Of a stretch of 64,000 nt of DNA, positions 1 through 64,000 are shown piece after piece. A model generated the notes under the pieces. It saw nothing but the letters and a program-made list of their open reading frames with translations, was not told the DNA's origin and did not search any database. How positions within the stretch are numbered: the stretch's first letter is position 1; each line of letters starts with the position of its first letter. Source of the stretch: an uncultured Roseobacter sp. (GTDB taxonomy: Bacteria; Pseudomonadota; Alphaproteobacteria; Rhodobacterales; Rhodobacteraceae); the NCBI RefSeq assembly GCF_947496515.1, contig NZ_CANMDB010000008.1, positions 1 through 64,000 of the forward strand. Reading direction: 5' to 3'. Both the position numbers and the translations under genes were made by a program.

Positions 1-459
1 GAGCTTGAGTTGAACAAGGCCGCGCTCGAAGAAAAGCTGCAAAATCAGGGGCAACCACGCCGGTCGTTCGAGGAGGCACTCGAACACACCCTCAAATTCC
101 TCTCAAGCCCCTGGAAAGTATGGGAAAAAGGCAACTTTGAACTGCGCCGTGCTATCCTTAAACTGGTGCTCACAGCCCCCCTTCGCTACCACCGAGATAA
201 GGGACCTCGAACACCGGAAATAGCATTTCCGTTCAATGCTTTAGCGGAAAATTGTGCCGGGAAATCAGATATGGTGCGGGCGGAGGGACTTGAACCCACA
301 CTCCGTAAGGAACTGGTACCTAAAACCAGCGCGTCTACCATTCCGCCACGCCCGCAATGTCCCCGGCATAGCGAGCAGATCGCCCACGCGCAAGGCTTTG
401 CTGTGGATCCCGCGGCATCGGGTACCATAGCCGGTACCCGTCGCCCGGAAAGCGCCTGA
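1..459 (+). CDS. C-terminal end of a large serine recombinase (5' part outside window)
   Basis: The frame is open from the first base and has no start here, so only the C-terminal end of the protein is visible. Residues up to about 80 resemble the C-terminal tail of large serine recombinases of Rhodobacteraceae elements (a helix containing LRRAILKLV, then RYHRDKGPRTPEIAFPF). The frame does not stop there: it runs antisense through the whole tRNA-Leu gene, giving the typical tRNA-derived peptide VRAEGLEP, and ends at 457-459. The gene points toward the tRNA 3' end, so the element lies to the left of the window and 272-355 is probably its chromosomal attachment site. The catalytic domain cannot be checked. 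The true family is a resemblance call. Confidence 0.6.
   Translation, partial: ELELNKAALEEKLQNQGQPRRSFEEALEHTLKFLSSPWKVWEKGNFELRRAILKLVLTAPLRYHRDKGPRTPEIAFPFNALAENCAGKSDMVRAEGLEPTLRKELVPKTSASTIPPRPQCPRHSEQIAHAQGFAVDPAASGTIAGTRRPESA
272..355 (-). tRNA. tRNA-Leu (anticodon UAG)
   Basis: Read on the minus strand, a 7-bp acceptor stem GCGGGCG (355-349) pairs with CGCCCGC (282-276), followed by A and an encoded CCA (274-272). The anticodon stem-loop CTGGT-TTTAGGT-ACCAG places anticodon TAG at 322-320. The T arm GGTTCAAGTCC is clear. A long variable arm fits a class II leucine tRNA of 84 nt. The 3' end faces the recombinase gene, which reads through it in antisense, consistent with use as an integration site. 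Confidence 0.97.
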
Positions 460-519
460 TCTTAATCAGACGTTATCAAAACCGCTGTTTAATGCGGGCA
501 TGAAGATGGGATTGTCGTC

Positions 520-1035
520 ATGAAACCCGGGCGTGCCACGCGACAGGCGCGCTTGATGGATGCCGGACCGGTCGATGCCCAGCCATGGGTCGGCCTCGCC
601 GGGCTCGTCACAGGTGCGCGTGTGACAACCAACACCGGCGAGCGCTCGGTGGAGGCATTGTCGCCCGGGGATGTCGTGCTGACACGCAGTGGTGCCGCGC
701 CGATCACGCGGGTGGAGGCGCTCAGCCTCGTGGCACCTGTGGTCTATGTGATTGCCGGATCGCTCAGCCATAACCGCACGGACCGGGACGCATTGCTGAT
801 CGCTGATCAGACGATCTATCTCCAGGACTGGCGCGCGGCGGCCTTTTGTGGTGCGCCCGCCGCCTTGGTGGAGGCAAGACGCTTGATTGATGGCGAATTT
901 GTGCGCCATCTCGGCCAGCACGCCGTCACCATCCACCGGGTCTTCTGCGACACCCCTCAGATCCTGCTCGCCGATGGCCTGGAACTGGGAACTTCTGATC
1001 TGGTTGGCGATGTGCGTCTGGATCAGGCGTGCTGA
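520..1035 (+). CDS. Hint-domain protein (Hint_2 type, 171 aa)
   Basis: The protein resembles the Rhodobacteraceae Hint_2 family (hedgehog/intein fold). It starts the domain near residue 27 with GLVTGARVTTNTGERSVEAL, followed by LSPGDVVLTRSG, DRDALLIADQTIYLQDW and LIDGEFV, the usual order of family blocks. The expected nucleophilic Cys/Ser at the Hint start is not obvious: the segment reads LAGLVTGARV, where members often have C or S followed by F. Related proteins are often C-terminal modules of secreted calcium-binding repeat proteins; here the domain stands alone. No signal peptide or membrane helix is visible. A 199-residue open frame on the opposite strand (466-1065) is treated as a shadow because only this strand gives family motifs. 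Confidence 0.6.
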   Translation: MKPGRATRQARLMDAGPVDAQPWVGLAGLVTGARVTTNTGERSVEALSPGDVVLTRSGAAPITRVEALSLVAPVVYVIAGSLSHNRTDRDALLIADQTIYLQDWRAAAFCGAPAALVEARRLIDGEFVRHLGQHAVTIHRVFCDTPQILLADGLELGTSDLVGDVRLDQAC

Positions 1036-1856
1036 GAGGCAACCGGTCGGGTGTCTTCCGTCCATCGAGGCAACGTAGCTTTAGAGGCACGGCTCATCCC
1101 GCTGATCGCCTCCGCCTGTCCGAGAGGCCGGGCCGCCCCGACCAATCGTGTGGCCTCGGTACGCAAACCATGACCACGGCGCTAACGCCGCTGTTCCGCG
1201 GGTCAGTTCGGTGGGTTCACCACCGGTCGGCTCGCGATGTGGTTCGCAAGTATAAAGTAATTAAATCAGTATGTTAGATAGTTTTTTGCCAATCGTTTAG
1301 TCCTGAAAGGCCACAACCACTTCAAAGCAGATCGCAGCCTCTCGATATTCCATCGCCAGCAAGTCAGGCGCTTCAGCAGGTATCGAAACAAGGGACCAGG
1401 CGCAGCAGTGCGGCAGCCGCTGACACCCGATTATGCCCTCCGATGACTGATACCTGAGCGGCCCGAAACGACCCGAACTGATTGTCAGCGCGCTGCTTCC
1501 AGGATCTAAACGCGACACGCGAGGCACCCGGTATGTATTCCCTCTCGGATGCTCGGCGATGTCGAGGAGGCTTGGGCCCAAAGGATCATCGGCGCTCGGC
1601 CAATGCGGCGCAATCTACTTTCCACCAAACGTCCGGGACGGGCATGCTTCCCCGCGCCGACACCGGCCACCAACCGTGCCGCGATTGGCGCAGCAGACCT
1701 GTCGCCACGCTGCCAATTCGCGGCCAAGGCAACCAGCCTCCAAGCGTGACTAGGCAGACGCTTGAACGCACGGGGCTCAAGGACCGTTGCTCATCCCCGG
1801 TCGATGGACTACCCCTAATACGCAGAGGAGGCCCTGTGGGCCGAATCGGCAAATTT
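1036..1856. other. 821-base region without a convincing gene
   Basis: Open frames exist on both strands but none gives recognisable motifs or a ribosome binding site. Bases 1245-1300 are markedly AT-rich compared with the surroundings. The right end must hold the promoter of the thiamine operon just before the riboswitch. The region lies beside the element junction and may be decayed accessory DNA. Confidence 0.5.
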
Positions 1857-1942
1857 ATCCGTCGGGGGGCCCGTAAGGGCTGAGAGGTGTTCGCACCGAC
1901 CCGTCGAACCTGATCCGGACAATGCCGGCGTAGGGAACGGGT
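1857..1942 (+). promoter_or_regulatory. TPP riboswitch (THI element)
   Basis: The conserved blocks are present in order: GGGGGCCCG then CTGAGAGG (1880-1887), ACCCG, GAACCTGATCCGG (1906-1918) and the 3' block CCGGCGTAGGGAA (1925-1937). P1 can form from CCGT (1859-1862) and ACGG (1937-1940). The 3' P1 strand GGGAACGG (1933-1940) is also nearly complementary to CCGTTTCCC (1961-1969), which gives an alternative fold suitable as an expression platform. The element sits about 70 bases upstream of the thiD start and should repress the whole thiamine operon when TPP is bound. Confidence 0.96.
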
Positions 1943-2011
1943 ACACGTGCTTTGATCGCACCGTTTCCCGCTTTCGCGTCGTCAAGTCCCCCAACCGGAG
2001 GCCCGTGTGAC

Positions 2012-2818
2012 GTGACCTATCCCCCGATTGCCTTGACCGTTGCCGGGTCGGACAGTGGCGGTGGTGCCGGGATCCAGGCGGATCTGAAAGCCATGTCTGC
2101 CAACGGCGTCTATGGTGCCAGCGTGATCACCGCCGTGACGGCGCAGAACACCATAGCGGTAACGGCAGTCCATGAGGTGCCGGCCCACCTCGTGGCGGAG
2201 CAGCTTGCCGCGGTGCTGTCGGATCTCGACGTGCGGGCCATCAAGCTCGGCATGCTGTTCTCCGTTCCGATCATTTCAGCCGTGGCGACAGCATTGCATA
2301 CATTCGACGGCCCGATCGTGGTGGATCCGGTCATGATCGCGAAATCCGGCGACGCGCTGCTGAAAGAGGACGCCGTTGCCGCCATGGTCCGTGACATTCT
2401 GCCGTTGGCGACGCTCCTGACCCCCAATCTCCCCGAAGCCGCACAGCTCACCGGCACTCCGCAAGCGGAGACCCCTGAGGCCATGTCAGCGCAGGCCGCA
2501 GCACTTCTGGCGCTTGGTCCCGAGGCGGTACTGATGAAGGGGGGGCACGCTGACGGTCAAACCTGCACGGACTTGCTGGTCGATGGCACGGGCATTCTGG
2601 CGACACATAGCGCACCGCGTCAGGCGACCAAAAACACCCACGGCACGGGCTGCACCTACTCGGCGACCATCGCGGCGCTGATGGCGCGCGGGCAGGGGGT
2701 CGAGGCCGCAGTAGCAAGCGCCCACGGCTATCTGCAGGCGGCGATCCAAGCTGCGGATGATCTGCGGATCGGCGCGGGCCACGGGCCAGTGCATCATTTC
2801 CACGGGCTGTGGGGATGA
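2012..2818 (+). CDS. thiD: Hydroxymethylpyrimidine/phosphomethylpyrimidine kinase
   Basis: ThiD phosphorylates HMP and HMP-phosphate to HMP-PP, the pyrimidine substrate of ThiE, in the cytoplasm. The ribokinase-fold motifs are clear: [16 protein letters not shown] near residue 10, [26 protein letters not shown] and the C-terminal anion-hole motif THGTGCT. I chose the GTG at 2012 because a good ribosome binding site (CGGAGG, 1996-2001) lies ten bases upstream and the product then begins [11 protein letters not shown] and has the usual length (268 aa). A TTG at 1952 is also in frame but has no binding site and abuts the riboswitch. It is the first gene of the TPP-controlled operon and its stop overlaps thiO. 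Confidence 0.95.
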
Positions 2819-3810
2819 GCACTATCACCGTCATCGGTGCGGGTGTTGCTGGGCTGTGTGTCGCGCGGGCGTTGCGTGACCGCGGTGCTGATGTGGTGCT
2901 GATTGACCGCCGCACGACCCCCGGGCCCCACGCCTGTTCGTGGTGGGCGGGCGGCATGCTCGCGCCCTTCTGTGAAGGCGAAAGCGCCGAGGAACCGGTG
3001 GTGCGGCTGGGCGGGGAGGCGGCCAGCTGGTGGGCCAGGCACACTGATGTTCTCCAGCGCTGCGGTTCGCTGGTGGTGGCGTCTGCGCGCGACAGGGCCG
3101 ATCTTGCCCGCTTTGCCCGGCGCACGACCACGCATCGCGACGTGACCCAGGCCGAGATCGCGGCGCTTGAACCGGATCTGGACGCGCGCTTTTCCAGGGG
3201 TCTCTTCTTCGAAAGTGAAGCGCATCTGGATCCCCGGGCGGCCTTGGCGCAGCTGCGCGACGGTCTGATCGCAGAGGGGGTCACCCTGCGTCAGGAGGAG
3301 GCGCGGCCCGAGGATCACGCCGTACGCGGTCTGACCATCGACTGCCGCGGGTTTGCGGCGCGCGACACGTTGTCAGATCTGCGCGGCGTCAAAGGCGAGA
3401 TGGTTGTGCTGTCCTGCCCGGAGGTGGACTTGCGCCGCCCCATTCGCCTGCTGCATCCGCGTCTGCCGCTTTACATCGTGCCGCGCGGGGACGGTGTCTT
3501 CATGCTGGGCGCCACGATGGTGGAGGGCAGCGCGGGGCGGCATGTGACGGCGCGGGCGTTGCTGGAGCTGCTGACTGCTGCCTACGCGCTGCATCCGGCC
3601 TTTGGCGAGGCCGACGTGCTGGAGATCGGCGTGGACAGCCGCCCGGCCTTTGCCGACAACCTGCCGCGGATCCGCCGCGAGGGTTCGTTGATCCGGGTCA
3701 ACGGCCTGTTTCGGCACGGGTTTTTGCTGGCACCCGCGCTGGCGCGCATGGTGGCAGAGATGATTTTTGACGGCAAAACACCGGAGGTACAGGATGAAGT
3801 TGCAGCTTAA
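2815..3810 (+). CDS. thiO: Glycine oxidase ThiO
   Basis: This is an FAD-dependent amino acid oxidase that converts glycine to iminoglycine (dehydroglycine) for the thiazole synthase. The N-terminal dinucleotide motif GAGVAGLCVARAL (residues 8-20) and the DAO-type blocks around SWWAGGMLAPFCE and the C-terminal FRHGFLLAPALA fit ThiO. The length of 331 residues is usual. The start codon overlaps the thiD stop (ATGA), so translation is coupled. Using ThiO rather than ThiH means thiazole is made from glycine with oxygen, which fits an aerobe. Confidence 0.92.
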   Translation: MSTITVIGAGVAGLCVARALRDRGADVVLIDRRTTPGPHACSWWAGGMLAPFCEGESAEEPVVRLGGEAASWWARHTDVLQRCGSLVVASARDRADLARFARRTTTHRDVTQAEIAALEPDLDARFSRGLFFESEAHLDPRAALAQLRDGLIAEGVTLRQEEARPEDHAVRGLTIDCRGFAARDTLSDLRGVKGEMVVLSCPEVDLRRPIRLLHPRLPLYIVPRGDGVFMLGATMVEGSAGRHVTARALLELLTAAYALHPAFGEADVLEIGVDSRPAFADNLPRIRREGSLIRVNGLFRHGFLLAPALARMVAEMIFDGKTPEVQDEVAA

Positions 3811-3991
3811 CGGGGCGCGGATCACCTCGGAGGCCGGTACGCTGGCTGACCTTTTGGTGGCGGAGGGCTACGGCGGGGCCAAGGTGGCCACGGCCGTGAA
3901 CGGCACATTTGTGCCCGGATCCGCGCGCGCCATTCATACGCTGGCGGATGGTGATAGCATCGAAGTCCTCGCGCCCATGCAGGGGGGCTGA
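3794..3991 (+). CDS. thiS: Sulfur carrier protein ThiS
   Basis: This ubiquitin-fold carrier of 65 residues receives an AMP and then a thiocarboxylate at its C-terminal Gly-Gly and donates sulfur to ThiG. It ends in PMQGG as required and has the family features LADLL and AVNGTFV. The ATG at 3794 overlaps the end of thiO and follows GGAGG (3783-3787), giving the normal short ThiS. A longer in-frame start at 3767 would lie inside thiO and has no support. Confidence 0.95.
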
Positions 3992-3992
3992 G

Positions 3993-4766
3993 ATGCGGGA
4001 TTTCTACGGCGTGACACTGGCCAACGGCTTGATGCTCGGCACGGCGCAATATCCCTCTCCGGCGGTGCTGGCAGAGGCATTCCGGCGCAGCGGTGCGAGT
4101 GTCGCGACGGTGTCCCTGCGGCGCGAAAGCGGCGGCGACCGGGCGGGGCAGGATTTCTGGACGCTGATCCGCGGGTTGGGCGTGCACGTGCTGCCCAACA
4201 CCGCCGGGTGTCACAGCGTCAAGGAGGCGGTGACCACGGCGCATATGGCGCGCGAAGTCTTTGATACCAAATGGATCAAGCTGGAGGTCATTGGCGAGGA
4301 GGACACGCTGCAGCCGGATGTCTTTGGCCTCGTCGAGGCGGCGCGCATCCTGACGGAGGACGGGTTTCAGGTCTTCCCCTACACGACCGAGGATCTGGTG
4401 GTGGCCGACAGGCTGTTGGGCGCGGGTTGCGAGGTTCTGATGCCCTGGGGCGCGCCCATCGGATCGGGGCTGGGGCTCAACAATGTCTTTGGTCTGCGCG
4501 CGATGCGGGCGCATTTCCCGGATGTGCCGCTGGTGATCGACGCAGGGCTCGGGCTGCCCTCGCAGGCGGCAGCAGCGATGGAGCTTGGCTATGATGCGAT
4601 CCTGCTCAATACCGCCGTGGCCAAGGCGGGGGATCCGGCGATCATGGCCGAAGCCTTTGCCACTGCGATCCGGGCAGGCCAGCTTGCGGCTGTCGCCGAC
4701 CCGATGGAACCGCGCGATATGGCAGCGCCCTCCACCCCCGTGATCGGCACGGCGTTTCTGTCATGA
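3993..4766 (+). CDS. thiG: Thiazole synthase ThiG
   Basis: ThiG is a TIM-barrel enzyme that condenses deoxyxylulose 5-phosphate, dehydroglycine and ThiS thiocarboxylate into the thiazole phosphate. Visible blocks are [23 protein letters not shown], the Schiff-base lysine region [20 protein letters not shown], the phosphate-binding VIDAGLG and [10 protein letters not shown]. The length of 257 residues is typical. It starts at the ATG two bases after the thiS stop; earlier in-frame starts lie within thiS. It forms the functional trio with ThiS and ThiF. Confidence 0.96.
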
Positions 4767-5359
4767 AACTGGACCGCTTCTACCCGATTTTCGACAGCGC
4801 GGCGTGGATGGAACGTCTGATCCCGCTGGGCATCAAGCTCGTCCAGCTGCGCGTGAAAGACGTGCCCGCGCCAGAGCTGCGCGATCACATCCGCCGCTCG
4901 CGGGCGGTGTGTGGGGCGCATGGATGTACGCTGGTGATCAACGACCACTGGCAGGCGGCGATCGACGCAGGTTGCGGCTACGTCCATTTGGGTCAGGAAG
5001 ATCTCGACACGGCGGATGTGCCCGCGATCCGGGCCGCGGGGATGCAACTGGGCATCAGCACCCATGACAGGGCGGAGCTTGCGCGCGCACTGGCGCTGGA
5101 ACCCGATTACATCGCACTCGGTCCGATCTACCCGACGATCCTGAAAAAGATGAAGTGGCATGAGCAGGGTCTCGACCGGTTGAGCACATGGCGCGGTCTT
5201 GTCGGTGAGACACCGCTGATCGCGATCGGGGGGATGACGGTTGCGCGCGCTGCAGGCGCGTTTGAGGCAGGCGCCGATGTCGTGTCTGCGGTGACGGACA
5301 TCACCCTGTCCGATGATCCGGAAGCCCGGGTGCGCCAGTGGCTGGTGGCGACACGGTGA
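4763..5359 (+). CDS. thiE: Thiamine phosphate synthase ThiE, short variant
   Basis: ThiE joins HMP-PP and thiazole phosphate to give thiamine phosphate. The TIM-barrel motifs [32 protein letters not shown] and the phosphate-binding IAIGGM are present, and the start overlaps thiG (ATGA). The segment after ALGPIYPT reads ILKKMKW instead of the usual KTK loop that contacts the pyrophosphate, so this is a divergent ThiE subtype. Position in the operon makes the role secure. Confidence 0.9.
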
Positions 5360-6342
5360 GCCGTTACGCGCGCCAGACCTGCCTGCCCGAGGTGGGCGCC
5401 GCGGGCCAGCGGGCCATCGCCGCGGCGCGCGTTCTGGTCGTCGGCGCCGGTGGCCTGGGCGCACCGGTGCTGCAGTATCTGGCGGGGGCGGGTGTTGGGC
5501 ATCTTACGATCGTTGATGGAGACCGCGTCGCGCTGTCCAACCTGCACCGCCAGACCCTCTTTCGCGAGGCGGATGTTGGCCTGCCCAAGGCCGAAGTCGC
5601 CGCCGCGACACTGCGCCAGTTGAACAGTACGTGCGAGATCACCGCGCACACTCACCCGCTGGATCCTCTTACAGCGCCGGGGCTGGTGGATGGCAGCACG
5701 GTCGCGCTGGATTGTGCGGACAGTTTTGCCGTCAGCTACGTACTCTCCGATGCGTGCCGTGCGGCAGGTGTGCCGCTGATCAGCGCCTCCGCTCTGGGGT
5801 TTGGCGGGTATGTGGGCGGGTTTTGCGGGACAGCGCCCTCGCTACGGGCGGTGTTCGAGGATCTGCCGGAGCGCGCGGCAACCTGTGCCACCGCAGGTGT
5901 CATGGGTCCGGTGGTGGGCATGATCGGGGCTGCGCAGGTGCAGATGGCGCTGGCTGTGCTGGTGGGACAGACACCTTCGCCCTTGGGGCAGCTTTTGCAC
6001 TTTGACATGCAGGGGTGGCGCACGGGCGGCTTTCGATTTGACGGCGCGCCCGAGCCGGAGAATGACCTGTCTTTCATCGCGCCCGGCCAGATCACAGCGG
6101 GCGATTACGTGGTTGAGCTGCGCGGCACCGAAGAAGCTCCCCAGCCGGTCGTCTCAAGCGCGTGCCGCCTCGACGTTGCAGCCTTTCGCGCCGAAATCCC
6201 GCGCCCCGCTCCCGGCCAAAGGGCCGTCTTTGCCTGTGCGTCCGGCCTGCGCGCATGGCAGGCGGCCTCTCATCTGCGGTCCTACTGGGACGGCGACATC
6301 ACCCTCATTGCCATGGGCATGATGCCCGCACAACAAAGGTAG
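5356..6342 (+). CDS. thiF: ThiF/MoeB-family E1 adenylyltransferase with C-terminal rhodanese-like segment
   Basis: This E1-like protein adenylates the C-terminus of ThiS. The nucleotide-binding motif VVGAGGLGAPVLQYLAGAG, VDGDRVALSNLHRQ, the aspartate in LDCADSF and the cysteine loop TCATAGVMGPVVG are present. The residues after about 245 (ending around FACASGLRAWQAASHLR) look like a short rhodanese-type tail. The Zn-binding CxxC pairs of typical ThiF/MoeB are absent: the first site reads GFCGTAPSLRAVF, with only one cysteine, and no second pair follows. I chose the GTG at 5356, whose GTGA overlaps the thiE stop. Confidence 0.88.
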   Translation: MSRYARQTCLPEVGAAGQRAIAAARVLVVGAGGLGAPVLQYLAGAGVGHLTIVDGDRVALSNLHRQTLFREADVGLPKAEVAAATLRQLNSTCEITAHTHPLDPLTAPGLVDGSTVALDCADSFAVSYVLSDACRAAGVPLISASALGFGGYVGGFCGTAPSLRAVFEDLPERAATCATAGVMGPVVGMIGAAQVQMALAVLVGQTPSPLGQLLHFDMQGWRTGGFRFDGAPEPENDLSFIAPGQITAGDYVVELRGTEEAPQPVVSSACRLDVAAFRAEIPRPAPGQRAVFACASGLRAWQAASHLRSYWDGDITLIAMGMMPAQQR

Positions 6343-6347
6343 TTTGC

Positions 6348-7286
6348 ATGAAACATATCCCCCTCACAGCCGCACTTGCGCTGCTGGCACCGCCGGCTCT
6401 GGCCGCTGACGAGATGACGGTCCTGCTCGATTGGTTCATCAATCCCGACCACGGGCCGCTGATCATCGCGCAGGAGAAAGGGTATTTCGCGGATGTCGAT
6501 CTGGAGGTGGACATCATCGCTCCGGCTGATCCGTCCGATCCGCCCAAGCTGGTTGCGGCAGGAAAGGCGGATCTGGCGATTTCCTACCAGCCGCAACTGC
6601 ATTTGCAGATCCACGAGGGTTTGCCCTTGCAACGGGTCGGCACGCTTGTGGCGACGCCGCTCAACTGTCTGCTGGTCCTCGCCGACGGGCCGGTCACCAG
6701 CCCGGCGGATCTCGCGGGCAAGAAGGTCGGTTTCTCCGTAGGCGGGGTCGAAGAGGCGGTTCTGGGCTCCATCCTGCGGCATCACGGGCTGTCGCTGGAG
6801 GACATCGAGCTGATCAATGTGAACTGGTCGCTGTCGCCGTCGCTGATGTCGGGACAGGTCGATGCGGTGATCGGGGCCTTCCGGAATTTCGAGCTCAACC
6901 AGATGGAGATCGAGGGTGTCGAGGGGCGCTGTTTCTTCGTCGAGGAAGAAGGGCTGCCGCCCTATGATGAGCTGATCTATGTGGCCAACACGGATAGCAT
7001 GGACAAGGAGATGATCGCGCGGTTCCTCGCCGCGACGGAGAAGGCGACGCAGTACATCGTGAATCATCCGGAGGACAGCTGGGAGATCTTTGCGGGGACG
7101 TCGGTGGAGCTGCAGGATGAGCTGAACGCAAAGGCTTGGGTCGATACGCTGCCGCGCTTTGCGCTGCGTCCAACGGCCATGGATGCAGGCCGCTATGCCG
7201 CGTTCGAGGCGTTCCTGAACGAGGCCGGGCTGATCCCGTCGCAAAACCCTGTGGACATGATCACGATTGACGTGACGGCCCAATGA
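6348..7286 (+). CDS. thiY: Periplasmic pyrimidine (HMP/formyl-aminopyrimidine) binding protein
   Basis: This is a 312-residue NMT1/THI5-like solute-binding protein with a clear signal peptide (hydrophobic residues 6-18, cleavage near ALA-AD). It has the ThiY-like opening TVLLDWFINPDHGPLIIAQEKGYF and the stretch GKKVGFSVGG. It should capture a thiamine pyrimidine precursor in the periplasm and deliver it to the ThiX/ThiZ transporter encoded three genes downstream. Its start lies five bases after thiF within the same riboswitch-controlled operon. Confidence 0.85.
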   Translation: MKHIPLTAALALLAPPALAADEMTVLLDWFINPDHGPLIIAQEKGYFADVDLEVDIIAPADPSDPPKLVAAGKADLAISYQPQLHLQIHEGLPLQRVGTLVATPLNCLLVLADGPVTSPADLAGKKVGFSVGGVEEAVLGSILRHHGLSLEDIELINVNWSLSPSLMSGQVDAVIGAFRNFELNQMEIEGVEGRCFFVEEEGLPPYDELIYVANTDSMDKEMIARFLAATEKATQYIVNHPEDSWEIFAGTSVELQDELNAKAWVDTLPRFALRPTAMDAGRYAAFEAFLNEAGLIPSQNPVDMITIDVTAQ

Positions 7287-7963
7287 CGGCGCCCGACTAT
7301 GGCGCGAGTTTCGCGGTCTGGCGCGGGGGCGCGGCAGAGCCGTGGCGGCACTACACTCACCACGCCTTTGTGCAAGGGCTGGGCGACGGGACGCTGCCGC
7401 GTGCGGCGTTCCTGACCTATCTGGTACAGGACTACGTCTTTCTGGTGCATTTCGCCCGGGCGTGGTCGCTGGCAGTGGTGAAATCAGAAACGCTCGATGA
7501 GATGCGCGTCTGTGCCGGGACGGTCGATGCGCTGGTGAACCACGAGATGGCATTGCACGTAAAGACCTGTGCGGCAGAGGGCATTGATGAGGCAACGCTT
7601 TTTGGTGCCACGGAGGCCACCGCGAACCTAGCCTATACGCGATTTGTGCTGGACGCGGGGCTGCAAGGTGACTTTCTGGACATGATGGCCGCTCTGGCGC
7701 CCTGCGTCATGGGCTACGGCGAGATCGGCGCACGGCTGGCCAACGGTGATACGGCGGATACCCCCTACGCCCTCTGGATCGAGACCTACGCGGGTGCAGA
7801 GTATCAGGGGCTGTGCCGAGATGTGGGTGCGATGATCGACAGGGCCGTGGCGCGACGGGGGGGTAGTTTGCAAGGGTCGCCCCGCGCGGATGCCTTGCAG
7901 GCGCGGTTCACCAGGGCCACGGAGCTTGAGGTCGGCTTCTGGCAGATGGGGTTGGATGGGTGA
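7283..7963 (+). CDS. tenA: Aminopyrimidine aminohydrolase (thiaminase II family)
   Basis: TenA hydrolyses aminomethyl-pyrimidine from degraded thiamine to HMP, which ThiD then phosphorylates. Family features are the HHAFVQGLGDGTL start region, YLVQDYVFL, the conserved cysteine in LAPCVMGYGEIG, YAGAEYQ and the C-terminal glutamate region ELEVGFWQM. The length of 226 residues is normal. It starts by an ATGA overlap with thiY and sits between the binding protein and ATPase genes, which supports pyrimidine salvage. Confidence 0.93.
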   Translation: MTAPDYGASFAVWRGGAAEPWRHYTHHAFVQGLGDGTLPRAAFLTYLVQDYVFLVHFARAWSLAVVKSETLDEMRVCAGTVDALVNHEMALHVKTCAAEGIDEATLFGATEATANLAYTRFVLDAGLQGDFLDMMAALAPCVMGYGEIGARLANGDTADTPYALWIETYAGAEYQGLCRDVGAMIDRAVARRGGSLQGSPRADALQARFTRATELEVGFWQMGLDG

Positions 7964-8688
7964 GCGCGCCGGGCATCAGTCTGGAAGGGCAGCACTCGAT
8001 CGGCGGCCTGCCGCTTTTCGATGCGGAGCTGATGATCCCGGCGGCCCGGTGGACCTGTCTGCTGGGGCGGTCCGGTGTGGGTAAATCCACAATCCTGCGG
8101 CTGATCCTCGGGTTGGAGACAGGCGGTGTCTTCACCGGGCGGATTGCGGCCACGGACGGTGCGGCGTTGACCGGTCGGATCACCTACATGGCGCAATCGG
8201 ATCTGCTGTTGCCCTGGCTGACGGTGCGCGAGAACGTCTGCATCGGCGCGCGGTTGCGCGGCGAGAGAGTGGATGTGGCAAGGGCATCCGCGCTGCTGGA
8301 CCGCGTAGGATTGGGGCCGCATGCGGGCAAGCGCCCCCCTGCGTTATCGGGGGGGATGCGTCAGCGCGCGGCGCTCGCGCGGACTTTGTTCGAGGACCGG
8401 CCTGTCGTGCTGCTGGATGAGCCTTTCTCCGCGCTGGATGCGGGGACGCGGGCGGATATGCAGGAGTTGGCCGCGGCGCTTCTGCAGGGCCGGACGGTCT
8501 TGCTGGTCACCCATGATCCGGCGGAGGCGGCGCGTCTGGGGCATGGGATCGTGGTCATGTCAGCTCAGGGGATGACAGCTTGGCCTGCCCCGCGAAGTGC
8601 GACGCCCAGGCCGGTCAGTGATGCCGAGGCGCTCGACTGCCAGACGCGACTGTTGGACCATCTGCGTCATCCCCGGGCCGCCGCATGA
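7960..8688 (+). CDS. thiZ: ABC transporter ATPase for thiamine pyrimidine precursor
   Basis: This nitrate/taurine-type ABC ATPase has Walker A GRSGVGKST, Q-loop MAQSDLLLPW, signature LSGGMRQRAALAR, Walker B VVLLDEPFSALD and H-loop VTHD. The GTG start overlaps the tenA stop, and its own stop overlaps thiX. Its partners in the operon are the ThiY binding protein and ThiX permease. The roughly 35 C-terminal residues carry no recognised motif. Confidence 0.88.
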   Translation: MSAPGISLEGQHSIGGLPLFDAELMIPAARWTCLLGRSGVGKSTILRLILGLETGGVFTGRIAATDGAALTGRITYMAQSDLLLPWLTVRENVCIGARLRGERVDVARASALLDRVGLGPHAGKRPPALSGGMRQRAALARTLFEDRPVVLLDEPFSALDAGTRADMQELAAALLQGRTVLLVTHDPAEAARLGHGIVVMSAQGMTAWPAPRSATPRPVSDAEALDCQTRLLDHLRHPRAAA

Positions 8689-9434
8689 AGCTGCGCGACA
8701 GTCTGCTGGCCCTGCTGGTCGGGCTCGGCCTGTGGCAGGCGATCGTCGTTCTGACAGATGCGCCGCATTTCATCCTGCCCTCACCGGCGCGCGTGGCGGA
8801 GGCCGCCTACCAGAGCCGAGTGCTCATCGCACAGAACGCCTGGGTCACGGCGGTGGAGGTCTTTCTGGGGCTGGTGATCGGGACAGCTCTGGGTGTGGCG
8901 ACGGCGATCCAGTTGGCGCTGTCCAGAACCGCCGAGAGGCTGATGCTGCCGATCCTGGTCTTTACGCAAGCCGTGCCCGTCTTTGCGCTGGCGCCGCTGC
9001 TGACGCTGTGGTTCGGCTACGGGATGGCCTCCAAGATCGTGATGGCGGTGCTGATCATCTACTTCCCGGTAACCTCGGCCTTTCACGACGGGTTGACGCG
9101 GGTGGATCGTGGCGTCCGGGATCTGGCGCGGACCATGGACGCGGGGACATGGCGGTTCATGCGGCATGTTCAGATCCCGTCAGCCTTGCCGAGCCTTGGC
9201 AGCGGTCTGAAGCTGGCGGCAGTCTACGCGCCGATCGGTGCTGTCATCGGCGAATGGGTGGGCGCGTCGCGCGGGCTGGGCTATCTGATGCTGCTGGCCA
9301 ACGGGCGGGCCAAGATAGATCTGATGTTCGCCAGCCTGATCGTTCTGGCCTGCCTGACGGTGATGTTGCATCTGCTGGTAGGCAGGCTCGCCGCGCGGCT
9401 GACGCTCTATGCGCAGGGTCGGGCGGCTGACTAG
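8685..9434 (+). CDS. thiX: ABC transporter permease for thiamine pyrimidine precursor
   Basis: This inner membrane permease of the SsuC/TauC type has about six hydrophobic segments and the ATPase-contact EAA-like loop around RTMDAGTWRFMRHVQIPSAL followed by GAVIGEWVGASRGLGYL. It is 249 residues long and starts by ATGA overlap with thiZ. It is the last gene of the thiamine operon. Its stop is followed after about 35 bases by the palindromic repeat at 9470-9528, which may end transcription. Confidence 0.88.
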   Translation: MKLRDSLLALLVGLGLWQAIVVLTDAPHFILPSPARVAEAAYQSRVLIAQNAWVTAVEVFLGLVIGTALGVATAIQLALSRTAERLMLPILVFTQAVPVFALAPLLTLWFGYGMASKIVMAVLIIYFPVTSAFHDGLTRVDRGVRDLARTMDAGTWRFMRHVQIPSALPSLGSGLKLAAVYAPIGAVIGEWVGASRGLGYLMLLANGRAKIDLMFASLIVLACLTVMLHLLVGRLAARLTLYAQGRAAD

Positions 9435-9469
9435 GGGTTTCGGATCAGTGCCGAGCGCACGGGGGACAA

Positions 9470-9528
9470 GCCGCCTCACCTCCATCGAGGAGGATCGGCG
9501 GCTGCCTGGCCCACGGGCCAGGGGCGGC
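9470..9528. repeat. Palindromic repeat, copy A of three
   Basis: Stem 1 is GCCGCC (9470-9475) with GGCGGC (9497-9502). An inner stem CCTCC (9479-9483) / GGAGG (9489-9493) encloses ATCGA. A second hairpin is CCTGGCCC (9505-9512) / GGGCCAGG (9515-9522). Related copies are at 50961-51018 and 61967-62023, with paired compensatory changes. This copy lies between the convergent ends of thiX and the SnoaL-like gene at 9534. Confidence 0.85.
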
Positions 9529-9533
9529 ACCCT

Positions 9534-10571
9534 TCAGACCAGGGCGCCGGTGGTGACAGATCCGGGGCCCGCGGTGATATCGGCGGTACGGGCGAGAATG
9601 TCGGTGCCCTGCATTTTCCAGAAGTGCAGAAGATCGATAAAGATCCAGTTCTCGGCCAGCCTGTCACCATCACGCCGGTAGATGTCCATCACGCGGAACT
9701 CGCCCGCGGTATCGGTTGAGGGCATCCCCATGAAGCCATCCGCGGGGACCGCGGTGAAATTGGGCCAGCCGAAAAATCCGCCGAAATGGCCTTCGGCCAG
9801 CCGGGCGACATGTCGGGTTTTCGAGCGGTTGGTGAAGGTCGCGCGGAAGGGGCCTGCGTGCTGTTTGGCGTAGCGTTCGATCGTGTAGGTCGCGCCAATG
9901 CCTTCGGGACCCCACCACAGCATATCCTCTGCCCATGTCCGTCGCAGCTCCTCCTCCAGCGTGAGCCCGCTGTTCCATTGGCCCAGATCGCTGATCATCC
10001 GTTCGATCAGCGCAAGCGTCTCTGCTCCGGCGGCGGGACACCGGGGGGTCATCATCACGCCATCGTGGGTCATGGGACCGGGCTGGATCAGATGTGCTGC
10101 GGTCTGGGGGGCAAACACGGTCAGACCCGCCTGCCGCATCAGGTGCGGGATGTCGAAGTACATCGCCGTCTCGGCGATCTGACCGTCCGTGACGCGGTGA
10201 AAGGCACAATACCGCAGCATGGCGATTTTGCCGGTGGGTGGAATGCCCAGCCACGGCCGGTCGAAGAGACCCATCAGATGGCCCATGGAGACCACCCAGA
10301 CACCGCCTTGCTCGGCGACGCTGTTCTGTCCTGCTATGAAGACATCCATGCGCCGCTGGAGCGACGTGAGTGCCTGACGCAGGGGGATCCAAAACGATTC
10401 GCCCACCTCCCGCGCGCTGCTGATTTCGTTGAAAGGATGATAGCCGCGCCACCGATACCCGTCACGCGCGAACTGCTCCATCACCGTCGGGATGTCCTCT
10501 TCCGCCGCACCGTCCAGTTGGGCGTAGAACCTAAGAACAATTTGTTTTTCTTCACTAAAATCAGGATTCAT
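9534..10571 (-). CDS. Two-domain SnoaL-like protein (345 aa)
   Basis: Two SnoaL/NTF2-like domains are apparent. The first (about residues 10-165) contains GYRWRGYHPF, LGIPPTGK and FHRVTDGQIAETAMYFD. The second (about 190-335) contains WWGPEGIGATY, FGWPNF and DRLAENWIFIDLL. It is a full-length paralogue of the protein at 16969-18012, sharing WxGPxGIG, GWPN and ENWxxxDLL in the same order. It is transcribed divergently from the ABC importer operon across a 131-base region holding a candidate LacI operator. SnoaL-fold proteins include cyclases, hydrolases, isomerases and dehydratases; the reaction cannot be named. The ATG at 10571 gives a protein that begins directly with the first domain. Confidence 0.85.
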   Translation of the reverse strand: MNPDFSEEKQIVLRFYAQLDGAAEEDIPTVMEQFARDGYRWRGYHPFNEISSAREVGESFWIPLRQALTSLQRRMDVFIAGQNSVAEQGGVWVVSMGHLMGLFDRPWLGIPPTGKIAMLRYCAFHRVTDGQIAETAMYFDIPHLMRQAGLTVFAPQTAAHLIQPGPMTHDGVMMTPRCPAAGAETLALIERMISDLGQWNSGLTLEEELRRTWAEDMLWWGPEGIGATYTIERYAKQHAGPFRATFTNRSKTRHVARLAEGHFGGFFGWPNFTAVPADGFMGMPSTDTAGEFRVMDIYRRDGDRLAENWIFIDLLHFWKMQGTDILARTADITAGPGSVTTGALV

Positions 10572-10597
10572 GGGGCGCTCATTGCTCGCTGGGGCGG

Positions 10598-10617
10598 TTT
10601 TGCATTCGATTGCAAAA
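10598..10617. promoter_or_regulatory. Candidate LacI-family operator
   Basis: TTTTGCATTCGATTGCAAAA is a 20-base near-perfect palindrome with a central CG, the usual shape of a LacI-family operator; only one symmetric pair fails. It lies in the divergent promoter region between the SnoaL-like gene (9534-10571) and the ABC transporter operon, and a LacI-type regulator is encoded in the same cluster at 18773. Binding by that regulator is inferred. Confidence 0.55.
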
Positions 10618-10702
10618 TACGTTGCCAAAGCGGACCGCTGATGTCTATGGTTGTGATGGGCTGCGGTAAAATAAAGCGCCGCATCATGTGTCGGGGGGCA
10701 CC

Positions 10703-11752
10703 ATGGCTGAGATACAATTGCGCAACTTGTCCAAGCGGTGGGGCTCTTTCGTCGGCGTCGATAACTTCGATCTGACCATCGCTGACAAGGAATTCTTGGT
10801 CCTGTTGGGGCCGTCGGGCTGCGGCAAGACCACGACAATGCGGATGATCGCGGGGCTGGAGGATGCCAGCGGTGGCGACATTCTGGTGGATGGGGACCGG
10901 GTCAACGATCTGGAGCCAAAGGACCGTGATGTCGCGATGGTTTTCCAGAGCTACGCGCTCTATCCCAACATGAATGTCTACGAGAACATTCGGTTCCCGC
11001 TGAAAGTGCGCAAGATCGATCCCAGCACACACGATGAAAAGGTGCGCCGCGCCAGCGCCATGGTGGAATTGGACGAGTTCCTGCACCGCAAACCGGCGGA
11101 GCTGTCGGGCGGGCAGCGGCAGCGCGTGGCGCTGGCCCGGGCCATCGTGCGCGAGCCCAATGTCTTTCTGATGGACGAGCCGCTGTCGAACCTCGATGCC
11201 AAGCTGCGCGTGTCCACCCGGGCGCAGATCAAGAACCTCAGCCACGAGCTGGCGGTCACGACGATCTACGTGACCCATGACCAGATCGAGGCAATGACGC
11301 TTGCCGACAGGGTCGTGGTGATGAAGGGCGGCGTCGTCCAGCAGGTGGGCAGCCCGACGGAGATCTACGACCGTCCGGCCAACGCATTCGTTGCGAGCTT
11401 TATCGGCAATCCTGCCATGAACCTGATCGAAGGCGATATGACGGGCGGCACCTTCCGCGCGCCCAATGTGGAGATTGCCGGGCTGGACGCACCGGATGGA
11501 AAAGTGACGCTGGGCTTTCGCGCCGAGGATGCGCAGGTCGCCACCCAAGGTGGGCAGATCACGGCACCGATCTACACGATGGAACTGCTGGGGGATGCGA
11601 CCATGGTCAGCGTCCGGATCAGTGGCGCATTGGTCAGCGTCAAGGCTGACAAAACCTTCCGCGCCGATATCGCCGATCCGGTGTCGATCTCGGTAGACAA
11701 GCAGTTTTGCCATCTTTTCGACACCACGTCAGGCGCGCGCATCGACGCATGA
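10703..11752 (+). CDS. Sugar-type ABC importer ATPase (UgpC/MalK family)
   Basis: The 349-residue ATPase has Walker A GPSGCGKTT, Q-loop VFQSYALYPNM, signature LSGGQRQRVALARA, Walker B VFLMDEPLSNLD, H-loop VTHDQIEAMTLADR and a C-terminal TOBE/regulatory domain (from about residue 235, FIGNPAMNLIEG onward) as in carbohydrate CUT1 importers. I chose the ATG at 10703 preceded by a G-rich site; a GTG at 10688 is also in frame. It heads the catabolic operon, ahead of the binding protein and two permeases. Confidence 0.9.
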   Translation: MAEIQLRNLSKRWGSFVGVDNFDLTIADKEFLVLLGPSGCGKTTTMRMIAGLEDASGGDILVDGDRVNDLEPKDRDVAMVFQSYALYPNMNVYENIRFPLKVRKIDPSTHDEKVRRASAMVELDEFLHRKPAELSGGQRQRVALARAIVREPNVFLMDEPLSNLDAKLRVSTRAQIKNLSHELAVTTIYVTHDQIEAMTLADRVVVMKGGVVQQVGSPTEIYDRPANAFVASFIGNPAMNLIEGDMTGGTFRAPNVEIAGLDAPDGKVTLGFRAEDAQVATQGGQITAPIYTMELLGDATMVSVRISGALVSVKADKTFRADIADPVSISVDKQFCHLFDTTSGARIDA

Positions 11753-11764
11753 TGGCCAGGGATT

Positions 11765-11810
11765 TCCCGCTGCGGCGGGAGCAACGGATGCAGTCTTCGA
11801 AGGTGCATCC
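11765..11810 (+). other. Two small hairpins upstream of the binding-protein gene
   Basis: TCCCGC (11765-11770) pairs with GCGGGA (11775-11780), and GGATGCA (11786-11792) pairs with TGCATCC (11804-11810). Both lie in the 82-base gap between the ATPase and the solute-binding protein genes, just before the binding-protein ribosome binding site. They could mark an mRNA processing or 5' protection site. Confidence 0.5.
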
Positions 11811-11834
11811 ATCTTTACAGGGAGAAGAGACACC

Positions 11835-13061
11835 ATGTTTCTGAGAAAAATCGCGCTGACGGGCGCAATGACATTCGCAGCCGCCGGCGCGGTTGCAGCC
11901 TGCGAAATACCTGGCAACGTCAGTATTGTCGGCAATGAATTTCCGGCCATCCAGACGGTCGCCAAGACCGCTGCCAAATGCGCTGGCGGTGAGGTAAAGG
12001 CGAACCTGACCGCGGATCATCAGAAAATCAACCTTGCGGGCATGCAAGGCAATCCGGCGGAATACAGCACCGCGATCATTGCGAATTCCTCCGTGGTGGC
12101 GCTGATCAACGAAGACGTGCTGCGCCCGCTGGACGATCTGGTGGCCGAATACGGTCAGGACATTCCCAAGCGGCAGTTGATCACCATCGACGGCAAGATC
12201 ATCGCGGTTGCCTTCATGGCGAACGCCCAGACACTCGCGTATCGCAAGGATGTGCTGGAAGAGGTCGGCGTCGGTGTGCCCACATCCTACGAAGAGGTGC
12301 TGGTCGCGGCGGAAAAGATCCGCGATGCGGGTATCAGCCAGTATCCCGTGGGCGGCGCCTATGCGGCGGGCTGGAACCTCGCGCAGGAATTCATCAACAT
12401 GTACATCGGTCACGGTGGCGAATTCTTTGCGCCCGGGTCGGCTGAGGTGGCGATCAACAACGAACAGGGTGTGGCAGCGCTTGAGATGATGAAGGCGCTG
12501 ACCGAATACATGAACCCCGATTTTCTCACCCACGATTCCAACGCGACGGGTGCGGAGATGGAAGCAGGTAACGTCATGCTCATGAATATGTGGGGGTCGC
12601 GCGTGGGGCCATTGATGGACAGCGAGGGTGCCGCCGAAGAGGTCTATACCAATATTGCCGTCAGCGGTCCGCTGATGGTCGGCGACAGCGGGACCCCTGC
12701 GTCGACCCTCTGGTGGGATGGTTGGACCGTGGCCAAGAACATCTCTGACGAGGATGCGGTCGCCACCTTCAAGGCGATGTCACATGGTATCAGCCCCGCC
12801 ATCCTGAACGAGGAAACCATGGGTCAGGCTGTCTGGATGATCGAAGGGTATGAGCCGGCGCCCGTCAACGATGGTGTCTTTGATGCCATCGCCAAGGGCA
12901 CGCCCTCCTACCCGATGCTGCCCTACATGGGGCTGTTGCACACGTCACTGGGTGACAACCTGGCAGACTTCCTGCTGGGCAAGGAAAGTGCCGAGCAGGC
13001 GCTGGCCGACGTAGAGGCCGCATATACAACAGCGGCCAAGGAAAAGGGTTTCCTGCAATAG
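11835..13061 (+). CDS. ABC importer solute-binding protein (family 1, carbohydrate type)
   Basis: The 408-residue periplasmic protein begins with a signal peptide (about residues 1-22); VAAC at 20-23 could also be read as a lipobox. The body has the extracellular binding protein family 1 pattern, including IITIDGK-like, NAQTLAYRKDVLEEVGV, PTSYEEVL and LWWDGWTVAKN. The substrate is unknown; cluster content suggests a polyol, sugar acid or other multiply hydroxylated compound. A strong site AGGGAGAAGAG precedes the ATG. Hairpins flank the gene on both sides, which may raise its mRNA level above that of the permeases. Confidence 0.9.
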   Translation: MFLRKIALTGAMTFAAAGAVAACEIPGNVSIVGNEFPAIQTVAKTAAKCAGGEVKANLTADHQKINLAGMQGNPAEYSTAIIANSSVVALINEDVLRPLDDLVAEYGQDIPKRQLITIDGKIIAVAFMANAQTLAYRKDVLEEVGVGVPTSYEEVLVAAEKIRDAGISQYPVGGAYAAGWNLAQEFINMYIGHGGEFFAPGSAEVAINNEQGVAALEMMKALTEYMNPDFLTHDSNATGAEMEAGNVMLMNMWGSRVGPLMDSEGAAEEVYTNIAVSGPLMVGDSGTPASTLWWDGWTVAKNISDEDAVATFKAMSHGISPAILNEETMGQAVWMIEGYEPAPVNDGVFDAIAKGTPSYPMLPYMGLLHTSLGDNLADFLLGKESAEQALADVEAAYTTAAKEKGFLQ

Positions 13062-13072
13062 GAAGCTGCACG

Positions 13073-13100
13073 CCCTCCGGCGCGGCACCGCGCCGGAGGG
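13073..13100 (+). other. Strong GC-rich hairpin after the binding-protein gene
   Basis: CCCTCCGGCGCG (13073-13084) and CGCGCCGGAGGG (13089-13100) form a perfect 12-bp stem with loop GCAC, starting eleven bases after the stop codon. No T-run follows, so it is more likely a 3' mRNA stabiliser or partial attenuator between the binding-protein and permease genes than a full terminator. Confidence 0.8.
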
Positions 13101-13139
13101 GTCTGCACGTGAGCCACGCTCCACCAGAGGACAGAGACG

Positions 13140-14162
13140 ATGAAGCATAGGTCATTTTTCTGGTTTGTTCTGCCGTCCGCCGTGGCGATGCTGCTGTTTA
13201 TCTTTTTCCCGATCATCTCGGTCATCGTGCAGTCGTTGCATACGGAGCATGAGCAGGTCATCCGCACCGTCGAAAGCTGCGATCTGTTCGGTTGCAAGGA
13301 AACCACGACCATTGATCAGGAAGCGACCGCCGCCCTGCGTGCTGAAAAACCGCTGGGCCAGTTTGCCGGTCTGACGACCTATCTCGACCGCAACCACCTG
13401 GCCGTGGACGAGGTTGCCATGACCTGGGGATCCGCGGAGAGCCTGCGTGATTTCGGCACCCAGATGCTGAACCTGCCGTTCTATAAGGCCATGGGCTTTA
13501 CCCTGACCTTTACCTTTGTCGTCACCCCTCTGGTGATCATCCTAGGCTTCATCATCGCCATTGCGGTTAACAGTGCCACCAAGATGATCCGTGGGCCGCT
13601 GATCTTTTTCTCGCTCTTGCCAATGATGATCACCCCGCTGGTGGGCGCGCTTATCCTGTTCTGGATGGTCGATGCGCGCGGGATCATCGGTACGACCTTG
13701 CAGCAGCTGGCGGGCGATCCGGATCTGTCGGTCAAGGCCTCCACGCCGCTGATGTGGATCATGCTGATGGTCTACGGTGTCTGGCATTCGGCGCCCTTTG
13801 CCTTCATCGTCTACTATGCCGGGCTGCAGACCGTGAACAAGGATACGCTGGAGGCGGCGCGCGTTGACGGTGCCAACAGGTGGCTGCAGATCCGCCATGT
13901 GGTGATCCCCCATCTGCTGCCGCTGACCACCTTCATTGCGCTGATGCAGCTGATGGACAATTTCCGCGTGTTTGAGCCCATCGTCAGCTTTTCCGCCAAC
14001 GCCCATGCGACCTCGCTCAGTTGGGCGATCTTCAACGATCTGGGCGGCGAGACGCGGCAGCTGTCGTCGGCGGCGGCCACATCGGTGCTGACCATCCTGG
14101 GGATTGCGATCCTGTTGTCGCCCGTTCTCGTGCGCACGTGGCGCGATTTTGACCGGAAGTAG
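13140..14162 (+). CDS. Sugar-type ABC importer permease (MalF-like)
   Basis: The 340-residue inner membrane permease opens with one helix (about residues 7-30), followed by a long extracytoplasmic stretch of about 80 residues and then five more helices, as in MalF-type subunits. The ATPase-contact loop EAARVDGANRWLQIRHVVIPHLLP lies near residue 240. It is preceded by AGAGGA and followed at once by the second permease. It is the first membrane partner of the importer in this operon. Confidence 0.88.
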   Translation: MKHRSFFWFVLPSAVAMLLFIFFPIISVIVQSLHTEHEQVIRTVESCDLFGCKETTTIDQEATAALRAEKPLGQFAGLTTYLDRNHLAVDEVAMTWGSAESLRDFGTQMLNLPFYKAMGFTLTFTFVVTPLVIILGFIIAIAVNSATKMIRGPLIFFSLLPMMITPLVGALILFWMVDARGIIGTTLQQLAGDPDLSVKASTPLMWIMLMVYGVWHSAPFAFIVYYAGLQTVNKDTLEAARVDGANRWLQIRHVVIPHLLPLTTFIALMQLMDNFRVFEPIVSFSANAHATSLSWAIFNDLGGETRQLSSAAATSVLTILGIAILLSPVLVRTWRDFDRK

Positions 14163-14169
14163 GTGAGAT

Positions 14170-15093
14170 ATGTCTGATACAGCACAAAGCCAACCGGTCA
14201 TCATCACGACCCAGCCTGACAAAGCCGGGCGCCAACCCATCATCATCACGACCCTGGTCGTCACCGTTTTGGCGATCTGGATGTTGCTTGCCGCGTTTCC
14301 GTTCATCTGGACGCTCTGGGGCTCCTTCAAGGTCGAGGGCGACTTTTTCTCCAAAGCAGACTGGACCAACGCGCTGACCGGCCCTTTGACCACAATCGAG
14401 ACAGGCGGTCCCTTTACCGGTGCAGGCTATCACGGTGCTTGGGTGCAGGAGGAGTTCTGGCGCGCGGCGATGAATTCGCTCATCGTGTGTTTCTTTGTGG
14501 TGACCATCTCGCTGACACTGGGCACGCTGGGGGGGTATGCGCTGGCCCGCTCCACCTACCGTTATGCGTTCTGGTTCCTGCTGGCCGCCCTGATCTTTCG
14601 CGCGATGCCGCCGATCACATTGGTCTCGGGCTATCTGCCGGTGTTCTTTCAGTGGAACCTCTGGGGGCACACGGCGACCACCATCATCGTGCTGGTGGCG
14701 ATCAACCAGCCCTTTACGCTCTGGATGCTGCACTCCTTCTTCAAGAACATCCCAGCCGAGCTGGACGAAAGCGCCATGGTCGATGGCTGCACAAGGTTTC
14801 AGGCTTTTCGCAACGTCATCATTCCGGTGATGTGGCCGGGGGTGATCACCACGGGGCTGTTTTCTTTCCTGCTGGCCTACAATGATTTCGCGGTAACGGC
14901 GATGCTGCTGTCCAAGGAAAACCAGACCATGATCCCCAAGGTGGCGAGTTTTCTCGGCACAACCCAGACCAAGGGCAACGTGATGTTCGCCGTCTCTTCG
15001 GTGGTATCGGTCACGGCGCCGCTCTTCCTGATGATCATGTTCTTCCAGCGCCAGATCGTCGGCGGTCTGACCGCGGGTGCGGTGAAGGGCTGA
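14170..15093 (+). CDS. Sugar-type ABC importer permease (MalG-like)
   Basis: The 307-residue permease has an N-terminal helix at about residues 30-50, a periplasmic loop, and five further helices. The EAA-type loop ELDESAMVDGCTRFQAFRNVIIPVMWPG lies near residue 200, typical of MalG-type subunits. It starts seven bases after the first permease with a good AGGTGAG site. With the products at 10703, 11835 and 13140 it completes one importer. Confidence 0.88.
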   Translation: MSDTAQSQPVIITTQPDKAGRQPIIITTLVVTVLAIWMLLAAFPFIWTLWGSFKVEGDFFSKADWTNALTGPLTTIETGGPFTGAGYHGAWVQEEFWRAAMNSLIVCFFVVTISLTLGTLGGYALARSTYRYAFWFLLAALIFRAMPPITLVSGYLPVFFQWNLWGHTATTIIVLVAINQPFTLWMLHSFFKNIPAELDESAMVDGCTRFQAFRNVIIPVMWPGVITTGLFSFLLAYNDFAVTAMLLSKENQTMIPKVASFLGTTQTKGNVMFAVSSVVSVTAPLFLMIMFFQRQIVGGLTAGAVKG

Positions 15094-15116
15094 ACGGTGC
15101 GCAAAGAGGCTGCGAT

Positions 15117-15644
15117 ATGAAAGGCTCCCGACCCGAGCAGGCCGTGCTGACGCGCGACACCGACATGTCCAAGACCGATGAAACCCGCGCGGTGATCGAG
15201 GGCATGGTGGATGGTCTCAATGATCACCGGATCGACGACATTGGCGCTTTTTTCGCGGATGGGTTCCGTTGGATGGGCAATCAGGGTTGCGGGACCAAGA
15301 CCGGTTTGAAGGAATTTCAGGACAACTGGCAGCGGCCTTTTCAGGCGGCCTTCTCCGACAAGACCTGCATCGACGAGGCGCGGCTCTACATGGGCGAATG
15401 GGCGGCGGCCTTCGGGCGGCAGGAGGCCACGCATTCCGGTCCGTTCCTTGGCATCGCCCCCACCGGTAAACGGGTCGAGATCCGCTACATGGATTTCTGG
15501 AAGGTCGTGGATGGCAAGATCGTGGACAACTGGGTGAACGTGGATTTCGCCCATGTGGCGGCGCAGCTGGGCGTTGATTTGTTCAACGGGGAAGGCTGGG
15601 AAGCATTTGACCGAGGCGAGCGCACCGCACCCAGACCGGACTAA
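15117..15644 (+). CDS. Single-domain SnoaL-like protein (175 aa)
   Basis: This is a one-domain SnoaL/ester-cyclase-like protein. Motifs are [42 protein letters not shown] and [10 protein letters not shown], matching halves of the other SnoaL-like proteins in this cluster. AAAGAGG (15103-15109) supports the ATG at 15117; an internal ATG at 15165 would remove a 16-residue leader without motifs. It lies between the importer genes and the dehydrogenase in the same operon. Enzymatic role unknown. Confidence 0.82.
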
Positions 15645-15658
15645 GTGAGGACACAGAC

Positions 15659-16969
15659 ATGACGATCACCTACCTCAAACGCGGCAAGCCCGAGGCTGAT
15701 CGCGCCGATGACGACACCAAGACCGCTGCTGCCGTGTCGGCGACGCTCAGGGACATCGAGACGCGCGGTGACGTTGCCGTGCGCGAATTGGCCGTGAAGT
15801 TCGATGGCTATCACCGCGACAGCTACCGGCTGAGCCCGGCGGAGATCGACGCGCTGATTGCCAAGGTCGCCCCGCGCGATCTGGAGGACATCAAGTTCGC
15901 GCAGGCTCAGGTGGTGAACTTTGCGCAAGCCCAACGCGACAGCATGTTGGATATCGAAGTGGAAACCATGCCCGGCGTCATTCTGGGCCACAAGAACATA
16001 CCTGTGCAGTCGGTGGGCTGCTACGTTCCCGGGGGCAAGTTCCCCATGGTTGCCTCCGCCCATATGTCTGTGGCCACAGCCAAGGTCGCGGGCGTGCCGC
16101 GCATCATCGCCTGCACCCCGCCCTTCAAGGGCGAGCCGAACCCGGCGGTGATTGCCGCGATGCACCTCGGCGGCGCGCATGAGATTTACGTGCTGGGGGG
16201 CATTCAGGCGGTGGGCGCCATGGCGCTCGGTACGGAAACGATTGACCCGGTGCATCTGCTGGTGGGACCCGGCAACGCCTTCGTTGCGGAGGCCAAGCGC
16301 CAGCTCTTCGGCCGTGTGGGCATTGACCTCTTCGCAGGCCCAACGGAGACGATGGTGATCGCGGACGACACCGTGGACGCCGAGATGTGCGCCACGGATC
16401 TGCTGGGGCAGGCGGAGCATGGGTATAACTCTCCCGCGGTGCTGGTGACCAACTCCGAGAAGCTTGCCAAGGAGACACTGACCGAGATCGAGCGCATTCT
16501 GCAGATTTTGCCGACCGAAGGGACAGCGCGGGTCAGCTGGCAGGACTACGGCGAGGTGATCTTGTGTGACACCTACGATGAGATGCTGGAGGTCGCCGAT
16601 GACATCGCCTCCGAGCATGTGCAGGTGATGACCGACCGCGACGACTGGTTTCTGGAGAAGATGACCTGCTACGGCGCGCTCTTTCTCGGGCCCCGGACCA
16701 ATGTTGCCAATGGCGACAAGGTGATCGGCACCAACCACACGCTGCCGACGAAGAAGGCCGGGCGCTATACCGGTGGCCTCTGGGTGGGCAAGTACCTCAA
16801 GACCCACAGCTACCAGAAGATCACCACCGACGAGGCCGCCGCGAGGATCGGCGCCTACGGCTCGCGGCTCTGCATGCTCGAAGGGTTCGTGGGCCACGCG
16901 GAGCAGTGCAACCTGCGGGTCCGCCGCTACGGCGGGCAGAACGTGCCGTATGGAGAGGCGGCCGAGTGA
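15659..16969 (+). CDS. Histidinol dehydrogenase-family NAD-dependent dehydrogenase (HpsN-like)
   Basis: The 436-residue protein has the HisD fold signatures [36 protein letters not shown] and the metal-binding [13 protein letters not shown], plus a late histidine in GFVGHAEQ. It looks more like the HpsN branch (sulfopropanediol 3-dehydrogenase of marine roseobacters) than a biosynthetic HisD: no other his genes are present and it sits in a transport and catabolic operon. It would oxidise a primary alcohol in two NAD-dependent steps to a carboxylate. The substrate cannot be deduced. The stop overlaps the next start (TGATG). Confidence 0.82.
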
Positions 16970-18012
16970 TGACCGACCCCGCCGGGACAAAGGATCTGCT
17001 GATCCCGCTGCGCCGGGCGATGGCGGATATGTCCGAAGCGGGGGTGCGCGGGGCCTTGGCCTCTTTGCTGGCGGAGGATGTGGTGGTGCGGCTGTTTCAC
17101 CCGGTGGGGGAGGTCACGGGTGCTGCGTTCTATGATGCGGCCTATGCGCCGCTGCTTGCTGCCATGCCGGACGCGGAACGCCGCGATCTGATCGTGATGG
17201 AGGGGGCGGACGACGACGGCGCGCGGTGGGTCGGCTGCATGGGCCAGTACATGGGCAGCTTTCTCGGCCCCTTCCTGGACATCCCGCCCACGGGCCATCT
17301 GGCGCATCTGCGCTTTCACGAATTCTACCGGTTTGAGGGCGCGCAGGTTGTCGAAGTGCAGGCCATCTGGGACCTGCCGGAACTGATGATGCAGGCCGGT
17401 GTCTGGCCCATGGCGCCGAGCCTCGGGCGGGAGCTTTGCGTGCCGGCGCCGATGAGCCAGGACGGGCTGGGCCCGCATGATCCGCACGCCAGTGCGGCGA
17501 GCCGCGATCATGTCATCGACATGTTGACCCATCTTGTTCGGCACCCCGCCGAGGGCGGTGCGGAGGTGATGCAGGCGGAACGCTTCTGGCATCCGCGGAT
17601 GAACTGGTACGGGCCCGCGGGGATCGGCACCGCCCGAGGCATCGCGGGGTTCCGCGCCTGGCACCAGATCCCGTTTCTGAACGCCATGCCCGACCGCAAG
17701 GGCGGCACCAACGGCACGCTGCAGTCGCATTTCTTTGCCGAAGGGGCCTATGTCGCCGTCACCGGCTGGCCCAACATGCAGATGACGGTGACTGGCGACG
17801 GCTGGTTGGGGATTGCACCCGCGGGGCAGGAGATCACCCTGCGCAGCCTCGATTTCTGGCGGATGGAGGCGGGGCGTATCCGGGAAAACTGGGTGCTTGT
17901 CGATCTGCTCGATGCCTATGCTCAGCTGGGGGTCGATGTCTTGGCCCGGTTGCGGGAGTTCAATCAGGCACGGGTGCCCGGGCGGGTGCCAGTGCTCAGC
18001 GGGGCTGCCTGA
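16969..18012 (+). CDS. Two-domain SnoaL-like protein (347 aa)
   Basis: Two SnoaL/NTF2-like halves are visible. The first contains MGQYMGSFLGPFLDIPPTGH and LRFHEFYRF; the second contains NWYGPAGIGTARG, TGWPNMQMTV and LDFWRMEAGRIRENWVLVDLL. It is a paralogue of the divergent protein at 9534-10571. The ATG at 16969 overlaps the dehydrogenase stop, and its own stop overlaps the SDR start, so the three are translationally coupled. This suggests a role next to the two oxidation steps, but the reaction is unknown. Confidence 0.84.
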   Translation: MTDPAGTKDLLIPLRRAMADMSEAGVRGALASLLAEDVVVRLFHPVGEVTGAAFYDAAYAPLLAAMPDAERRDLIVMEGADDDGARWVGCMGQYMGSFLGPFLDIPPTGHLAHLRFHEFYRFEGAQVVEVQAIWDLPELMMQAGVWPMAPSLGRELCVPAPMSQDGLGPHDPHASAASRDHVIDMLTHLVRHPAEGGAEVMQAERFWHPRMNWYGPAGIGTARGIAGFRAWHQIPFLNAMPDRKGGTNGTLQSHFFAEGAYVAVTGWPNMQMTVTGDGWLGIAPAGQEITLRSLDFWRMEAGRIRENWVLVDLLDAYAQLGVDVLARLREFNQARVPGRVPVLSGAA

Positions 18013-18776
18013 TGGCACTGCCCCGGACCCCATCCTTTCGCCTCGACGGCAAGCGCGCGCTGGTCGCGGGTGCCAGCTCCGGAATCGGACTGGCCTGTGC
18101 CGCGGCCCTCGGTGAGGCCGGGGCGGAGGTTGTGCTGGCCGCGCGGCGATTGGATGCGCTGGATGCGCTGGCCGAGGAGATGCAGGCCGCAGGCATGCAC
18201 GCAGAGGCTTTGCCGCTCGACGTGGGCGATGTTGCTGCCACACAAGCCGCGGTGGCAGAGGCCGGACCTTTCGATGTGCTGGTCAATTCCGCCGGGCTCG
18301 CGCGGCATAGCCGTTCCGCCGACACCACGACCGAAGATTTTGATGCGGTTGCCGGACTTAACATCAAGGGCGCGTATTTCCTGACGCAGGCGGTGGCCAA
18401 GGGGCTGCTGGAAGCAGGCAAGCCCGGCAGCCTGATCAACATCTCCTCTCAAATGGCGCATGTGGGCGGGCCAGAGCGGGCGGTCTATTGCGCCACCAAA
18501 CACGCCGTTGAGGGCTTCACCAAATCCATGGCGATCGAATGGGGCAGGGCGGGCATCCGCGTCAACACCGTTTGCCCGACGTTCATCCTCACCGACCTGA
18601 CCCGCGGCACCTTTGAGCAACCTGACAAACGCGCCTGGATCGAGGAGAAGATCAAGCTGGGCCGGGTCGGCGAGGTCGAAGACATCATGGGCGCCGTGGT
18701 CTATCTGGCCAGCGAAGCATCGGCACTGGTGACCGGCACATCGCTGCTGATCGACGGCGGCTGGACCGCGGAATGA
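18012..18776 (+). CDS. Short-chain dehydrogenase/reductase
   Basis: This is a classical 254-residue SDR with the nucleotide motif AGASSGIG (residues 20-27), NSAG, catalytic Ser in NISSQ and YCATK, followed by the C-terminal GTSLLIDGGWTAE. An AR pair after the second strand (LAARR) suggests possible NADP use. Start and stop overlap the neighbours on both sides. In context it should oxidise or reduce a hydroxyl of the imported compound. Confidence 0.92.
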   Translation: MALPRTPSFRLDGKRALVAGASSGIGLACAAALGEAGAEVVLAARRLDALDALAEEMQAAGMHAEALPLDVGDVAATQAAVAEAGPFDVLVNSAGLARHSRSADTTTEDFDAVAGLNIKGAYFLTQAVAKGLLEAGKPGSLINISSQMAHVGGPERAVYCATKHAVEGFTKSMAIEWGRAGIRVNTVCPTFILTDLTRGTFEQPDKRAWIEEKIKLGRVGEVEDIMGAVVYLASEASALVTGTSLLIDGGWTAE

Positions 18777-19792
18777 GCCGGAACCGCGTCACCTCCGCCG
18801 AAGTCGCGAAACGCGCGGGCGTCAGCCAGTCGGCGGTGTCGCGGACCTTCACGCCCGGTGCCTCCGCGTCTCCCAAGACAGCGGAAAAGGTGCGCCGGGC
18901 GGCGACGGAACTCGGCTACCGCCCCAATGTGCTGGCGCGCGCCATGGTCTCGGGCAAGAGCCGCATCATCGGTCTGGTGGTGGCCTATCTGGAAAATCAG
19001 TTCTATCCGCAGGCGTTGGAAAAACTCTCCACCCAGTTGCAGCAGCGGGGGTATCATCTTTTGATTTTCACCGCCGACCAGGCGATGGGCAATGTGGACC
19101 AGGTGGTGGAGGAGATCCTCGATTATCAGGTGGACGGGATCATCGCGGCTTCGGTTGATATGTCCTCGAACCTGGCCAAGCGTTGCCGGGCGGCGGGCGT
19201 GCCGATGGTGCTCTTCAACCGGTCGCAGGACGATCCCACCATGTCCGCGGTGACCTCGGACAACCATGCAGGCGGGCGCAAGGTGGCGGAGTTCCTGCTG
19301 GCCGGGGGGCACCGCAAGATCGCGCATATCGCGGGCTGGGATGAGACTTCGACCCAGCGGGACCGCGAGGCAGGGTTCGTCGCGGCGCTGACAGCGGCGG
19401 GGGTGCCGTTGCACGCCCGTGGCAGCGGGGACTTCACGATGGAGAAAGCTGCGGAGGCTGCGCGCGCCATCTGTGCTGCCGATCCGCCCGACGCGATTTT
19501 CGTCACCAATGATCACATGGCGCTGGCGGTGATGGACACGCTGCGGTTCGAGCTGGGGCTTGATGTGCCGGGTGATGTTTCGGTGGTCGGATACGACGAT
19601 GTGCCCGCCGCCAGCTGGCCCTCCTACCGCTTGACCACGGTACGGCAGCCTGCCAACCGGATGGTCGCCAAGACGGTCGAGATCCTTCTGGATCAGATCG
19701 AGAACGCCACTGCCCGCACGCGGCGGATCGCCATCGACGGGCCGATGATCCTGCGCACCTCCGCCCGCATTCCCAAAGGATGGAACACATGA
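18773..19792 (+). CDS. LacI-family transcriptional regulator
   Basis: The 339-residue regulator has an N-terminal helix-turn-helix (TSAEVAKRAGVSQSAVSRTF, residues 6-25), the hinge region RPNVLARAM, and a periplasmic-binding-protein-like effector domain ending in TVRQPANRMV and ILRTSARIP. It is embedded inside the operon (ATGA overlaps on both sides), so it is probably autoregulated with the catabolic genes. The candidate operator at 10598-10617 in front of the operon is its likely target. The effector is expected to be the substrate or an intermediate. Confidence 0.93.
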   Translation: MSRNRVTSAEVAKRAGVSQSAVSRTFTPGASASPKTAEKVRRAATELGYRPNVLARAMVSGKSRIIGLVVAYLENQFYPQALEKLSTQLQQRGYHLLIFTADQAMGNVDQVVEEILDYQVDGIIAASVDMSSNLAKRCRAAGVPMVLFNRSQDDPTMSAVTSDNHAGGRKVAEFLLAGGHRKIAHIAGWDETSTQRDREAGFVAALTAAGVPLHARGSGDFTMEKAAEAARAICAADPPDAIFVTNDHMALAVMDTLRFELGLDVPGDVSVVGYDDVPAASWPSYRLTTVRQPANRMVAKTVEILLDQIENATARTRRIAIDGPMILRTSARIPKGWNT

Positions 19793-20763
19793 AGGGGTTC
19801 AACCCGAAATTCACCGATTTCCCGGATTACATCCTGAAAATCACTCATGAAATCTGGGAAGAGCGCGGCATCGCCACGCTGGACCACTACTACGCGCCGG
19901 ACATTCCCGTCCGTTTCGCCGAAGGCGTCTCCATCGGAAATCAGCGTACCAAAGCCGGCACGCTGGCCACGCTGGCCGAATTCCCCGACCGCGAGTTGAT
20001 GGGGGAGGACGTGATCTGGTCCGGTGACGATACGGCGGGCTATCTGTCCTCGCACCGGCTGCTGACCACCGGGACGCACACCGGTGGTGGGTATTTCGGC
20101 CCACCCACGGGCAAAAGGTTTACCGTTCGCGCTATCGCGGACTGTGCCGCAATCAACGATCAGATCTATGACGAGTGGCTGATCCGCGACACGACCGGCA
20201 TCGTCAGGCAGCTGGGAATGGAACCCAAGCAATTTGCCCGGGATCTCATCGCCCGGGAAGGGGGGCCGGAGACCTGTACCAAACCGCTCAACCCCGCGAC
20301 GGACGTGGAAGGCCCGTATCAGGGCCGCGGCAATGACAATGAATGGGGACAACGGCTCGGCGATATCCTGACCCGGATGATGAACACCGATTTCGCCGTG
20401 ATCCGTGCGGAATACGACCGTGCGGTGCAGACAGAGCACCCCGGCGCTGTCACGGTGCATTCCTGGGCCGACACGGAACGGCTCTGGATGGGGTTGCGAT
20501 CCTCCTTCCCCAATGCCCGTTTTGCCATCGACCACCAGATCGGTCGCGAGGATCCGATGCTGCCGCCGCGGGCGGCTGTCCGCTGGCACTTGCACGGCAC
20601 CCACGATGGCTGGGGCATGTTTGGCCAGCCCACCGGGGCAGAGGTCTATGTGATGGGTTTCACCCATGCGGAGTTCGGCCCCTACGGTCTGCGCCGAGAG
20701 TGGACATTGTTCGAGCCTGTCTCGATCTGGAAACAGATCCTGATGCAGACCGGTGATCTCTAA
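19789..20763 (+). CDS. Two-domain SnoaL-like protein, divergent (324 aa)
   Basis: The N-terminal half (residues about 15-150) carries DHYYAPDIPVRF, GGGYFGPPTGKRFTVRAIAD and DEWLIRD. The C-terminal half (about 190-320) carries MGLRSSFPNARFAIDHQIG, RWHLHGTHDGWGMFGQPTG and FEPVSIWKQIL. Both are SnoaL/ester-cyclase-like. It is more distant from the pair at 9534 and 16969 than they are from each other. AAAGGA at 19775-19780 favours the ATG at 19789, which overlaps the LacI stop, over the ATG at 19780. Its stop overlaps a possible small gene (TAATG). Confidence 0.82.
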   Translation: MKGFNPKFTDFPDYILKITHEIWEERGIATLDHYYAPDIPVRFAEGVSIGNQRTKAGTLATLAEFPDRELMGEDVIWSGDDTAGYLSSHRLLTTGTHTGGGYFGPPTGKRFTVRAIADCAAINDQIYDEWLIRDTTGIVRQLGMEPKQFARDLIAREGGPETCTKPLNPATDVEGPYQGRGNDNEWGQRLGDILTRMMNTDFAVIRAEYDRAVQTEHPGAVTVHSWADTERLWMGLRSSFPNARFAIDHQIGREDPMLPPRAAVRWHLHGTHDGWGMFGQPTGAEVYVMGFTHAEFGPYGLRREWTLFEPVSIWKQILMQTGDL

Positions 20764-20876
20764 TGCGGACACCCGCAACACTGGATGCCAGTCAGGCGGC
20801 GCGGCGCTACCATGCGCATCGTGCCTCGTTGCGGGCGCGGCGTCTCAACAACCGTCCTCCGGGGGTGTGGGTCTGA
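20763..20876 (+). CDS. Possible 37-residue arginine-rich peptide
   Basis: The ATG shares its A with the stop of the preceding SnoaL-like gene (TAATG), a classic coupling arrangement, and the frame ends 33 bases before the cupin gene. The product is basic, with RRYHAHRASLRARRLNNR in the centre and no membrane segment. I do not recognise it. It could be chance, since the intergenic gap is short and GC-rich. Confidence 0.35.
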   Translation: MRTPATLDASQAARRYHAHRASLRARRLNNRPPGVWV

Positions 20877-20909
20877 GCCTTCGACACCCAATCCCAAAGG
20901 AGAGACATC

Positions 20910-21872
20910 ATGAGCACCATCCAAGACCTCATCGTCCGCTACGGCGATCTGAAACCCTGTAAGACCGCCTTTATCGACGCCCACACACCCGGGTCCGACC
21001 GCAAGGAAAACTTCACCATCATCGGCGGCGGCGTCAGCGAAAGCCCCGATCAGCACGTGCATCTGACCGACCGTATCGGGTTCAACATCGGGGCGGCGGG
21101 CCAGCCACCCAAATGCCGCAACAGTCTGCATTGTCACCGCACCGCGGAGGTCTTTTTCGTCTTGAAGGGGCGCTGGCGCTTTTTCTGGGGTCGCTACGGG
21201 ACGGCGGGCGCGTTCATCGCGGAAGAGGGCGATATCTTCAACATCCCCACGGGCATTTTCCGCGGGTTCGAGAACGTTGGTACGGACTACGGGATGATCA
21301 TGGCGATCCTCGGCGGGGATGACGCGGGCGGCGGGGTCATCTGGGCGCCGCAGGTGATCGAGGACGCGCGCGAGCACGGGCTGGTGCTGGGCGAGAATGG
21401 CAAGCTGTACGACAGCAAAAAGGGGGAGGCGCTGCCCGAGGGTCTCAAGCCCATGCCGCTCCTCACCGAAGAGGCGCTCAAGACCTATCCGGAAGTCCCG
21501 GTCGAGGATGTGATCGGCACATATGTGGCGCGCTACTGGGATCTGATGGCGCTGGCCGCGCGCAAGCCTGCCAAGGTCATCGGCGCGGATGCGGTGTTGC
21601 GCGACAAACCGGGGTTCGAGGTGGATTTCCTGACCCGCGGCTCTGTCCCCGACGAGATGGAGAGCCACGACAAGCCCACCGTGCTGATGCCCCTGCGCGG
21701 TCACTGGCTGCTGCGCTACGAAGACGGTGAAACGGTGCTGAACCCCGGTGACACCGCGCTGATCCACCCTGGCGAGGCACATGCTGTGGCGCCGTCGATG
21801 ACAGGTGAGGCGAGCCTCTACCGCGTGCGGGCGACGGATGATCCCGCTGGCCCCACCTGGACCGGTAGCTGA
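20910..21872 (+). CDS. Bicupin protein (320 aa)
   Basis: The first cupin (about residues 50-140) has a metal-site pattern SLHCHRTAEVFFVLKGRW, with the two histidines and the glutamate expected for a metal centre, and GDIFNIPTGIFRGFEN. The second cupin (about 230-315) reads MESHDKPTVLMPLRGHW and LNPGDTALIHPGEAHAV and has a poorer metal site. Proteins of this layout include dioxygenases, isomerases and lyases of small organic acids. A strong AAAGGAG precedes the ATG. It begins the second half of the catabolic operon. Confidence 0.82.
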   Translation: MSTIQDLIVRYGDLKPCKTAFIDAHTPGSDRKENFTIIGGGVSESPDQHVHLTDRIGFNIGAAGQPPKCRNSLHCHRTAEVFFVLKGRWRFFWGRYGTAGAFIAEEGDIFNIPTGIFRGFENVGTDYGMIMAILGGDDAGGGVIWAPQVIEDAREHGLVLGENGKLYDSKKGEALPEGLKPMPLLTEEALKTYPEVPVEDVIGTYVARYWDLMALAARKPAKVIGADAVLRDKPGFEVDFLTRGSVPDEMESHDKPTVLMPLRGHWLLRYEDGETVLNPGDTALIHPGEAHAVAPSMTGEASLYRVRATDDPAGPTWTGS

Positions 21873-21890
21873 CATAAAAAGGATCCTGAA

Positions 21891-23015
21891 ATGAGTATCG
21901 TCAAGACAACCCACACAGGGTCTCTGCCACGCAGCCAGGAGGTGGTCGATTTCATCTTTGCGCGTGAACATGGCAAACCCTATGACACCGAAGCCTTTGA
22001 TACCTGTATCACCGAGGCGGTATCGGAGACGGTGCGCAAACAGGTGGCGGCGGGTGTCGATATCGTCTCGGACGGGGAGACCTCGAAGATCTCCTATGCC
22101 ACGTACGTCAAGGACCGCTACACCGGTTTTGACGGGGACAGCCCGCGCAACGCGCCCGCGGATCTCAAGATGTTTCCCGGCTATCTCAAGCGGCTCGCCG
22201 ATGATGGTGGGACCCCGCAATACGCGCGGCCCATGTGCGTCGGCGAGGTGCGCTCCAACGGGCAGGAAGAACTGCAGCGCGACATCGCAAATCTCAAGGC
22301 GGCGATGGCGCAACACGGAGCGACACGCGGTTTTATGAATGCGGCGAGCCCCGGGGTGATTTCCCTGTTCCTGCAGAACGACTTCTATCCGACGCGGGAG
22401 GCGTATCTGGCTGCGCTCGCCGATGCGATGAAGGCTGAGTACGAGACGATCGTGGCGGCCGGGCTGGACCTGCAGCTGGACTGCCCGGATCTGGCGCTGT
22501 CGCGGCACATGCTTTTCACGGATCTCACGGACGATGAATTCATCGCGGTCGCGAATTCGCATGTGGAGGCGCTGAACCATGCGCTGGCGGATATCCCCGC
22601 CGAGCGGGTGCGCGTGCACATTTGCTGGGGCAATTACGAGGGGCCGCATTGTTGCGACATTCCCATGGCCAAGATGTTCGACACGCTGATGTCGACAAAA
22701 TCGCGCTATGTGCTCTTTGAGACTTCGAACCCGCGGCACGGCCACGAATGGACCGTGTTCCGCGACCGCAAGGATGACATTCCCGATGACAAGGTGTTGG
22801 TGCCAGGGGTAGTCGATACGACGACCAACTTCGTCGAGCACCCGGAGCTGGTCGCGGAGCGGATCACGCGTTTTGCGGGGATCGTCGGGTCGGAGCGGGT
22901 GATCGCCGGATCTGATTGCGGCTTTGGCACCTTCGCCGGTTTCGGCGCGGTGGATCCTGACATCGCCTACGCCAAACTTGCAGCGCTCGCCGACGGGGCG
23001 GCTCTGGCCTCGTGA
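21891..23015 (+). CDS. Cobalamin-independent methionine synthase C-terminal-domain protein (MetE core)
   Basis: This 374-residue TIM-barrel protein corresponds to the catalytic C-terminal half of MetE alone; no N-terminal folate domain exists. Zinc-site residues are visible as HIC in VRVHICWGNYEG and the cysteine in GSDCGFGTF, with a glutamate in LFETSN. Relatives include thiol methyltransferases and epoxyalkane:coenzyme M transferase, which activate a thiol on zinc. In this operon the protein may cleave or form a C-S bond or remove a methyl group from the substrate. That is inference. The stop overlaps the hydrolase start. Confidence 0.85.
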   Translation: MSIVKTTHTGSLPRSQEVVDFIFAREHGKPYDTEAFDTCITEAVSETVRKQVAAGVDIVSDGETSKISYATYVKDRYTGFDGDSPRNAPADLKMFPGYLKRLADDGGTPQYARPMCVGEVRSNGQEELQRDIANLKAAMAQHGATRGFMNAASPGVISLFLQNDFYPTREAYLAALADAMKAEYETIVAAGLDLQLDCPDLALSRHMLFTDLTDDEFIAVANSHVEALNHALADIPAERVRVHICWGNYEGPHCCDIPMAKMFDTLMSTKSRYVLFETSNPRHGHEWTVFRDRKDDIPDDKVLVPGVVDTTTNFVEHPELVAERITRFAGIVGSERVIAGSDCGFGTFAGFGAVDPDIAYAKLAALADGAALAS

Positions 23016-23704
23016 CACCGCTTGTCCTGCTGCCCGGCATGATGTGCGATGCACGGCTGTTTTTGCCGCAGATCGCGGCGTTCTCGGCGATCCGAACGGT
23101 GATCAGCGCTGAGATCTGGCGCCACGACAGCATTGGTGCGCTGGCGGAGGCCGTGCTGGCGGATGCGCCTGCGCGTTTTGCGCTCGCAGGGCTGTCGATG
23201 GGCGGGATCGTCGCGATGGAGATCCTGCGGCGCGCGCCGGAGCGCGTGGCGCGCATTGCGCTGATGGATACTAATCCGCTGGCGGAGACGGAGACCGTCA
23301 AAGCCCGCCGCGCTCCCCAAATGGTCGCGGTCCGCGAGGGACGGCTGGCGGAGGTGATGCGCGACGAGATGAAGCCGAACTACCTGAGCCACGGCGCTCA
23401 GCGCGCCGAGGTGCTGTCGCTTTGCATGGAGATGGCGCTGGACCTCGGACCGGAGGTTTTTGTCACCCAATCACAGGCGCTGATGGACCGGCCTGACCAG
23501 ACCGGGACGTTGCGCGCCGCAACGCTGCCGGCGCTGGTGCTCTGCGGGCGTGACGATACGCTTTGCCCCATAGCACGGCACGAGTTGATGGCCGGGCTGA
23601 TCCCCGGCGCGCAGCTGGAGATCATCGACGGCGCCGGGCATCTGCCCACGCTCGAACAACCGGCGAGGACCAATGAGGCCCTTGCCCGCTGGCTGGAGGA
23701 TTGA
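23012..23704 (+). CDS. Alpha/beta hydrolase
   Basis: The 230-residue alpha/beta hydrolase has the oxyanion stretch LLPGMMCDARLF, nucleophile elbow AGLSMGG (Ser62), the acid in CGRDDTLCP and the catalytic histidine in GAGHLPTLEQP. The GTG start overlaps the MetE-like stop (GTGA). It would hydrolyse an ester, lactone, thioester or C-C bond in the pathway. No signal peptide is seen, so it is cytoplasmic. Confidence 0.9.
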   Translation: MTPLVLLPGMMCDARLFLPQIAAFSAIRTVISAEIWRHDSIGALAEAVLADAPARFALAGLSMGGIVAMEILRRAPERVARIALMDTNPLAETETVKARRAPQMVAVREGRLAEVMRDEMKPNYLSHGAQRAEVLSLCMEMALDLGPEVFVTQSQALMDRPDQTGTLRAATLPALVLCGRDDTLCPIARHELMAGLIPGAQLEIIDGAGHLPTLEQPARTNEALARWLED

Positions 23705-24400
23705 ATGGACGACACGCTGCTGAGCCTGCTGAGGCAGGTCGATACCCCGACCGTTTGCAACGCCATCGAAGTGGCCCAGGGCAAGCGTGGGTTTGATGCC
23801 TTCACACGCGGGACCGTTCTGGCGTCTGACCCGGGCGCGCCTGCGATGGTGGGCTATGCGCGCACGGCGCGGATCGCTGCCGTGCACCCGCCCGAAGAAC
23901 CCGCGGATGTGATCAAGGCCCGGCGGATGGATTACTACCGCCATATGGCGAGCGGTCCGCGCCCGGGCGTCGCCGTGGTCGAGGACATGGATGTGCCCAA
24001 TGCAATTGGCGCCTATTGGGGCGAGATCAACACCACGATCCACAAGGGCTTCGGCCTGTCAGGGGCGCTGACCAACGGGGTCATGCGTGACCTGGGCGAT
24101 CTGCCCGAGGCGTTCCCGGTCGTCGCAGGCTCAATCGGGCCGAGCCATGGGTTCGTGCACGTGCGCGAGATTGCGACCCCCGTCACCGTCTTTGGCATGG
24201 CGGTCAGCGACGGTGATCTGATCCACGCGGACAGGCATGGCGCGCTGGTGATCCCGTCAGAGGTTGTCCCGGTTCTGGAGGCCGCCATTCACAAGCTGCT
24301 GGAAACCGAAAAGCTGGTGTTGGACCCCGCCCGGCGCGAGGGCTTTGATTTCGATGCTTTCGAGACCGCATGGGCAGCGTTCGAGAAGGCGCGGACCTGA
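23705..24400 (+). CDS. RraA-family protein (aldolase/decarboxylase type)
   Basis: The 231-residue protein follows the hydrolase stop directly. RraA-fold motifs include VDTPTVCNAIEVAQG, GYARTA, GAYWGEINTTIHKGFGLSGALTNGVMRD and VSDGDLIHADRHGALVIP. The late RD and DGDLIHAD residues match the Mg-dependent 4-hydroxy-4-methyl-2-oxoglutarate aldolase/oxaloacetate decarboxylase members. It is the last gene of the cluster and may cleave the final keto acid to pyruvate or a related central metabolite. Confidence 0.85.
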   Translation: MDDTLLSLLRQVDTPTVCNAIEVAQGKRGFDAFTRGTVLASDPGAPAMVGYARTARIAAVHPPEEPADVIKARRMDYYRHMASGPRPGVAVVEDMDVPNAIGAYWGEINTTIHKGFGLSGALTNGVMRDLGDLPEAFPVVAGSIGPSHGFVHVREIATPVTVFGMAVSDGDLIHADRHGALVIPSEVVPVLEAAIHKLLETEKLVLDPARREGFDFDAFETAWAAFEKART

Positions 24401-24665
24401 GCTTTCCAAATCATGAGAAACGGCGTGCAATGGGTGGGTCGTTCTGGCCTCGGGAACGGATCAGCGTTGAGGCGTCGGACCTTTTTGAACAACGCCAGCA
24501 CCGGATCGCGGCCTTGAAGGGCGCTCCGCCTCGGGGAGGGGCCATCATCCAGCGCGGATCTGCGGGAACCGGTCATTTCTACAGTATATAGTGGCGTGAG
24601 ACGTCACCGTGGCATACTGGTGTCGCATGCCCTATGCGCAGTCGACATTGCATGAGCCATCCGAA

Positions 24666-25517
24666 ATGATTCCGCCGGTCCCGTCCTGGATTGCGACCGG
24701 GAAGGCTCGCACGGCGGAGGATGCCGCATTTGCCTCCGGTGCGGCATTGTCCCATCTGCACCGTGTCCTGACCCGAGCCGAGCTTCCTGGCGCCTTGCTC
24801 CGCGCGCGGCTGGCGTTGCGGGCAGCGGAGGTCTGTGTGACCCACACAGGCCGATCTGAACGGGCGCCCGCGCTGCGCGACGCGACAGCGTTTCTTGAAC
24901 CCGGGGATCAGCCCGGACCGGCCGGTGAGGTCTACGTGTCTTGGCGCAAAGCCGTGGAGCGCCCTGTATCGGTTAAGGCGCTGCAGCGTGCCTTGCCGGA
25001 CCTGCGGCAAGATCAGATCGTGCTTTGGCAGGGAACCACGACCGGGTCGCCGCTCACCTGCGCTGCGCGGGTGTTGCAGGCGGCGCTGGCCGAGGATCCG
25101 CAGGCGCGGACAACAGCGCTGGTGCTGGCGGATGCCGCGCTGGCCAGAGCGTTGGGTTGGTCGCATTTGGTTCCGTTGCTTGCGACAGAAGTGCCGCGCG
25201 CGGATCTGCAGGCAACCGCAGATGCCTTGCGGCTGGCATGTCATCTGGCGATCGCGCGTGCCGCTGTCAGAGTGACGCAGGAGGCCGCAGACCTGACACG
25301 GCGCGCCGCGCGGCTGCGCGCTGTCGCCCCGAAACTGCGCGCACGGGGTGCGGAAGCAGCGGTAGCGCAGTTCCTGGCCTGCGATGCCGTCGCCCCGACT
25401 GCTTTGACCTCGCTGAGGTCGGATCGCGCCGCACGCCGGTTTTGCGACCGGTTGGTCACATTGGGCGCCGCCCGTGAACTGACCGGGCGCGATACGTTTC
25501 GCCTTTACGGTGTCTGA
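24666..25517 (+). CDS. DUF1403 family protein
   Basis: The protein resembles DUF1403 proteins, found mainly in rhizobia and rhodobacters, often on plasmids next to a ScpB-like gene, as here. Early residues PVPSWIATGKARTAEDAAFASGAAL and the end RFCDRLVTLGAARELTGRDTFRLYG are the recognisable parts; the middle is helical and alanine/arginine-rich. The start is uncertain: 24666 fits the family start, while 24627 and a GTG at 24609 are also in frame and none has a clear ribosome binding site. The function is unknown. Confidence 0.75.
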   Translation: MIPPVPSWIATGKARTAEDAAFASGAALSHLHRVLTRAELPGALLRARLALRAAEVCVTHTGRSERAPALRDATAFLEPGDQPGPAGEVYVSWRKAVERPVSVKALQRALPDLRQDQIVLWQGTTTGSPLTCAARVLQAALAEDPQARTTALVLADAALARALGWSHLVPLLATEVPRADLQATADALRLACHLAIARAAVRVTQEAADLTRRAARLRAVAPKLRARGAEAAVAQFLACDAVAPTALTSLRSDRAARRFCDRLVTLGAARELTGRDTFRLYGV

Positions 25518-25519
25518 CG

Positions 25520-26110
25520 ATGGTCAAGGATCACCGCGATACCGCGTTTGACCGGTCGCTCGAAGACTTGCCGCCCGATCTGCGCTGGCGCGAGTGGATG
25601 CGTCGGGTGGAGGCCGTGCTCTTTGCCAGTGCCTCCCCTGTCCCGCGGGAAGATCTGGCGCGTGTCGTTGGTCAGAATGCGTCGGTGGATCTGTTGATAG
25701 AAGACCTCGCCGCTGAGTTGGAAACCCGCTCTTTTGAGGTCATCGAGGTCGCTGGCGGGTGGATGTTGCGCACACGGTCGGCCTATGCGCCGGTGATCCG
25801 GGCTGCGGCGGATGTGAGCGTGCAGGAGCTGGATCTCAGAGAGTTCGACATCGCGGTGCTGGCTGCCATTGCCTACAATCAGCCGGTGACGCGCGATGGC
25901 CTGAAAGACATCTTTGGCAAGGACATCAGCCGTGATCTGATCGCACGCCTGCATGCGCTCCGACTGATCGGTACCGGCCCCCGCAGCCCGCGCCGGGGCG
26001 CGCCCTACAGCTACGTCACGACCCCTCAGTTTCTGGTCGCCTTCGATCTGCAATCGCTTCAGGATCTGCCCGACCGCGAGCAGTTGATCGACGCTGGTCT
26101 GCGTGAATGA
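25520..26110 (+). CDS. scpB: ScpB-like segregation and condensation protein (accessory copy)
   Basis: The 196-residue protein has the two winged-helix layout of ScpB: VEAVLFASASPVPREDLARVVG at residues 30-51, then FDIAVLAAIAYNQPVTRDGLKDIFG, ARLHALRLIG and GAPYSYVTTPQFLVAFDLQSLQDLP. It begins two bases after the DUF1403 stop, so the two form an operon. No ScpA gene is adjacent. The housekeeping smc is 26 kb away at 52066. Such DUF1403-ScpB pairs are generally accessory, and their partner complex is not known to me. Confidence 0.8.
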   Translation: MVKDHRDTAFDRSLEDLPPDLRWREWMRRVEAVLFASASPVPREDLARVVGQNASVDLLIEDLAAELETRSFEVIEVAGGWMLRTRSAYAPVIRAAADVSVQELDLREFDIAVLAAIAYNQPVTRDGLKDIFGKDISRDLIARLHALRLIGTGPRSPRRGAPYSYVTTPQFLVAFDLQSLQDLPDREQLIDAGLRE

Positions 26111-26409
26111 TCGCGCGGCGCTCTTGATGAACCTGTCTTCCTACCAATGATGTAGACGTATGCGGTTACCACAACACAGTTTTACATCTGTCGTGGTGGC
26201 TGACCGCTGCGGCGATAGGCTCGCGTGCACTGCGGGGAGGTGAGCGCAGCCACATCCAGATCCGACGACAAGGCAGTGATCCCTCTTTGCTATGTGACCC
26301 CGGGCGCTCTCAGCGCGTGGCGTTGGATCGCCGTGTACGGTCCGTCATGCGGTAGCCGCGGTGCAGAGGTGCCTGTTCGACAGATCGCCTTGCCGACTCG
26401 CTCCTGATC
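26111..26409. other. 299-base intergenic region, no gene seen
   Basis: The segment separates the convergent ends of the ScpB-like gene and the receiver gene at 26410. No convincing coding frame, repeat or strong terminator was found. Confidence 0.5.
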
Positions 26410-26787
26410 TCAGATCTCCAGAGCCGACAAGGTGGTCCGAAGGGTGTCCAGTTTCAGCGGCTTCTCCAGTACGCCATCAAAACCATGATCCTCGACCTTA
26501 CGTGGATCATGCCAGCGCACGTCCGCCGTCAGAGCGATCACCGGCAAGTGCCGGCAGTCAAGGGATGGATCGTTGCGGATGACCCCAGCGGCCTCCACCC
26601 CCGACATCTTCGGCATGTGCAGATCCAGCAGCACGGCACCGATCCCGGTCCTGTGCGTCGACAACATGTGCAGACAATCCTGACCATCGCAGGCGGTCAG
26701 GAAATCATACCCGATTTCACGGCACATTTCCGACAGAACCAGTCGTAACAACGCATCGTCATCTGCGACCAGCACCGCTTTATGCAC
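26410..26787 (-). CDS. Single-domain response regulator (CheY-like)
   Basis: This 125-residue receiver has the acidic pair ADDD (residues 8-11), phospho-acceptor Asp55 in VLLDLHMPKMSG, the Thr in IALTAD and Lys in EKPLK. It has no output domain. I chose the GTG at 26787, which overlaps the end of the kinase gene by eight bases behind a GAAAAGG site; a longer frame would run deep into the kinase gene. It is presumably phosphorylated by that kinase. Confidence 0.88.
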   Translation of the reverse strand: MHKAVLVADDDALLRLVLSEMCREIGYDFLTACDGQDCLHMLSTHRTGIGAVLLDLHMPKMSGVEAAGVIRNDPSLDCRHLPVIALTADVRWHDPRKVEDHGFDGVLEKPLKLDTLRTTLSALEI

Positions 26788-28666
26788 CCTTTTCACCTTT
26801 TGACGCAGCGCCGCGGACGGGCAAGTAGACTTCGAACGCGGTCCCGGTTCCCACGACACTGTCGACGGTAATTGTGCCGCCCATCAGATTGATCAATTCG
26901 TGACAGATGGACAAGCCCAGCCCCGCGCCGCTGGTGTCGCGTGTCATTGAGTTATCAACCTGGCGGAACCTTTCGAAAATCTCCTCCATATTGCCGCCTG
27001 CAATACCCTTGCCGCTGTCAGTGATCGAAAAGCCGATCCTTTCGACGCCATCGGCGGTCGGGTCAGGGCGAAATGCCCGAATCGCGATAACGCCTTCTTT
27101 CGTAAAGCGGGCGGCGTTGTCCAGGAGGTTGTTCATGACCTGCGACAACCTGATGTCGTCAACGGTGATGGTCTCTGGCACGTCGTCATCTACCGTCGCC
27201 GTGACCGACACAGCTTTCTTCATCTTCTCTACCAGCCCTTCCGCCAATCGCTGCCATTCATTCAGCAGGGGCGATACCGGAACGTCCCGTTCCCATAACG
27301 CGACGGCATTGGCCTCAAGCCGGGACACATCCAAGACATCGGTGAGCAGTTTGATCAGCCTGTCCGACGCTTTTCGTCCGGTATCGACGAGCATCCGCTG
27401 CTTCGCAGGTAGATCAGCGCGTTCCAGAAGCTCCAGTATCCCGCTTATCGCGGTCAGCGGTGTGCGGACTTCGTGGCTCATTGTTGACAGAAACGTGGAC
27501 TTCATCGCACTGGCGCTTTCGGCTTCCTTGCGCGCAATCTCCAGATTGCGGTTGGCAGCTTCCAGAGCCCCCGTCGCCATATCCGCAAAGCGCAGGCCCC
27601 GTCTGTTGGCGCGCGACAGCAAAATGAAGATGGCGAGCAGGGCAACGTCCAGCACGATACCGACGACGAGAATGACAATTGCCTCGATGCCTGAGTTCTC
27701 CTGCCTGAAGCTCAACCCCGAACGGATATCGAGTGCCCATTCACGACCGTAAAGCGACATCAAGATCCGCTTTTCCTTGATGGCATCATGATCGTAGTCG
27801 GTATCTTCCGAACTGATCTCATCGTAGATGATCTCGTCACCATCGCTGATCCGCACGGCGGTGGCGCGCCGGTCTTTGTCCAGAACGCCTTCCATCAGCC
27901 GTTTGACGACAAAAGGAGCGTAGACCGCGCCCAGAAACCTGTCGGCATGCGTTGCGTCGGCCCCGTTATCCGAGGTTCGGTAGAAAGGCGCAAAGAAGAG
28001 AAATCCGGGTGTGCGCCCTTCGTCCTGAACCAGAATGATCGGACCGGTGATTTGTGTCGAGGCGCTGTCACGTGCCTGTGTCAAGGCAGTGTAGCGGTTG
28101 GTCTCATGCATCATGTCGAGACCCACGGCTTCAATGTTTATGTCTTCGGGCTCGATGAAGGTAATGGGTTGATAGATATCTGCCTGCCGGGGCGGGTGGA
28201 CCTTGAAGTCCGGCCGGTCTTTTCGCTGCCGCGCCAGATAATCGGGCATGTCAGCTGCGGTAATTTCGTGGATGACACCGATCCCGTTGATGCCCGGATA
28301 ACGGTGCTCAATATCGAGGTTCTGCGCAAAGCTGCGCCATTGGTCGAGATCGACCCCGTTATCATGGGTCTTGATGGCCGCAACCCCGGCCCAAAGGGCC
28401 ACTTGGTACTTCTGCAGCCGTTCTTCGATCAATTCGGCGACCTGGTCTGCGGCAATATTGAACCGCGTTTCGGTGCGAAGCGCCAGCTGGTACTTGACGT
28501 ACTGCCACACGACCAGGGTCAGACCTACGGACAAGAGCAGGGTCAACCAGTGAACGAGACGCAGCCGACCGAGCCGTTCGATCGCCCGTCGTTCGTGTGC
28601 TACGGTTTCTGGCGGAATACTGTGCGGGGTGTCCGGCGCCGGAGCGCCCGGGGCATCTGTGGTCAT
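26780..28666 (-). CDS. CHASE-domain sensor histidine kinase
   Basis: The 628-residue inner membrane kinase has helix 1 at about 38-57, a periplasmic CHASE domain (about 70-315, including YPGINGIGVIHEI and FFAPFYR), helix 2 at about 327-350, a HisKA domain with the acceptor histidine near residue 398 (STMSHEVRTPL), and an HATPase domain with NNLLDNAARF, DSGKGIA, FERFRQVD and GAGLGLSICHEL. The ATG at 28666 follows GGGGAGGA; an in-frame ATG six codons earlier overlaps that site. It is translationally coupled to the receiver at 26410. Confidence 0.93.
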   Translation of the reverse strand: MTTDAPGAPAPDTPHSIPPETVAHERRAIERLGRLRLVHWLTLLLSVGLTLVVWQYVKYQLALRTETRFNIAADQVAELIEERLQKYQVALWAGVAAIKTHDNGVDLDQWRSFAQNLDIEHRYPGINGIGVIHEITAADMPDYLARQRKDRPDFKVHPPRQADIYQPITFIEPEDINIEAVGLDMMHETNRYTALTQARDSASTQITGPIILVQDEGRTPGFLFFAPFYRTSDNGADATHADRFLGAVYAPFVVKRLMEGVLDKDRRATAVRISDGDEIIYDEISSEDTDYDHDAIKEKRILMSLYGREWALDIRSGLSFRQENSGIEAIVILVVGIVLDVALLAIFILLSRANRRGLRFADMATGALEAANRNLEIARKEAESASAMKSTFLSTMSHEVRTPLTAISGILELLERADLPAKQRMLVDTGRKASDRLIKLLTDVLDVSRLEANAVALWERDVPVSPLLNEWQRLAEGLVEKMKKAVSVTATVDDDVPETITVDDIRLSQVMNNLLDNAARFTKEGVIAIRAFRPDPTADGVERIGFSITDSGKGIAGGNMEEIFERFRQVDNSMTRDTSGAGLGLSICHELINLMGGTITVDSVVGTGTAFEVYLPVRGAASKGEKGA

Positions 28667-28769
28667 GGCGTCCTCCCCTTTCAACTCGACCCCTCACTGT
28701 CGGTTTGCTGCGATCAGCCCTTTCCCAAACGCCTTCCAACCAGCGGCTCGCACCGCGCGCGATCAATGA

Positions 28770-29135
28770 TCACGCTGCACGCTGCTCGGCGTAGCTGACC
28801 AGCGCTTCCAGATCACGCAGGTATACCGGCTTGCGCAGAATCCAGGTCACGCCGGGAAATTCAGCCAACACTTCCCCGTGGGCAAACTTGCTGGTGCCCG
28901 TCACGAGGATCACCTCGGCATCGGGAGCCGCGTACCCGGCGTATTGCGCCAGACCAAGGCTGTTGGTGTCACCGATCATCAGGTCGATGATCAAGAGATC
29001 TACTTTGCTTGTTCTCAACACGGTCAGGGCGCTGGCGATGGTGTCGCATGCGACAACCTGGTGGCCCGCATCTGAAAGACACTCCCGGAATACGTCTCTC
29101 GCGGCGTCGTCATCTTCAAGCAGGAGTACGCGCAT
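28770..29135 (-). CDS. Single-domain response regulator
   Basis: The 121-residue receiver has LLEDDD at 5-10, acceptor Asp51 in LLIIDLMIGDTNSLG, VTGT and the lysine in LRKPV. No output domain. It lies 103 bases upstream of the kinase gene in the same direction and has a strong AAGGAGAG site. It is clearly homologous to the receiver at 59554, sharing the DYASY/QYAGY and VTxTS segments, though that copy has lost key residues. Confidence 0.9.
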   Translation of the reverse strand: MRVLLLEDDDAARDVFRECLSDAGHQVVACDTIASALTVLRTSKVDLLIIDLMIGDTNSLGLAQYAGYAAPDAEVILVTGTSKFAHGEVLAEFPGVTWILRKPVYLRDLEALVSYAEQRAA

Positions 29136-29637
29136 AACAAGAACTCTCCTTAAATCATTATTCTTTAGGTAATATCCCTTATTAGTCTATTAGTAGAATT
29201 ATTAGGACCGATCTAGACCTAAATTGCTGGGCTTTGGGTCTTCATTACACGGGTTTTGGAGGCGTAATGCCCAGTTGCACTAGCGTTGCGCGCGGTTGAT
29301 CTGCCGCTATGTTCTCTGTGCTATTCTATGCCCCCCGGAAAATCGGACGACGTTGCCGGAAGCGCGATCAGAGTGCTGTCACCAGAGCATCTTGACCGCG
29401 GAGGCAGGGAACCAAAACGGCAATGAGAGAAAAGATCCGGGTGACGTCCCGATTGCCGCCGTCAAATATCCTTGGGGATGGACGCCAACAACATGGATAA
29501 ATTTCCACCCAGCCATGGCAGCCGGACGTGCTACCTTTCTTCGGTACGTGATGTCCGAGTGAGAGGTCCGGTCGGGATTGATCCATTCAGCATGACTGTT
29601 TCAGTCTGCGATAACCAAAAAACAGTCACTCCAGACG
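29136..29637. other. 502-base intergenic region with AT-rich promoter segment and an inverted repeat
   Basis: Bases 29155-29225 are unusually AT-rich for this genome and lie just upstream of the receiver gene, so they probably hold its promoter. GACTGTTT (29594-29601) and AAACAGTC (29620-29627) form an eight-base inverted repeat just beyond the MFS stop; it could be a weak terminator, though no T-run follows on the minus strand. No gene is seen. Confidence 0.5.
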
Positions 29638-30843
29638 TCATGCAGCACCTGTTGGCATACGCTTGATCCACAGGACCGTCAGTGCCATTGCGCCGACGAT
29701 CGGCAGGGCGCCAAGGGCAAGTATGGTCCAGCCCGCGCCCACCACCAACGCCCCCGAGGCGAAAGCGCAGACAGAGGCGCAAAGTGCGATGGCGGTGTCG
29801 TTCAAGCCCTGAACAGCCGCGCGTTCGTGCGGGGCAAGCGCGTCGGCCAGCAAGCTTGTGGCGCCGACGAAGCCAAAGTTCCACCCGACGCCCAACACGA
29901 TCATCGCGCTGTAGAAGTGAGGCAGGGTTATGCCGCTGGCGGCGATCACCGCAGAGCCAGCGAGCAGGGCGAGACCTGTCATGACGATGGCGGTCGCGCC
30001 AAACCGCTTGATCAGGAACCCTGTGACGAAGCTTGGGGCGAACATGGCCACGACGTGCCAGCGAACCACATCACCCGCATCGGCTTCGGTAAAGCCGCAG
30101 CCTACCATAGCGATGGGCGTCGGCACCATCAGCAGGACCATCACCCCTTGCGAGACCGCTGCGGTCGCAACCGCGACAGCGACCATCGGGCGCCGCAAGA
30201 CAGCGATCACATTGACAGCCGGGGCCGAAGCGGTTTCTTCCATTCTGGGCGCCCGTCCTAGGCCGCGCAGGAACAGCAGCGGCAGAATGCCCATCCCGCA
30301 CAAGACACTGATCGCACCATAGGCACCCGCAAAGGGGATCGGGGCAAGCATATCCTTGGTGCGGGTAAAGACCTCTGGCCCCGCGAAGGCGGCCAGCAGT
30401 CCGGATGTCAGCATCAGCGAAATGGCGACCGGTTTCCACCGATCCGGCACCACTTCGGCCGCGGCAAAGCGAAAGAACTGAAAGCAGGCAAGTGCTGCCC
30501 CAAGGGCAAAGTGCCCGACGAGGAGGAGGGGAAAGCTGGCCTGCAGGACGCCCGCGACCGCTGCGGCGCCGCCCGCTGCGGCCACCGCCGCCCCCGCCAC
30601 GAAGCCCGCCTGTCTCCCGAAGCGACCCATGAAGAGCGAGAACGGTGCCGCTGCCACGAGCCCGGCGAGCGTCGAGACGGAGGCGGGCAAGGTGGCCAGA
30701 CCGGGCGTTGGCGCGAGCAACAGACCCGCCAGCGCGCCGAGGATGATCATCATCGGCATGGCGGATCCAAGGATCGCATTCGCAGCCAGCAGCAGCGCGA
30801 AGTTGACGAGGCCTGTGGGCGAGGTTTGGTCGGTCGTGGTCAC
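29638..30843 (-). CDS. MFS transporter
   Basis: The 401-residue protein has about twelve hydrophobic segments and the MFS loop 2-3 motif FMGRFGRQAGFVAG, plus a second-half FLIKRFGATAIVMTGLA. It is a drug-efflux-like or general MFS permease; the substrate cannot be told. I chose the GTG at 30843, after which the first helix begins within 15 residues; the frame stays open to 31146 but the added residues lack transporter character. Upstream and downstream spacing is large, so it is probably monocistronic. Confidence 0.82.
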   Translation of the reverse strand: MTTTDQTSPTGLVNFALLLAANAILGSAMPMMIILGALAGLLLAPTPGLATLPASVSTLAGLVAAAPFSLFMGRFGRQAGFVAGAAVAAAGGAAAVAGVLQASFPLLLVGHFALGAALACFQFFRFAAAEVVPDRWKPVAISLMLTSGLLAAFAGPEVFTRTKDMLAPIPFAGAYGAISVLCGMGILPLLFLRGLGRAPRMEETASAPAVNVIAVLRRPMVAVAVATAAVSQGVMVLLMVPTPIAMVGCGFTEADAGDVVRWHVVAMFAPSFVTGFLIKRFGATAIVMTGLALLAGSAVIAASGITLPHFYSAMIVLGVGWNFGFVGATSLLADALAPHERAAVQGLNDTAIALCASVCAFASGALVVGAGWTILALGALPIVGAMALTVLWIKRMPTGAA

Positions 30844-31495
30844 CGTGTCTTTCCCGGCATTTGTGCTGACCAAAGGGAAGAGGATCCGGGCCAGATTTGC
30901 TGTATGGGCGCTCAATACGGTCGTTTCCACGCAGCAGACCTGCGTATAGATGTGCTCCGGTTCCACGGGGTCAATGCGCCTCAGCACCTGGGGGGGAGCG
31001 GTCTCAGTTGTCGCAGACCCGAAACGGGGCGGTGTCGGTGGCTCTCGACGCATTTTTGAGGGGCAAGTGTCAGACGCCGAGGGTAGACATGAAAACCTGC
31101 GGGACGGTTCGGCAACGCGCTGAGTTTTCCAATGACCTTGAACCACATACCATACCGGTGCCGCTGAAGGTGTGCTGACTGTCAGGGCCCGAGTACGTTC
31201 TCAAGAAGCCGGCGATCTATGCCGTCAGATCCGTGCCATACCGGCGGGGAAAGTGTCGTGCCGAGACAACAGGAAATCCGGTGAGCGCAGTGCTTTGATG
31301 TTTTGGTTCAACGGCCAGTGCAGTGCGGCCAAGCCGCAGGTCGATCCGGTGCGATGGACAGCTTAAAGCTACGCAATGATTGCTCCTTGGTCAGGACAGC
31401 AAGACCTGCGCAACCCGGAAGTCTGACCGCCTCTTGAGTGACCCGATGGGTACCGCAGATGACATCCCCGCCCGCCTTTGCGTGATGAATGCCTG
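30844..31495. other. 652-base region without a clear gene
   Basis: The region separates the MFS start from the end of the TctA gene; both run on the minus strand. The left part is an upstream extension of the MFS frame without recognisable content. I see no RNA gene or repeat. Confidence 0.45.
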
Positions 31496-32998
31496 CTACT
31501 CTTGGTTCTGACGCGACGGACGACGGGCCAGCTGATGGCGAAGCAGCGGCAGCAAGAGCGCGACGAGAGCTGTCAGGCCAAGCACCAGCGCAATGGGATG
31601 GCCCACGAAAAACGCCGCAAAGCTGCCGTCGGTCAGGATCAGGCCCTGTCGCAGGGTGATCTCCAGTGTTGGCCCCAACACCATGCCGATCACCAAAGGT
31701 GCCATTGGGAAGCCCTGACGGCGCAGGACGAATCCAACCACGCCAGCGGCGCCCATCACCAATAGATCGAACGGGTTGCCGCGGACGAAGTAGACCCCGA
31801 CCGCGCACAACAGGACAATGGCCGTCATCATGTAGGCTTCGCGAACGCGCAAGATCGGGGCGGCGACGCGCGACAGTATCAGACCCAGCGGCAACAACAG
31901 CAGGTTGATGATGAAGAAACCGGTGAAAATTGCGGCGATGAGCGTGGGGTTGTCTTCGACGAGTTTCGGTCCCGGAGTGATCCCGTGCAGGGTCAGCGTG
32001 GCGAGCATCACCGCGGTGATGGCGTCCCCGGGAATGCCCAACGCCATCGTCGGCACGAGCGCGCCCCCCGTGACCGCGTTATTCGCAGCCTCGGATGAGA
32101 CGATGCCATCCGGCTCCCCGGTGCCGTAGTTCGCCCCGTTTGAGGAGGACCGCCGTCCCTCCGCGTAGGAGATAAAGGCGGCTGTCGCGGCGCCGGTCCC
32201 CGGAAGAACGCCGACGAGATTGCCGATCAAGACGGATTTTCCGAGGTTCTTGAGCCGACCTTTCCACATCGCCAGTTTGGGCAGGACGATCCCTTTGAAA
32301 TCAACCAGCTCGGACGTTTGAGACAGGGCCGTGCTGGCCCGCATCAGCACTTCGGACAACGCGAACACCCCGATGACAACAGCCAGCAGATTGAACCCGG
32401 CAAAGAGCTGCCATTGACCGAAGGTGAACCGCATCTCTCCGATGATGGGATCTCCGCCGACCGTGGACAGAAAGATGCCGATCATCCCCGCCAGCAACCC
32501 CTTGATCACCGATCCGGTGGACACGGAAACGATACAGGTCATTCCCAAAAGGATCAGGGCGAAGGTCTCGATCGGACCGAATTCGAGCGCGAAGGCCGCG
32601 AGTTGCGGGGCCGCAAAGATCAGGACGATCGCGGATACCAGCCCCCCGATGACGGAGGCAACGGTCGCCCACCCCAGGGCGAGGCCAGCCTCGCCTCTCT
32701 GTGCCATTGGATAGCCATCCAGGCAGGTGGCGGCCGACTGTGGCGTCCCGGGGGTGTTGATCAGGATCGCCGCGATTGAACCGCCGTAGACAGATCCAGC
32801 ATAGACGGCTAGGAGCAACAGAATGGCCGGCGCCTGCCCCATGGTCAGCGTGAATGGCAGGACCATCGCAACGGCTACCGTCGACCCGATGCCCGGCATC
32901 GCCCCCAAAACGATGCCGAGGACAGTGCCCATCACGAGGACGAGCAACCCCTCGACTGTCAGCAGAATCGCGAGGGCATCGGGCAAGGAAGACAGCAT
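31496..32998 (-). CDS. tctA: Tripartite tricarboxylate transporter large membrane subunit (TctA)
   Basis: The 500-residue membrane protein has the TctA signatures GIVLGAMPGIGSTVAVAMVLPFT, ILINTPGTPQSAATCLDGYPMA, LVGVLPGTGAATAAFISYAEGRR and TMALGIPGDAITAVMLATL, with 10-12 hydrophobic segments. I chose the ATG at 32998, giving the family length; a longer frame to 33157 overlaps TctB. With TctB and the binding protein upstream it forms a secondary importer for di- or tricarboxylates or similar acids. Confidence 0.95.
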   Translation of the reverse strand: MLSSLPDALAILLTVEGLLVLVMGTVLGIVLGAMPGIGSTVAVAMVLPFTLTMGQAPAILLLLAVYAGSVYGGSIAAILINTPGTPQSAATCLDGYPMAQRGEAGLALGWATVASVIGGLVSAIVLIFAAPQLAAFALEFGPIETFALILLGMTCIVSVSTGSVIKGLLAGMIGIFLSTVGGDPIIGEMRFTFGQWQLFAGFNLLAVVIGVFALSEVLMRASTALSQTSELVDFKGIVLPKLAMWKGRLKNLGKSVLIGNLVGVLPGTGAATAAFISYAEGRRSSSNGANYGTGEPDGIVSSEAANNAVTGGALVPTMALGIPGDAITAVMLATLTLHGITPGPKLVEDNPTLIAAIFTGFFIINLLLLPLGLILSRVAAPILRVREAYMMTAIVLLCAVGVYFVRGNPFDLLVMGAAGVVGFVLRRQGFPMAPLVIGMVLGPTLEITLRQGLILTDGSFAAFFVGHPIALVLGLTALVALLLPLLRHQLARRPSRQNQE

Positions 32999-33008
32999 GG
33001 ACGAGGCC

Positions 33009-33467
33009 CTAAAATAGATATGTGAAGCGGGACACCGGCAGTGGCATGCCCAACAGGTGATTGAAGAACAGCACAAGCGCGCCCGGCACCGCGACAGCGT
33101 AAAGACCGACGACCAAGGGATTGCGGATCCCGAAAATCGGCAGGCTGATCGCCGCAAAAACGACCGAGGGCAAAAAGAACCCCTCGCGCCCGATCACGTT
33201 GGTGTAGGTCACCGCGGCCAGCAACAAAACGATCAACCGCGGCCAGCTTGTGACGGGCGCGGTGTCAGAGGGTGCACGGACCGCCTGAACCAAGGCGGCC
33301 AGTGCGAGCAGCATCCAAAGTGCGAGGATAATGCGCGGGAAAAATACCGGCGATTGCGCGGTTTCAGTGCTGGAATAGATCTGACCGAAGGTCGCGGCAT
33401 AAAGGCCCCCTCCCACAAGAAAGAGGGCCAGCAGAACCATCACCCGCTCATTCACGATATGTGTCAT
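33009..33467 (-). CDS. tctB: Tripartite tricarboxylate transporter small membrane subunit (TctB)
   Basis: This is a 152-residue protein with four hydrophobic segments, the family topology, and QSPVFFPRIILALW near residue 38. It ends ten bases before the tctA start and follows tctC. It is the small partner of the TctA channel. Sequence conservation in this family is low, so the call rests on size, topology and order. Confidence 0.88.
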   Translation of the reverse strand: MTHIVNERVMVLLALFLVGGGLYAATFGQIYSSTETAQSPVFFPRIILALWMLLALAALVQAVRAPSDTAPVTSWPRLIVLLLAAVTYTNVIGREGFFLPSVVFAAISLPIFGIRNPLVVGLYAVAVPGALVLFFNHLLGMPLPVSRFTYLF

Positions 33468-33525
33468 AGCAAGGTCTTGGCATGGGGTGGTGACCCGTCA
33501 GGCCCCGCGCCCCATGCCTGTTCCG

Positions 33526-34479
33526 TCACAGACCAGCGGCTTCGATCAACGCGCCGTTGGCCTCATATTGCTGTCGGAAGAACGTATCGAACGCCTCGGC
33601 GCCCCGGAAGTTGATGACGGTGCCGGAGTTTGCCGCAAACTCCTGAAATCCTGCCGACGACACGGCGGTCTCGCAGGCCGCTTCAAGCTTGGACGTGACC
33701 GCAGGGTCCAAACCCGCCGGTGCGAACAACCCGCCCCATAGGTAAAGCTCGTTCAGCGGTGCCTCGATACCGACCTCTGTTGCGGTTGGCACGTCTGGAT
33801 AGCTCTCGAGCCGTTCCGAATTGAACACCATCAGGGGACGAAAATCGCCACGGCTCATCAGGATTTCGGTGTCGCCGAAGAACTGTATCGTGCCCGATGT
33901 CAGTTCTTTCACCGCGGGGCCGGATCCCTGAAATGGCAGGTGCTTGAGCTTGTCCAGAATACCCAGCCCGGCAAAGGCCGCCACGGTCGTCAGATGTGTC
34001 ATGGCGCCGGGACCGGAGGAGCCGTAGACAAGCTCACCGGGGTTGGCAGTCGCCGCCTCGACGACATCGGCGGCCGTCATGTAGGGTGTGTCGGCGTTGG
34101 TGAAAAGAAGCGTCGGAGAGGCAGCAACGGAACAAATGGGCGTCCAGCTGTCGACGTCATAAGGGACATTCTTGATCTGCGGCTGGATGGTCGAGACCGT
34201 AATCGAGAAGTATCCCAACTGATAGCCGTCGGCGCGCTGGCCCTGCAAGGCGGAGGCGGCAACGGTCCCTGATCCGCCCGCCATGTTTGACACAAACGCA
34301 TCCCCGCCAATGGCTTCGGCGAAATGAGGAGCCAGTCCGCGCAACAACAGATCTGTGCCGCCACCGGCGTTAAAGGGCGCGATCAGATTGATGGGGCGCT
34401 CAGGAAAAGCGTCTTCTGCACCCGCTGACGTCGCTATTACCACACTGGCCACGATGCCCGAAAACGTCTTGATATTCAT
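33526..34479 (-). CDS. tctC: Tripartite tricarboxylate transporter substrate-binding protein (TctC/Bug family)
   Basis: The 317-residue periplasmic protein has a signal peptide (cleavage after SAG-A near residue 21), followed by the Bug-family opening FPERPINLIAPFNAGGGTD, the loop MAGGSGTVAASAL, and GAMTHLTTVAAFA. It delivers a carboxylated substrate to TctAB. It is the first gene of the tctCBA operon; a promoter should lie in 34480-34600. Confidence 0.92.
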   Translation of the reverse strand: MNIKTFSGIVASVVIATSAGAEDAFPERPINLIAPFNAGGGTDLLLRGLAPHFAEAIGGDAFVSNMAGGSGTVAASALQGQRADGYQLGYFSITVSTIQPQIKNVPYDVDSWTPICSVAASPTLLFTNADTPYMTAADVVEAATANPGELVYGSSGPGAMTHLTTVAAFAGLGILDKLKHLPFQGSGPAVKELTSGTIQFFGDTEILMSRGDFRPLMVFNSERLESYPDVPTATEVGIEAPLNELYLWGGLFAPAGLDPAVTSKLEAACETAVSSAGFQEFAANSGTVINFRGAEAFDTFFRQQYEANGALIEAAGL

Positions 34480-34985
34480 GTATTTTCCTCCCGTGCGGCG
34501 GCTTTTGTGCCACCACTATTTCCCTAGTACGATTGCAAGATAGCATGGCAACCGGAAATACCAATCACTCGTGGTCGTCGTGGGGGTAATCTTTACTCGC
34601 GCGATGCAGCGGTCAACGGCATGATCTGTGCCGAAGGCCAATGGCCGCGTTTTCGCGGGCATTGCTGGGGTCAGTCTCGTTTTTTGCGCCCGTCTCCTAT
34701 GGTCTTGGATCATACTTCAGGGTCCGAACTAGGGGGTGAGCGCCTGTGAGGATCCTCTATGCCGGAGGTCGTGTTAGATCAGGCGCAGTGGTGTTGGAGG
34801 ACAGATGTCCGGTTCTTCCTTCGGGTGCGGTGCCACGCAAAGATGCAGGTTGCCGCGAAGCGGGCAGGGACCTTGAATACGGTATTGGAAGGCCACGGGT
34901 GATCGCGGCGCAGAGTTCTCCCGAAGGTGCGAGCCTCGAAAAACCTCTGGCCATCGGTGACGTCGGTCGCCACTGACAGGCGCGT
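34480..34985. other. 506-base intergenic region
   Basis: The region lies between the end of the sugar transferase gene and the tctC start, both on the minus strand. It should hold the tct promoter near 34500-34600. No gene, strong hairpin or repeat is supported. Confidence 0.45.
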
Positions 34986-36425
34986 CTAGTAAGCGCCTTT
35001 GCCGCTGAACAGGCTCAGAGGTGTGCGGAAGAGGATTTGCAGATCCAGCCAGATCGACCAGTTCTCGATGTAGTAGAGATCATGGGCGTAACGGGCTTCG
35101 AGTTTTTCCGCGCTGTCGATTTCACCCCGCCATCCGTTGATCTGAGCCCATCCGGTGATCCCGGGGGGCAGCCGATGTCTTGCAGAGTATCCGTCGACGA
35201 TCTGCGTGAACAGATCCTGTTGGCTGGACTGTGCCTGGATCGCATGAGGGCGTGGCCCGACCAACGACAGATCACCTCTGAGCACATTGAAAAGCTGAGG
35301 CAGTTCATCAATCGAGCTGCGTCGCAAAAACCGGCCGACCCGGGTGACGCGGGGGTCGCCTTTGGTGACGACCTTGCTGGCACTCGGGTCCGCATGCTCG
35401 ACATACATCGAGCGAAATTTCAGGACTTCAATCGTGCGGTCATTGTATCCGTGGCGGAGCTGACGGAACAGGACCGGACCGGAGCTTTCAAGGCGAATTG
35501 CGGCGGCTGCCACCAGCATGACCGGCCAGAGGATCAGCAGGGCGATGACCGCGAAAAAGACATCGAAGAGACGCTTGGTCAAGCGACATTCCGGCGCAAA
35601 GCTGCGCCTCAGTTTCTTCAGGTACGGCGCGCCGCTCTGCTCAAACGCATAGTCCTTGCTGTGCGTCGACAATCCAACCTCGACGGGGAGTACACGGAAC
35701 TCATCCAGCAGCCATTTGATCCGTCCTTCCGCAGCGAAGGGAAGCGCTATGATGACAAGATCAACCGCCGACGCCCGAACGAAGGCGATCAGGTCGTCAT
35801 AATCGCCAATTTTGGGAATGCCGAGGACCTGGGTTGGGGAGCGTATGTCGTCGCGATCATCGAAGATGCCGTAGAGGCGGATGTCGTTGCCCACCCGGTC
35901 ACGTACCCCCCGGATCAGACGGGCCGCCTCTTCTCCGCCGCCGGCAATCACGGTTCGACGCGCAATCAATCCGGTTTCCATCACCCATTTGACGACGATC
36001 CGATAGCCGAACCGCGTCGGAAGGATCGCAATTGTCAAACTGAGCACAGCCGCCACAGTTGCCGCCCCCAGACTTTCAACCGGCCCAAAAAAGGCGAGCC
36101 CCAATAGCGGCGGAAACACGGACAAGACTGTGCGGAAGATGAAAGAAGAGAGGCTGGCAATGATCTTGCCACGATAGGCGCCGATGGCTGCCATGGTCGA
36201 TACGAATACGACGCTCGCCAAAGCGGCCCATCCCGCAGCCATAATCGGGTTGAAGGCGTCTGCGGGGCTGGCGCCGTAGAGCACGAACCAAAAAGCAAGA
36301 ACGAAGACCGGAAAATCAACAGCCACAACCACACATAGCAACCAGAGCGGTTCCAATGCGCCGCGCCGCAGCGTCATGGCCACATTCTGAGCGGCCTCGT
36401 TCAACTGGATCGATTGTCCATCCAT
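34986..36425 (-). CDS. Undecaprenyl-phosphate sugar phosphotransferase (exopolysaccharide initiation)
   Basis: The 479-residue polyisoprenyl-phosphate hexose-1-phosphate transferase has four or five N-terminal helices (about residues 25-145), a nucleotide-binding-like middle region (TVIAGGGEEAARLI), a further helix near 285 and the catalytic domain with LFRQLRHGYNDRTIEVLKFRSM, RRSSIDELPQLFNVLRGDLSLVGPRP and GITGWAQINGWRG. It transfers the first sugar phosphate to the lipid carrier on the cytoplasmic face. I chose the ATG at 36425; the upstream frame lacks character. No other polysaccharide genes are adjacent. Confidence 0.92.
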   Translation of the reverse strand: MDGQSIQLNEAAQNVAMTLRRGALEPLWLLCVVVAVDFPVFVLAFWFVLYGASPADAFNPIMAAGWAALASVVFVSTMAAIGAYRGKIIASLSSFIFRTVLSVFPPLLGLAFFGPVESLGAATVAAVLSLTIAILPTRFGYRIVVKWVMETGLIARRTVIAGGGEEAARLIRGVRDRVGNDIRLYGIFDDRDDIRSPTQVLGIPKIGDYDDLIAFVRASAVDLVIIALPFAAEGRIKWLLDEFRVLPVEVGLSTHSKDYAFEQSGAPYLKKLRRSFAPECRLTKRLFDVFFAVIALLILWPVMLVAAAAIRLESSGPVLFRQLRHGYNDRTIEVLKFRSMYVEHADPSASKVVTKGDPRVTRVGRFLRRSSIDELPQLFNVLRGDLSLVGPRPHAIQAQSSQQDLFTQIVDGYSARHRLPPGITGWAQINGWRGEIDSAEKLEARYAHDLYYIENWSIWLDLQILFRTPLSLFSGKGAY

Positions 36426-37242
36426 ATGTGTTCCGCCGCTGGACCCCCGCGTCTGATCTGCCCGCGCAATGCTGTTGGTGATCAGACATACCTCTGAAGC
36501 GGTTAAGGCATCGTAATCGGTAACGGGTATCGAGCGGGTATCTCTCCGACAAAGCGAGGTGTTTGCCTTGGAGCGACACAGGCAGCAGGCGATTGAGTAG
36601 TTTGAGCCACGCTTCTCAATCCGGACCACCGCATCGGCTATGGTTGGTCAGATCAAGGGACTTGTGGGGCAAGTGCGGGTTTGCAAGCAGGTAGGTCACT
36701 TGAAGGGAGACACGGGTTAAAGCTGGCCTGAAAGCAGACCCGCGGTCCCCTTTCCAGTGTCGCTTCTCCGAAACGGTCTGGATTGCGCAGCTACCCAACC
36801 TTTTGCCGGTGCAGGCCGGAATGCTTCGTCTTTTCTCAGCATGGCGGCCGGATGTAATCTGCGGGGGTCGCGAGGGTAACGGAGCTTCGGTCGCCCGCTG
36901 GCGGAAAACCAGGTCTGCAGCGCTGCCCTGAACGGCCACACCGCGCTCGGCACGCCCGTCCTGACAGCCTTGAGATCGATCAGTCCGCGGAAAGGGCGGG
37001 CGCACCTCTCATCATAATTGTGAAAAGAGCCGTGTGCTGAGATAGATCTGGTTTCAGCGGCCGTGACACCGCTGGACTGACACATGCGTCACAGGTCAGA
37101 AACCCACCTGGTCTTGCATGCCTTTGGATCCCGCCTCAGCTCAGTCGGCCAGATCAGCCCGGCGGGACCGATCAAGATCTCTTTCATTGAGCGGGACAAA
37201 CCAGACATGACAGCGCTCTGGCCACCCGACAGGTATTCAAAA
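36426..37242. other. 817-base region without a convincing gene
   Basis: The region lies between the 3' end of the ribosomal L31 operon and the sugar transferase start. Minus-strand frames at 36616-37085 have no motifs or ribosome binding sites and look random. The promoter for the transferase gene should lie near 36430-36600. Confidence 0.45.
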
Positions 37243-37243
37243 C

Positions 37244-37276
37244 AAAAAGCCGCGCCTGATGAACGGCGCGGCTTTT
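37244..37276 (-). terminator. Rho-independent terminator after rpmE
   Basis: AAAAGCCGCGCC (37245-37256) and GGCGCGGCTTTT (37265-37276) form a perfect 12-base palindrome with loop TGATGAAC. Read on the minus strand the stem is followed by a T-rich stretch (TTTTGTTTTG). It starts 24 bases after the rpmE stop. Confidence 0.92.
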
Positions 37277-37299
37277 GACTTTTGGGATGATACCCGTGC

Positions 37300-37521
37300 T
37301 TAGAAACCCAAGCCCGCGTATTTGTTTTTGAATTTCGATACGCGACCGCCGGTGTCCATCAAACGGGAGGACCCGCCCGTCCACGCGGGGTGTACCGATG
37401 GATCGATATCCAACGCGAGCTGGTCGCCTTCCGCGCCCCAGGTCGATTTCATTTGCACGACCGTACCGTCTGTCATCTTGACGTCGATGATATGGTAGTC
37501 GGGATGTGTGTCCGCTTTCAT
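37300..37521 (-). CDS. rpmE: 50S ribosomal protein L31
   Basis: The 73-residue L31 begins [10 protein letters not shown] and has SVHPAWTGG and [11 protein letters not shown]. It has no cysteines, so it is the zinc-free form, which is usually not affected by zinc starvation. It is 11 bases downstream of rplS and ends the operon at a strong terminator. Confidence 0.97.
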
Positions 37522-37532
37522 CGATCCGCTCC

Positions 37533-37916
37533 TTACGCTTCTGCGCCCGCTTTGGGCTTGTAGTTGGTGTTCTCCGTGATCCGCGCCGATTTACCGCGAC
37601 GGCTGCGCAGGTAGTAGAGCTTGGCGCGACGGACACGGCCGCGGCGCACAACGGTGATGCTGTCAATGTTTGTCGAATGCAGCGGGAACACCCGCTCAAC
37701 ACCTTCGCCAAACGAAATCTTGCGCACGGTGAAAGACCCGGCGATACCCGATCCGTTATTGCGCGCGATGCACACGCCTTCGTAGTTCTGGACCCGTGTG
37801 CGGGTGCCCTCTGTCACTTTGAAGCCAACACGAACAGTGTCACCAGCGCGAAAATCGGGAATGTCACTCCCGAGCGCGGCGATCTGCTCCGCTTCGATCT
37901 CTGCAATCAGATCCAT
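37533..37916 (-). CDS. rplS: 50S ribosomal protein L19
   Basis: The 127-residue L19 has [44 protein letters not shown] and [10 protein letters not shown]. It sits at the 30S/50S interface. The gene is 444 bases downstream of trmD, so it may have its own promoter. It is co-transcribed with rpmE. Confidence 0.98.
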
Positions 37917-38360
37917 CGGATCGTCTCCTATATAGCTCGCGGTTTGCCCACGAAGGTTGTCGCGTCCCAGAGCTTTCAGTCTATGACCGGGTCCGCATCA
38001 TACGCCCGCTGAAAGAGTTCAGACATCTTTGCTTGTCTCTGCTGCCGCATGGCATTCCTTTGAACAGGAATGCAGCACAGCGAACAGGTCCAGAAGCGCG
38101 TGCGCGATTCCAGACAGAGGCCGTATAAGACGGATAGAACGATGGATCAAGGGCGAACGGCCGGCCAACGCGAGGCATTGGTCAGGTGCGACCTAACGCT
38201 ACTGGCGCGCCGAGAAATTCTTTTGTCGGCAAGGTGATGACCGGCAGCTCCGCAGGTAATGCCGCAGGGCCTCTTTGCGGCCAGGGGCCGCCTCCAACAC
38301 CCTCATGCTCCTCCGGCGCGCGCCGCTTTGCTCGCGCGCCTAGGGCGGACCCGGATGCTT
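37917..38360. other. 444-base intergenic region between trmD and rplS with a GC-rich hairpin
   Basis: GGCGCGCG (38315-38322) and CGCGCGCC (38333-38340) form an eight-base stem just past the trmD stop on the minus strand and may help end the rpsP-rimM-trmD transcript. The part nearest rplS should hold its promoter and leader. A leader-RNA regulator of L19 was looked for but no clear motif was seen. Confidence 0.5.
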
Positions 38361-39155
38361 TTACGCTTCGTCGCTCGGACGCCGCCGCCACAGATCTGGC
38401 CGGCGCTCCTGCGTGAGTGCCTCGGATTGCGCGCGCCGCCATTTTGCAATCTCGGCGTGGTTGCCGGACATCAGCACATCCGGGATCGGCGCATCTTGCC
38501 AGACGGCGGGCCGGGTATACTGCGGATGCTCCAGCAGGCCGCTCGTATGACTTTCCTCGACCGTACTCTGGGCGTTGCCAAGCACACCGGGCAGCAGACG
38601 TACAGCCGCATCAATCATCGCCGCGGCGGCTATTTCCCCACCCGTCATGACGAAATCCCCCAATGAGACTTCCTGCACGTCGTAGTGCTCAAGCACCCGT
38701 TCATCGACCCCTTCGAACCGACCGCAGAGCAGGGTCATACCGTTGCCCCGCGCCAGGTCACGCGCCATCGTCTGGTCAAAGGGCCGCCCCCGCGGTGACA
38801 GGTAGATCAGCGGCCAACGACCGCGAGCGTGCGCCTGAGCCGCCTCGATCGCGGGGCCAACCACATCGGCGCGGAGCACCATGCCAGCACCCCCGCCCGC
38901 AGGCGTGTCATCCACGTTGCGGTGCTTGCCGATGCCGAAGTCGCGCAGGTCGTGGGCGTGCAATTGCCATAGCCCGTCAGCCAATGCCTTGCCGGTGAGT
39001 GACAGGCCGAGAATTCCCGGAAAAGCCTGCGGAAACAGAGTGATGATGCGCGCCTGCCAGACGCCTGCCAGCACCTCGTCATCTGACATCAGCGCCCGAG
39101 GGTGCAGCACCTGCCGGGCTTGCTTGCGGCCATGGCTCCGGGGTGGATCTGCCAC
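38361..39155 (-). CDS. trmD: tRNA (guanine-N1)-methyltransferase
   Basis: TrmD methylates G37 of tRNAs. The trefoil-knot SPOUT motifs are present: PAGGGAGMVLRADV, YLSPRGRPFDQ, LLCGRFEGVDERV, SLGDFVMTGGEIAA and LLEHPQYTRP. The GTG at 39155 starts one base after the rimM stop region and gives the long N-terminus (containing SHGR) I associate with rhodobacterial TrmD; an ATG at 39089 is the alternative. It is part of the rpsP-rimM-trmD block. Confidence 0.95.
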   Translation of the reverse strand: MADPPRSHGRKQARQVLHPRALMSDDEVLAGVWQARIITLFPQAFPGILGLSLTGKALADGLWQLHAHDLRDFGIGKHRNVDDTPAGGGAGMVLRADVVGPAIEAAQAHARGRWPLIYLSPRGRPFDQTMARDLARGNGMTLLCGRFEGVDERVLEHYDVQEVSLGDFVMTGGEIAAAAMIDAAVRLLPGVLGNAQSTVEESHTSGLLEHPQYTRPAVWQDAPIPDVLMSGNHAEIAKWRRAQSEALTQERRPDLWRRRPSDEA

Positions 39156-39156
39156 G

Positions 39157-39663
39157 TCAGAAGAGCCCGTCCGGCGGGTCGGCGATCACCCGTCCGGACG
39201 CCAGATCAACCGTCGGGACTGCGACGCGGGTAAAGGGTAGCAGCACTGTCTCCGAGGTGCCGGGGCGCTGCACGTCGAGCAGATCACCCGCGCCGTGATC
39301 CACGACGGTCTTGATGGTGCCCAGCCGGGTGCCGCCGGTGTCGTAGACCTCCAGTCCGATAAGATCGGCGTGGTAGAACTCATCGTCGGGCAGGTCAGGC
39401 AGTTGCGACCGGTCCGCGAACAGCTGGGTGCCTTTCAGCGCGTCTGCCTCCTCCTTGGTGGCGACCTCCGCGATGCGGGCGGCAAACCCGTTCTTGATGG
39501 GGCGAATCAGCGCGAGGTGAAAGGTGCTGTCGCCGTCTTCACCGGTGAGCGGGCTGTAGCTCTCGATGTCTTCGGCCACGGCGCAAAAGCTCTTGATGCG
39601 CAACTCGCCGCGCACCCCGTAGGCACCGCCGATCGCACCAACGCAGACCCGGTCCTCGCTCAT
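39157..39663 (-). CDS. rimM: 16S rRNA processing protein RimM
   Basis: The 168-residue protein has the RimM opening [20 protein letters not shown] and the PRC-barrel part [19 protein letters not shown] ending in [13 protein letters not shown]. It assists 30S maturation by binding S19. The ATG at 39663 overlaps the stop of a 47-residue membrane protein gene upstream (ATGA), which fixes the start; a longer frame exists but would cover that gene. Confidence 0.95.
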
Positions 39664-39803
39664 CGGGCTGCCCCCAGACATACACCGCCCGTGACCTCGC
39701 CACCCGCGTCAGCGCAGGCGGATTTCTGGTTGGATCGCTCGGTCAGGATGCCCGCCACGAAGGCCAGCAGGATCAGAAAGAGGGTTCGGAGGGGACGCAG
39801 CAT
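39660..39803 (-). CDS. Small single-pass membrane protein (47 aa)
   Basis: The product has a positively charged N-terminus, one helix ([13 protein letters not shown], residues 8-20) and a short tail with two cysteines ([13 protein letters not shown]), placed outside the cytoplasm if the positive-inside rule holds. Its stop overlaps the rimM start (ATGA), and it lies between rpsP and rimM, so it is co-translated with ribosome maturation genes. I do not know a function. The coupling and clean topology argue for a real gene. Confidence 0.7.
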
Positions 39804-39886
39804 GTCTCACCAGATTGAGGGGGGTCCGCCGCAGGGGCAGGCCGGAGCCGGGCCGCAGGGGTCGTGCGCGGCCCGGTCGCTGAGTG

Positions 39887-40249
39887 TTACTCGGAGGCTT
39901 CTTCCGCAGGGGCGGCTGCCTTGGCGGCTTTCTCCTCTGCGCGCTCCTGCGCCTTCTTGCCGGGCGTGCCCTTGTTGGGGTTGTTGCGCTCGGTTTTCTC
40001 TTTGAGGCCAGCGGCTTCGAGCATCCGGGAGACACGGTCGGTCGGCTGTGCGCCCTGACCGAGCCAGTGCTGCACGCGCTCCACATCCATCTTGACGCGC
40101 TCTTCGCTGTCCTTGGGCAGGAGCGGGTTGTAGGTGCCCAGCTTTTCGATGTAGCGGCCATCGCGGGGCATGCGGCTGTCAGCGGCAACGATGCGGTAGA
40201 AGGGGCGTTTCTTGGAGCCGCCGCGGGCGAGACGAATTTTCATAGACAT
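39887..40249 (-). CDS. rpsP: 30S ribosomal protein S16
   Basis: The 120-residue S16 has [38 protein letters not shown] and an alphaproteobacterial alanine/glutamate/lysine-rich C-terminal tail. The ATG at 40249 is preferred over one two codons later because AAGGA lies at the right distance upstream. It leads the rpsP-rimM-trmD block. Confidence 0.98.
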
Positions 40250-40296
40250 GTCAGTTAGGTCCTTTTGGGTTGATTGTCGGGGGGCCTGCGCCCGCC

Positions 40297-40593
40297 CTAG
40301 CTTTGGTGACGTTGGTGATGCTGAATAACCTCAGCGATGATGAAGTTGAGAAACTTCTTGGCGAAGTCCGGATCGAGATCCGCTTGCTTTGCCAAATCTT
40401 CGAGCCGCTCGATCTGGGCCGCTTCGCGGGCGGGATCAGAGGGCGGAAGGTCGTGGCTGGCCTTGAGTTTCCCCACGGCCTGCGTGTGTTTGAACCGCTC
40501 GCCCAGGGTGTAGACGAGGATGGCATCGAGACGGTCGATGGAGCTGCGGTGTTCGCTCAGGAGTGTCGCGGCGCGGGTGATGGCGTCGGTCAT
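40297..40593 (-). CDS. Chorismate mutase (AroQ type)
   Basis: The 98-residue all-helical chorismate mutase converts chorismate to prephenate. It has [30 protein letters not shown], with the arginines and lysine of the active site, and a late Q in AEVIQHHQ. It stands between ffh-linked genes and rpsP, a usual place in rhodobacters. It has no fused prephenate dehydratase domain. Confidence 0.93.
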
Positions 40594-40611
40594 GGCAGGG
40601 GCCTCCGGGGA

Positions 40612-40662
40612 CGTCGGTGGTACGTCGGTATTGCGTCGGTACGACGTCGGTATTGTGTCGGT
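40612..40662. repeat. Phased 11-base tandem repeat upstream of chorismate mutase
   Basis: CGTCGGT occurs at 40612, 40623, 40634 and 40645, and TGTCGGT at 40656, each exactly 11 bases apart. It lies 19 bases from the chorismate mutase start and just past the GNAT stop at 40687. Confidence 0.85.
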
Positions 40663-40686
40663 GCGCGGCGCGCGCTGCGGTAAGGA

Positions 40687-41283
40687 TCAGTCAATGGCCC
40701 AGCCTTTCGGTGTGAAGAGCGGATCGGCGTAGTGGCTGATCTCCATTTCGATGCCGTGGGCCAGTTGCGAGCCTGCCAGCGCCTGCGGCGATGGGTGGCG
40801 GTAGACCGCATCGTTGCCGTCAATGGTGGGGGCGTCCGGATCCTTGACCGCGCCAAGGCGCTCGGCCAGGCGAATGCTGTCGAGGTTCTTGGGGTCGATG
40901 TAGCTGACGGCGGAGCTCCAGCCGAGGGTGCCGTAGAGATAGTCGCGCACCGCATGGGTGGCTTCGAGTGCGTAGCCTTTGCCTGCGTGCTCGGGCCAGA
41001 TGACCCAGGCGATCTCTGCCTCGGGCCATTTCGCGGGCTGCCAGCCACCCGCCATGCCGTGGGTCGTATCACTGCCCTTGTCGTGGATCATCCACATGCC
41101 GAAGCCGCGGATCTGCCAGTGGCCGATTTCAGCGGCGTAGAGCATCCAGGCCTCATAGGCGTTGAGCGGCCCGCCCATGAACCGCGCGCGGTAACTGGTG
41201 AAAGTCGCCTTGAAATCAGGGTAGTCCTGAGGTTCGGGGCCGCGCAGCACGAGGCGGTTGGTTTCGATCCGGGGGATCTGCAT
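40687..41283 (-). CDS. GNAT N-acetyltransferase (RimJ/RimL type), first of three
   Basis: The 198-residue acetyltransferase opens with IETNRLVLRGPEPQDYPDF, has the acetyl-CoA region IWPEHAGKGYALEATHAVRDYLYGTLG and the C-terminal VSYIDPKNLDSIRLAERLGAV. I chose the ATG at 41283 behind a GGGGGGAC site. It is paralogous to the next two genes (41366, 41881). The acyl acceptor is unknown; relatives modify ribosomal protein N-termini or small amines. Confidence 0.88.
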   Translation of the reverse strand: MQIPRIETNRLVLRGPEPQDYPDFKATFTSYRARFMGGPLNAYEAWMLYAAEIGHWQIRGFGMWMIHDKGSDTTHGMAGGWQPAKWPEAEIAWVIWPEHAGKGYALEATHAVRDYLYGTLGWSSAVSYIDPKNLDSIRLAERLGAVKDPDAPTIDGNDAVYRHPSPQALAGSQLAHGIEMEISHYADPLFTPKGWAID

Positions 41284-41365
41284 CACGCTGTCCCCCCTGC
41301 GGTTCGGGTGGCCGGCGTCGGATGCCTCCGGCGGGAGTTTTTTTGGCAAGATGACAGGGGAGCGG

Positions 41366-41884
41366 TCATGCGATCTGCTCCGGTCCGGGGTGGCGCCAGA
41401 CCTGCATGACCCCGTATTTGGGGTGGGTGAAATCGGTGGTCCGGGTCGCGCCAAGGTGTTCGGCGACGCGGCGGGAGGCGGCGTTATCCGGTGCGATCAT
41501 GCTGACCACCGTGGTCCAGCCCAGGGTGCCATAGGCGTGCTGGCGCGCGGCGCGCCCGGCCTCGGTCGCGTAGCCCTGGCCCAGAGCGTCCCAGACCATC
41601 CAGCCCACTTCGGGCTCCGGCCAGTCGAGCGGCGCGTGCAGGCCGACGAGACCGATGGCGCCGGGGGTGTCCTTGCGTTCGATCATCCAGCGGCCGAACC
41701 CGCGCAGCTGCCAGTGGCCGATGACCTGTGCCAGATAGCGCCAGACCTCATAGTCCTTTTGCGGCCCGCCAACGTGGCGCGCGGCGTCGCTGGCGTAGAA
41801 GGCGGTGAAGCCGGGCAGGTCGTCAGCGCAGGGCGCGCGGAGGATCAGGCGCCCGGTTTCCAGGATCGGGATAGTGACGGTCAT
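41366..41884 (-). CDS. GNAT N-acetyltransferase (RimJ/RimL type), second of three
   Basis: This is a 172-residue paralogue with LETGRLILRAPCADDLPGFTAFY, VWDALGQGYATEAGRAARQHAYGTLGW and PDNAASRRVAEHLGA. Its start overlaps the stop of the third copy (ATGA) at 41881-41884. The shared segment GHWQLRGFGRWMI matches GHWQIRGFGMWMI of copy one and GHWSMRGFGMFTV of copy three, showing tandem duplication. Confidence 0.88.
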   Translation of the reverse strand: MTVTIPILETGRLILRAPCADDLPGFTAFYASDAARHVGGPQKDYEVWRYLAQVIGHWQLRGFGRWMIERKDTPGAIGLVGLHAPLDWPEPEVGWMVWDALGQGYATEAGRAARQHAYGTLGWTTVVSMIAPDNAASRRVAEHLGATRTTDFTHPKYGVMQVWRHPGPEQIA

Positions 41885-42420
41885 GCTGAAGCCCCGGGAT
41901 GCGGGTGGCGGTAGACCATGACATCCGTGGCGCGGTCCGGAGTGCTGGGAGTGGGGGCTGCGGCCGCCTCGTCGCGGGTGGCGCCCAGCCGCTCGGCGAG
42001 GCGGGCGGAGGCGCTGTTGCCCGCGTCGATGTAGCTGACGATGGTGTCCCAGCCCAGCACGGTCCAGGCGTGATCAAGGCAGGCGTGCGCTGCTTCGGCT
42101 GCGATGCCTTTGCCTTCGTGTTCTGCGTCGAAGAGGATCCAGCCGACTTCCCGTTCGGGCCAGCCGTGCGGGTACCAATGCCCGACGAGGCCCAGCGGGG
42201 CGTCTTCGTTGTGGAAGGTGACTGTGAACATGCCGAAGCCGCGCATGCTCCAGTGGCCGATTTCCGAGCCGAAGAAATGCCAGGCCTGCCGGGGGCTGAG
42301 GGGGCCGCCCACGTATTGTGCCCGGTCGCTGCCGTAGAACGCCATGAAGGCGTCCGCGTCGCCCGGGTGGGGCATGCGCAGGGTCAGGCGGTCCGTGGTG
42401 AGGCGGGGCGCGGTCGTCAT
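41881..42420 (-). CDS. GNAT N-acetyltransferase (RimJ/RimL type), third of three
   Basis: This 179-residue paralogue has LTTDRLTLRMPHPGDADAFMAFYGS, LFDAEHEGKGIAAEAAHACLDHAWTVLGW and AGNSASARLAERLGAT. I chose the ATG at 42420, one base after the stop of the NIPSNAP-like gene; the longer frame would overlap that gene. All three acetyltransferases and the NIPSNAP-like gene appear to be downstream passengers of the ffh operon. Confidence 0.88.
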   Translation of the reverse strand: MTTAPRLTTDRLTLRMPHPGDADAFMAFYGSDRAQYVGGPLSPRQAWHFFGSEIGHWSMRGFGMFTVTFHNEDAPLGLVGHWYPHGWPEREVGWILFDAEHEGKGIAAEAAHACLDHAWTVLGWDTIVSYIDAGNSASARLAERLGATRDEAAAAPTPSTPDRATDVMVYRHPHPGASA

Positions 42421-42421
42421 G

Positions 42422-42757
42422 TCAGGGGAGGCCCAGCTCTGCCGGGGAGGCACCGGTCAGGACCGGACGGGTGAAAGACCGGTCATAACGGCGGATGCAC
42501 TTGCTCTCGGCTGCCAGGGCGTAGGCGCGCTGACATTCCGTGTCGGCATGCATCGCGGTGCGGTAGTCTTCGTAATCTGCGAGCGACGGAAAGGAGAAGT
42601 GGCAGTAGGCGATGTCGTTAGGTCCCTCATACGGCATGTGATAGCCGTGGTGAAGGCCACCCATCTGCGGGATCTTCCACATCCAGAACCGCGCATACCG
42701 CTCGAAAACATCGAGCTTGGCCGGATCCAGTTCGTATCTGACGGTGCAGGTGATCAT
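42422..42757 (-). CDS. NIPSNAP-like / dimeric alpha-beta barrel protein (111 aa)
   Basis: The protein starts ITCTVRYELDPAKLDVFERYARFW, a typical NIPSNAP/DUF1330-like ferredoxin-fold opening, with a later DIAYCHFSFPSLADYEDYR. Such proteins form dimeric alpha-beta barrels; the function is not known. Its ATG overlaps the ffh stop, so it is translationally coupled to ffh. Confidence 0.8.
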   Translation of the reverse strand: MITCTVRYELDPAKLDVFERYARFWMWKIPQMGGLHHGYHMPYEGPNDIAYCHFSFPSLADYEDYRTAMHADTECQRAYALAAESKCIRRYDRSFTRPVLTGASPAELGLP

Positions 42758-44262
42758 TTCTTTTTCCCGAAACCGGAGAGGCCCGGGGGCAGGGGCATGC
42801 CGCCGCCCATCCCACCGAGGCCGCCGGGCAGCTTGCCGCCCATGGCTTTCGCGGCGGCTTCAAGCTGTTTGGGGTCCATTTGCGCGGGATCCATGCCGGG
42901 GGGCATGCCGCCTTTGCCGAACATGCCTTTCATGGCCTGTTTCAGCATGCCGCCTTTGCCCATCTTGCCCATTTTCTTCATCATGTCAGACATTTGCCGG
43001 TGCATCTTCATCAGCTTGTTGAGCTCTGACACTTCGAGCCCCGCGCCGCGCGCGATGCGTTTCTTGCGGCTGGCCTGAAGGATCTGCGGGTTGGCGCGTT
43101 CCTTCTTGGTCATGGACTGGATCAGTGCGATCTGGCGGCGCAGGATGGCGTCATCGAAGCCCGCGGCCTCGGCCTGTTTGGCCATTTTGCCCATGCCGGG
43201 CATCATACCCATCATGCCTTCCATGCCGCCCATCTTGAGCATCTGTTCCAGCTGCATCTTGAGGTCGTTCATGCTGAACTGACCTTTGGCCATGCGGCGC
43301 ATCATCCGTTCGGCCTGCTCGGCCTCGATGGTTTCCTGCGCCTTTTCCACGAGGGAGACGATGTCGCCCATGCCGAGGATGCGGCCCGCGATGCGTTCCG
43401 GCTCGAAGGTTTCCAGCGCGTCCATCTTTTCGCCCAAGCCGACGTATTTGATGGGCTTGCCGGTGACCGCGCGCATCGAGAGTGCAGCACCGCCGCGGCC
43501 ATCGCCATCCATCCGGGTGAGCACGACGCCGGAGACACCGATGCGGGCGTCGAAGTTCTCGGCGGTGTTGACGGCGTCCTGACCGGTGAGGCCATCGACG
43601 ACCAGCAGGGTCTCGCGCGGGTCGGCCACGTTGCGGACGGCTTCGACCTGGGTCATCAGCTCTTCGTCGATGGAGAGGCGGCCTGCGGTGTCCAGCATGT
43701 AGACGTCGTAGCCCGCAAGGCCCGCTTGCGTCTTGGCGCGGCGGGCGATCTGGACGGGGTCCTCACCTTTGACGATGGGCAGGGTGTCGACGCCGATCTG
43801 CGCGCCGAGGATGGCCAGCTGTTCCATCGCCGCGGGGCGGTTGACGTCGAGCGAGGCCATGAGCACGCGCTTGCCGTCACGGTCCTTGAGCCGCTTGGCC
43901 AGTTTGGCGGTGGTGGTGGTTTTACCGGAGCCCTGCAGGCCCACCATCAGGATCGGGGCGGGCGGGTTGTCGATCTTAAGCGCGCCCGGTTCGCCCTCGC
44001 CGCGCAGCACATCAATCAGCGCGTCATGCACGATCTTGACGACCTGCTGGCCGGGGGTGACGGATTTGGTGACGGCCTGACCGGTGGCCTTTTCCTGCAC
44101 TGCCTTGACGAAATCACGTGCGACGGCCAGCGAGACATCCGCCTCCAGCAGGGCGACGCGTACCTCGCGCAGGGCGGTGGTCACGTCCTCTTCGCTCAAG
44201 CTACCCTGTTTGGTCAGCCGGTCAAAGACGCCAGAGAGCCGTTCAGACAGATTTTCAAACAT
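42754..44262 (-). CDS. ffh: Signal recognition particle protein Ffh (SRP54)
   Basis: Ffh binds signal sequences of nascent membrane proteins and 4.5S RNA. The 502-residue protein has an N domain, the GTPase with GLQGSGKTTTTAKLAK, DTAGRL and TRMDGDGRGGAAL, and a methionine-rich M domain (about 305-440, LKMQLEQMLKMGGMEGMMGM region) with a long Gly/Met/Pro-rich tail typical of alphaproteobacteria. A 27-base hairpin at 44352-44378 lies in its upstream region. Confidence 0.98.
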   Translation of the reverse strand: MFENLSERLSGVFDRLTKQGSLSEEDVTTALREVRVALLEADVSLAVARDFVKAVQEKATGQAVTKSVTPGQQVVKIVHDALIDVLRGEGEPGALKIDNPPAPILMVGLQGSGKTTTTAKLAKRLKDRDGKRVLMASLDVNRPAAMEQLAILGAQIGVDTLPIVKGEDPVQIARRAKTQAGLAGYDVYMLDTAGRLSIDEELMTQVEAVRNVADPRETLLVVDGLTGQDAVNTAENFDARIGVSGVVLTRMDGDGRGGAALSMRAVTGKPIKYVGLGEKMDALETFEPERIAGRILGMGDIVSLVEKAQETIEAEQAERMMRRMAKGQFSMNDLKMQLEQMLKMGGMEGMMGMMPGMGKMAKQAEAAGFDDAILRRQIALIQSMTKKERANPQILQASRKKRIARGAGLEVSELNKLMKMHRQMSDMMKKMGKMGKGGMLKQAMKGMFGKGGMPPGMDPAQMDPKQLEAAAKAMGGKLPGGLGGMGGGMPLPPGLSGFGKKK

Positions 44263-44351
44263 GGGCCAGAGCCCCTTTCGGTTCGGTTGCGGGATGCCCT
44301 TGATGTAGGCGGCCCGCGATCAATTCACAAATGCCCGGGGTCATTACCAAA

Positions 44352-44378
44352 GGGGTCAAATCCAAATGGATTTGCCCC
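44352..44378. other. Hairpin upstream of ffh
   Basis: GGGG-T-CAAATCC (44352-44363) can pair with GGATTTG-CCCC (44368-44378) around loop AAAT, giving 11 pairs and one bulge. It lies about 90 bases before the ffh start and could be a leader structure or the end of the previous transcript. Confidence 0.5.
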
Positions 44379-44424
44379 CGTGGGCGCAACGCGCTGACGG
44401 AGGGCGATCCCGGGGTGCCCGGGA

Positions 44425-44445
44425 CCGGAAGGCTGATGCTTCCGG
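44425..44445 (-). terminator. Possible terminator after the VPLPA-CTERM gene
   Basis: CCGGAAG (44425-44431) and CTTCCGG (44439-44445) form a seven-base stem 36 bases past the stop of the gene at 44481. No T-run follows on the minus strand, so termination is tentative. Confidence 0.4.
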
Positions 44446-44480
44446 ATGTTGGCGCCGTTTAGATCGCGGGCCGGGCCATG

Positions 44481-45098
44481 TCAAGCGCTGCGGAGCGGCT
44501 GTCGGCGGCGGGCGAGGCGCAGTGCCAGCAGCAACCCGCCCGCCAGCAAAAGACCCGAGGCTGGCAGCGGGATCGGGGCCGGGGTGATGGAGAGTACCGT
44601 CGCGTCCACGGATTGAATGATGTCGAACTCATCCAGGAAGTAGGCAGAGATCCAACCGCTCCTAAAGCTGCCGGGAAAGGCCGCTGGCAGGGTCGTGGCG
44701 CCGCCGCGCCAGTCATCCGCGATCAGATCCAACATCATGTTCCAGCCATTGGGGTCTTCGGATACGAAGCTCTGGGCGGAGAAGAAGTCGGTGTTGCCGA
44801 TGGCGGCGATGGAGACGATCCGGTTGCTCAGCGACAATCCAAAACCGGTCGGCGTGGAAATCTCAAAGCGCTCCAGCCCGATGTTATAGAAGTAGTCGCT
44901 GCCGAACTGCTGGGATGGCGGATCGCTGTAGGTCAACCGCCCTTGCAGCAGCGCGCCATCCTCTACCAGCGCATCCTGTGCGGGATCGCGCAGAAAGGCG
45001 CTGTCGATGCGGGCTGTAATGTCGAATGTGAAAGTGGTTGCCGCTGCCATCTGCGGCAGCGCGAGGCACAGGAGGCAGGCGATTGCTCGAAGATACAT
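44481..45098 (-). CDS. VPLPA-CTERM sorting domain-containing protein
   Basis: The 205-residue secreted protein has a signal peptide (residues 1-20) and a C-terminal sorting signal: PIPLPASGLLLAGGLLLALR followed by RRR, the VPLPA-CTERM pattern of Rhodobacteraceae. This pattern is recognised by an exosortase (XrtD-type) and cut for surface anchoring, often along with exopolysaccharide production. The central domain (about 22-170) is beta-rich with no known motif. No exosortase gene is in the window. Confidence 0.88.
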   Translation of the reverse strand: MYLRAIACLLCLALPQMAAATTFTFDITARIDSAFLRDPAQDALVEDGALLQGRLTYSDPPSQQFGSDYFYNIGLERFEISTPTGFGLSLSNRIVSIAAIGNTDFFSAQSFVSEDPNGWNMMLDLIADDWRGGATTLPAAFPGSFRSGWISAYFLDEFDIIQSVDATVLSITPAPIPLPASGLLLAGGLLLALRLARRRQPLRSA

Positions 45099-45245
45099 GG
45101 CAGCACTCCACGCGGTTGGTTTCTGGGGTCAGCCGAGCCTACCATGCGCGGGGCTTCCGGTCCATCTAAGCGCGAAGTGACTGGTCCGGGGATCGCGGTT
45201 GGTGCAGGGCCCGTCCGCAGACAGGCCCGCCGCGAGCGGACCCTG

Positions 45246-45824
45246 TCAGGCGGCGATGGCCGCTATCTGGGCGCGGGCCTTTGCCAGAGCCTTGTCCGCA
45301 TCGAGTTTGACCAGATCAGCGGCGATGATCTCCACATCCGTGATGCCGATGAACCCCATGATGTGGCGCAGGTAGCCGGAGGCGAAGTCGATCTCGGACC
45401 CTACGGGCGTGCCGCCGGAGGCCAGCGCGATCACAGCGCGCTTGCCTTTGAGCAGACCGACGGGGCCATCCTCTGTGTAGCTAAAGGTCAGCCCGGCGCG
45501 GGCGATCTGGTCAATCCACGCCTTCAGTGCGGCAGGTACGGCAAAATTGTAGATGGGCGCACCGATCACCACCACATCCGCCGACCGGATCTCTGCCACG
45601 AGACTGTCGGAGAGTGCGAGGGTCTCGCGCTGCGCTGCGTCGCGGCGATCCTCCGGAGTGAGATTGGCATCGATCCACGCCTCGTCGATCTGGGGGATCG
45701 GGTGTGTGAGGTCACGGCGGATCACCGCGCCGCCGAGCTTTTCGACAATGTCGCGCGTCAGGGCGCGGGTGGTCGAGCCCGTGGTGCGGGCGGAGGCGTC
45801 GAGGTGAAGGATGGTCTGGGTCAT
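45246..45824 (-). CDS. azoR: FMN-dependent NADH:quinone oxidoreductase/azoreductase
   Basis: The 192-residue flavodoxin-fold reductase matches AzoR: ILHLDASARTTGSTTRALT phosphate loop, ADVVVIGAPIYNFAVPAALKAWIDQIARAGLTF and VIALASGGTP. It reduces quinones and azo dyes with NADH. The ATG at 45824 follows CAGGAAA. It is divergent from the LysR gene at 45951, a common activator arrangement. Confidence 0.92.
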   Translation of the reverse strand: MTQTILHLDASARTTGSTTRALTRDIVEKLGGAVIRRDLTHPIPQIDEAWIDANLTPEDRRDAAQRETLALSDSLVAEIRSADVVVIGAPIYNFAVPAALKAWIDQIARAGLTFSYTEDGPVGLLKGKRAVIALASGGTPVGSEIDFASGYLRHIMGFIGITDVEIIAADLVKLDADKALAKARAQIAAIAA

Positions 45825-45950
45825 GGCGCTGTTTCCTGCTGGTTGGAGACATGAGAGGTCTGCACCCCAAGATGCACATTGCATTTTCGAACTCAATTTC
45901 GGATACCCAACAGGTGCTGTGCATATCCGCACCATTGGAGATCTGTGGCG

Positions 45951-46829
45951 ATGACCAACTGGGACGAAATCAAGACCGCCTATCATGTGGCGCGCCGGGG
46001 CACTGTCAGCGGTGCGGCCGAAGTGCTGGGCGTTCACCACGCCACCGTGATCCGCCATGTCGATGCGCTGGAGGCGCGGCTGGGGGTGAAGCTCTTTCAG
46101 CGACACGCGCGCGGATACACGGCGACCGAGGCGGGGCAGGATCTGCTGCGCGTGGCACAGGCAACCGACGACCAGTTCAGCCAGCTCGCCGGGCGGATCC
46201 GCGGGCAGGGGGATGCGGTCTCGGGCGAGCTGGTGGTGACCTCACTGACCAATCTTGTGCCGCGCATGGCGCCGGTGCTGACCGATTTTCAGCGCGACTA
46301 TCCGGAGGTGGTGGTGCGGTACCTGACCGGCGATAGGCTGTTCCGGCTGGAATACGGTGAAGCGCATGTTGCGATCCGCGCGGGCAACGCGCCGGACCAG
46401 CCCGACAACGTGGTGCAGAACTTTCACCATCAGCACGTGGGGCTCTATGCCACGCGCGGCTATCTTGATGTCTACGGCACACCTGGCGGGATTGACGATT
46501 TTCCCGCTCATCGCTTTGTCGGTCATGACACGGATCACAATCGGGCACCGTTCAATCGCTGGCTGCGGGCCAATGTGCCCGGCAGCGCCATCACCTTTCG
46601 CGCCACGGACACCCGCGCGCTGGAGGCGGCGGTGATCGCCGGGGCGGGCATCGGGTTCCTGCCCGCGATGGAAGCGCAGGCCAATCCGGATCTGGTGGAG
46701 GTGATCGCCCGGCAGGACGACTGGTCGGTGCCGCTTTGGCTGGTCAGCCACGTGGATCTGCACCGCACCACGAAGGTCCAGACCTTTCTGGACTACCTCA
46801 AGAAGCGGGCGGCGCGGTGGGACAGCTGA
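45951..46829 (+). CDS. LysR-family transcriptional regulator
   Basis: The 292-residue regulator has an N-terminal helix-turn-helix (WDEIKTAYHVARRGTVSGAAEVLGVHHATVIRHVDALEARLGVKLF covers residues 3-48) and a substrate-binding domain from about 90. It begins at the ATG after GGAG. It is divergent from azoR with 126 bases between them, so it likely controls that gene. GGATA (45901) and TATCC (45924) form an inverted repeat in the gap that may be part of its site. The stop overlaps the DMT transporter gene. Confidence 0.9.
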   Translation: MTNWDEIKTAYHVARRGTVSGAAEVLGVHHATVIRHVDALEARLGVKLFQRHARGYTATEAGQDLLRVAQATDDQFSQLAGRIRGQGDAVSGELVVTSLTNLVPRMAPVLTDFQRDYPEVVVRYLTGDRLFRLEYGEAHVAIRAGNAPDQPDNVVQNFHHQHVGLYATRGYLDVYGTPGGIDDFPAHRFVGHDTDHNRAPFNRWLRANVPGSAITFRATDTRALEAAVIAGAGIGFLPAMEAQANPDLVEVIARQDDWSVPLWLVSHVDLHRTTKVQTFLDYLKKRAARWDS

Positions 46830-47746
46830 GCGCGGGCGCGCAGGGTCACATCGCGATGCTGGCCTTTTCTGCACTGGTCGCGGGGTCGTTTTCGCTCGGC
46901 GCGGATGCGGCGGCGTTCATTGATCCGGGCGTGATGAACGCGGCGCGCTTTGCCATTGCGTCGCTGATCATCGGGGTGGCTGCAGCGGTCACCACGGGCC
47001 TGCCACGGGCGGCGTTTCGGGCCAGCTGGCGGTATCTGCTGCTGGGCGGGATGCTGGCCACTTACTTTGTGCTGATGTTCGAGGGGCTGAAAACGGCAGC
47101 GCCGGTGAGTGCGGCGGCGGTGTTCACGCTGACCCCGGTGATGGCGGGAGTTGCGGGCTGGCTGATGCTGGGGCAGCGCAGCACGCCACGGATGATGCTG
47201 GCGCTGCTGCTGGGCGGGGGCGGTGCGCTCTGGGTGATTTTCCGTGCGGATCTGGGCGCGCTCATCGCCTTTGAGATCGGTCGCGGCGAAGCGATCTATT
47301 TCGTCGGTTGTATCGCCCATGCGGTCTATACGCCGATGGTGCGCAAGCTGAACCGGGGCGAGCCGGCGGTCATCTTTACCTTTGGCACGCTGGCGGCGGG
47401 AACGGTGCTGCTGGGGGTCTGGAGCGGGCGTGATCTGATGGCCACCGAATGGACAGCGCTGCCGCCCGTGGTGTGGGTGACGCTGGCCTACATCGCGGTC
47501 TGCGCCTCGGCCGCGACCTTTGTGCTGTTGCAATTCGCAACGCTTCGCCTGCCGAGCGCGAAGGTCATGGCCTATACCTATCTCACCCCCAGCTGGGTCA
47601 TTGCCTGGGAGGTCGCCCGCGGGCAGGACATTCCCGGGGCGCCGGTGCTGGGCGGTGTGGGGCTGACCATACTGGCGCTGATCTTGTTGCTGCGCGATGA
47701 GGTCGGAAGCGATGGCATGGAACCATCTGCGCCCGCGCGGCGTTAA
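46817..47746 (+). CDS. EamA/DMT-family transporter
   Basis: The 309-residue inner membrane protein has ten hydrophobic segments in two EamA repeats (about 13-145 and 165-295). Segments include FEGLKTAAPVSAAAVFTLTPVMAG in the first repeat and ATLRLPSAKVMAYTYLTPSW in the second. I chose the GTG at 46817, which overlaps the LysR stop by 13 bases; 46856 (ATG) is possible. Export of an amino acid or metabolite is likely; the substrate is unknown. Confidence 0.87.
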   Translation: MGQLSAGAQGHIAMLAFSALVAGSFSLGADAAAFIDPGVMNAARFAIASLIIGVAAAVTTGLPRAAFRASWRYLLLGGMLATYFVLMFEGLKTAAPVSAAAVFTLTPVMAGVAGWLMLGQRSTPRMMLALLLGGGGALWVIFRADLGALIAFEIGRGEAIYFVGCIAHAVYTPMVRKLNRGEPAVIFTFGTLAAGTVLLGVWSGRDLMATEWTALPPVVWVTLAYIAVCASAATFVLLQFATLRLPSAKVMAYTYLTPSWVIAWEVARGQDIPGAPVLGGVGLTILALILLLRDEVGSDGMEPSAPARR

Positions 47747-47778
47747 CGTCACAATGAAGTGAAGCAAGGAGCGAAAAA

Positions 47779-47847
47779 ATGCGCAGTATTATTTATATCG
47801 TCGGTCTCGTGGTCGTTGTGATGGCTGTCATCAATCTGGCGACCTGA
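47779..47847 (+). CDS. 22-residue hydrophobic membrane peptide
   Basis: A strong AAGGAG site lies seven bases before the ATG. The product has a basic N-terminus (MR) and one helix from IIYIVGLVVVVMAVI onward. It is 32 bases downstream of the DMT gene. Its last 17 bases overlap the 3' end of the convergent ArsR gene. The strong ribosome binding site and perfect single-helix composition make it a probable real gene; I recall similar short peptides annotated in rhodobacters. Confidence 0.65.
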   Translation: MRSIIYIVGLVVVVMAVINLAT

Positions 47848-48172
47848 CATCACCGGTCAGCTCGGCTGCCAGGAACCGCTCGAACGCATCGAGGTTCACC
47901 GGCTCGAACTGGCCAAACCCCTGCATCCAGACCGAGACAGCGCGCAGCGCATCGGGCTGAAGCTTGCACCATATCACGCGGCCGCGGCGCTCCTGAGCAA
48001 TCAGGCCCGCCGCGACAAGAACACGCAGATGCTTTGAGATTGCTGCCAAAGACATCTCGAACGGCGCCGCCACATCGGTGACAGCCATATCGTCTTCCAG
48101 CAACATCGTCAGAATTTCCCGACGGGTCGGATCTGCCAAGGCGGCAAAGGTCTGATCGAGCGTTTGTGCCAT
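47831..48172 (-). CDS. ArsR-family transcriptional regulator
   Basis: The 113-residue winged-helix protein has the ArsR core FAALADPTRREILTMLLEDDMAVTDV, MSLAAISKHLRVLVAAGLIAQERRGRVIWCKL. No metal-site CVCD motif is present; the only cysteine is in VIWCKL, so it is more likely a non-metal member of the type found next to SRPBCC genes. No such partner is adjacent. It is divergent from the atp operon across about 236 bases. Confidence 0.9.
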   Translation of the reverse strand: MAQTLDQTFAALADPTRREILTMLLEDDMAVTDVAAPFEMSLAAISKHLRVLVAAGLIAQERRGRVIWCKLQPDALRAVSVWMQGFGQFEPVNLDAFERFLAAELTGDVRSPD

Positions 48173-48408
48173 GGCATGGCTATAAAGCGCTGGAGCGTTG
48201 GACGAAAGATCAACCAGCAGGTTGAATAAGCGAAATGCCGGGTTGAGACCGGCGGGCGCCGGAAACGGTACGAAGCAGCGTGCAAATGTAAAATAAATAC
48301 CATAATGATTTCAGTACTTTGCGCTGACCTACCCACCGGTGTAGCGCAACTTGACTCCCACCCCCCCACGTCTTAGCACACCCCTGTCCATACCGGAGGC
48401 CGTTTGGC

Positions 48409-48738
48409 ATGACCGATCCCGATCAACAGCAGCGCATGAGCGAGCTGGAAGCACGGATCGAGGCTGCCAAAAAAGCGCAAGCGCCCAAGCCCCGGCAGGA
48501 TGAGCATTATTCCCAGGCGCAGCTTGCCTGGCGGATGGTGATAGAATTGGTGGCCGGTCTGGGGATCGGTTTCGGCATCGGATACGGGCTGGATAGCCTT
48601 TTCGGGACGCTCCCGATTTTTCTGGTGCTCTTTACATTGCTGGGCCTCGCGGCGGGTATCAAGACGATGCTGAGATCCGCTCAGGAGGTCCAAGAGAAGA
48701 AACTGGCCGAGCTGGCCGAGAAAGACGAAGGGGCCTGA
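48409..48738 (+). CDS. atpI: F0 assembly protein AtpI
   Basis: The 109-residue protein has a charged N-terminal region, then two membrane helices with the AtpI/gene 1 signature [23 protein letters not shown] and a short second helix, then a charged tail. AtpI helps assemble the c-ring. It starts the F0 operon one base before atpB. The upstream 48173-48408 holds the promoter; it includes a poly-C run at 48360. Confidence 0.92.
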
Positions 48739-48739
48739 A

Positions 48740-49489
48740 ATGGCAGACAAGGCGGAAGAAGGCGGTCTGGTATTCCATCCGATGGATCAGTTCATCGTCA
48801 GCCCGCTTTTTGGCGGCACCGAGGTTGCCTGGTACACGCCCACCAACACGGCCCTGTGGATGGGGTTCTCCATCGTCGCGGTCATCGTGTTGCTGGTGCT
48901 GGGCAGTGCCAAACGGTCCGTCGTGCCGGGGCGCGGGCAGTCTATCGCGGAGCTTGCCTACGGCTTTATCTATAAGATGGTCGAGGACATCTGCGGCAAG
49001 GAAGGGGTGAAGTATTTCCCCTATATCATGACGCTGTTCATGTTTATCGTCTGCGCGAACTTCCTCGGCCTGATCCCGACGTCCTTTACGCCGACCTCGC
49101 ATTTCGCTGTTACCGTGGTGCTGGCGCTGGCGGTTTTCATCACCGTGACCGTGTTGGGTTTCGTCAAGAACGGCGCTGCGTTTCTCAGCCTTTTCTGGGT
49201 CTCCTCGGCCCCGCTGGCGCTGCGGCCGGTATTGGCGATCATCGAGGTGATTTCCTATTTCGTGCGGCCGGTCAGCCACTCCATCCGTCTGGCAGGCAAT
49301 GTCATGGCCGGTCACGCGGTGATCAAGGTCTTCGCAGGCTTTGCGGCCATCGCTGCCGTCAGCCCCGTCGCGGTGCTGGGCATCACAGCGATGTACGGGC
49401 TCGAGGTGCTGGTGTCCTTCATCCAGGCCTACGTCTTTACCATTCTCACATGCGTGTACCTCAAGGACGCGCTGCATCCGCATCACTAA
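48740..49489 (+). CDS. atpB: ATP synthase F0 subunit a
   Basis: The 249-residue membrane subunit has the proton-channel helix [20 protein letters not shown] with the essential arginine, and the C-terminal [21 protein letters not shown]. It begins one base after atpI. In alphaproteobacteria the F0 genes lie apart from the F1 operon, and no F1 gene is seen here. Confidence 0.97.
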
Positions 49490-49544
49490 TTCGGGCGGTT
49501 TGGTCCGTAATTCTACTCAACTTCCAATTTACAGGAGAATTCTC

Positions 49545-49769
49545 ATGGAAGGCGAACTCGCACACATCGGCGCAGGTCTGGCAGCAATCGGTTCCGGCGC
49601 TGCGGCCATCGGGGTTGGCAACGTGGCAGGCAACTACCTGGCAGGCGCGCTGCGCAACCCATCGGCTGCGGCCAGCCAGACGGCGACACTCTTCATCGGC
49701 ATCGCCTTTGCCGAAGCTCTGGGCATCTTTGCCTTCCTCGTCGCCCTGCTGCTGATGTTCGCCGTCTGA
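49545..49769 (+). CDS. atpE: ATP synthase F0 subunit c
   Basis: The 74-residue hairpin proteolipid has [31 protein letters not shown] in helix 1 plus loop and the proton-carrying glutamate in [22 protein letters not shown] strong CAGGAGAA site precedes the ATG, as expected for a subunit needed in many copies. A stem-loop follows at 49795-49824. Confidence 0.98.
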
Positions 49770-49794
49770 AACTTCAGAGACGATTTTCCTGTAG

Positions 49795-49824
49795 CCGGGC
49801 ACTGCGCATCCGCGTAAGGCCCGG
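49795..49824 (+). other. Stem-loop between atpE and the b' gene
   Basis: CCGGGC (49795-49800) pairs with GCCCGG (49819-49824), with an 18-base loop that can form a small inner pairing. It sits 25 bases after atpE and may stabilise the atpE part of the transcript. Confidence 0.45.
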
Positions 49825-49853
49825 TGATCCGGACCGGCTCTAAGGAGACTGAC

Positions 49854-50384
49854 ATGGCAACAGAAACGACTAGCGCGGACGCGGCGGCCTCTGCACCCGG
49901 TATGCCACAGCTCGACTTTTCGACCTGGGGAAACCAGATCTTCTGGTTGGTGATCACGCTGGTGGTCATTTACATGGTGCTGTCCCGGGTTGCCTTGCCG
50001 CGGATTGCGGCAATTCTGGCGGAACGGCAGGGGACGATCACGAGCGATCTTGCCGCGGCGGAAGACCTCAAGTCCAAGGCCAAGGATGCGGAAGCTGCCT
50101 ATGACAAGGCGCTGATCGACGCGCGCGCGGAAGCGCAGCGGATCGTGGCCGAGGCCAAGGCCGATATCCAAAAGGATCTGGACAAGGCCATTGCCGCCGC
50201 GGACGCGGAGATCGCGGAGAAATCCGCGGAGTCCGAGAAGGCGATTGGCGAGATCCGCGCCGGTGCGATGGCAGCGGTGAAAGAGGTGGCGGGCGAGACA
50301 GCGCAGGCCATCGTCTCGGCGATGGGGGCCAACCCGGACGCTGCCGAGATTGATGCTGCGGTCAGCGCGCGGCTGAAAGGATGA
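49854..50384 (+). CDS. atpF2: ATP synthase F0 subunit b'
   Basis: The 176-residue peripheral stalk subunit has one helix ([21 protein letters not shown], about residues 28-48) and a long charged coiled coil. AAGGAG supports the ATG at 49854; an earlier in-frame ATG at 49824 lacks a site. Photosynthetic-type b/b' pairs of this kind are normal in rhodobacters. The stop overlaps atpF. Confidence 0.94.
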
Positions 50385-50953
50385 GTGGGATGCGGATTTT
50401 GACTGTGGCGACCGCGGGTTTGGTGTCTGCCGGGCCAGCGTTTGCAGCCGGGGACAAGCCGTTCTTTTCCCTGCTCAACACGGATTTCGTGGTGCTGCTG
50501 GGCTTGCTCGTCTTCATTGCGATCCTCGTTTACTTCAAGGTGCCGTCGCTGGTGATGGGCATGCTCGACAAGCGGGCGGAGGGCATCAAGTCGGAGCTCG
50601 ACGAGGCGCGTGCGCTGCGGGACGAAGCCCAGACACTGCTGGCGAGCTATGAGCGTAAGCAGCGCGAAGTGCAGGAGCAGGCGGACCGGATCGTCGCCTC
50701 CGCCAAGGAAGAGGCGGGCGTGGCCGCCGAACAGGCACGTGCGGATCTGGCCAAATCGCTGGAGCGGCGCATGGCCGCCGCCGAAGAGCAGATCGAGAAC
50801 GCGCAAGCCGCGGCGATCAAGGAAGTGCGGGATCAGTCGATCAGCGTGGCCATGGCTGTGGCCCGCGAGGCAATTGCCAAGCAGATGACGGCGTCGCAGG
50901 CCGATGCTCTGATCGACGCATCCATCGAACAGGTGGACACAAAGCTGCACTGA
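50381..50953 (+). CDS. atpF: ATP synthase F0 subunit b
   Basis: The 190-residue subunit has a signal-like N-terminus (residues 3-22, ending AFA-AG), helix [20 protein letters not shown] and a long alanine/glutamate coiled coil. It pairs with b' in the stalk. The ATG at 50381 overlaps the b' stop. It is the last gene of the F0 operon, followed by palindromic repeat B and a terminator. Confidence 0.94.
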
Positions 50954-50960
50954 CGGGAAA

Positions 50961-51018
50961 GCCCCCTCACCGCCATCGAGGCGGATCGGGGGCTGCCCGG
51001 ACTGACGCCGGGGGCGCC
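50961..51018. repeat. Palindromic repeat, copy B of three
   Basis: GCCCCC (50961-50966) pairs with GGGGGC (50988-50993); CCGCC (50970-50974) pairs with GGCGG (50980-50984) around ATCGA; CCCGG (50996-51000) pairs with CCGGG (51008-51012). Relative to copy A the paired positions have changed together. It lies eight bases after atpF, before the convergent FadR-type gene. Confidence 0.85.
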
Positions 51019-51055
51019 CAGTGACTGGTGATCTTTCAAAGCATTGAGCGACAGG

Positions 51056-51080
51056 ACCCTGCCTTGACGGCGGGGTTTTT
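51056..51080 (+). terminator. Rho-independent terminator of the F0 operon
   Basis: ACCCTGCC (51056-51063) pairs with GGCGGGGT (51069-51076) with one G-T wobble, followed by TTTTTGTT. It lies just before the end of the convergent gene at 51082. Confidence 0.82.
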
Positions 51081-51081
51081 G

Positions 51082-51852
51082 TTATCCTTGCGCTCTTTCG
51101 TGATCGAGCCGCTGCCGCGCGACCGCCTCGTTACGGTCGGCGCGGATCTGGTCCTGCAGGCATCCCAGCACGAAATCCAGGTGGTCCTCTATCGCAGCAC
51201 GGGTGCCTGCCGGGTCGCGCGCCTGAAGGTGGTCGTTGATCTGGCGGTGCTGGTCCAGCAGGCTCGCCTGGGTGGCGCGTTGTTTGAACATGATCTGCCG
51301 GTTGTAGAAGACGCCCTCGCGCAGCAGATCGTACATGGAGCGCATCATGTGCAGCATCACCACGTTGTGGCTCGCCTCGATGATGGCCATGTGGAATTGC
51401 GCGTCCAGCCGCGCCTCATCCTCGGGGCGGCGTGCCGGGTCGGGGGCGGCCATACGGTCAAAGACCGTCTGGACAACCCGCAGATCGGTGTCGGAGGCAA
51501 GGCGGGCGGCGCGTTCGGCAGCCAACCCTTCCATATCGCGGCGAAAGGACAGGGCGTCAAAGACAGCCGTTTCGTGGCGCGAGAAGAGATGCACGAGGGC
51601 GGGCGCGAAGGCGGAGCCCAGCACCTCGGCCACGTAGACCCCCGCGCCTGCCCGGGTGCTGAGAAGCCCCTGATCCTGCAGAACACCCAAGGCATCCCGC
51701 AGGCTGGGGCGGGAGACGCCCAGCCTTTCTGCCAGTTCTCGTTCCGCCGGGAGCCGTTCGCCCGGTCGCAGGATGCCGCGCAGGATCAGATCCTCGATCT
51801 GGCGCACCACGGCGGTGGAGAGTTTCTCGGGCTGGACAGGGCGAAAGGGCAT
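51082..51852 (-). CDS. FadR/GntR-family regulator with FCD domain
   Basis: The 256-residue regulator has a winged-helix domain (LSTAVVRQIEDLILRG, GERLPAERELAERLGVSRPSLRDALGVLQDQGLL, residues about 13-75) and a C-terminal FCD effector domain with HMAIIEASHNVVML and DQHRQINDHLQARDP, the positions of its metal-binding histidines. I chose the ATG at 51852 behind GGAGC. A TGGTC-N9-GACCA site just upstream suggests autoregulation. It resembles LldR/PdhR-type regulators of organic acid use, but the target is unknown. Confidence 0.9.
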   Translation of the reverse strand: MPFRPVQPEKLSTAVVRQIEDLILRGILRPGERLPAERELAERLGVSRPSLRDALGVLQDQGLLSTRAGAGVYVAEVLGSAFAPALVHLFSRHETAVFDALSFRRDMEGLAAERAARLASDTDLRVVQTVFDRMAAPDPARRPEDEARLDAQFHMAIIEASHNVVMLHMMRSMYDLLREGVFYNRQIMFKQRATQASLLDQHRQINDHLQARDPAGTRAAIEDHLDFVLGCLQDQIRADRNEAVARQRLDHERAQG

Positions 51853-51866
51853 GGATGCTCCGGTTT

Positions 51867-51893
51867 TGGTCAAATCATATGACCAGTTGACCA
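51867..51893. promoter_or_regulatory. Candidate GntR/FadR-type operator
   Basis: TGGTC (51867-51871) and GACCA (51881-51885) form an inverted repeat, and GACCA recurs at 51889. This resembles the TGGT/ACCA half-sites used by FadR-subfamily regulators. It lies 14 bases upstream of the regulator start. Confidence 0.5.
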
Positions 51894-52065
51894 GTGCGAC
51901 AATGGTTTTCGGGTGCACCACGGTGAGGCATCATTATCTGGGTCGCACCTCAATATCTTGGGGATAAGTCGCCGATCGCCCCATTCCTTGGGGGTGGCGC
52001 TGTTGACACGCGCGCTGTGGGGCCGCAGGCTCGACGGCAATTCCCGGAATCACAGCGAGGGCCCG

Positions 52066-55000
52066 GTGCGCTTCTCCAAACTCAGACTGACCGGCTTCAA
52101 GAGCTTCGTGGATCCCACCGATCTGATCATCTCGGATGGTTTGACGGGCGTGGTGGGACCCAACGGCTGCGGCAAGTCGAACCTGCTGGAAGCGTTGCGG
52201 TGGGTGATGGGGGAGAACCGGCCCTCGGCCATGCGCGGTGGCGGGATGGAGGATGTGATCTTTGCCGGTGCGGCCACCCGGCCCGCGCGCAATTTTGCCG
52301 AAGTGGTGCTGCACATCGACAATTCCGACCGGTTGGCGCCCGCGGGGTTCAACGACAGCGACCAGCTGGACATCGTGCGGCGGATCACCCGCGATGTGGG
52401 CAGCGCCTACAAGGTGGGGGCCAAGGACGTGCGGGCGCGGGATGTGCAGATGCTGTTCGCGGACGCCTCGACCGGCGCGCACAGCCCGGCGCTGGTGCGG
52501 CAAGGTCAGATTGCGGAGCTGATCAACGCCAAGCCCAAGAACCGCCGCCGCATTCTGGAAGAGGCGGCGGGCATCAGTGGGCTGTACCAGCGGCGGCACG
52601 AGGCGGAGTTGAAGCTGAAGGGGGCGGAGACGAACCTCGAACGGCTCGATGATGTGATCGAACAGCTGGCCTCGCAGCTGGGGCAACTGGCGCGGCAGGC
52701 GAAACAGGCAGCGCGGTACCGGGCCATCGGAGAAGATCTGCGCCGGGCGGAGGGGCTCTTGCTCTACCGCCGCTGGCGAGAGGCGGAGACGGCGCGGGCC
52801 ACTGCGGATGAGGCGCTGCGGACCCGGGTGCGCGAGGCGGCGCAGGCCGAGGCAGCGGTGCGCGAGACGGCAAAGCAGCGCGGCACGGCGGAGGCGGCGC
52901 TGCCTGCGTTGCGTGAGGAAGATGCGATTGCGGCGGCGCTCTTGCAGCGGTTGATGGTCGAGCGGGACACGCTTGCGGATCAGGAAGCCCGCGCGCTGGA
53001 TCTGATCGAGACGCTCACGGCCCGGATTGTGCAGCTGGAGCACGATATCGCCCGCGAGGGCGCGCTGAACCGCGATGCCGGCGAAACTATCGCGCGGCTG
53101 GATTGGGAAGCGCAGGAGTTGGCCAAGGCAGCCGATGGGCAGGACGAGCGGCTGGCCGAAGCAGCGGAGGCCGCGCGCGAGGCGGCGGCGGTGCTGCAGA
53201 CCCGCGAGGCGGATATGTCCACGCAGACCGAGGATGTGGCGCGGTTGTCGGCGCGCTATGGCTCCGCGCAGCGGTTGCTTGAGGACAGCCGCAAGACGCT
53301 GGAGCGTTCCGAAGGGGAAGCGGCGCGGGCGCGGGCCGCCGTTGCCGACAGTCAGGAAAAACTGGCCCGGGCGGGGACCGACTTTGTCGAGGCGGAGGCT
53401 GCCGAACGGGCTGCGGTCGCCGAGGCGGAGGCGGCAGAGGCCGCGTTGCTGGCCGCGGAGCAGGCGCGGGCCGAGACGCAGGCGCGCGAGGCGGACGCCC
53501 GGGCGCAACGTTCCGAGGCGGAAGGCGAGATGAATGCGCTGCGGGCCGAAGCCGGGGCCCTGGCGAAACTGGTGGACCGCGACACGGCCGAAGGCGGGCA
53601 GATCCTCGATGAGGTGACGGTCACGCAGGGGTACGAAAAGGCGCTTGGCGCGGCACTGGCCGATGATCTGCGGGCGCCGGTTGTTGCCGCGGATGGACCA
53701 TCGGGCTGGGCGGGGTTGCCGCAGTATAGTGCGCATCAGCCCTTGCCCGCCGGGGTCACGCCGCTGTCGCTGTTTGTGACGGGGCCGGAGGTTCTGGCGC
53801 GCAGGCTGAGCCAGATTGGCCTCGTCGAGGGAGATCAGGGGCCCGCGCTGCAGGCCGACCTGCGGCCCGGTCAGCGGCTTGTCTCCGCCGAAGGGGACCT
53901 GTGGCGGTGGGACGGGCTGCGCGCCTGGGCCGAAGATGCGCCCTCGGCCGCCGCGCTGCGGTTGCAGCAACTGAACCGCATGGAAGAGCTGAAACAATCG
54001 CTGGAGCTGGCGAGCCAGCGCGCCGAAGGCGCACAGGCGGCCCATGCGCATCTCGGGGCGGAACTGGCCGACCGCGCCCGCACCGATGCTGCCGCGCGCG
54101 ACGCGCGCCGCGCCGCTGACAAGGCTGTGGCCGATGCCGGGCGACGACTGAGCCGCGCGGAGGCGGACCGCAATCTGGCGGAAGGACGGCTGGAAGCGCT
54201 CGGACTGGCGGTCAGCCGTCACGAGGAAGAGGCCATGGCCGCGCGCACCCGGGCCCGCGAGGCGGAGCGCGCGCTGGCCGATCTGGGCGATCTGGGGGCC
54301 GCCCGCGCGCTGGTCGAGGACATCCGCACCGCTGTCGAGGCCGCAAGGATCACCATGATGTCACGCCGGTCTGCCCACGACGAGCTGCGCCGCGAGGGCG
54401 AGGCCCGCACGCGTCGCGCGCAGGAGATCAGCAAGGAGATCAGCGGCTGGCGGCACCGGCTGGAGACGGCGGAGGCGCGTGCGGCAGAGCTGGTGACGCG
54501 CAAGGAAACGGCGCAGGCCGAGTTGACCGCGGCGCAGGCCTCGCCGGAAGCCATTGCCGCCAAGCGAGCGGAGATGCGCGACGCGATCACACTCGCCGAG
54601 GCGCGCAAGGCCAAGGCGGCCAATGCGTTATCCGAAGGGGAGGGCGCGTTGCGCCGGGCGGGCGAGGCGGAACGCGAGGCGGAACGCAGCGCATCGGACG
54701 CTCGTGAGAGCCGTGCCGGTGCGCAGGCACGCAGCGAAGCGGCGCGCGAGACGGTCGCTCAGGCGGCGGGTCGGATTGCCGATGAGGCGCAGGCGACGCC
54801 GAGCCAGTTGCTCGCCCAGCTTGACGCGGTGCCCGATGAGATGCCCGCGGCTGAGGCGCTGGAGGCGGATGTGAGCCGGTTGAAACGGCAGCGCGATGCT
54901 CTGGGAGCGGTGAACCTGCGCGCCGAGGAAGATGCAGCGGAGGTCCAGACCGAATACGACACGCTGACCGGTGAAAAGGCGGAACTGGAGGAAGCCATCC

Positions 55001-55521
55001 GCACCCTGCGCAGCGGGATCGCGAGCCTGAACAAGGAAGGCCGCGCGCGGCTGCTGACCGCCTTTGAGCAGGTCAATGGTAATTTCTCCATGCTGTTCCG
55101 CCATCTTTTCGGTGGCGGGGAAGCCAATCTGGTGATGGTCGAGAGCGACGATCCGCTGGAGGCCGGGCTGGAGATCATGTGCCAGCCTCCGGGCAAGAAG
55201 CTCTCGACCCTGAGCCTGCTGTCGGGCGGCGAGCAGACGCTGACCGCCATGGCGCTGATCTTTGCGGTATTCCTCGCGAACCCCGCGCCGATCTGTGTGC
55301 TCGATGAGGTGGACGCGCCGCTGGATGATGCCAATGTGACGCGCTTTTGCGATATGCTCGACGAGATGTGCAGTCAGACCGATACGCGGTTTTTGATCAT
55401 CACGCACCACGCGGTGACGATGGCACGGATGGACAGGCTCTTTGGCGTGACCATGGGAGAGCAGGGCGTGAGCCAGCTGGTGTCCGTGGATCTGAAGAAG
55501 GCCGAGACGCTGGTGGCCTGA
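52066..55521 (+). CDS. smc: Chromosome segregation ATPase SMC
   Basis: The 1151-residue SMC has Walker A GPNGCGKSN (near residue 32), a long coiled coil, a hinge (about 520-640, GYEKALGAALADDLRAPVV), the return coiled coil, signature LSLLSGGEQTL and Walker B APICVLDEVDAPLDDANV. It organises the chromosome with ScpA and ScpB. I chose the GTG at 52066 (RFSKLRLTGFKSFVDPT), the conserved start; the frame stays open upstream to 51913 without support. No scpA is adjacent. Confidence 0.97.
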   Translation: MRFSKLRLTGFKSFVDPTDLIISDGLTGVVGPNGCGKSNLLEALRWVMGENRPSAMRGGGMEDVIFAGAATRPARNFAEVVLHIDNSDRLAPAGFNDSDQLDIVRRITRDVGSAYKVGAKDVRARDVQMLFADASTGAHSPALVRQGQIAELINAKPKNRRRILEEAAGISGLYQRRHEAELKLKGAETNLERLDDVIEQLASQLGQLARQAKQAARYRAIGEDLRRAEGLLLYRRWREAETARATADEALRTRVREAAQAEAAVRETAKQRGTAEAALPALREEDAIAAALLQRLMVERDTLADQEARALDLIETLTARIVQLEHDIAREGALNRDAGETIARLDWEAQELAKAADGQDERLAEAAEAAREAAAVLQTREADMSTQTEDVARLSARYGSAQRLLEDSRKTLERSEGEAARARAAVADSQEKLARAGTDFVEAEAAERAAVAEAEAAEAALLAAEQARAETQAREADARAQRSEAEGEMNALRAEAGALAKLVDRDTAEGGQILDEVTVTQGYEKALGAALADDLRAPVVAADGPSGWAGLPQYSAHQPLPAGVTPLSLFVTGPEVLARRLSQIGLVEGDQGPALQADLRPGQRLVSAEGDLWRWDGLRAWAEDAPSAAALRLQQLNRMEELKQSLELASQRAEGAQAAHAHLGAELADRARTDAAARDARRAADKAVADAGRRLSRAEADRNLAEGRLEALGLAVSRHEEEAMAARTRAREAERALADLGDLGAARALVEDIRTAVEAARITMMSRRSAHDELRREGEARTRRAQEISKEISGWRHRLETAEARAAELVTRKETAQAELTAAQASPEAIAAKRAEMRDAITLAEARKAKAANALSEGEGALRRAGEAEREAERSASDARESRAGAQARSEAARETVAQAAGRIADEAQATPSQLLAQLDAVPDEMPAAEALEADVSRLKRQRDALGAVNLRAEEDAAEVQTEYDTLTGEKAELEEAIRTLRSGIASLNKEGRARLLTAFEQVNGNFSMLFRHLFGGGEANLVMVESDDPLEAGLEIMCQPPGKKLSTLSLLSGGEQTLTAMALIFAVFLANPAPICVLDEVDAPLDDANVTRFCDMLDEMCSQTDTRFLIITHHAVTMARMDRLFGVTMGEQGVSQLVSVDLKKAETLVA

Positions 55522-55581
55522 GCCGCGCGACCGGTCAATCCTGTGTTGATGATCCGGGGTCGGGGCGCGTAAGGTCGTCGC

Positions 55582-55950
55582 ATGAAACCCTTTGTGCTTC
55601 TGTTCGCGCTGATTGTCCTGCCCGGGGCGGGGTTAGCCCAGGACTGGGCGTTGCGCGCGGATGACAGGGTGCTGACGCGCCAGGAAGTGTTGACGCTGAC
55701 GGAGGGGAGCACGCTGGTTTTCTACGATGACGGACAATCCGCCTATGGCCCGGAGGGTGCCTATTCCTATACTTACGCCAGTGGTGCGGCGGCCTTCGGT
55801 GCCTATGAGGTCGGGGCGGATGGCACGGTGTGCATCGCCTACCGGAACGGGTTCGGGCGCTGCGATCGCTACGTGGAGAGCCGCGGGCGCATCGTTCTGC
55901 TGACCGAGCGCGGTGAACGGTTCCCGGTGCGGCCGCCTAGGGTGGACTAG
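55582..55950 (+). CDS. Small secreted protein of unknown function (122 aa)
   Basis: A signal peptide covers residues 1-19 (cleavage GLA-QD). The mature part has tyrosine/glycine-rich beta-type sequence and two cysteines (VCIAYRNGFGRC) that may form a disulfide. It follows smc by 60 bases. I recognise the general type as a rhodobacterial periplasmic hypothetical protein; no function. Confidence 0.75.
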   Translation: MKPFVLLFALIVLPGAGLAQDWALRADDRVLTRQEVLTLTEGSTLVFYDDGQSAYGPEGAYSYTYASGAAAFGAYEVGADGTVCIAYRNGFGRCDRYVESRGRIVLLTERGERFPVRPPRVD

Positions 55951-56314
55951 CTCAGTGGCTGCCGGTGTGTTTTGCTGCGGGGGGGGTGTTCTGTGGTCGG
56001 GGTGCGGTGCTCTATCATGTCTTTATACTTGGGCGACCGGCTTGGCAGGAGGAGAGCTGCGCCTCCGGCGGGAGTTTATCCTGCAAGATGAGCGAGCGGT
56101 TTTGCCATGTGACTGCGCGGGGCACGACGCTGTTTTACAGGCCATGGGGCGGTGGATGTTGCCGTCATGCGGGGGTATGGGCGGAGTGCTTGCAGACAGA
56201 AAAGACCCTGCGGCACGGGGGCACGCAGGGTCGTGAGGTGAGAACAGACCTGAATGACTGTTTCGCGGAGCACCCTAGCTTTGGGCGCGTAAAGAATGGT
56301 TAACGGCGAGCGCG
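55951..56314. other. Intergenic region with no gene seen
   Basis: The region separates the convergent ends of the secreted protein gene and the transglycosylase gene. A cysteine- and glycine-rich plus-strand frame (55965-56303) looks spurious. The only clear feature is the terminator at 56198-56232. Confidence 0.5.
56198..56232 (-). terminator. Rho-independent terminator of the transglycosylase gene
   Basis: GACCCTGC (56204-56211) and GCAGGGTC (56225-56232) form a perfect eight-base stem. Read on the minus strand the stem is followed by TTTTCTGT. It is about 80 bases past the stop at 56315. Confidence 0.75.
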
Positions 56315-57475
56315 TCAGAGGCGCGCCAGCAGCGCAGGTGTGGGCCAGGCGTCGGCGGGCAGGCCAAGGCGTTGTTGTTCTGCCTGCACGGCTGTGCGCG
56401 TGCGGGCGCCGAGGATGCCATCCACGCTGCCCACGTTATGCCCGCGGGCCTGAAGCTTGCGCTGCAGGTCCTTCATCTGGTCACCGGATAGGCCTGGTTC
56501 GGGGTTGCCTGCGGCATAGACCTGCGCGCCTTCCAGCCGGTTGGCGAAATAGGCGGCGGTGAGCACGTAGGTAAAGCTCTGGTTCCATTCGAAATAGACG
56601 CTGAAGTTGGGGTAGGCGAGGAACGCCGGGCCGCGATGGCCTTGCGGCAGGATCAGGCTGGCGGGCAGGCGGGCGAGGGATCCTTCGCGCAGACGCACAC
56701 CCAGGGACTGCCAGTCGGCGGTGGATTTGACCGTGCGCAGCCCGCTTTGCGACCAGTCGAACTGCGCAGGCACAATCACCTCCTGCAGCCACGGCTCGCC
56801 TGCGCGCCAGCCGAGGCTTTGCAGCATTTTGCCGCCCGACATCAGCGCGTCGGTGGCAGAGGTCTTGAGCGAGACGGTGCCGTCGCCGTCGCCATCCACC
56901 CCGTTCTCAAGGATGTCGCGGGGCAGCATCTGCACCATGCCGATCTCGCCCGCCCAGGCGCCGGTGGTGCGGCGGGGATCGAGGCCGCCCTGTTCGAAAA
57001 GCTCAAGCGCGGCAAAGACCTGCGGGCGAAAAAGCTCGGGCCGCCGACAATCGTGCGCCAGGGTCACCAGCGCGTTTACCGTGTTGAAATCCCCCTGAAA
57101 TCCGCCGTAGTCCGTCTCAAACGCCCAGAAGGCGAGGAGCACGCCGCGGCTGACGCCGTAGCGCTGTTCGATCCGGTCGAATACGGTATCGTAGCGTTGG
57201 GCATTCTGGCGGCCCTTGTTCAGCCTGTCGCGCGAGATCAGCCGCTGCGAAAAATCCAGAAAGGGGCGCTGAAAGACGCCCTGGGCGCGGTCGGCGCGCA
57301 AGACGGCTGCATCCTGTGCGACACCGTTGAAAAACTGGGAAACGGTTGCGCGGTCGTGGCCGCGGCTGATCGCCTCGGATGCGAGATCGTTGACGAAACC
57401 GGAAAAGCCGCCGCCGCAGGCCTGCACCATGGCAGGCAGGGCGAGAAAGCAGCTTGCGAGAAGGGGTAGGCGCAT
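56315..57475 (-). CDS. Lytic murein transglycosylase (MltB type) with peptidoglycan-binding domain
   Basis: The 386-residue periplasmic enzyme has a signal peptide (residues 1-18, cleavage VQA-CG; no convincing lipobox). The SLT_2 domain (about 22-315) has the catalytic glutamate in AFWAFETDYGG, GAWAGEIGMVQMLPRD and VDGDGDG. A C-terminal PG_binding_1 domain (about 325-386) contains LQRKLQARGHNVGSVDGILGARTRTAVQ. It cleaves glycan strands of the wall. The ATG at 57475 follows CAGGAGA. Confidence 0.93.
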   Translation of the reverse strand: MRLPLLASCFLALPAMVQACGGGFSGFVNDLASEAISRGHDRATVSQFFNGVAQDAAVLRADRAQGVFQRPFLDFSQRLISRDRLNKGRQNAQRYDTVFDRIEQRYGVSRGVLLAFWAFETDYGGFQGDFNTVNALVTLAHDCRRPELFRPQVFAALELFEQGGLDPRRTTGAWAGEIGMVQMLPRDILENGVDGDGDGTVSLKTSATDALMSGGKMLQSLGWRAGEPWLQEVIVPAQFDWSQSGLRTVKSTADWQSLGVRLREGSLARLPASLILPQGHRGPAFLAYPNFSVYFEWNQSFTYVLTAAYFANRLEGAQVYAAGNPEPGLSGDQMKDLQRKLQARGHNVGSVDGILGARTRTAVQAEQQRLGLPADAWPTPALLARL

Positions 57476-57497
57476 CAGGATTCTCCTGCAGGGTCTG

Positions 57498-58403
57498 TCA
57501 CAACACGGCCGCCAGCGCGCAGAGTGCGGCAAACCCGGCCCAGGCACGCCACAGCATCGCGATACTGGCGTCGATGTCCAGCGGCCCCAACTCTCTACGC
57601 CCGTTCGTGTTAACAAAGGGAAAATCGCGCATCGCCCCGTCGTAGGCGCGTGGCCCGGCGAGGGCCACGCCGATGGCGCGGGACATGGCCGCCTCCGGCC
57701 AGCCTGCGTTGGGCGAGCGGTGCAGGCGGGCGTCCCGGCGAATACCGCCTATGTCTAAAACACCGGCGGGCAGCGCGATCAGCAGGGCTGTGAGCCGCGC
57801 AGGCGCGAGGTTCAGCAGATCATCGAGCCGGGCGGCGGCCCAGCCGAAATCCGCATGGCGCGGGGTGCGGTAGCCGATCATGCTGTCTGCGGTGTTGACC
57901 ATCTTGTAGATCACCAGCCCCGGCAGCCCGGCCAGCGCGAACCAGAAGGCAGGGGCGATCACCCCGTCCGAGAGGTTCTCTGCCCCGCTCTCGATGGCGG
58001 CGCGGGCAACGGCGGCCTCGTCCATGCTCCGGGTGTCCCGGCTGACGATACGGGCGACCATCGTGCGACCGTCGGGCAAGGCGCGGCGCAGGCCCGCGGC
58101 CACATCTGCCACATGCTGAACCAACGCACCGTGGGCCAGCAGGATCGCGGCACAGAGCAGTTGAACGAGCGGGCCGAGCAGGCTGAGGCCCCAGCCGATG
58201 GCACCGCCGATGGTGATGAGCAGCAGGACGCAGGCGATCCCCTTGAGCTTGCGCCCGGTGCCGCGATTGAACCGCGCGTCCAGCGCGCCGATCAGCCGCC
58301 CCATCAGCACCGCGGGGTGGGGCAGTCTGCTCCAGAGCCAGTAGGGCTCCCCCAGCAGCGCATCGAGGGCCAGCGCACCGAGCAGGATCACAGCCGTACT
58401 CAT
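57498..58403 (-). CDS. cbiB: Adenosylcobinamide-phosphate synthase
   Basis: The 301-residue membrane enzyme (CbiB/CobD) attaches aminopropanol phosphate to cobyric acid. Family motifs are [57 protein letters not shown] and [28 protein letters not shown]. Its start overlaps the stop of the cobD-like gene (58400). Only these two cobalamin genes are here; the rest must be elsewhere. Confidence 0.95.
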
Positions 58404-59356
58404 GCCAGAGCGGCGTTGATCCGGGGCCAGTGCAGCGCATGTGGCAGCCCCAGACGCAGCCAGCGCGGGTTGTAGGGGAAAATGCGGCTCCAGATCCGGT
58501 GCTGTGCCAATTTGGTTTGCCAGGCGGCGGCATCCTCGACCTCGTAGAGCCGGAAGAGCGTGGTCCCTCCCAGCACCCGCGCGCCCGCGATCTGCATCAA
58601 CGCATCAAGCCTCGCCGCATCTTCGGCCAACCGGGCCCGGGTGGTGCGCGCCCAACCGGCGTCAGCCAGCGCCTCGGCGCCCACGGCCAGTGCAGGCCCG
58701 GCGACCGGCCAAGGGCCCAGGGCGGCGCGCAGCTGTGCGACCAGGCCCGGATCGCCCGCCACAAAGCCCAGTCGCAGGCCCGCAAGCCCCCAGAACTTGC
58801 CGAAGCTTTTGAGCACCAGCGACCCCGGCGCGGCGGCGCGCGCCATCAGCGATTGTGTCGGGGACACGTCGCAAAAGCTTTCGTCGATTATCGTGAGTGC
58901 GGCCTGCGGGGCGGGCAGGGTCTGCTGGGTCCAGATACGGCCGTCGGGGTTGTTGGGATGCACGATCACCTGGGCTGTCGCGTCGGTGCGATCGGTGACC
59001 GTCCAGCCATGCGCGGCAAAGGCGGCGGCGTGTTCGTTGTAGGTCGGCCCCGGAATGGCGACGGATCCTGCAGGGGCCAGCCCGGGGATCCGCGCAATCA
59101 GCGACGAGGCACCGGGCGCGGCGAGCAGATCCGCTTCGGGCGGGACGTTCCAGAGAGTGCGGGCCGCATCCAGCAGGCGGCTAGCGGCGGCGCTGTCGGG
59201 CAGGGCTGTCCAGGCATCGGATGGCAGGGTTCGGATGGGATAGGGATGCGGATTGATCCCCGTCGACAGGTCGATCCAACCGATTCGCGTGCCCTTGAAT
59301 CGGGCAATGGCGGCGTCGATGCCACCGCCGTGGTCACGTTGCTCTTTGGTCAACAA
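58400..59356 (-). CDS. cobD: Threonine-phosphate decarboxylase (PLP-dependent, class I aminotransferase fold)
   Basis: The 318-residue enzyme makes aminopropanol phosphate for the nucleotide loop of cobalamin. It has HGGGIDAA near the start, [13 protein letters not shown], the PLP pocket [10 protein letters not shown], and PLP lysine region [19 protein letters not shown]. The overlap with cbiB and the HGG/STGINP motifs distinguish it from histidinol-phosphate transaminase. In alphaproteobacteria it is often called CobC. Confidence 0.92.
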
Positions 59357-59553
59357 TCCACTCTCATTCCATGGATAGTGGCATTATTTCACGCCTTTGC
59401 CGCTGGGACAAAGCGGAAACCAGCCGGTTATTCAAGTGTGAACGGCTTTGACGGGCCGTTAGGGATTTGCTTAATCGTTTGTTAACCTTTTCGGGCGCAC
59501 CACAGATGTTACAGAGTGCAACAATTTCGGGAGCATCCCGGAATGGAGGACAG

Positions 59554-59934
59554 ATGAAGGTTCTGATTGTAGAGAGCCAAAAAGATCTGGCGACACTGTG
59601 GCAGCGACATCTGGAGCGCATGGGCATGACTGTGTCCCGCGCCTTTGGACAGGTCGATGCCATCAATCACCTGAGCACCTATCCCACCGACATCATCATC
59701 ATGGATCTGGTGCTGAATGATGGCTCGGCGCTGGCTGTGGCGGATTATGCCAGCTACCGGCTGCCAGAGGCGAAGGTGATTTTCGTGACCAATACGTCGT
59801 TCTTTTCCGACGGGTCGATCTTTTCCCATGCGACAAATGCCTGCGCCTTTGTGCAGAGCGCCACGCCGCCCGAGGATCTGGCGGCGATGGTGGAACACTA
59901 TGGCGGCACGCCCGAGCAACCGGGCGTGGCCTGA
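59554..59934 (+). CDS. Degenerate single-domain receiver protein
   Basis: This 126-residue receiver keeps Asp51 (IIIMDLVLNDGSAL) and VTNTS but has ES in place of the usual acidic pair (VESQKD) and QS where the conserved lysine should be (FVQSATP). It is probably not phosphorylated in the normal way. GGAGGA precedes the ATG. It is homologous to the intact receiver at 28770-29135. It sits alone, divergent from cobD. Confidence 0.85.
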   Translation: MKVLIVESQKDLATLWQRHLERMGMTVSRAFGQVDAINHLSTYPTDIIIMDLVLNDGSALAVADYASYRLPEAKVIFVTNTSFFSDGSIFSHATNACAFVQSATPPEDLAAMVEHYGGTPEQPGVA

Positions 59935-59940
59935 CGCAGC

Positions 59941-60915
59941 CTAGCCGCGGTCGTGCGGTGCGTTGAAATCCAGATCCGGGTTAATGGGCAGGATGCGGTG
60001 TGGGTTGATGCTTTCGTGGCTGTAGTGGTAGTGCCGCACGATGTGAGCGAAGTTTACCGTCTCCGCCACCCCGGGCGTCTGGTAGAGCGCGCGGGTGTAA
60101 GACCACAGGTTGGGATAGTCGATGATCCGCTTGCGGTTACATTTGAAATGCAGATGGTAGACTGGATCGAAGCGGACCAGAGTGGTGAAGAGCCGCCAGT
60201 CCGCCTCCGTCTGCCGGTCGCCCATCAGATAGCGGTTCTCTGACAGGCGGTTTTCCAGCCAGTCCAGTGTCTCGAAAAGCGGCACGACGGCAGCATCGTA
60301 GGCCTCCTGACTGGTGGCAAAGCCTGCCTTGTAGACCCCGTTGTTGACCGTGTCGTAAATGCGCGCATTCACCGGTTCGATCGCGTCACGCAGATCTTCG
60401 GGCCACAGATCGAGGGTATTTCCGGTCAAACCATCAAAGGCGCTGCCCAGCATGCGGATGATCTCGGCGCTCTCGTTTGAGACGATGGTCTCGCGCTCCT
60501 TGTCCCAGAGGATGGGCACGGTGACGCGCCCGGAGAACATCGGATCGGCGCGCAGGTAGATCTCACGCGCGAAGGCGTGACCGTAGAGCGTGTCGCCGGT
60601 GGCACCCTTATCGTCGGTCTCGAAAGTCCATCCTTCTCCCAGCATGTCCGGGTGCACGACGGAGACAGAGATGTGCGACGTTAGATCCTTCAGCGTGCGA
60701 AAGATCAATGTGCGGTGGGCCCAGGGGCAGGCGTGGCTGACATAGAGATGATAGCGACCGCTCTCAGCCGGGAAACCGCCGTCCCCAGATGGGCCCGCGC
60801 TGCCGTCAGCGGTGAGCCAGTTGCGAAACTGCGCCTCTGAGCGTTCGAATTTCCCGCCCGTCGATTTGGTGTCGTACCACTTGTCATGCCAGACGCCGTC
60901 TACCAAGAGACCCAT
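59941..60915 (-). CDS. Glutathione S-transferase, xi class (glutathionyl-hydroquinone reductase)
   Basis: The 324-residue protein has the catalytic cysteine in YVSHACPWAHRTL, VVHPDMLGEGW, VPILWDKERETIVSNESAEIIRML and NNGVYKAGFATSQEAYD, the pattern of ECM4/YqjG-type enzymes that reduce glutathionyl-hydroquinones. The C-terminal helical domain ends with FAHIVRHYHYSHESINPHRI. I chose the ATG at 60915; the upstream frame lacks support. Confidence 0.95.
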   Translation of the reverse strand: MGLLVDGVWHDKWYDTKSTGGKFERSEAQFRNWLTADGSAGPSGDGGFPAESGRYHLYVSHACPWAHRTLIFRTLKDLTSHISVSVVHPDMLGEGWTFETDDKGATGDTLYGHAFAREIYLRADPMFSGRVTVPILWDKERETIVSNESAEIIRMLGSAFDGLTGNTLDLWPEDLRDAIEPVNARIYDTVNNGVYKAGFATSQEAYDAAVVPLFETLDWLENRLSENRYLMGDRQTEADWRLFTTLVRFDPVYHLHFKCNRKRIIDYPNLWSYTRALYQTPGVAETVNFAHIVRHYHYSHESINPHRILPINPDLDFNAPHDRG

Positions 60916-61115
60916 ATGCGCGCTCCTTTGTCTTTGCGATTGCGTGAGAGGTAGAGGCCTGGCGCGATGCGGCAAAGGTCCATCCCCGCGCAGGGAACTT
61001 CGCAGGAATGCACAGGTGGCATGGGCGGGGTTTTGCAGTGCCACAAAACCTTAACTTGATTTTCAGCCGATTGGGCCATCCTGTAGGGCGTAACGGTTGC
61101 CCGGGGGGTCACAGA

Positions 61116-61466
61116 ATGGAATCGGTTTTTCCAAAGGAAGTGCAGGCGGGGCTGGACGCGGCGCGGCGGACGGCATTGAAGCGCGCGATCCGCTTGAGGG
61201 TGCGCGCGAACGGGCAGACGCATCCGGTGCTGCGGTTTTGGAAGACGGGATTTGCGCTGGACGACGAGGCGCCCGCCCTGCGCGGCGCGGTCGATCTTTA
61301 CGATGGGTCGACGCATTTGTTTCAGTGCCTGATCGTGACCTCCGCCGAAGATGCGGGCGAGCGGCTCTACGACTTCAAACGCGCGACACCCGTGGCGGAT
61401 CGTCCCGCGCGGGATTTCGTGGTGGCTGGCGATGCGCCGGTGGGGCTGATCGAAGACGCCCGCTGA
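61116..61466 (+). CDS. Conserved-type hypothetical protein (116 aa)
   Basis: The soluble protein has RLRVRANGQTHPVLRFWKTGFALD, LRGAVDLYDGSTHLFQCLIV and RPARDFVVAGDAPVGLIEDA. It has no signal peptide. The block of beta strands with a central LYDG recalls small rhodobacterial proteins of unknown function; I cannot name a family. The ATG at 61116 gives a clean start and the upstream frame is less convincing. It is divergent from the transferase gene. Confidence 0.7.
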   Translation: MESVFPKEVQAGLDAARRTALKRAIRLRVRANGQTHPVLRFWKTGFALDDEAPALRGAVDLYDGSTHLFQCLIVTSAEDAGERLYDFKRATPVADRPARDFVVAGDAPVGLIEDAR

Positions 61467-62349
61467 GAGCGGCCGGGAGCGGGGCTGGGCCAGATCGGGC
61501 CAGGATGTCCGTTCGGATGCCGATATGATGTTTCGATAACGGCCGTGATAGTGCGGCGATGAAGAGCAGGTCGGGGCCGCTGTCGGCAGGCGCTATTGAG
61601 ATGTATTTCTGGACAGTGGGGCGATGCGGCAAAGCGGCTCCTGCGTCGGCGTCGCCTTGTTCGGCGAGCGGCGATGCTGCTGGCCGAGGTAAGACCTTTA
61701 GCCTCATCTCGGCGGCGGGTGGCGGTGCTGGCGTGCCGATGTGTGTTTAGCGGCACGGAGCTTCTCCGGTTGTGGTCCTCGAAAAACGCCGGTTCTTTGC
61801 TATCACCTTGGGTATCGGAATGCAGATGCGACCCCCTCCGACGGTCCCTGTCTTTGGAAGAACGACCGGAGCTGACCCGGTGAGGCGGACAGATAGCGGT
61901 GCGTCGGTAGCAGGTACGGGCATGCCTTCGTGTCATGCGGTGGAGATGATCCGGTAGGCGGGGGAAGCCACCTCCCCTCCATCGAGGAGGGTCGGTGGCT
62001 GCCCAGCCCGAGGGCTGGGGGGCCAAGCGGGCAAGGCTGGCTGGTGCGTGTGACGTCGCGCGTGTTGCTTGCCGTCGAGGGGGTTAGGTCGGTCCCGGCG
62101 TCACGAAGGCACTTTTTGCGCCAGGGTGGGATGCCGGGCGAGGACAGCTCCTTCGGCATCCAAGCAGCCGCAGGGTTCTCTTTGTATTCTGCGCCCGTGG
62201 TTCCTACCGAGGGCTTTGGAACCTCGGTGCGCGCCATGCCAGCATGAGCCGTGCTCTGCGGGCGCGTGCGATCAGGGGCGCTTTACCGCCGGGGATCCTT
62301 CGCCATACTGCCTGTTCCGACACCACACTGACGGCTGTGGTCGCGGTCC
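61467..62349. other. 883-base intergenic region containing repeat C
   Basis: Apart from the palindromic repeat at 61967-62023 no supported gene is present. Frames at 61930-62497 have no motifs and look random. The neighbouring genes converge on this region. Its length is unusual for a convergent gap in this window, so decayed genes are possible. Confidence 0.5.
61967..62023. repeat. Palindromic repeat, copy C of three
   Basis: GCCACC (61967-61972) pairs with GGTGGC (61994-61999); CCTCC (61976-61980) pairs with GGAGG (61986-61990) around ATCGA; CCCAGCCC (62002-62009) pairs with GGGCTGGG (62012-62019). It lies between convergent genes, like the other two copies. Confidence 0.85.
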
Positions 62350-63543
62350 CTATTGCAGGTCACCGAAGGCACGGGCGAGGCGCTCGCAGGCTTCCTGCAC
62401 GCGGGCGCGCGGCGTGCCGAGGTTGAACCGCATGAAGCTCTCTCCGCCGCTGCCGAAGGTCGTGCCGAGGTTGGCGGCGATACCGGCGTCCTGCTGAATG
62501 CGGCGGGTCACCTCCTCGCGCGTCATGCCTGTACCAGCGAAATCAACCCAGGCGAGATAGGTACTCTCCAGCTCCATGGACTGGAGCCCGGGGATGGCGT
62601 TGACGGCCTCGTCGAAGAGCCGCCGGTTGCCGTCGAGATAGCCGATCAGCCCTTCCAGCCATTCGGCTCCAGCGGGCGAGTAGGCGGCCCGTGCCATCAC
62701 CAGACCGAAGGAGTTTGCGGACATGCCCAGCCCGGCCATGCGTTGGGCAAACCGCGTCCGCAACTGCGGGTCCGCGATGATCACATTGCCGGTGTGGTGG
62801 CCCGCGAGGTTAAAGGTCTTGCTGGTGGCTGTCATCATCACCAGCCGGTCCGCGACACCGTCGATCTTGGCCATGGGCGTGTGGGTATGACCGGGCATGA
62901 CGAGATCGTGGTGGATCTCGTCCGAGACCAGAACAAGATCGTGGCGCTGGCAGAAGGCGGCAACCGCTTCCAGCTCCGACCTGCTCCAGACGCGCCCACC
63001 GGGGTTGTGGGGCGAGCAGAGGATGACCATCCGCTCGGATCCGGTCATCTGCGCGTCATAGGCGTCGAAATCCATTTCGTAACGACCGTCCACCTGCACC
63101 AGCGGGCACTCGACCACCTTGCGCTCGGCCGCGTCGATCACCCGGGCGAACGCATGATAGACGGGTGTGAAGAGCACGATCCCGTCGCCCGGCTCGGTAA
63201 AGGCGTCGATGCACATGCCGGTGCCGTTGACCAGACCGTGGGTGCTGAAGATCCAGTCCGGCTCTACCTGCCAGCCGTGCCGTTCCTGCATCCACCAAGT
63301 GATCGCGGCATGGTAGCTGTCCTGATTGCCGTAATACCCGTAGACGCCGTGTGCCAGCATGTCCCGCAGCGCATCCTGCACAACCTCCGGCGGGCGAAAG
63401 TCCATGTCCGCGACCCACATGGCGATGCCATCCTGCGGATCCACGCCGTAGATCCCCTGCATGCTGTCCCATTTCGCGCAATCCGTGCCGCAGCGGTCGA
63501 TCAGCGGGTCAAAACGGTCGTCCCAGGGGGTATCAAGGCTCAT
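62350..63543 (-). CDS. patB: PLP-dependent MalY/PatB-type C-S lyase (cystathionine beta-lyase)
   Basis: The 397-residue fold-type I enzyme has WVADMDFRPPEVVQDAL, HGLVNGTGMCIDAFTEPGD, ILCSPHNPGGRVWSR, SDEIHHDLVMPGHTHTP and the PLP-lysine TATSKTFNLAGHHTGN, the usual MalY/PatB order. It probably cleaves cystathionine or another cysteine S-conjugate to a thiol, pyruvate and ammonia. It is divergent from the deformylase gene with a 111-base gap. Confidence 0.9.
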   Translation of the reverse strand: MSLDTPWDDRFDPLIDRCGTDCAKWDSMQGIYGVDPQDGIAMWVADMDFRPPEVVQDALRDMLAHGVYGYYGNQDSYHAAITWWMQERHGWQVEPDWIFSTHGLVNGTGMCIDAFTEPGDGIVLFTPVYHAFARVIDAAERKVVECPLVQVDGRYEMDFDAYDAQMTGSERMVILCSPHNPGGRVWSRSELEAVAAFCQRHDLVLVSDEIHHDLVMPGHTHTPMAKIDGVADRLVMMTATSKTFNLAGHHTGNVIIADPQLRTRFAQRMAGLGMSANSFGLVMARAAYSPAGAEWLEGLIGYLDGNRRLFDEAVNAIPGLQSMELESTYLAWVDFAGTGMTREEVTRRIQQDAGIAANLGTTFGSGGESFMRFNLGTPRARVQEACERLARAFGDLQ

Positions 63544-63654
63544 TGCGGTCTCCTGTCTGTCGGCCCTGAGGCTAGCGGGTTTCTGCGCGGCTGCAAGGGT
63601 CGGCGGGGCGCAGAGTATGTTGCAGACGGGCTGCGGCTGTCATACATCCCAGTT

Positions 63655-64000
63655 ATGAAGCGGACCATCCTGTTGCACCCTGATCCCCGGCTGAAAAAGC
63701 CGTCTGTTCCCGTTGAGGATCTGAGCGATGCGCGGCGCGCGCTGGCCGATGACATGCTGGAGACGATGTATGCGGCCCCGGGCATTGGCCTCGCGGCGCC
63801 GCAAATAGGCGTGCTGGAGCGGCTGATCGTGCTCGACTGTGTGAAGGGGGAGAACGAACGCGCGCGGCCTTTGGTCATGTTCAACCCGGAGATCGTCGCG
63901 GCCTCCGAGGAAACCAGCGTCTACGAAGAGGGATGTCTGTCGATCCCCGAGCAGTTTGCTGATGTCACCCGCCCGGCGGAGGTTCAGGTGCGCTGGATTG
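63655..64000 (+). CDS. def: Peptide deformylase, 3' end outside window
   Basis: The visible 115 residues have the first two deformylase motifs, GIGLAAPQIG and EEGCLSIPE (with the metal-binding cysteine); the third, HEXXH, lies beyond the window. It removes the formyl group from new proteins. The ATG at 63655 (KRTILLHPDPRLKKPS) matches the usual start. Confidence 0.94.
   Translation, partial: MKRTILLHPDPRLKKPSVPVEDLSDARRALADDMLETMYAAPGIGLAAPQIGVLERLIVLDCVKGENERARPLVMFNPEIVAASEETSVYEEGCLSIPEQFADVTRPAEVQVRWI

Follow-up and report, generated by a model that had tools for sequence, protein, structure and literature searches.

The window analysed here, a stretch of 64,000 nucleotides from an uncultured Roseobacter sp. 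(contig NZ_CANMDB010000008.1), carries four coupled genes on its forward strand at positions 20910–24400, encoding a cupin, a protein resembling the core of the methionine synthase MetE (MetE-core), an alpha/beta hydrolase and an RraA-like protein. All four open reading frames lie where the initial annotation had placed them, and Pfam matches agree with the assignments. The first gene (20910–21872) encodes a bicupin protein of 320 amino acids (Cupin_2, 43.3 bits), whose first domain holds H74-x-H76-x3-E80 together with H49/H51, invariant among 18 aligned sequences. Its AF2 model (pLDDT 82.4) resembles a bicupin dioxygenase/oxalate decarboxylase-like fold at a TM score of only ~0.5, a general bicupin match that was all the structure search returned, and no NCBIfam model matched the protein. 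A gap of 18 bases containing an AAGGA stretch leads to the gene for MetE-core (21891–23015; 374 amino acids), which overlaps the hydrolase gene by four bases (GTGA, 23012–23015), in line with the translational coupling proposed initially. The hydrolase (23012–23704; 230 amino acids, GTG start; Abhydrolase_1 and Abhydrolase_6, 47.8 and 48.6 bits) falls under every NCBIfam cut-off, and the nearest models, 3-oxoadipate enol-lactonases, are matched far below threshold (101.9 versus 390 bits and 90.5 versus 255.85 bits). Directly after its stop codon, with zero gap as had been noted, starts the gene for the RraA-like aldolase-family protein (23705–24400; 231 amino acids; RraA-like, 55.5 bits), which is under the cut-off of every NCBIfam model matched, including that for CHA/HMG aldolase (LigK-type RraA; 28.7 versus 304.5 bits).

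These four genes form the end of a conserved cluster. Upstream on the same strand lie a sugar-type (CUT1) ABC importer of four genes (10688–15093), namely an ATPase (10688–11752), a binding protein (11835–13061) and two permeases (13140–14162 and 14170–15093), whose Ruegeria counterparts are annotated likewise. They are followed by genes for a single SnoaL-domain protein (15117–15644), a HisD/HpsN-family dehydrogenase (15659–16969), the double SnoaL-domain protein SnoaL2a (16906–18012; true start probably 16963), a short-chain dehydrogenase (SDR; 18012–18776), a LacI-family regulator (18773–19792) and a second double SnoaL-domain protein, SnoaL2b (19780–20763; start may be 19789). A divergent gene on the reverse strand (9534–10838; true start, judged by eye, probably near 10574) encodes a further double SnoaL-domain protein.

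Conservation was assessed in the best 80 of at least 587 confirmed stretches, a set from named genomes that is biased to close relatives and in which some loci are cut by contig ends. Same-strand neighbours of MetE-core in these 80 loci included the cupin in 67, the hydrolase in 52 and the RraA-like protein in 41; SnoaL2b was present in 69, the SDR in 67, the dehydrogenase in 66 and the LacI regulator in 60. Among the loci listed, the whole or partial cluster occurs in those named Rhodobacterales, SAR116, SUP05/Thioglobus, Planktomarina, HTCC2255 and Granulosicoccaceae. Some loci carry extra genes beside the cluster, including a SAM methyltransferase, a GMC oxidoreductase, a glyoxalase, a GST, DUF6653 and further ones that match no Pfam family; none of these points to a particular substrate. 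A scan of viral_contigs returned no MetE-core relative among 28 pattern matches.

Presence across genomes also connects MetE-core with the cupin: MetE-core (≥70% identity) was found in 26 of 79 genomes and the cupin (≥65% identity) in 28, with all 26 shared, and 8 of 10 genera were shared at genus level. The count sets aside weaker matches; if every match at E ≤ 0.001 is counted, the figures are 38/79 and 34/79. Two clusters have no MetE-core, one with the order HisD-SDR-cupin-ABH-RraA (L263 in genome G036, which was counted as lacking MetE-core and has a 33% match elsewhere) and the other a second cluster of genome G019 (L223; HisD-LacI-cupin-ABH-RraA). Because these clusters do without it, the methyl step may be an add-on.

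From the cluster loci we derived a palindromic LacI-type operator, TTGCATACGTATGCAA, which was present in a subset of them. Allowing up to 3 mismatches, 62 sites were found in 97 loci, of which 58 (in 37 loci) lie ≤350 bases upstream of cluster-gene homologues; the count was made in the very set of related loci that had supplied the consensus. The 30 shuffled palindromes used as a control never exceeded 16 sites in total or 4 upstream of cluster genes. The remaining 60 loci lack a site in that position, and many of them begin inside the cluster. Pattern search of the window predicts an operator, TTTTGCATTCGATTGCAAAA, ahead of the importer (10598–10617), the sole zero-mismatch match to the search pattern in the host genome, differing at 3 positions from the 16-base consensus over loci; the cupin sub-operon of the window has no site immediately ahead of it. 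In G019 the genes are split into three separate units, each with its own site: an importer/SnoaL/HisD operon (2 mismatches), the cupin alone (1 mismatch) and MetE-core alone (3 mismatches), the last with a weight-matrix score of 20.9, where the 46 sites behind the matrix span 19.8 to 28.8. Sites directly upstream of MetE-core occur in 3 of 97 loci, all at the 3-mismatch limit, and the other two (L088 and L098) score only 14.4 and 15.5; among 300 shuffled palindromes, 7 had one such site each and 293 had none. At the sequence level, a cluster-specific palindrome with predicted LacI binding thus stands upstream of cluster promoters, and this supports a link between MetE-core and one catabolic LacI regulon.

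MetE-core matches Pfam Meth_synt_2 at 41.6 bits and, as initially described, has no counterpart of the N-terminal, folate-binding half of tandem MetE: model residues 2–374 pair only with the C-terminal barrel of T. maritima MetE (1xdj, chain residues 402–729; 324 aligned residues, Z 33.7, rmsd 2.4). The canonical two-barrel architecture is therefore absent. The best fold match is the B12-independent methionine synthase-like protein of Shewanella (3rpd; Z 36.0, 23% identity), likewise a single barrel, to which sequence likeness is very low (phmmer 25.3 bits). The zinc pattern HxC...C reported earlier corresponds to H243-x-C245...C343 with E277 as fourth ligand; these align to H641, C643, C726 and E665 of E. 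coli MetE. Residues S11, E63 and D197 align to S433, E484 and D599 of E. coli MetE, which we take from MetE structures to be the residues that hold homocysteine. All seven positions are kept in 80 of 80 named relatives. MetE-core differs from canonical MetE in carrying F160 at the position of W561, the clade motif NPxHxH (N280-P-x-H283-x-H285) and a place in a catabolic regulon. By sequence and model, it is a MetE barrel fold with an intact zinc site and homocysteine-type thiol site and no folate half, and we infer from fold and residues that it would transfer a methyl group.

A single barrel with an HxCXnC motif also characterizes core-MetE, which the available part of PMC7005905 describes from Dehalococcoides and archaea. 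In a tree of 33 of 34 sequences (Natrinema_MetE_a, which has no catalytic residues, was dropped), the phylogenetic placement suggested initially sets MetE-core in a separate clade from the methionine synthases tested (UFBoot 100; branch ~1.35 substitutions/site). The sole core-MetE representative, a haloarchaeal one, falls in a different clade, the references including one EtnE and no Dehalococcoides or methanogen core-MetE. NCBIfam methionine synthase models gave at best 86.1 bits against a cut-off of 406.

More distant relatives offer a further setting. Those on sphingomonad plasmids lie in a tetrahydrofolate/O-demethylation context: DesA-type and MTHFR genes accompany 6 of the 12 sphingomonad-type loci read, in relatives 48–54% identical to MetE-core, and DesA was confirmed in one locus (839.9 bits versus a cut-off of 800); the other 6 loci have no such setting. 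A tblastn search with folate-operon queries (L036, L195–L199 and a few other stretches) found no folate or demethylase gene beside the marine clusters, so the one-carbon link rests on these relatives. A Rhodococcus plasmid relative directly follows a full-length metE. By annotation, NTF2/SnoaL genes neighbour MetE-type genes in 3/3 sphingomonad plasmid regions (the gene table of which is incomplete), in 1/7 haloarchaeal regions (Halobellus), and in Pantoea, Roseomonas and R. opacus; they are absent by annotation from 3/3 other actinobacterial regions, and none was found beside MetE-core in L184–L186.

Two 2025 papers (PMC12478193 and PMC12366255) noted core-MetE-like proteins in marine bacteria and, in the parts available, left their function open. 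One of these proteins, the 'Mes-like' PGA1_c27430 of Phaeobacter inhibens, is the orthologue of MetE-core, with no difference seen: of the six knock-out primers in the accessible part of PMC12366255, four translate into window neighbours (AFIDAH of the cupin, 4/5 residues of the hydrolase, and IGAYWG, 6/6, and IAGSIG, 5/6, of the RraA-like protein) and two have no match. When one P. inhibens primer was looked for as an exact string, none of 394 genomes of the family contained it, almost all of these belonging to other genera. The same part of that paper treats PGA1_c27430 in terms of lag-phase shortening and methionine synthesis and contains no description of the cluster; the genomic evidence here ties this published orthologue to a catabolic gene set. 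The deletion mutant was grown without added methionine, as reported there, and together with the tree this rejects a housekeeping methionine synthase as the sole reading; the initial annotation had named methionine auxotrophy as the only phenotype of a mutant as evidence against its proposal, which the P. inhibens result answers in part. Our search of the open-licence literature found no description of the cluster or of breakdown of its metabolite; the consulted parts of PMC8091115 contain nothing on a MetE-like gene, and those of PMC6888825 only general folate and methionine remarks.

Taken together, the gene set probably imports and breaks down a methylated compound, with MetE-core as part of the set, which occurs in many ocean bacteria. 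The specific reading that we hold, tentatively but as quite possible, is that the LacI-controlled regulon, of which the four genes would be the downstream half, serves catabolism of a sugar- or polyol-like, methyl-bearing metabolite, with MetE-core as a catabolic demethylase. The substrate would enter through the CUT1 importer and be oxidized by the HpsN-like dehydrogenase and the SDR, aided by the SnoaL proteins and the bicupin. MetE-core would bind a zinc-activated amino-acid-type thiol, most likely homocysteine, and methylate it at the expense of a pathway intermediate that bears a methyl group, either directly or through a carrier that this intermediate has charged. The products would be methionine and the intermediate without its methyl group, whose carbon skeleton may next be opened and cleaved by the hydrolase and the RraA-type aldolase. 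MetE-core would thus work like a methionine synthase, yet not be the cell's methionine synthase. Where the initial annotation had allowed for sulfur or methyl chemistry, the methyl part is favoured because of the separate clade, the link to a catabolic regulon and the O-demethylation setting of the sphingomonad relatives. For homocysteine to demethylate an ordinary ether is a chemically demanding reaction, which would call for activation of the methyl group (sulfonium, ammonium or enol ether).

The same MetE fold and homocysteine site would also suit a back-up methionine synthase (core-MetE) that needs neither cobalamin nor folate, serves under cobalamin shortage and is placed in a catabolic cluster by chance. 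The host genome has no match to the MetH activation domain (PF02965), a weak absence in that the PF01717 search also missed MetE-core itself, and it holds three homocysteine S-methyltransferase-family matches and one RACo-type match, which would fit a split MtgBCDE system. In the passage seen of PMC12478193, which gives no locus tag and whose homologue we take to be of the window type, expression under cobalamin limitation is considered plausible; the available part of PMC12366255 reports weak residual growth of a P. inhibens bmt mutant without methionine and discusses the Mes-like protein as a candidate. Such a role is nevertheless unlikely given the placement outside both the methionine synthases and the haloarchaeal core-MetE, the operator that links MetE-core to a sugar-type importer, and its co-inheritance with the cupin.

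Catabolism of a sulfonate, thioether or other organosulfur compound, with MetE-core acting on the substrate sulfur, is improbable, although a zinc-thiol enzyme would suit it. As the initial annotation held, the upstream dehydrogenase is HpsN-like (387 bits for HpsN versus 252 for the best HisD), and HpsN, a sulfopropanediol dehydrogenase, is its closest solved relative. However, the HpsN-specific motif G-R-Y-A/S-H, with its sulfonate-binding His (described in the available part of PMC11382572), is replaced by G-K-F-P-M. The HpsN His126 position is Met or Leu in 82/82 matches at ≥60% identity and His in none; of 88 HisD matches, 6 below that identity were set aside, one of which (L101) reads GRYSH, the HpsN motif. 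The Lys equivalent to HpsN Lys353, the second sulfonate contact, is kept (GDK in 83/83 matches at ≥60% identity), so the missing His weakens the sulfonate idea and does not refute it. A TauD/TfdA-family dioxygenase and a flavin reductase lie ~2 kb past RraA in Octadecabacter, after an IS6 transposase, and TusA and DsrE-like genes lie near a distant haloarchaeal relative; no sulfonate-cleaving gene was noticed within the two clusters read by annotation. Very improbable is a zinc-bound thiol that opens a pathway epoxide in the manner of epoxyalkane:CoM transferase, with SnoaL/limonene-epoxide-hydrolase-fold partners acting on the same epoxide. The superfamily and zinc site are common to MetE-core and our EtnE reference, presumably the epoxyalkane:CoM transferase of Nocardioides JS614, and one of the recurring NTF2-fold neighbours is annotated as limonene-1,2-epoxide hydrolase family. 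EtnE, however, has N and K at the positions of S11 and E63, lies outside the clade and sits in an alkene monooxygenase operon. The two annotated clusters showed no monooxygenase; the homocysteine-site residues and the tree, with its one EtnE reference, thus reject an EaCoMT-type enzyme and the analogy first drawn to it.

A broader form of the catabolic demethylase reading, which we regard as improbable, is that the NPxHxH clade constitutes a new class of demethylase, in which a lone MetE barrel would demethylate a natural product directly, with zinc-bound homocysteine as acceptor and no need of folate, cobalamin or oxygen. If so, many ocean bacteria would couple the breakdown of an abundant algal compound to their supply of methionine. 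The spread of the gene set suggests an abundant metabolite. As a guess from chemistry, the donor could for instance be a methylated polyol, or a ring like that of mycosporines or gadusol bearing a methyl enol ether; our literature search found no paper on mycosporine catabolic genes. With the operator, the binding protein and the published deletion mutant, ordinary experiments should suffice to find the substrate. In mycosporines, a tertiary alcohol beside CH2OH would fit oxidation by the HpsN-like dehydrogenase followed by RraA-type aldol cleavage.

Four genes on the forward (+) strand encode a bicupin (20910-21872), a 374-aa MetE catalytic-barrel protein lacking the N-terminal half of MetE (MetE-core; 21891-23015), an alpha/beta hydrolase (ABH; 23012-23704) and an RraA-like protein (23705-24400). 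The gap between cupin and MetE-core is 18 bases; MetE-core and the hydrolase overlap by four bases and the hydrolase and RraA genes abut, bearing out the translational coupling and contact described in the initial annotation. Upstream of the cupin and on the same strand lie a sugar-type ABC importer, a single-domain SnoaL protein, an HpsN/HisD-family dehydrogenase, a double SnoaL protein, an SDR, a LacI regulator and a second double SnoaL protein, with another double SnoaL gene divergent to the importer. Genes recognized by eye as scpA/scpB-like are found downstream of RraA. Just upstream of the cluster, the ORFs at 1952-9434 look, again by eye, like a run of thiamine genes (ThiD, ThiO, ThiG, ThiE, ThiF, TenA and a ThiY-like ABC transporter).

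The AF2 model of MetE-core (pLDDT 90.9) contains the MetE barrel (VIA Z 36.0 versus 3rpd and 33.7 versus 1xdj), and the zinc pattern noticed earlier is kept, with H243, C245, E277 and C343 as ligands. S11, E63 and D197 align with S433, E484 and D599, which bind homocysteine in E. coli MetE. All ten residues checked (zinc, homocysteine and N280/H283/H285) are kept in 80/80 relatives of named genomes; the last three belong to a clade-specific motif, NPxHxH, present in 25/25 members of the wider clade (E277 in 22/25). Phylogenetic placement, as had been proposed, used 33 sequences and puts the protein in this clade of 25, which a long branch (UFBoot 100) separates from MetE, a haloarchaeal core-MetE, EtnE and others; the branching among those others is partly loose (two nodes at 44 and 54). 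The protein reaches the cut-off of none of the NCBIfam methionine synthase models, its best score being 86.1 bits against 406. The thiol activation of epoxyalkane:CoM transferase had been offered as an analogy for MetE-core. EtnE of Nocardioides JS614, presumably such a transferase given its alkene monooxygenase context, carries N and K in place of S11 and E63, the first two of the homocysteine residues, and it lies outside the clade; the comparison with this one reference thus does not support the analogy, and chemistry of this type is very improbable.

Neighbors were counted at 80 loci of named genomes; these were the best 80 among the matches listed, of which 587 stretches were confirmed. 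Partners on the MetE-core strand were the double SnoaL protein SnoaL2b (69/80), cupin and SDR (67/80 each), HisD-like dehydrogenase (66/80), LacI (60/80), the double SnoaL2a (55/80), ABH (52/80), the single SnoaL1 (51/80) and RraA (41/80). Record titles of the matches listed, whose names are the source of our label 'marine' for these loci, include Rhodobacterales, SAR116, SUP05 and Thioglobus, HTCC2255, Planktomarina, Granulosicoccaceae, Devosia and Rhizobiaceae. MetE-core (at least 70% identity) occurs in 26 of 79 relatives' genomes and the cupin (at least 65%) in 28, all 26 being common to both, and at genus level both occur in 8/10 genera and neither in 51/61; the genomes are related, 19 coming from one genus, so the Fisher values computed for these counts exaggerate their independence. 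Two genomes have the cupin without MetE-core: in G025 it is followed by ORFs that we take to resemble an IS66-type transposase, and G036 has the order HisD-SDR-cupin-ABH-RraA. This G036 cluster (L263, on G036:C1) and one in G019 (L223, on G019:C10) combine HisD, cupin, ABH and RraA with LacI or SDR plus importer, both without MetE-core.

A palindrome before the importer, TTTTGCATTCGATTGCAAAA (10598-10617), is the sole zero-mismatch match to the search pattern in the window's genome. Across 97 loci (the window, 14 further loci, 2 plasmid records and the 80 loci of named genomes), the consensus TTGCATACGTATGCAA gave 62 sites with at most 3 mismatches, 58 of them, spread over 37 loci, lying no more than 350 bases ahead of a homologue of a cluster gene; none of 30 shuffled palindromes of equal composition exceeded 16 sites in all or 4 in such upstream positions. 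As the consensus derives from the same related loci, this is a contrast with other palindromes and no independent test of it. The majority of sites stand before the importer or HisD. Sites at most 200 bases before MetE-core were found at 3/97 loci, all at the 3-mismatch limit, while among 300 shuffled palindromes 7 gave one site each and 293 gave zero. By weight matrix (46 source sites, 19.8-28.8), the site at L036 fits well (20.9) and those at L088 (14.4) and L098 (15.5) more weakly. In genome G019 the regulon is divided into three units, each with its own putative operator site: importer-SnoaL-HisD (L222), and the cupin (L221) and MetE-core (L036) each by itself. This is our best evidence that cupin and MetE-core serve the importer's pathway; together with the second G019 cluster, HisD-LacI-cupin-ABH-RraA (L223), that has no MetE-core, it points to the methyl step as an optional module. 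Two near-identical palindromes with a TTTGCAACCGGTTGCAAA core elsewhere in the window's genome (G000:C17:43302-43321 and 47616-47635) are perhaps operators of a different LacI-family regulator.

Our tentative preference is for catabolic demethylation, in which a pathway intermediate would donate a methyl group to a homocysteine-like thiol on the zinc, the donor, acceptor and substrate alike being predicted. Methyl chemistry is suggested by relatives. On a Croceicoccus plasmid, one lies inside the row MTHFR-purU-folD-folB-MetE core-NTF2-IclR, adjoining DesA (839.9 bits, cut-off 800) and protocatechuate 4,5-cleavage genes. DesA-type and MTHFR genes occur in 6 of 12 sphingomonad-type loci (L051, L056, L146, L184, L185 and L186) and were not found in the other six (L187 and L190-L194); 9 of the 12 come from one family and are presumed to be sphingomonads. 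At the former six the MetE-type protein is apparently tied to lignin methoxyl metabolism; the one-carbon group (MTHFR, purU or folD, DesA) spans L146:4966-10271 on the Croceicoccus plasmid. On a Rhodococcus plasmid, a relative comes immediately after full-length metE. Other relatives have unrelated contexts. In Rhodococcus NJ-530 and Dietzia (L052 and L137) the relative lies with a 2OG-oxygenase/PhyH/HD group: after it come genes for a 2OG oxygenase and a YaaH transporter, along with a PhyH-HD pair resembling the oxidative phosphonate enzymes PhnY/PhnZ. Neighbors of haloarchaeal relatives vary; on a Halobellus limi plasmid (L053:2744-9137), a row of five SnoaL 'ester cyclase' genes stands immediately before the relative and a PhnCDE-like transporter adjoins.

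Back-up methionine synthesis, compatible with the retained homocysteine site, is unlikely given the tree. A Phaeobacter inhibens study reports deletion of the 'Mes-like' PGA1_c27430 (PMC12366255). Four of its six knock-out primers, when translated, match window neighbors of MetE-core (AFIDAH, cupin; PLLLL for PLVLL, hydrolase; IGAYWG and IAGSIG for VAGSIG, RraA) and two have no match, so PGA1_c27430 is the MetE-core gene in the same arrangement. The methods give glucose medium for this mutant and a methionine supplement for the bmt mutant only, and the shortening of lag by DMSP persists in it (PMC12366255). Elsewhere, the function of core-MetE-like homologues is called questionable (PMC12478193).

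Organosulfur catabolism is improbable, and the sulfonate hint of the initial annotation survives in part. The dehydrogenase is indeed closer to HpsN than to HisD, and the Lys that forms the second sulfonate contact is retained in 83/83 matches; however, the His of the HpsN motif G-R-Y-A/S-H, which binds sulfonate (PMC11382572), is missing in 82/82 matches of at least 60% identity, which have G-K-F-P-M or a near variant (pooled over two sets of loci that may overlap). These residues point to an enzyme that is probably neither histidinol nor DHPS dehydrogenase. A TauD/TfdA-family dioxygenase past an IS6 element in an Octadecabacter cluster counts against this non-sulfonate reading. We leave the remaining probability to some other explanation. 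At L101, another gene of the HisD family, at 44% identity and bearing the HpsN motif GRYSH, shares the 21 kb locus with the cluster.
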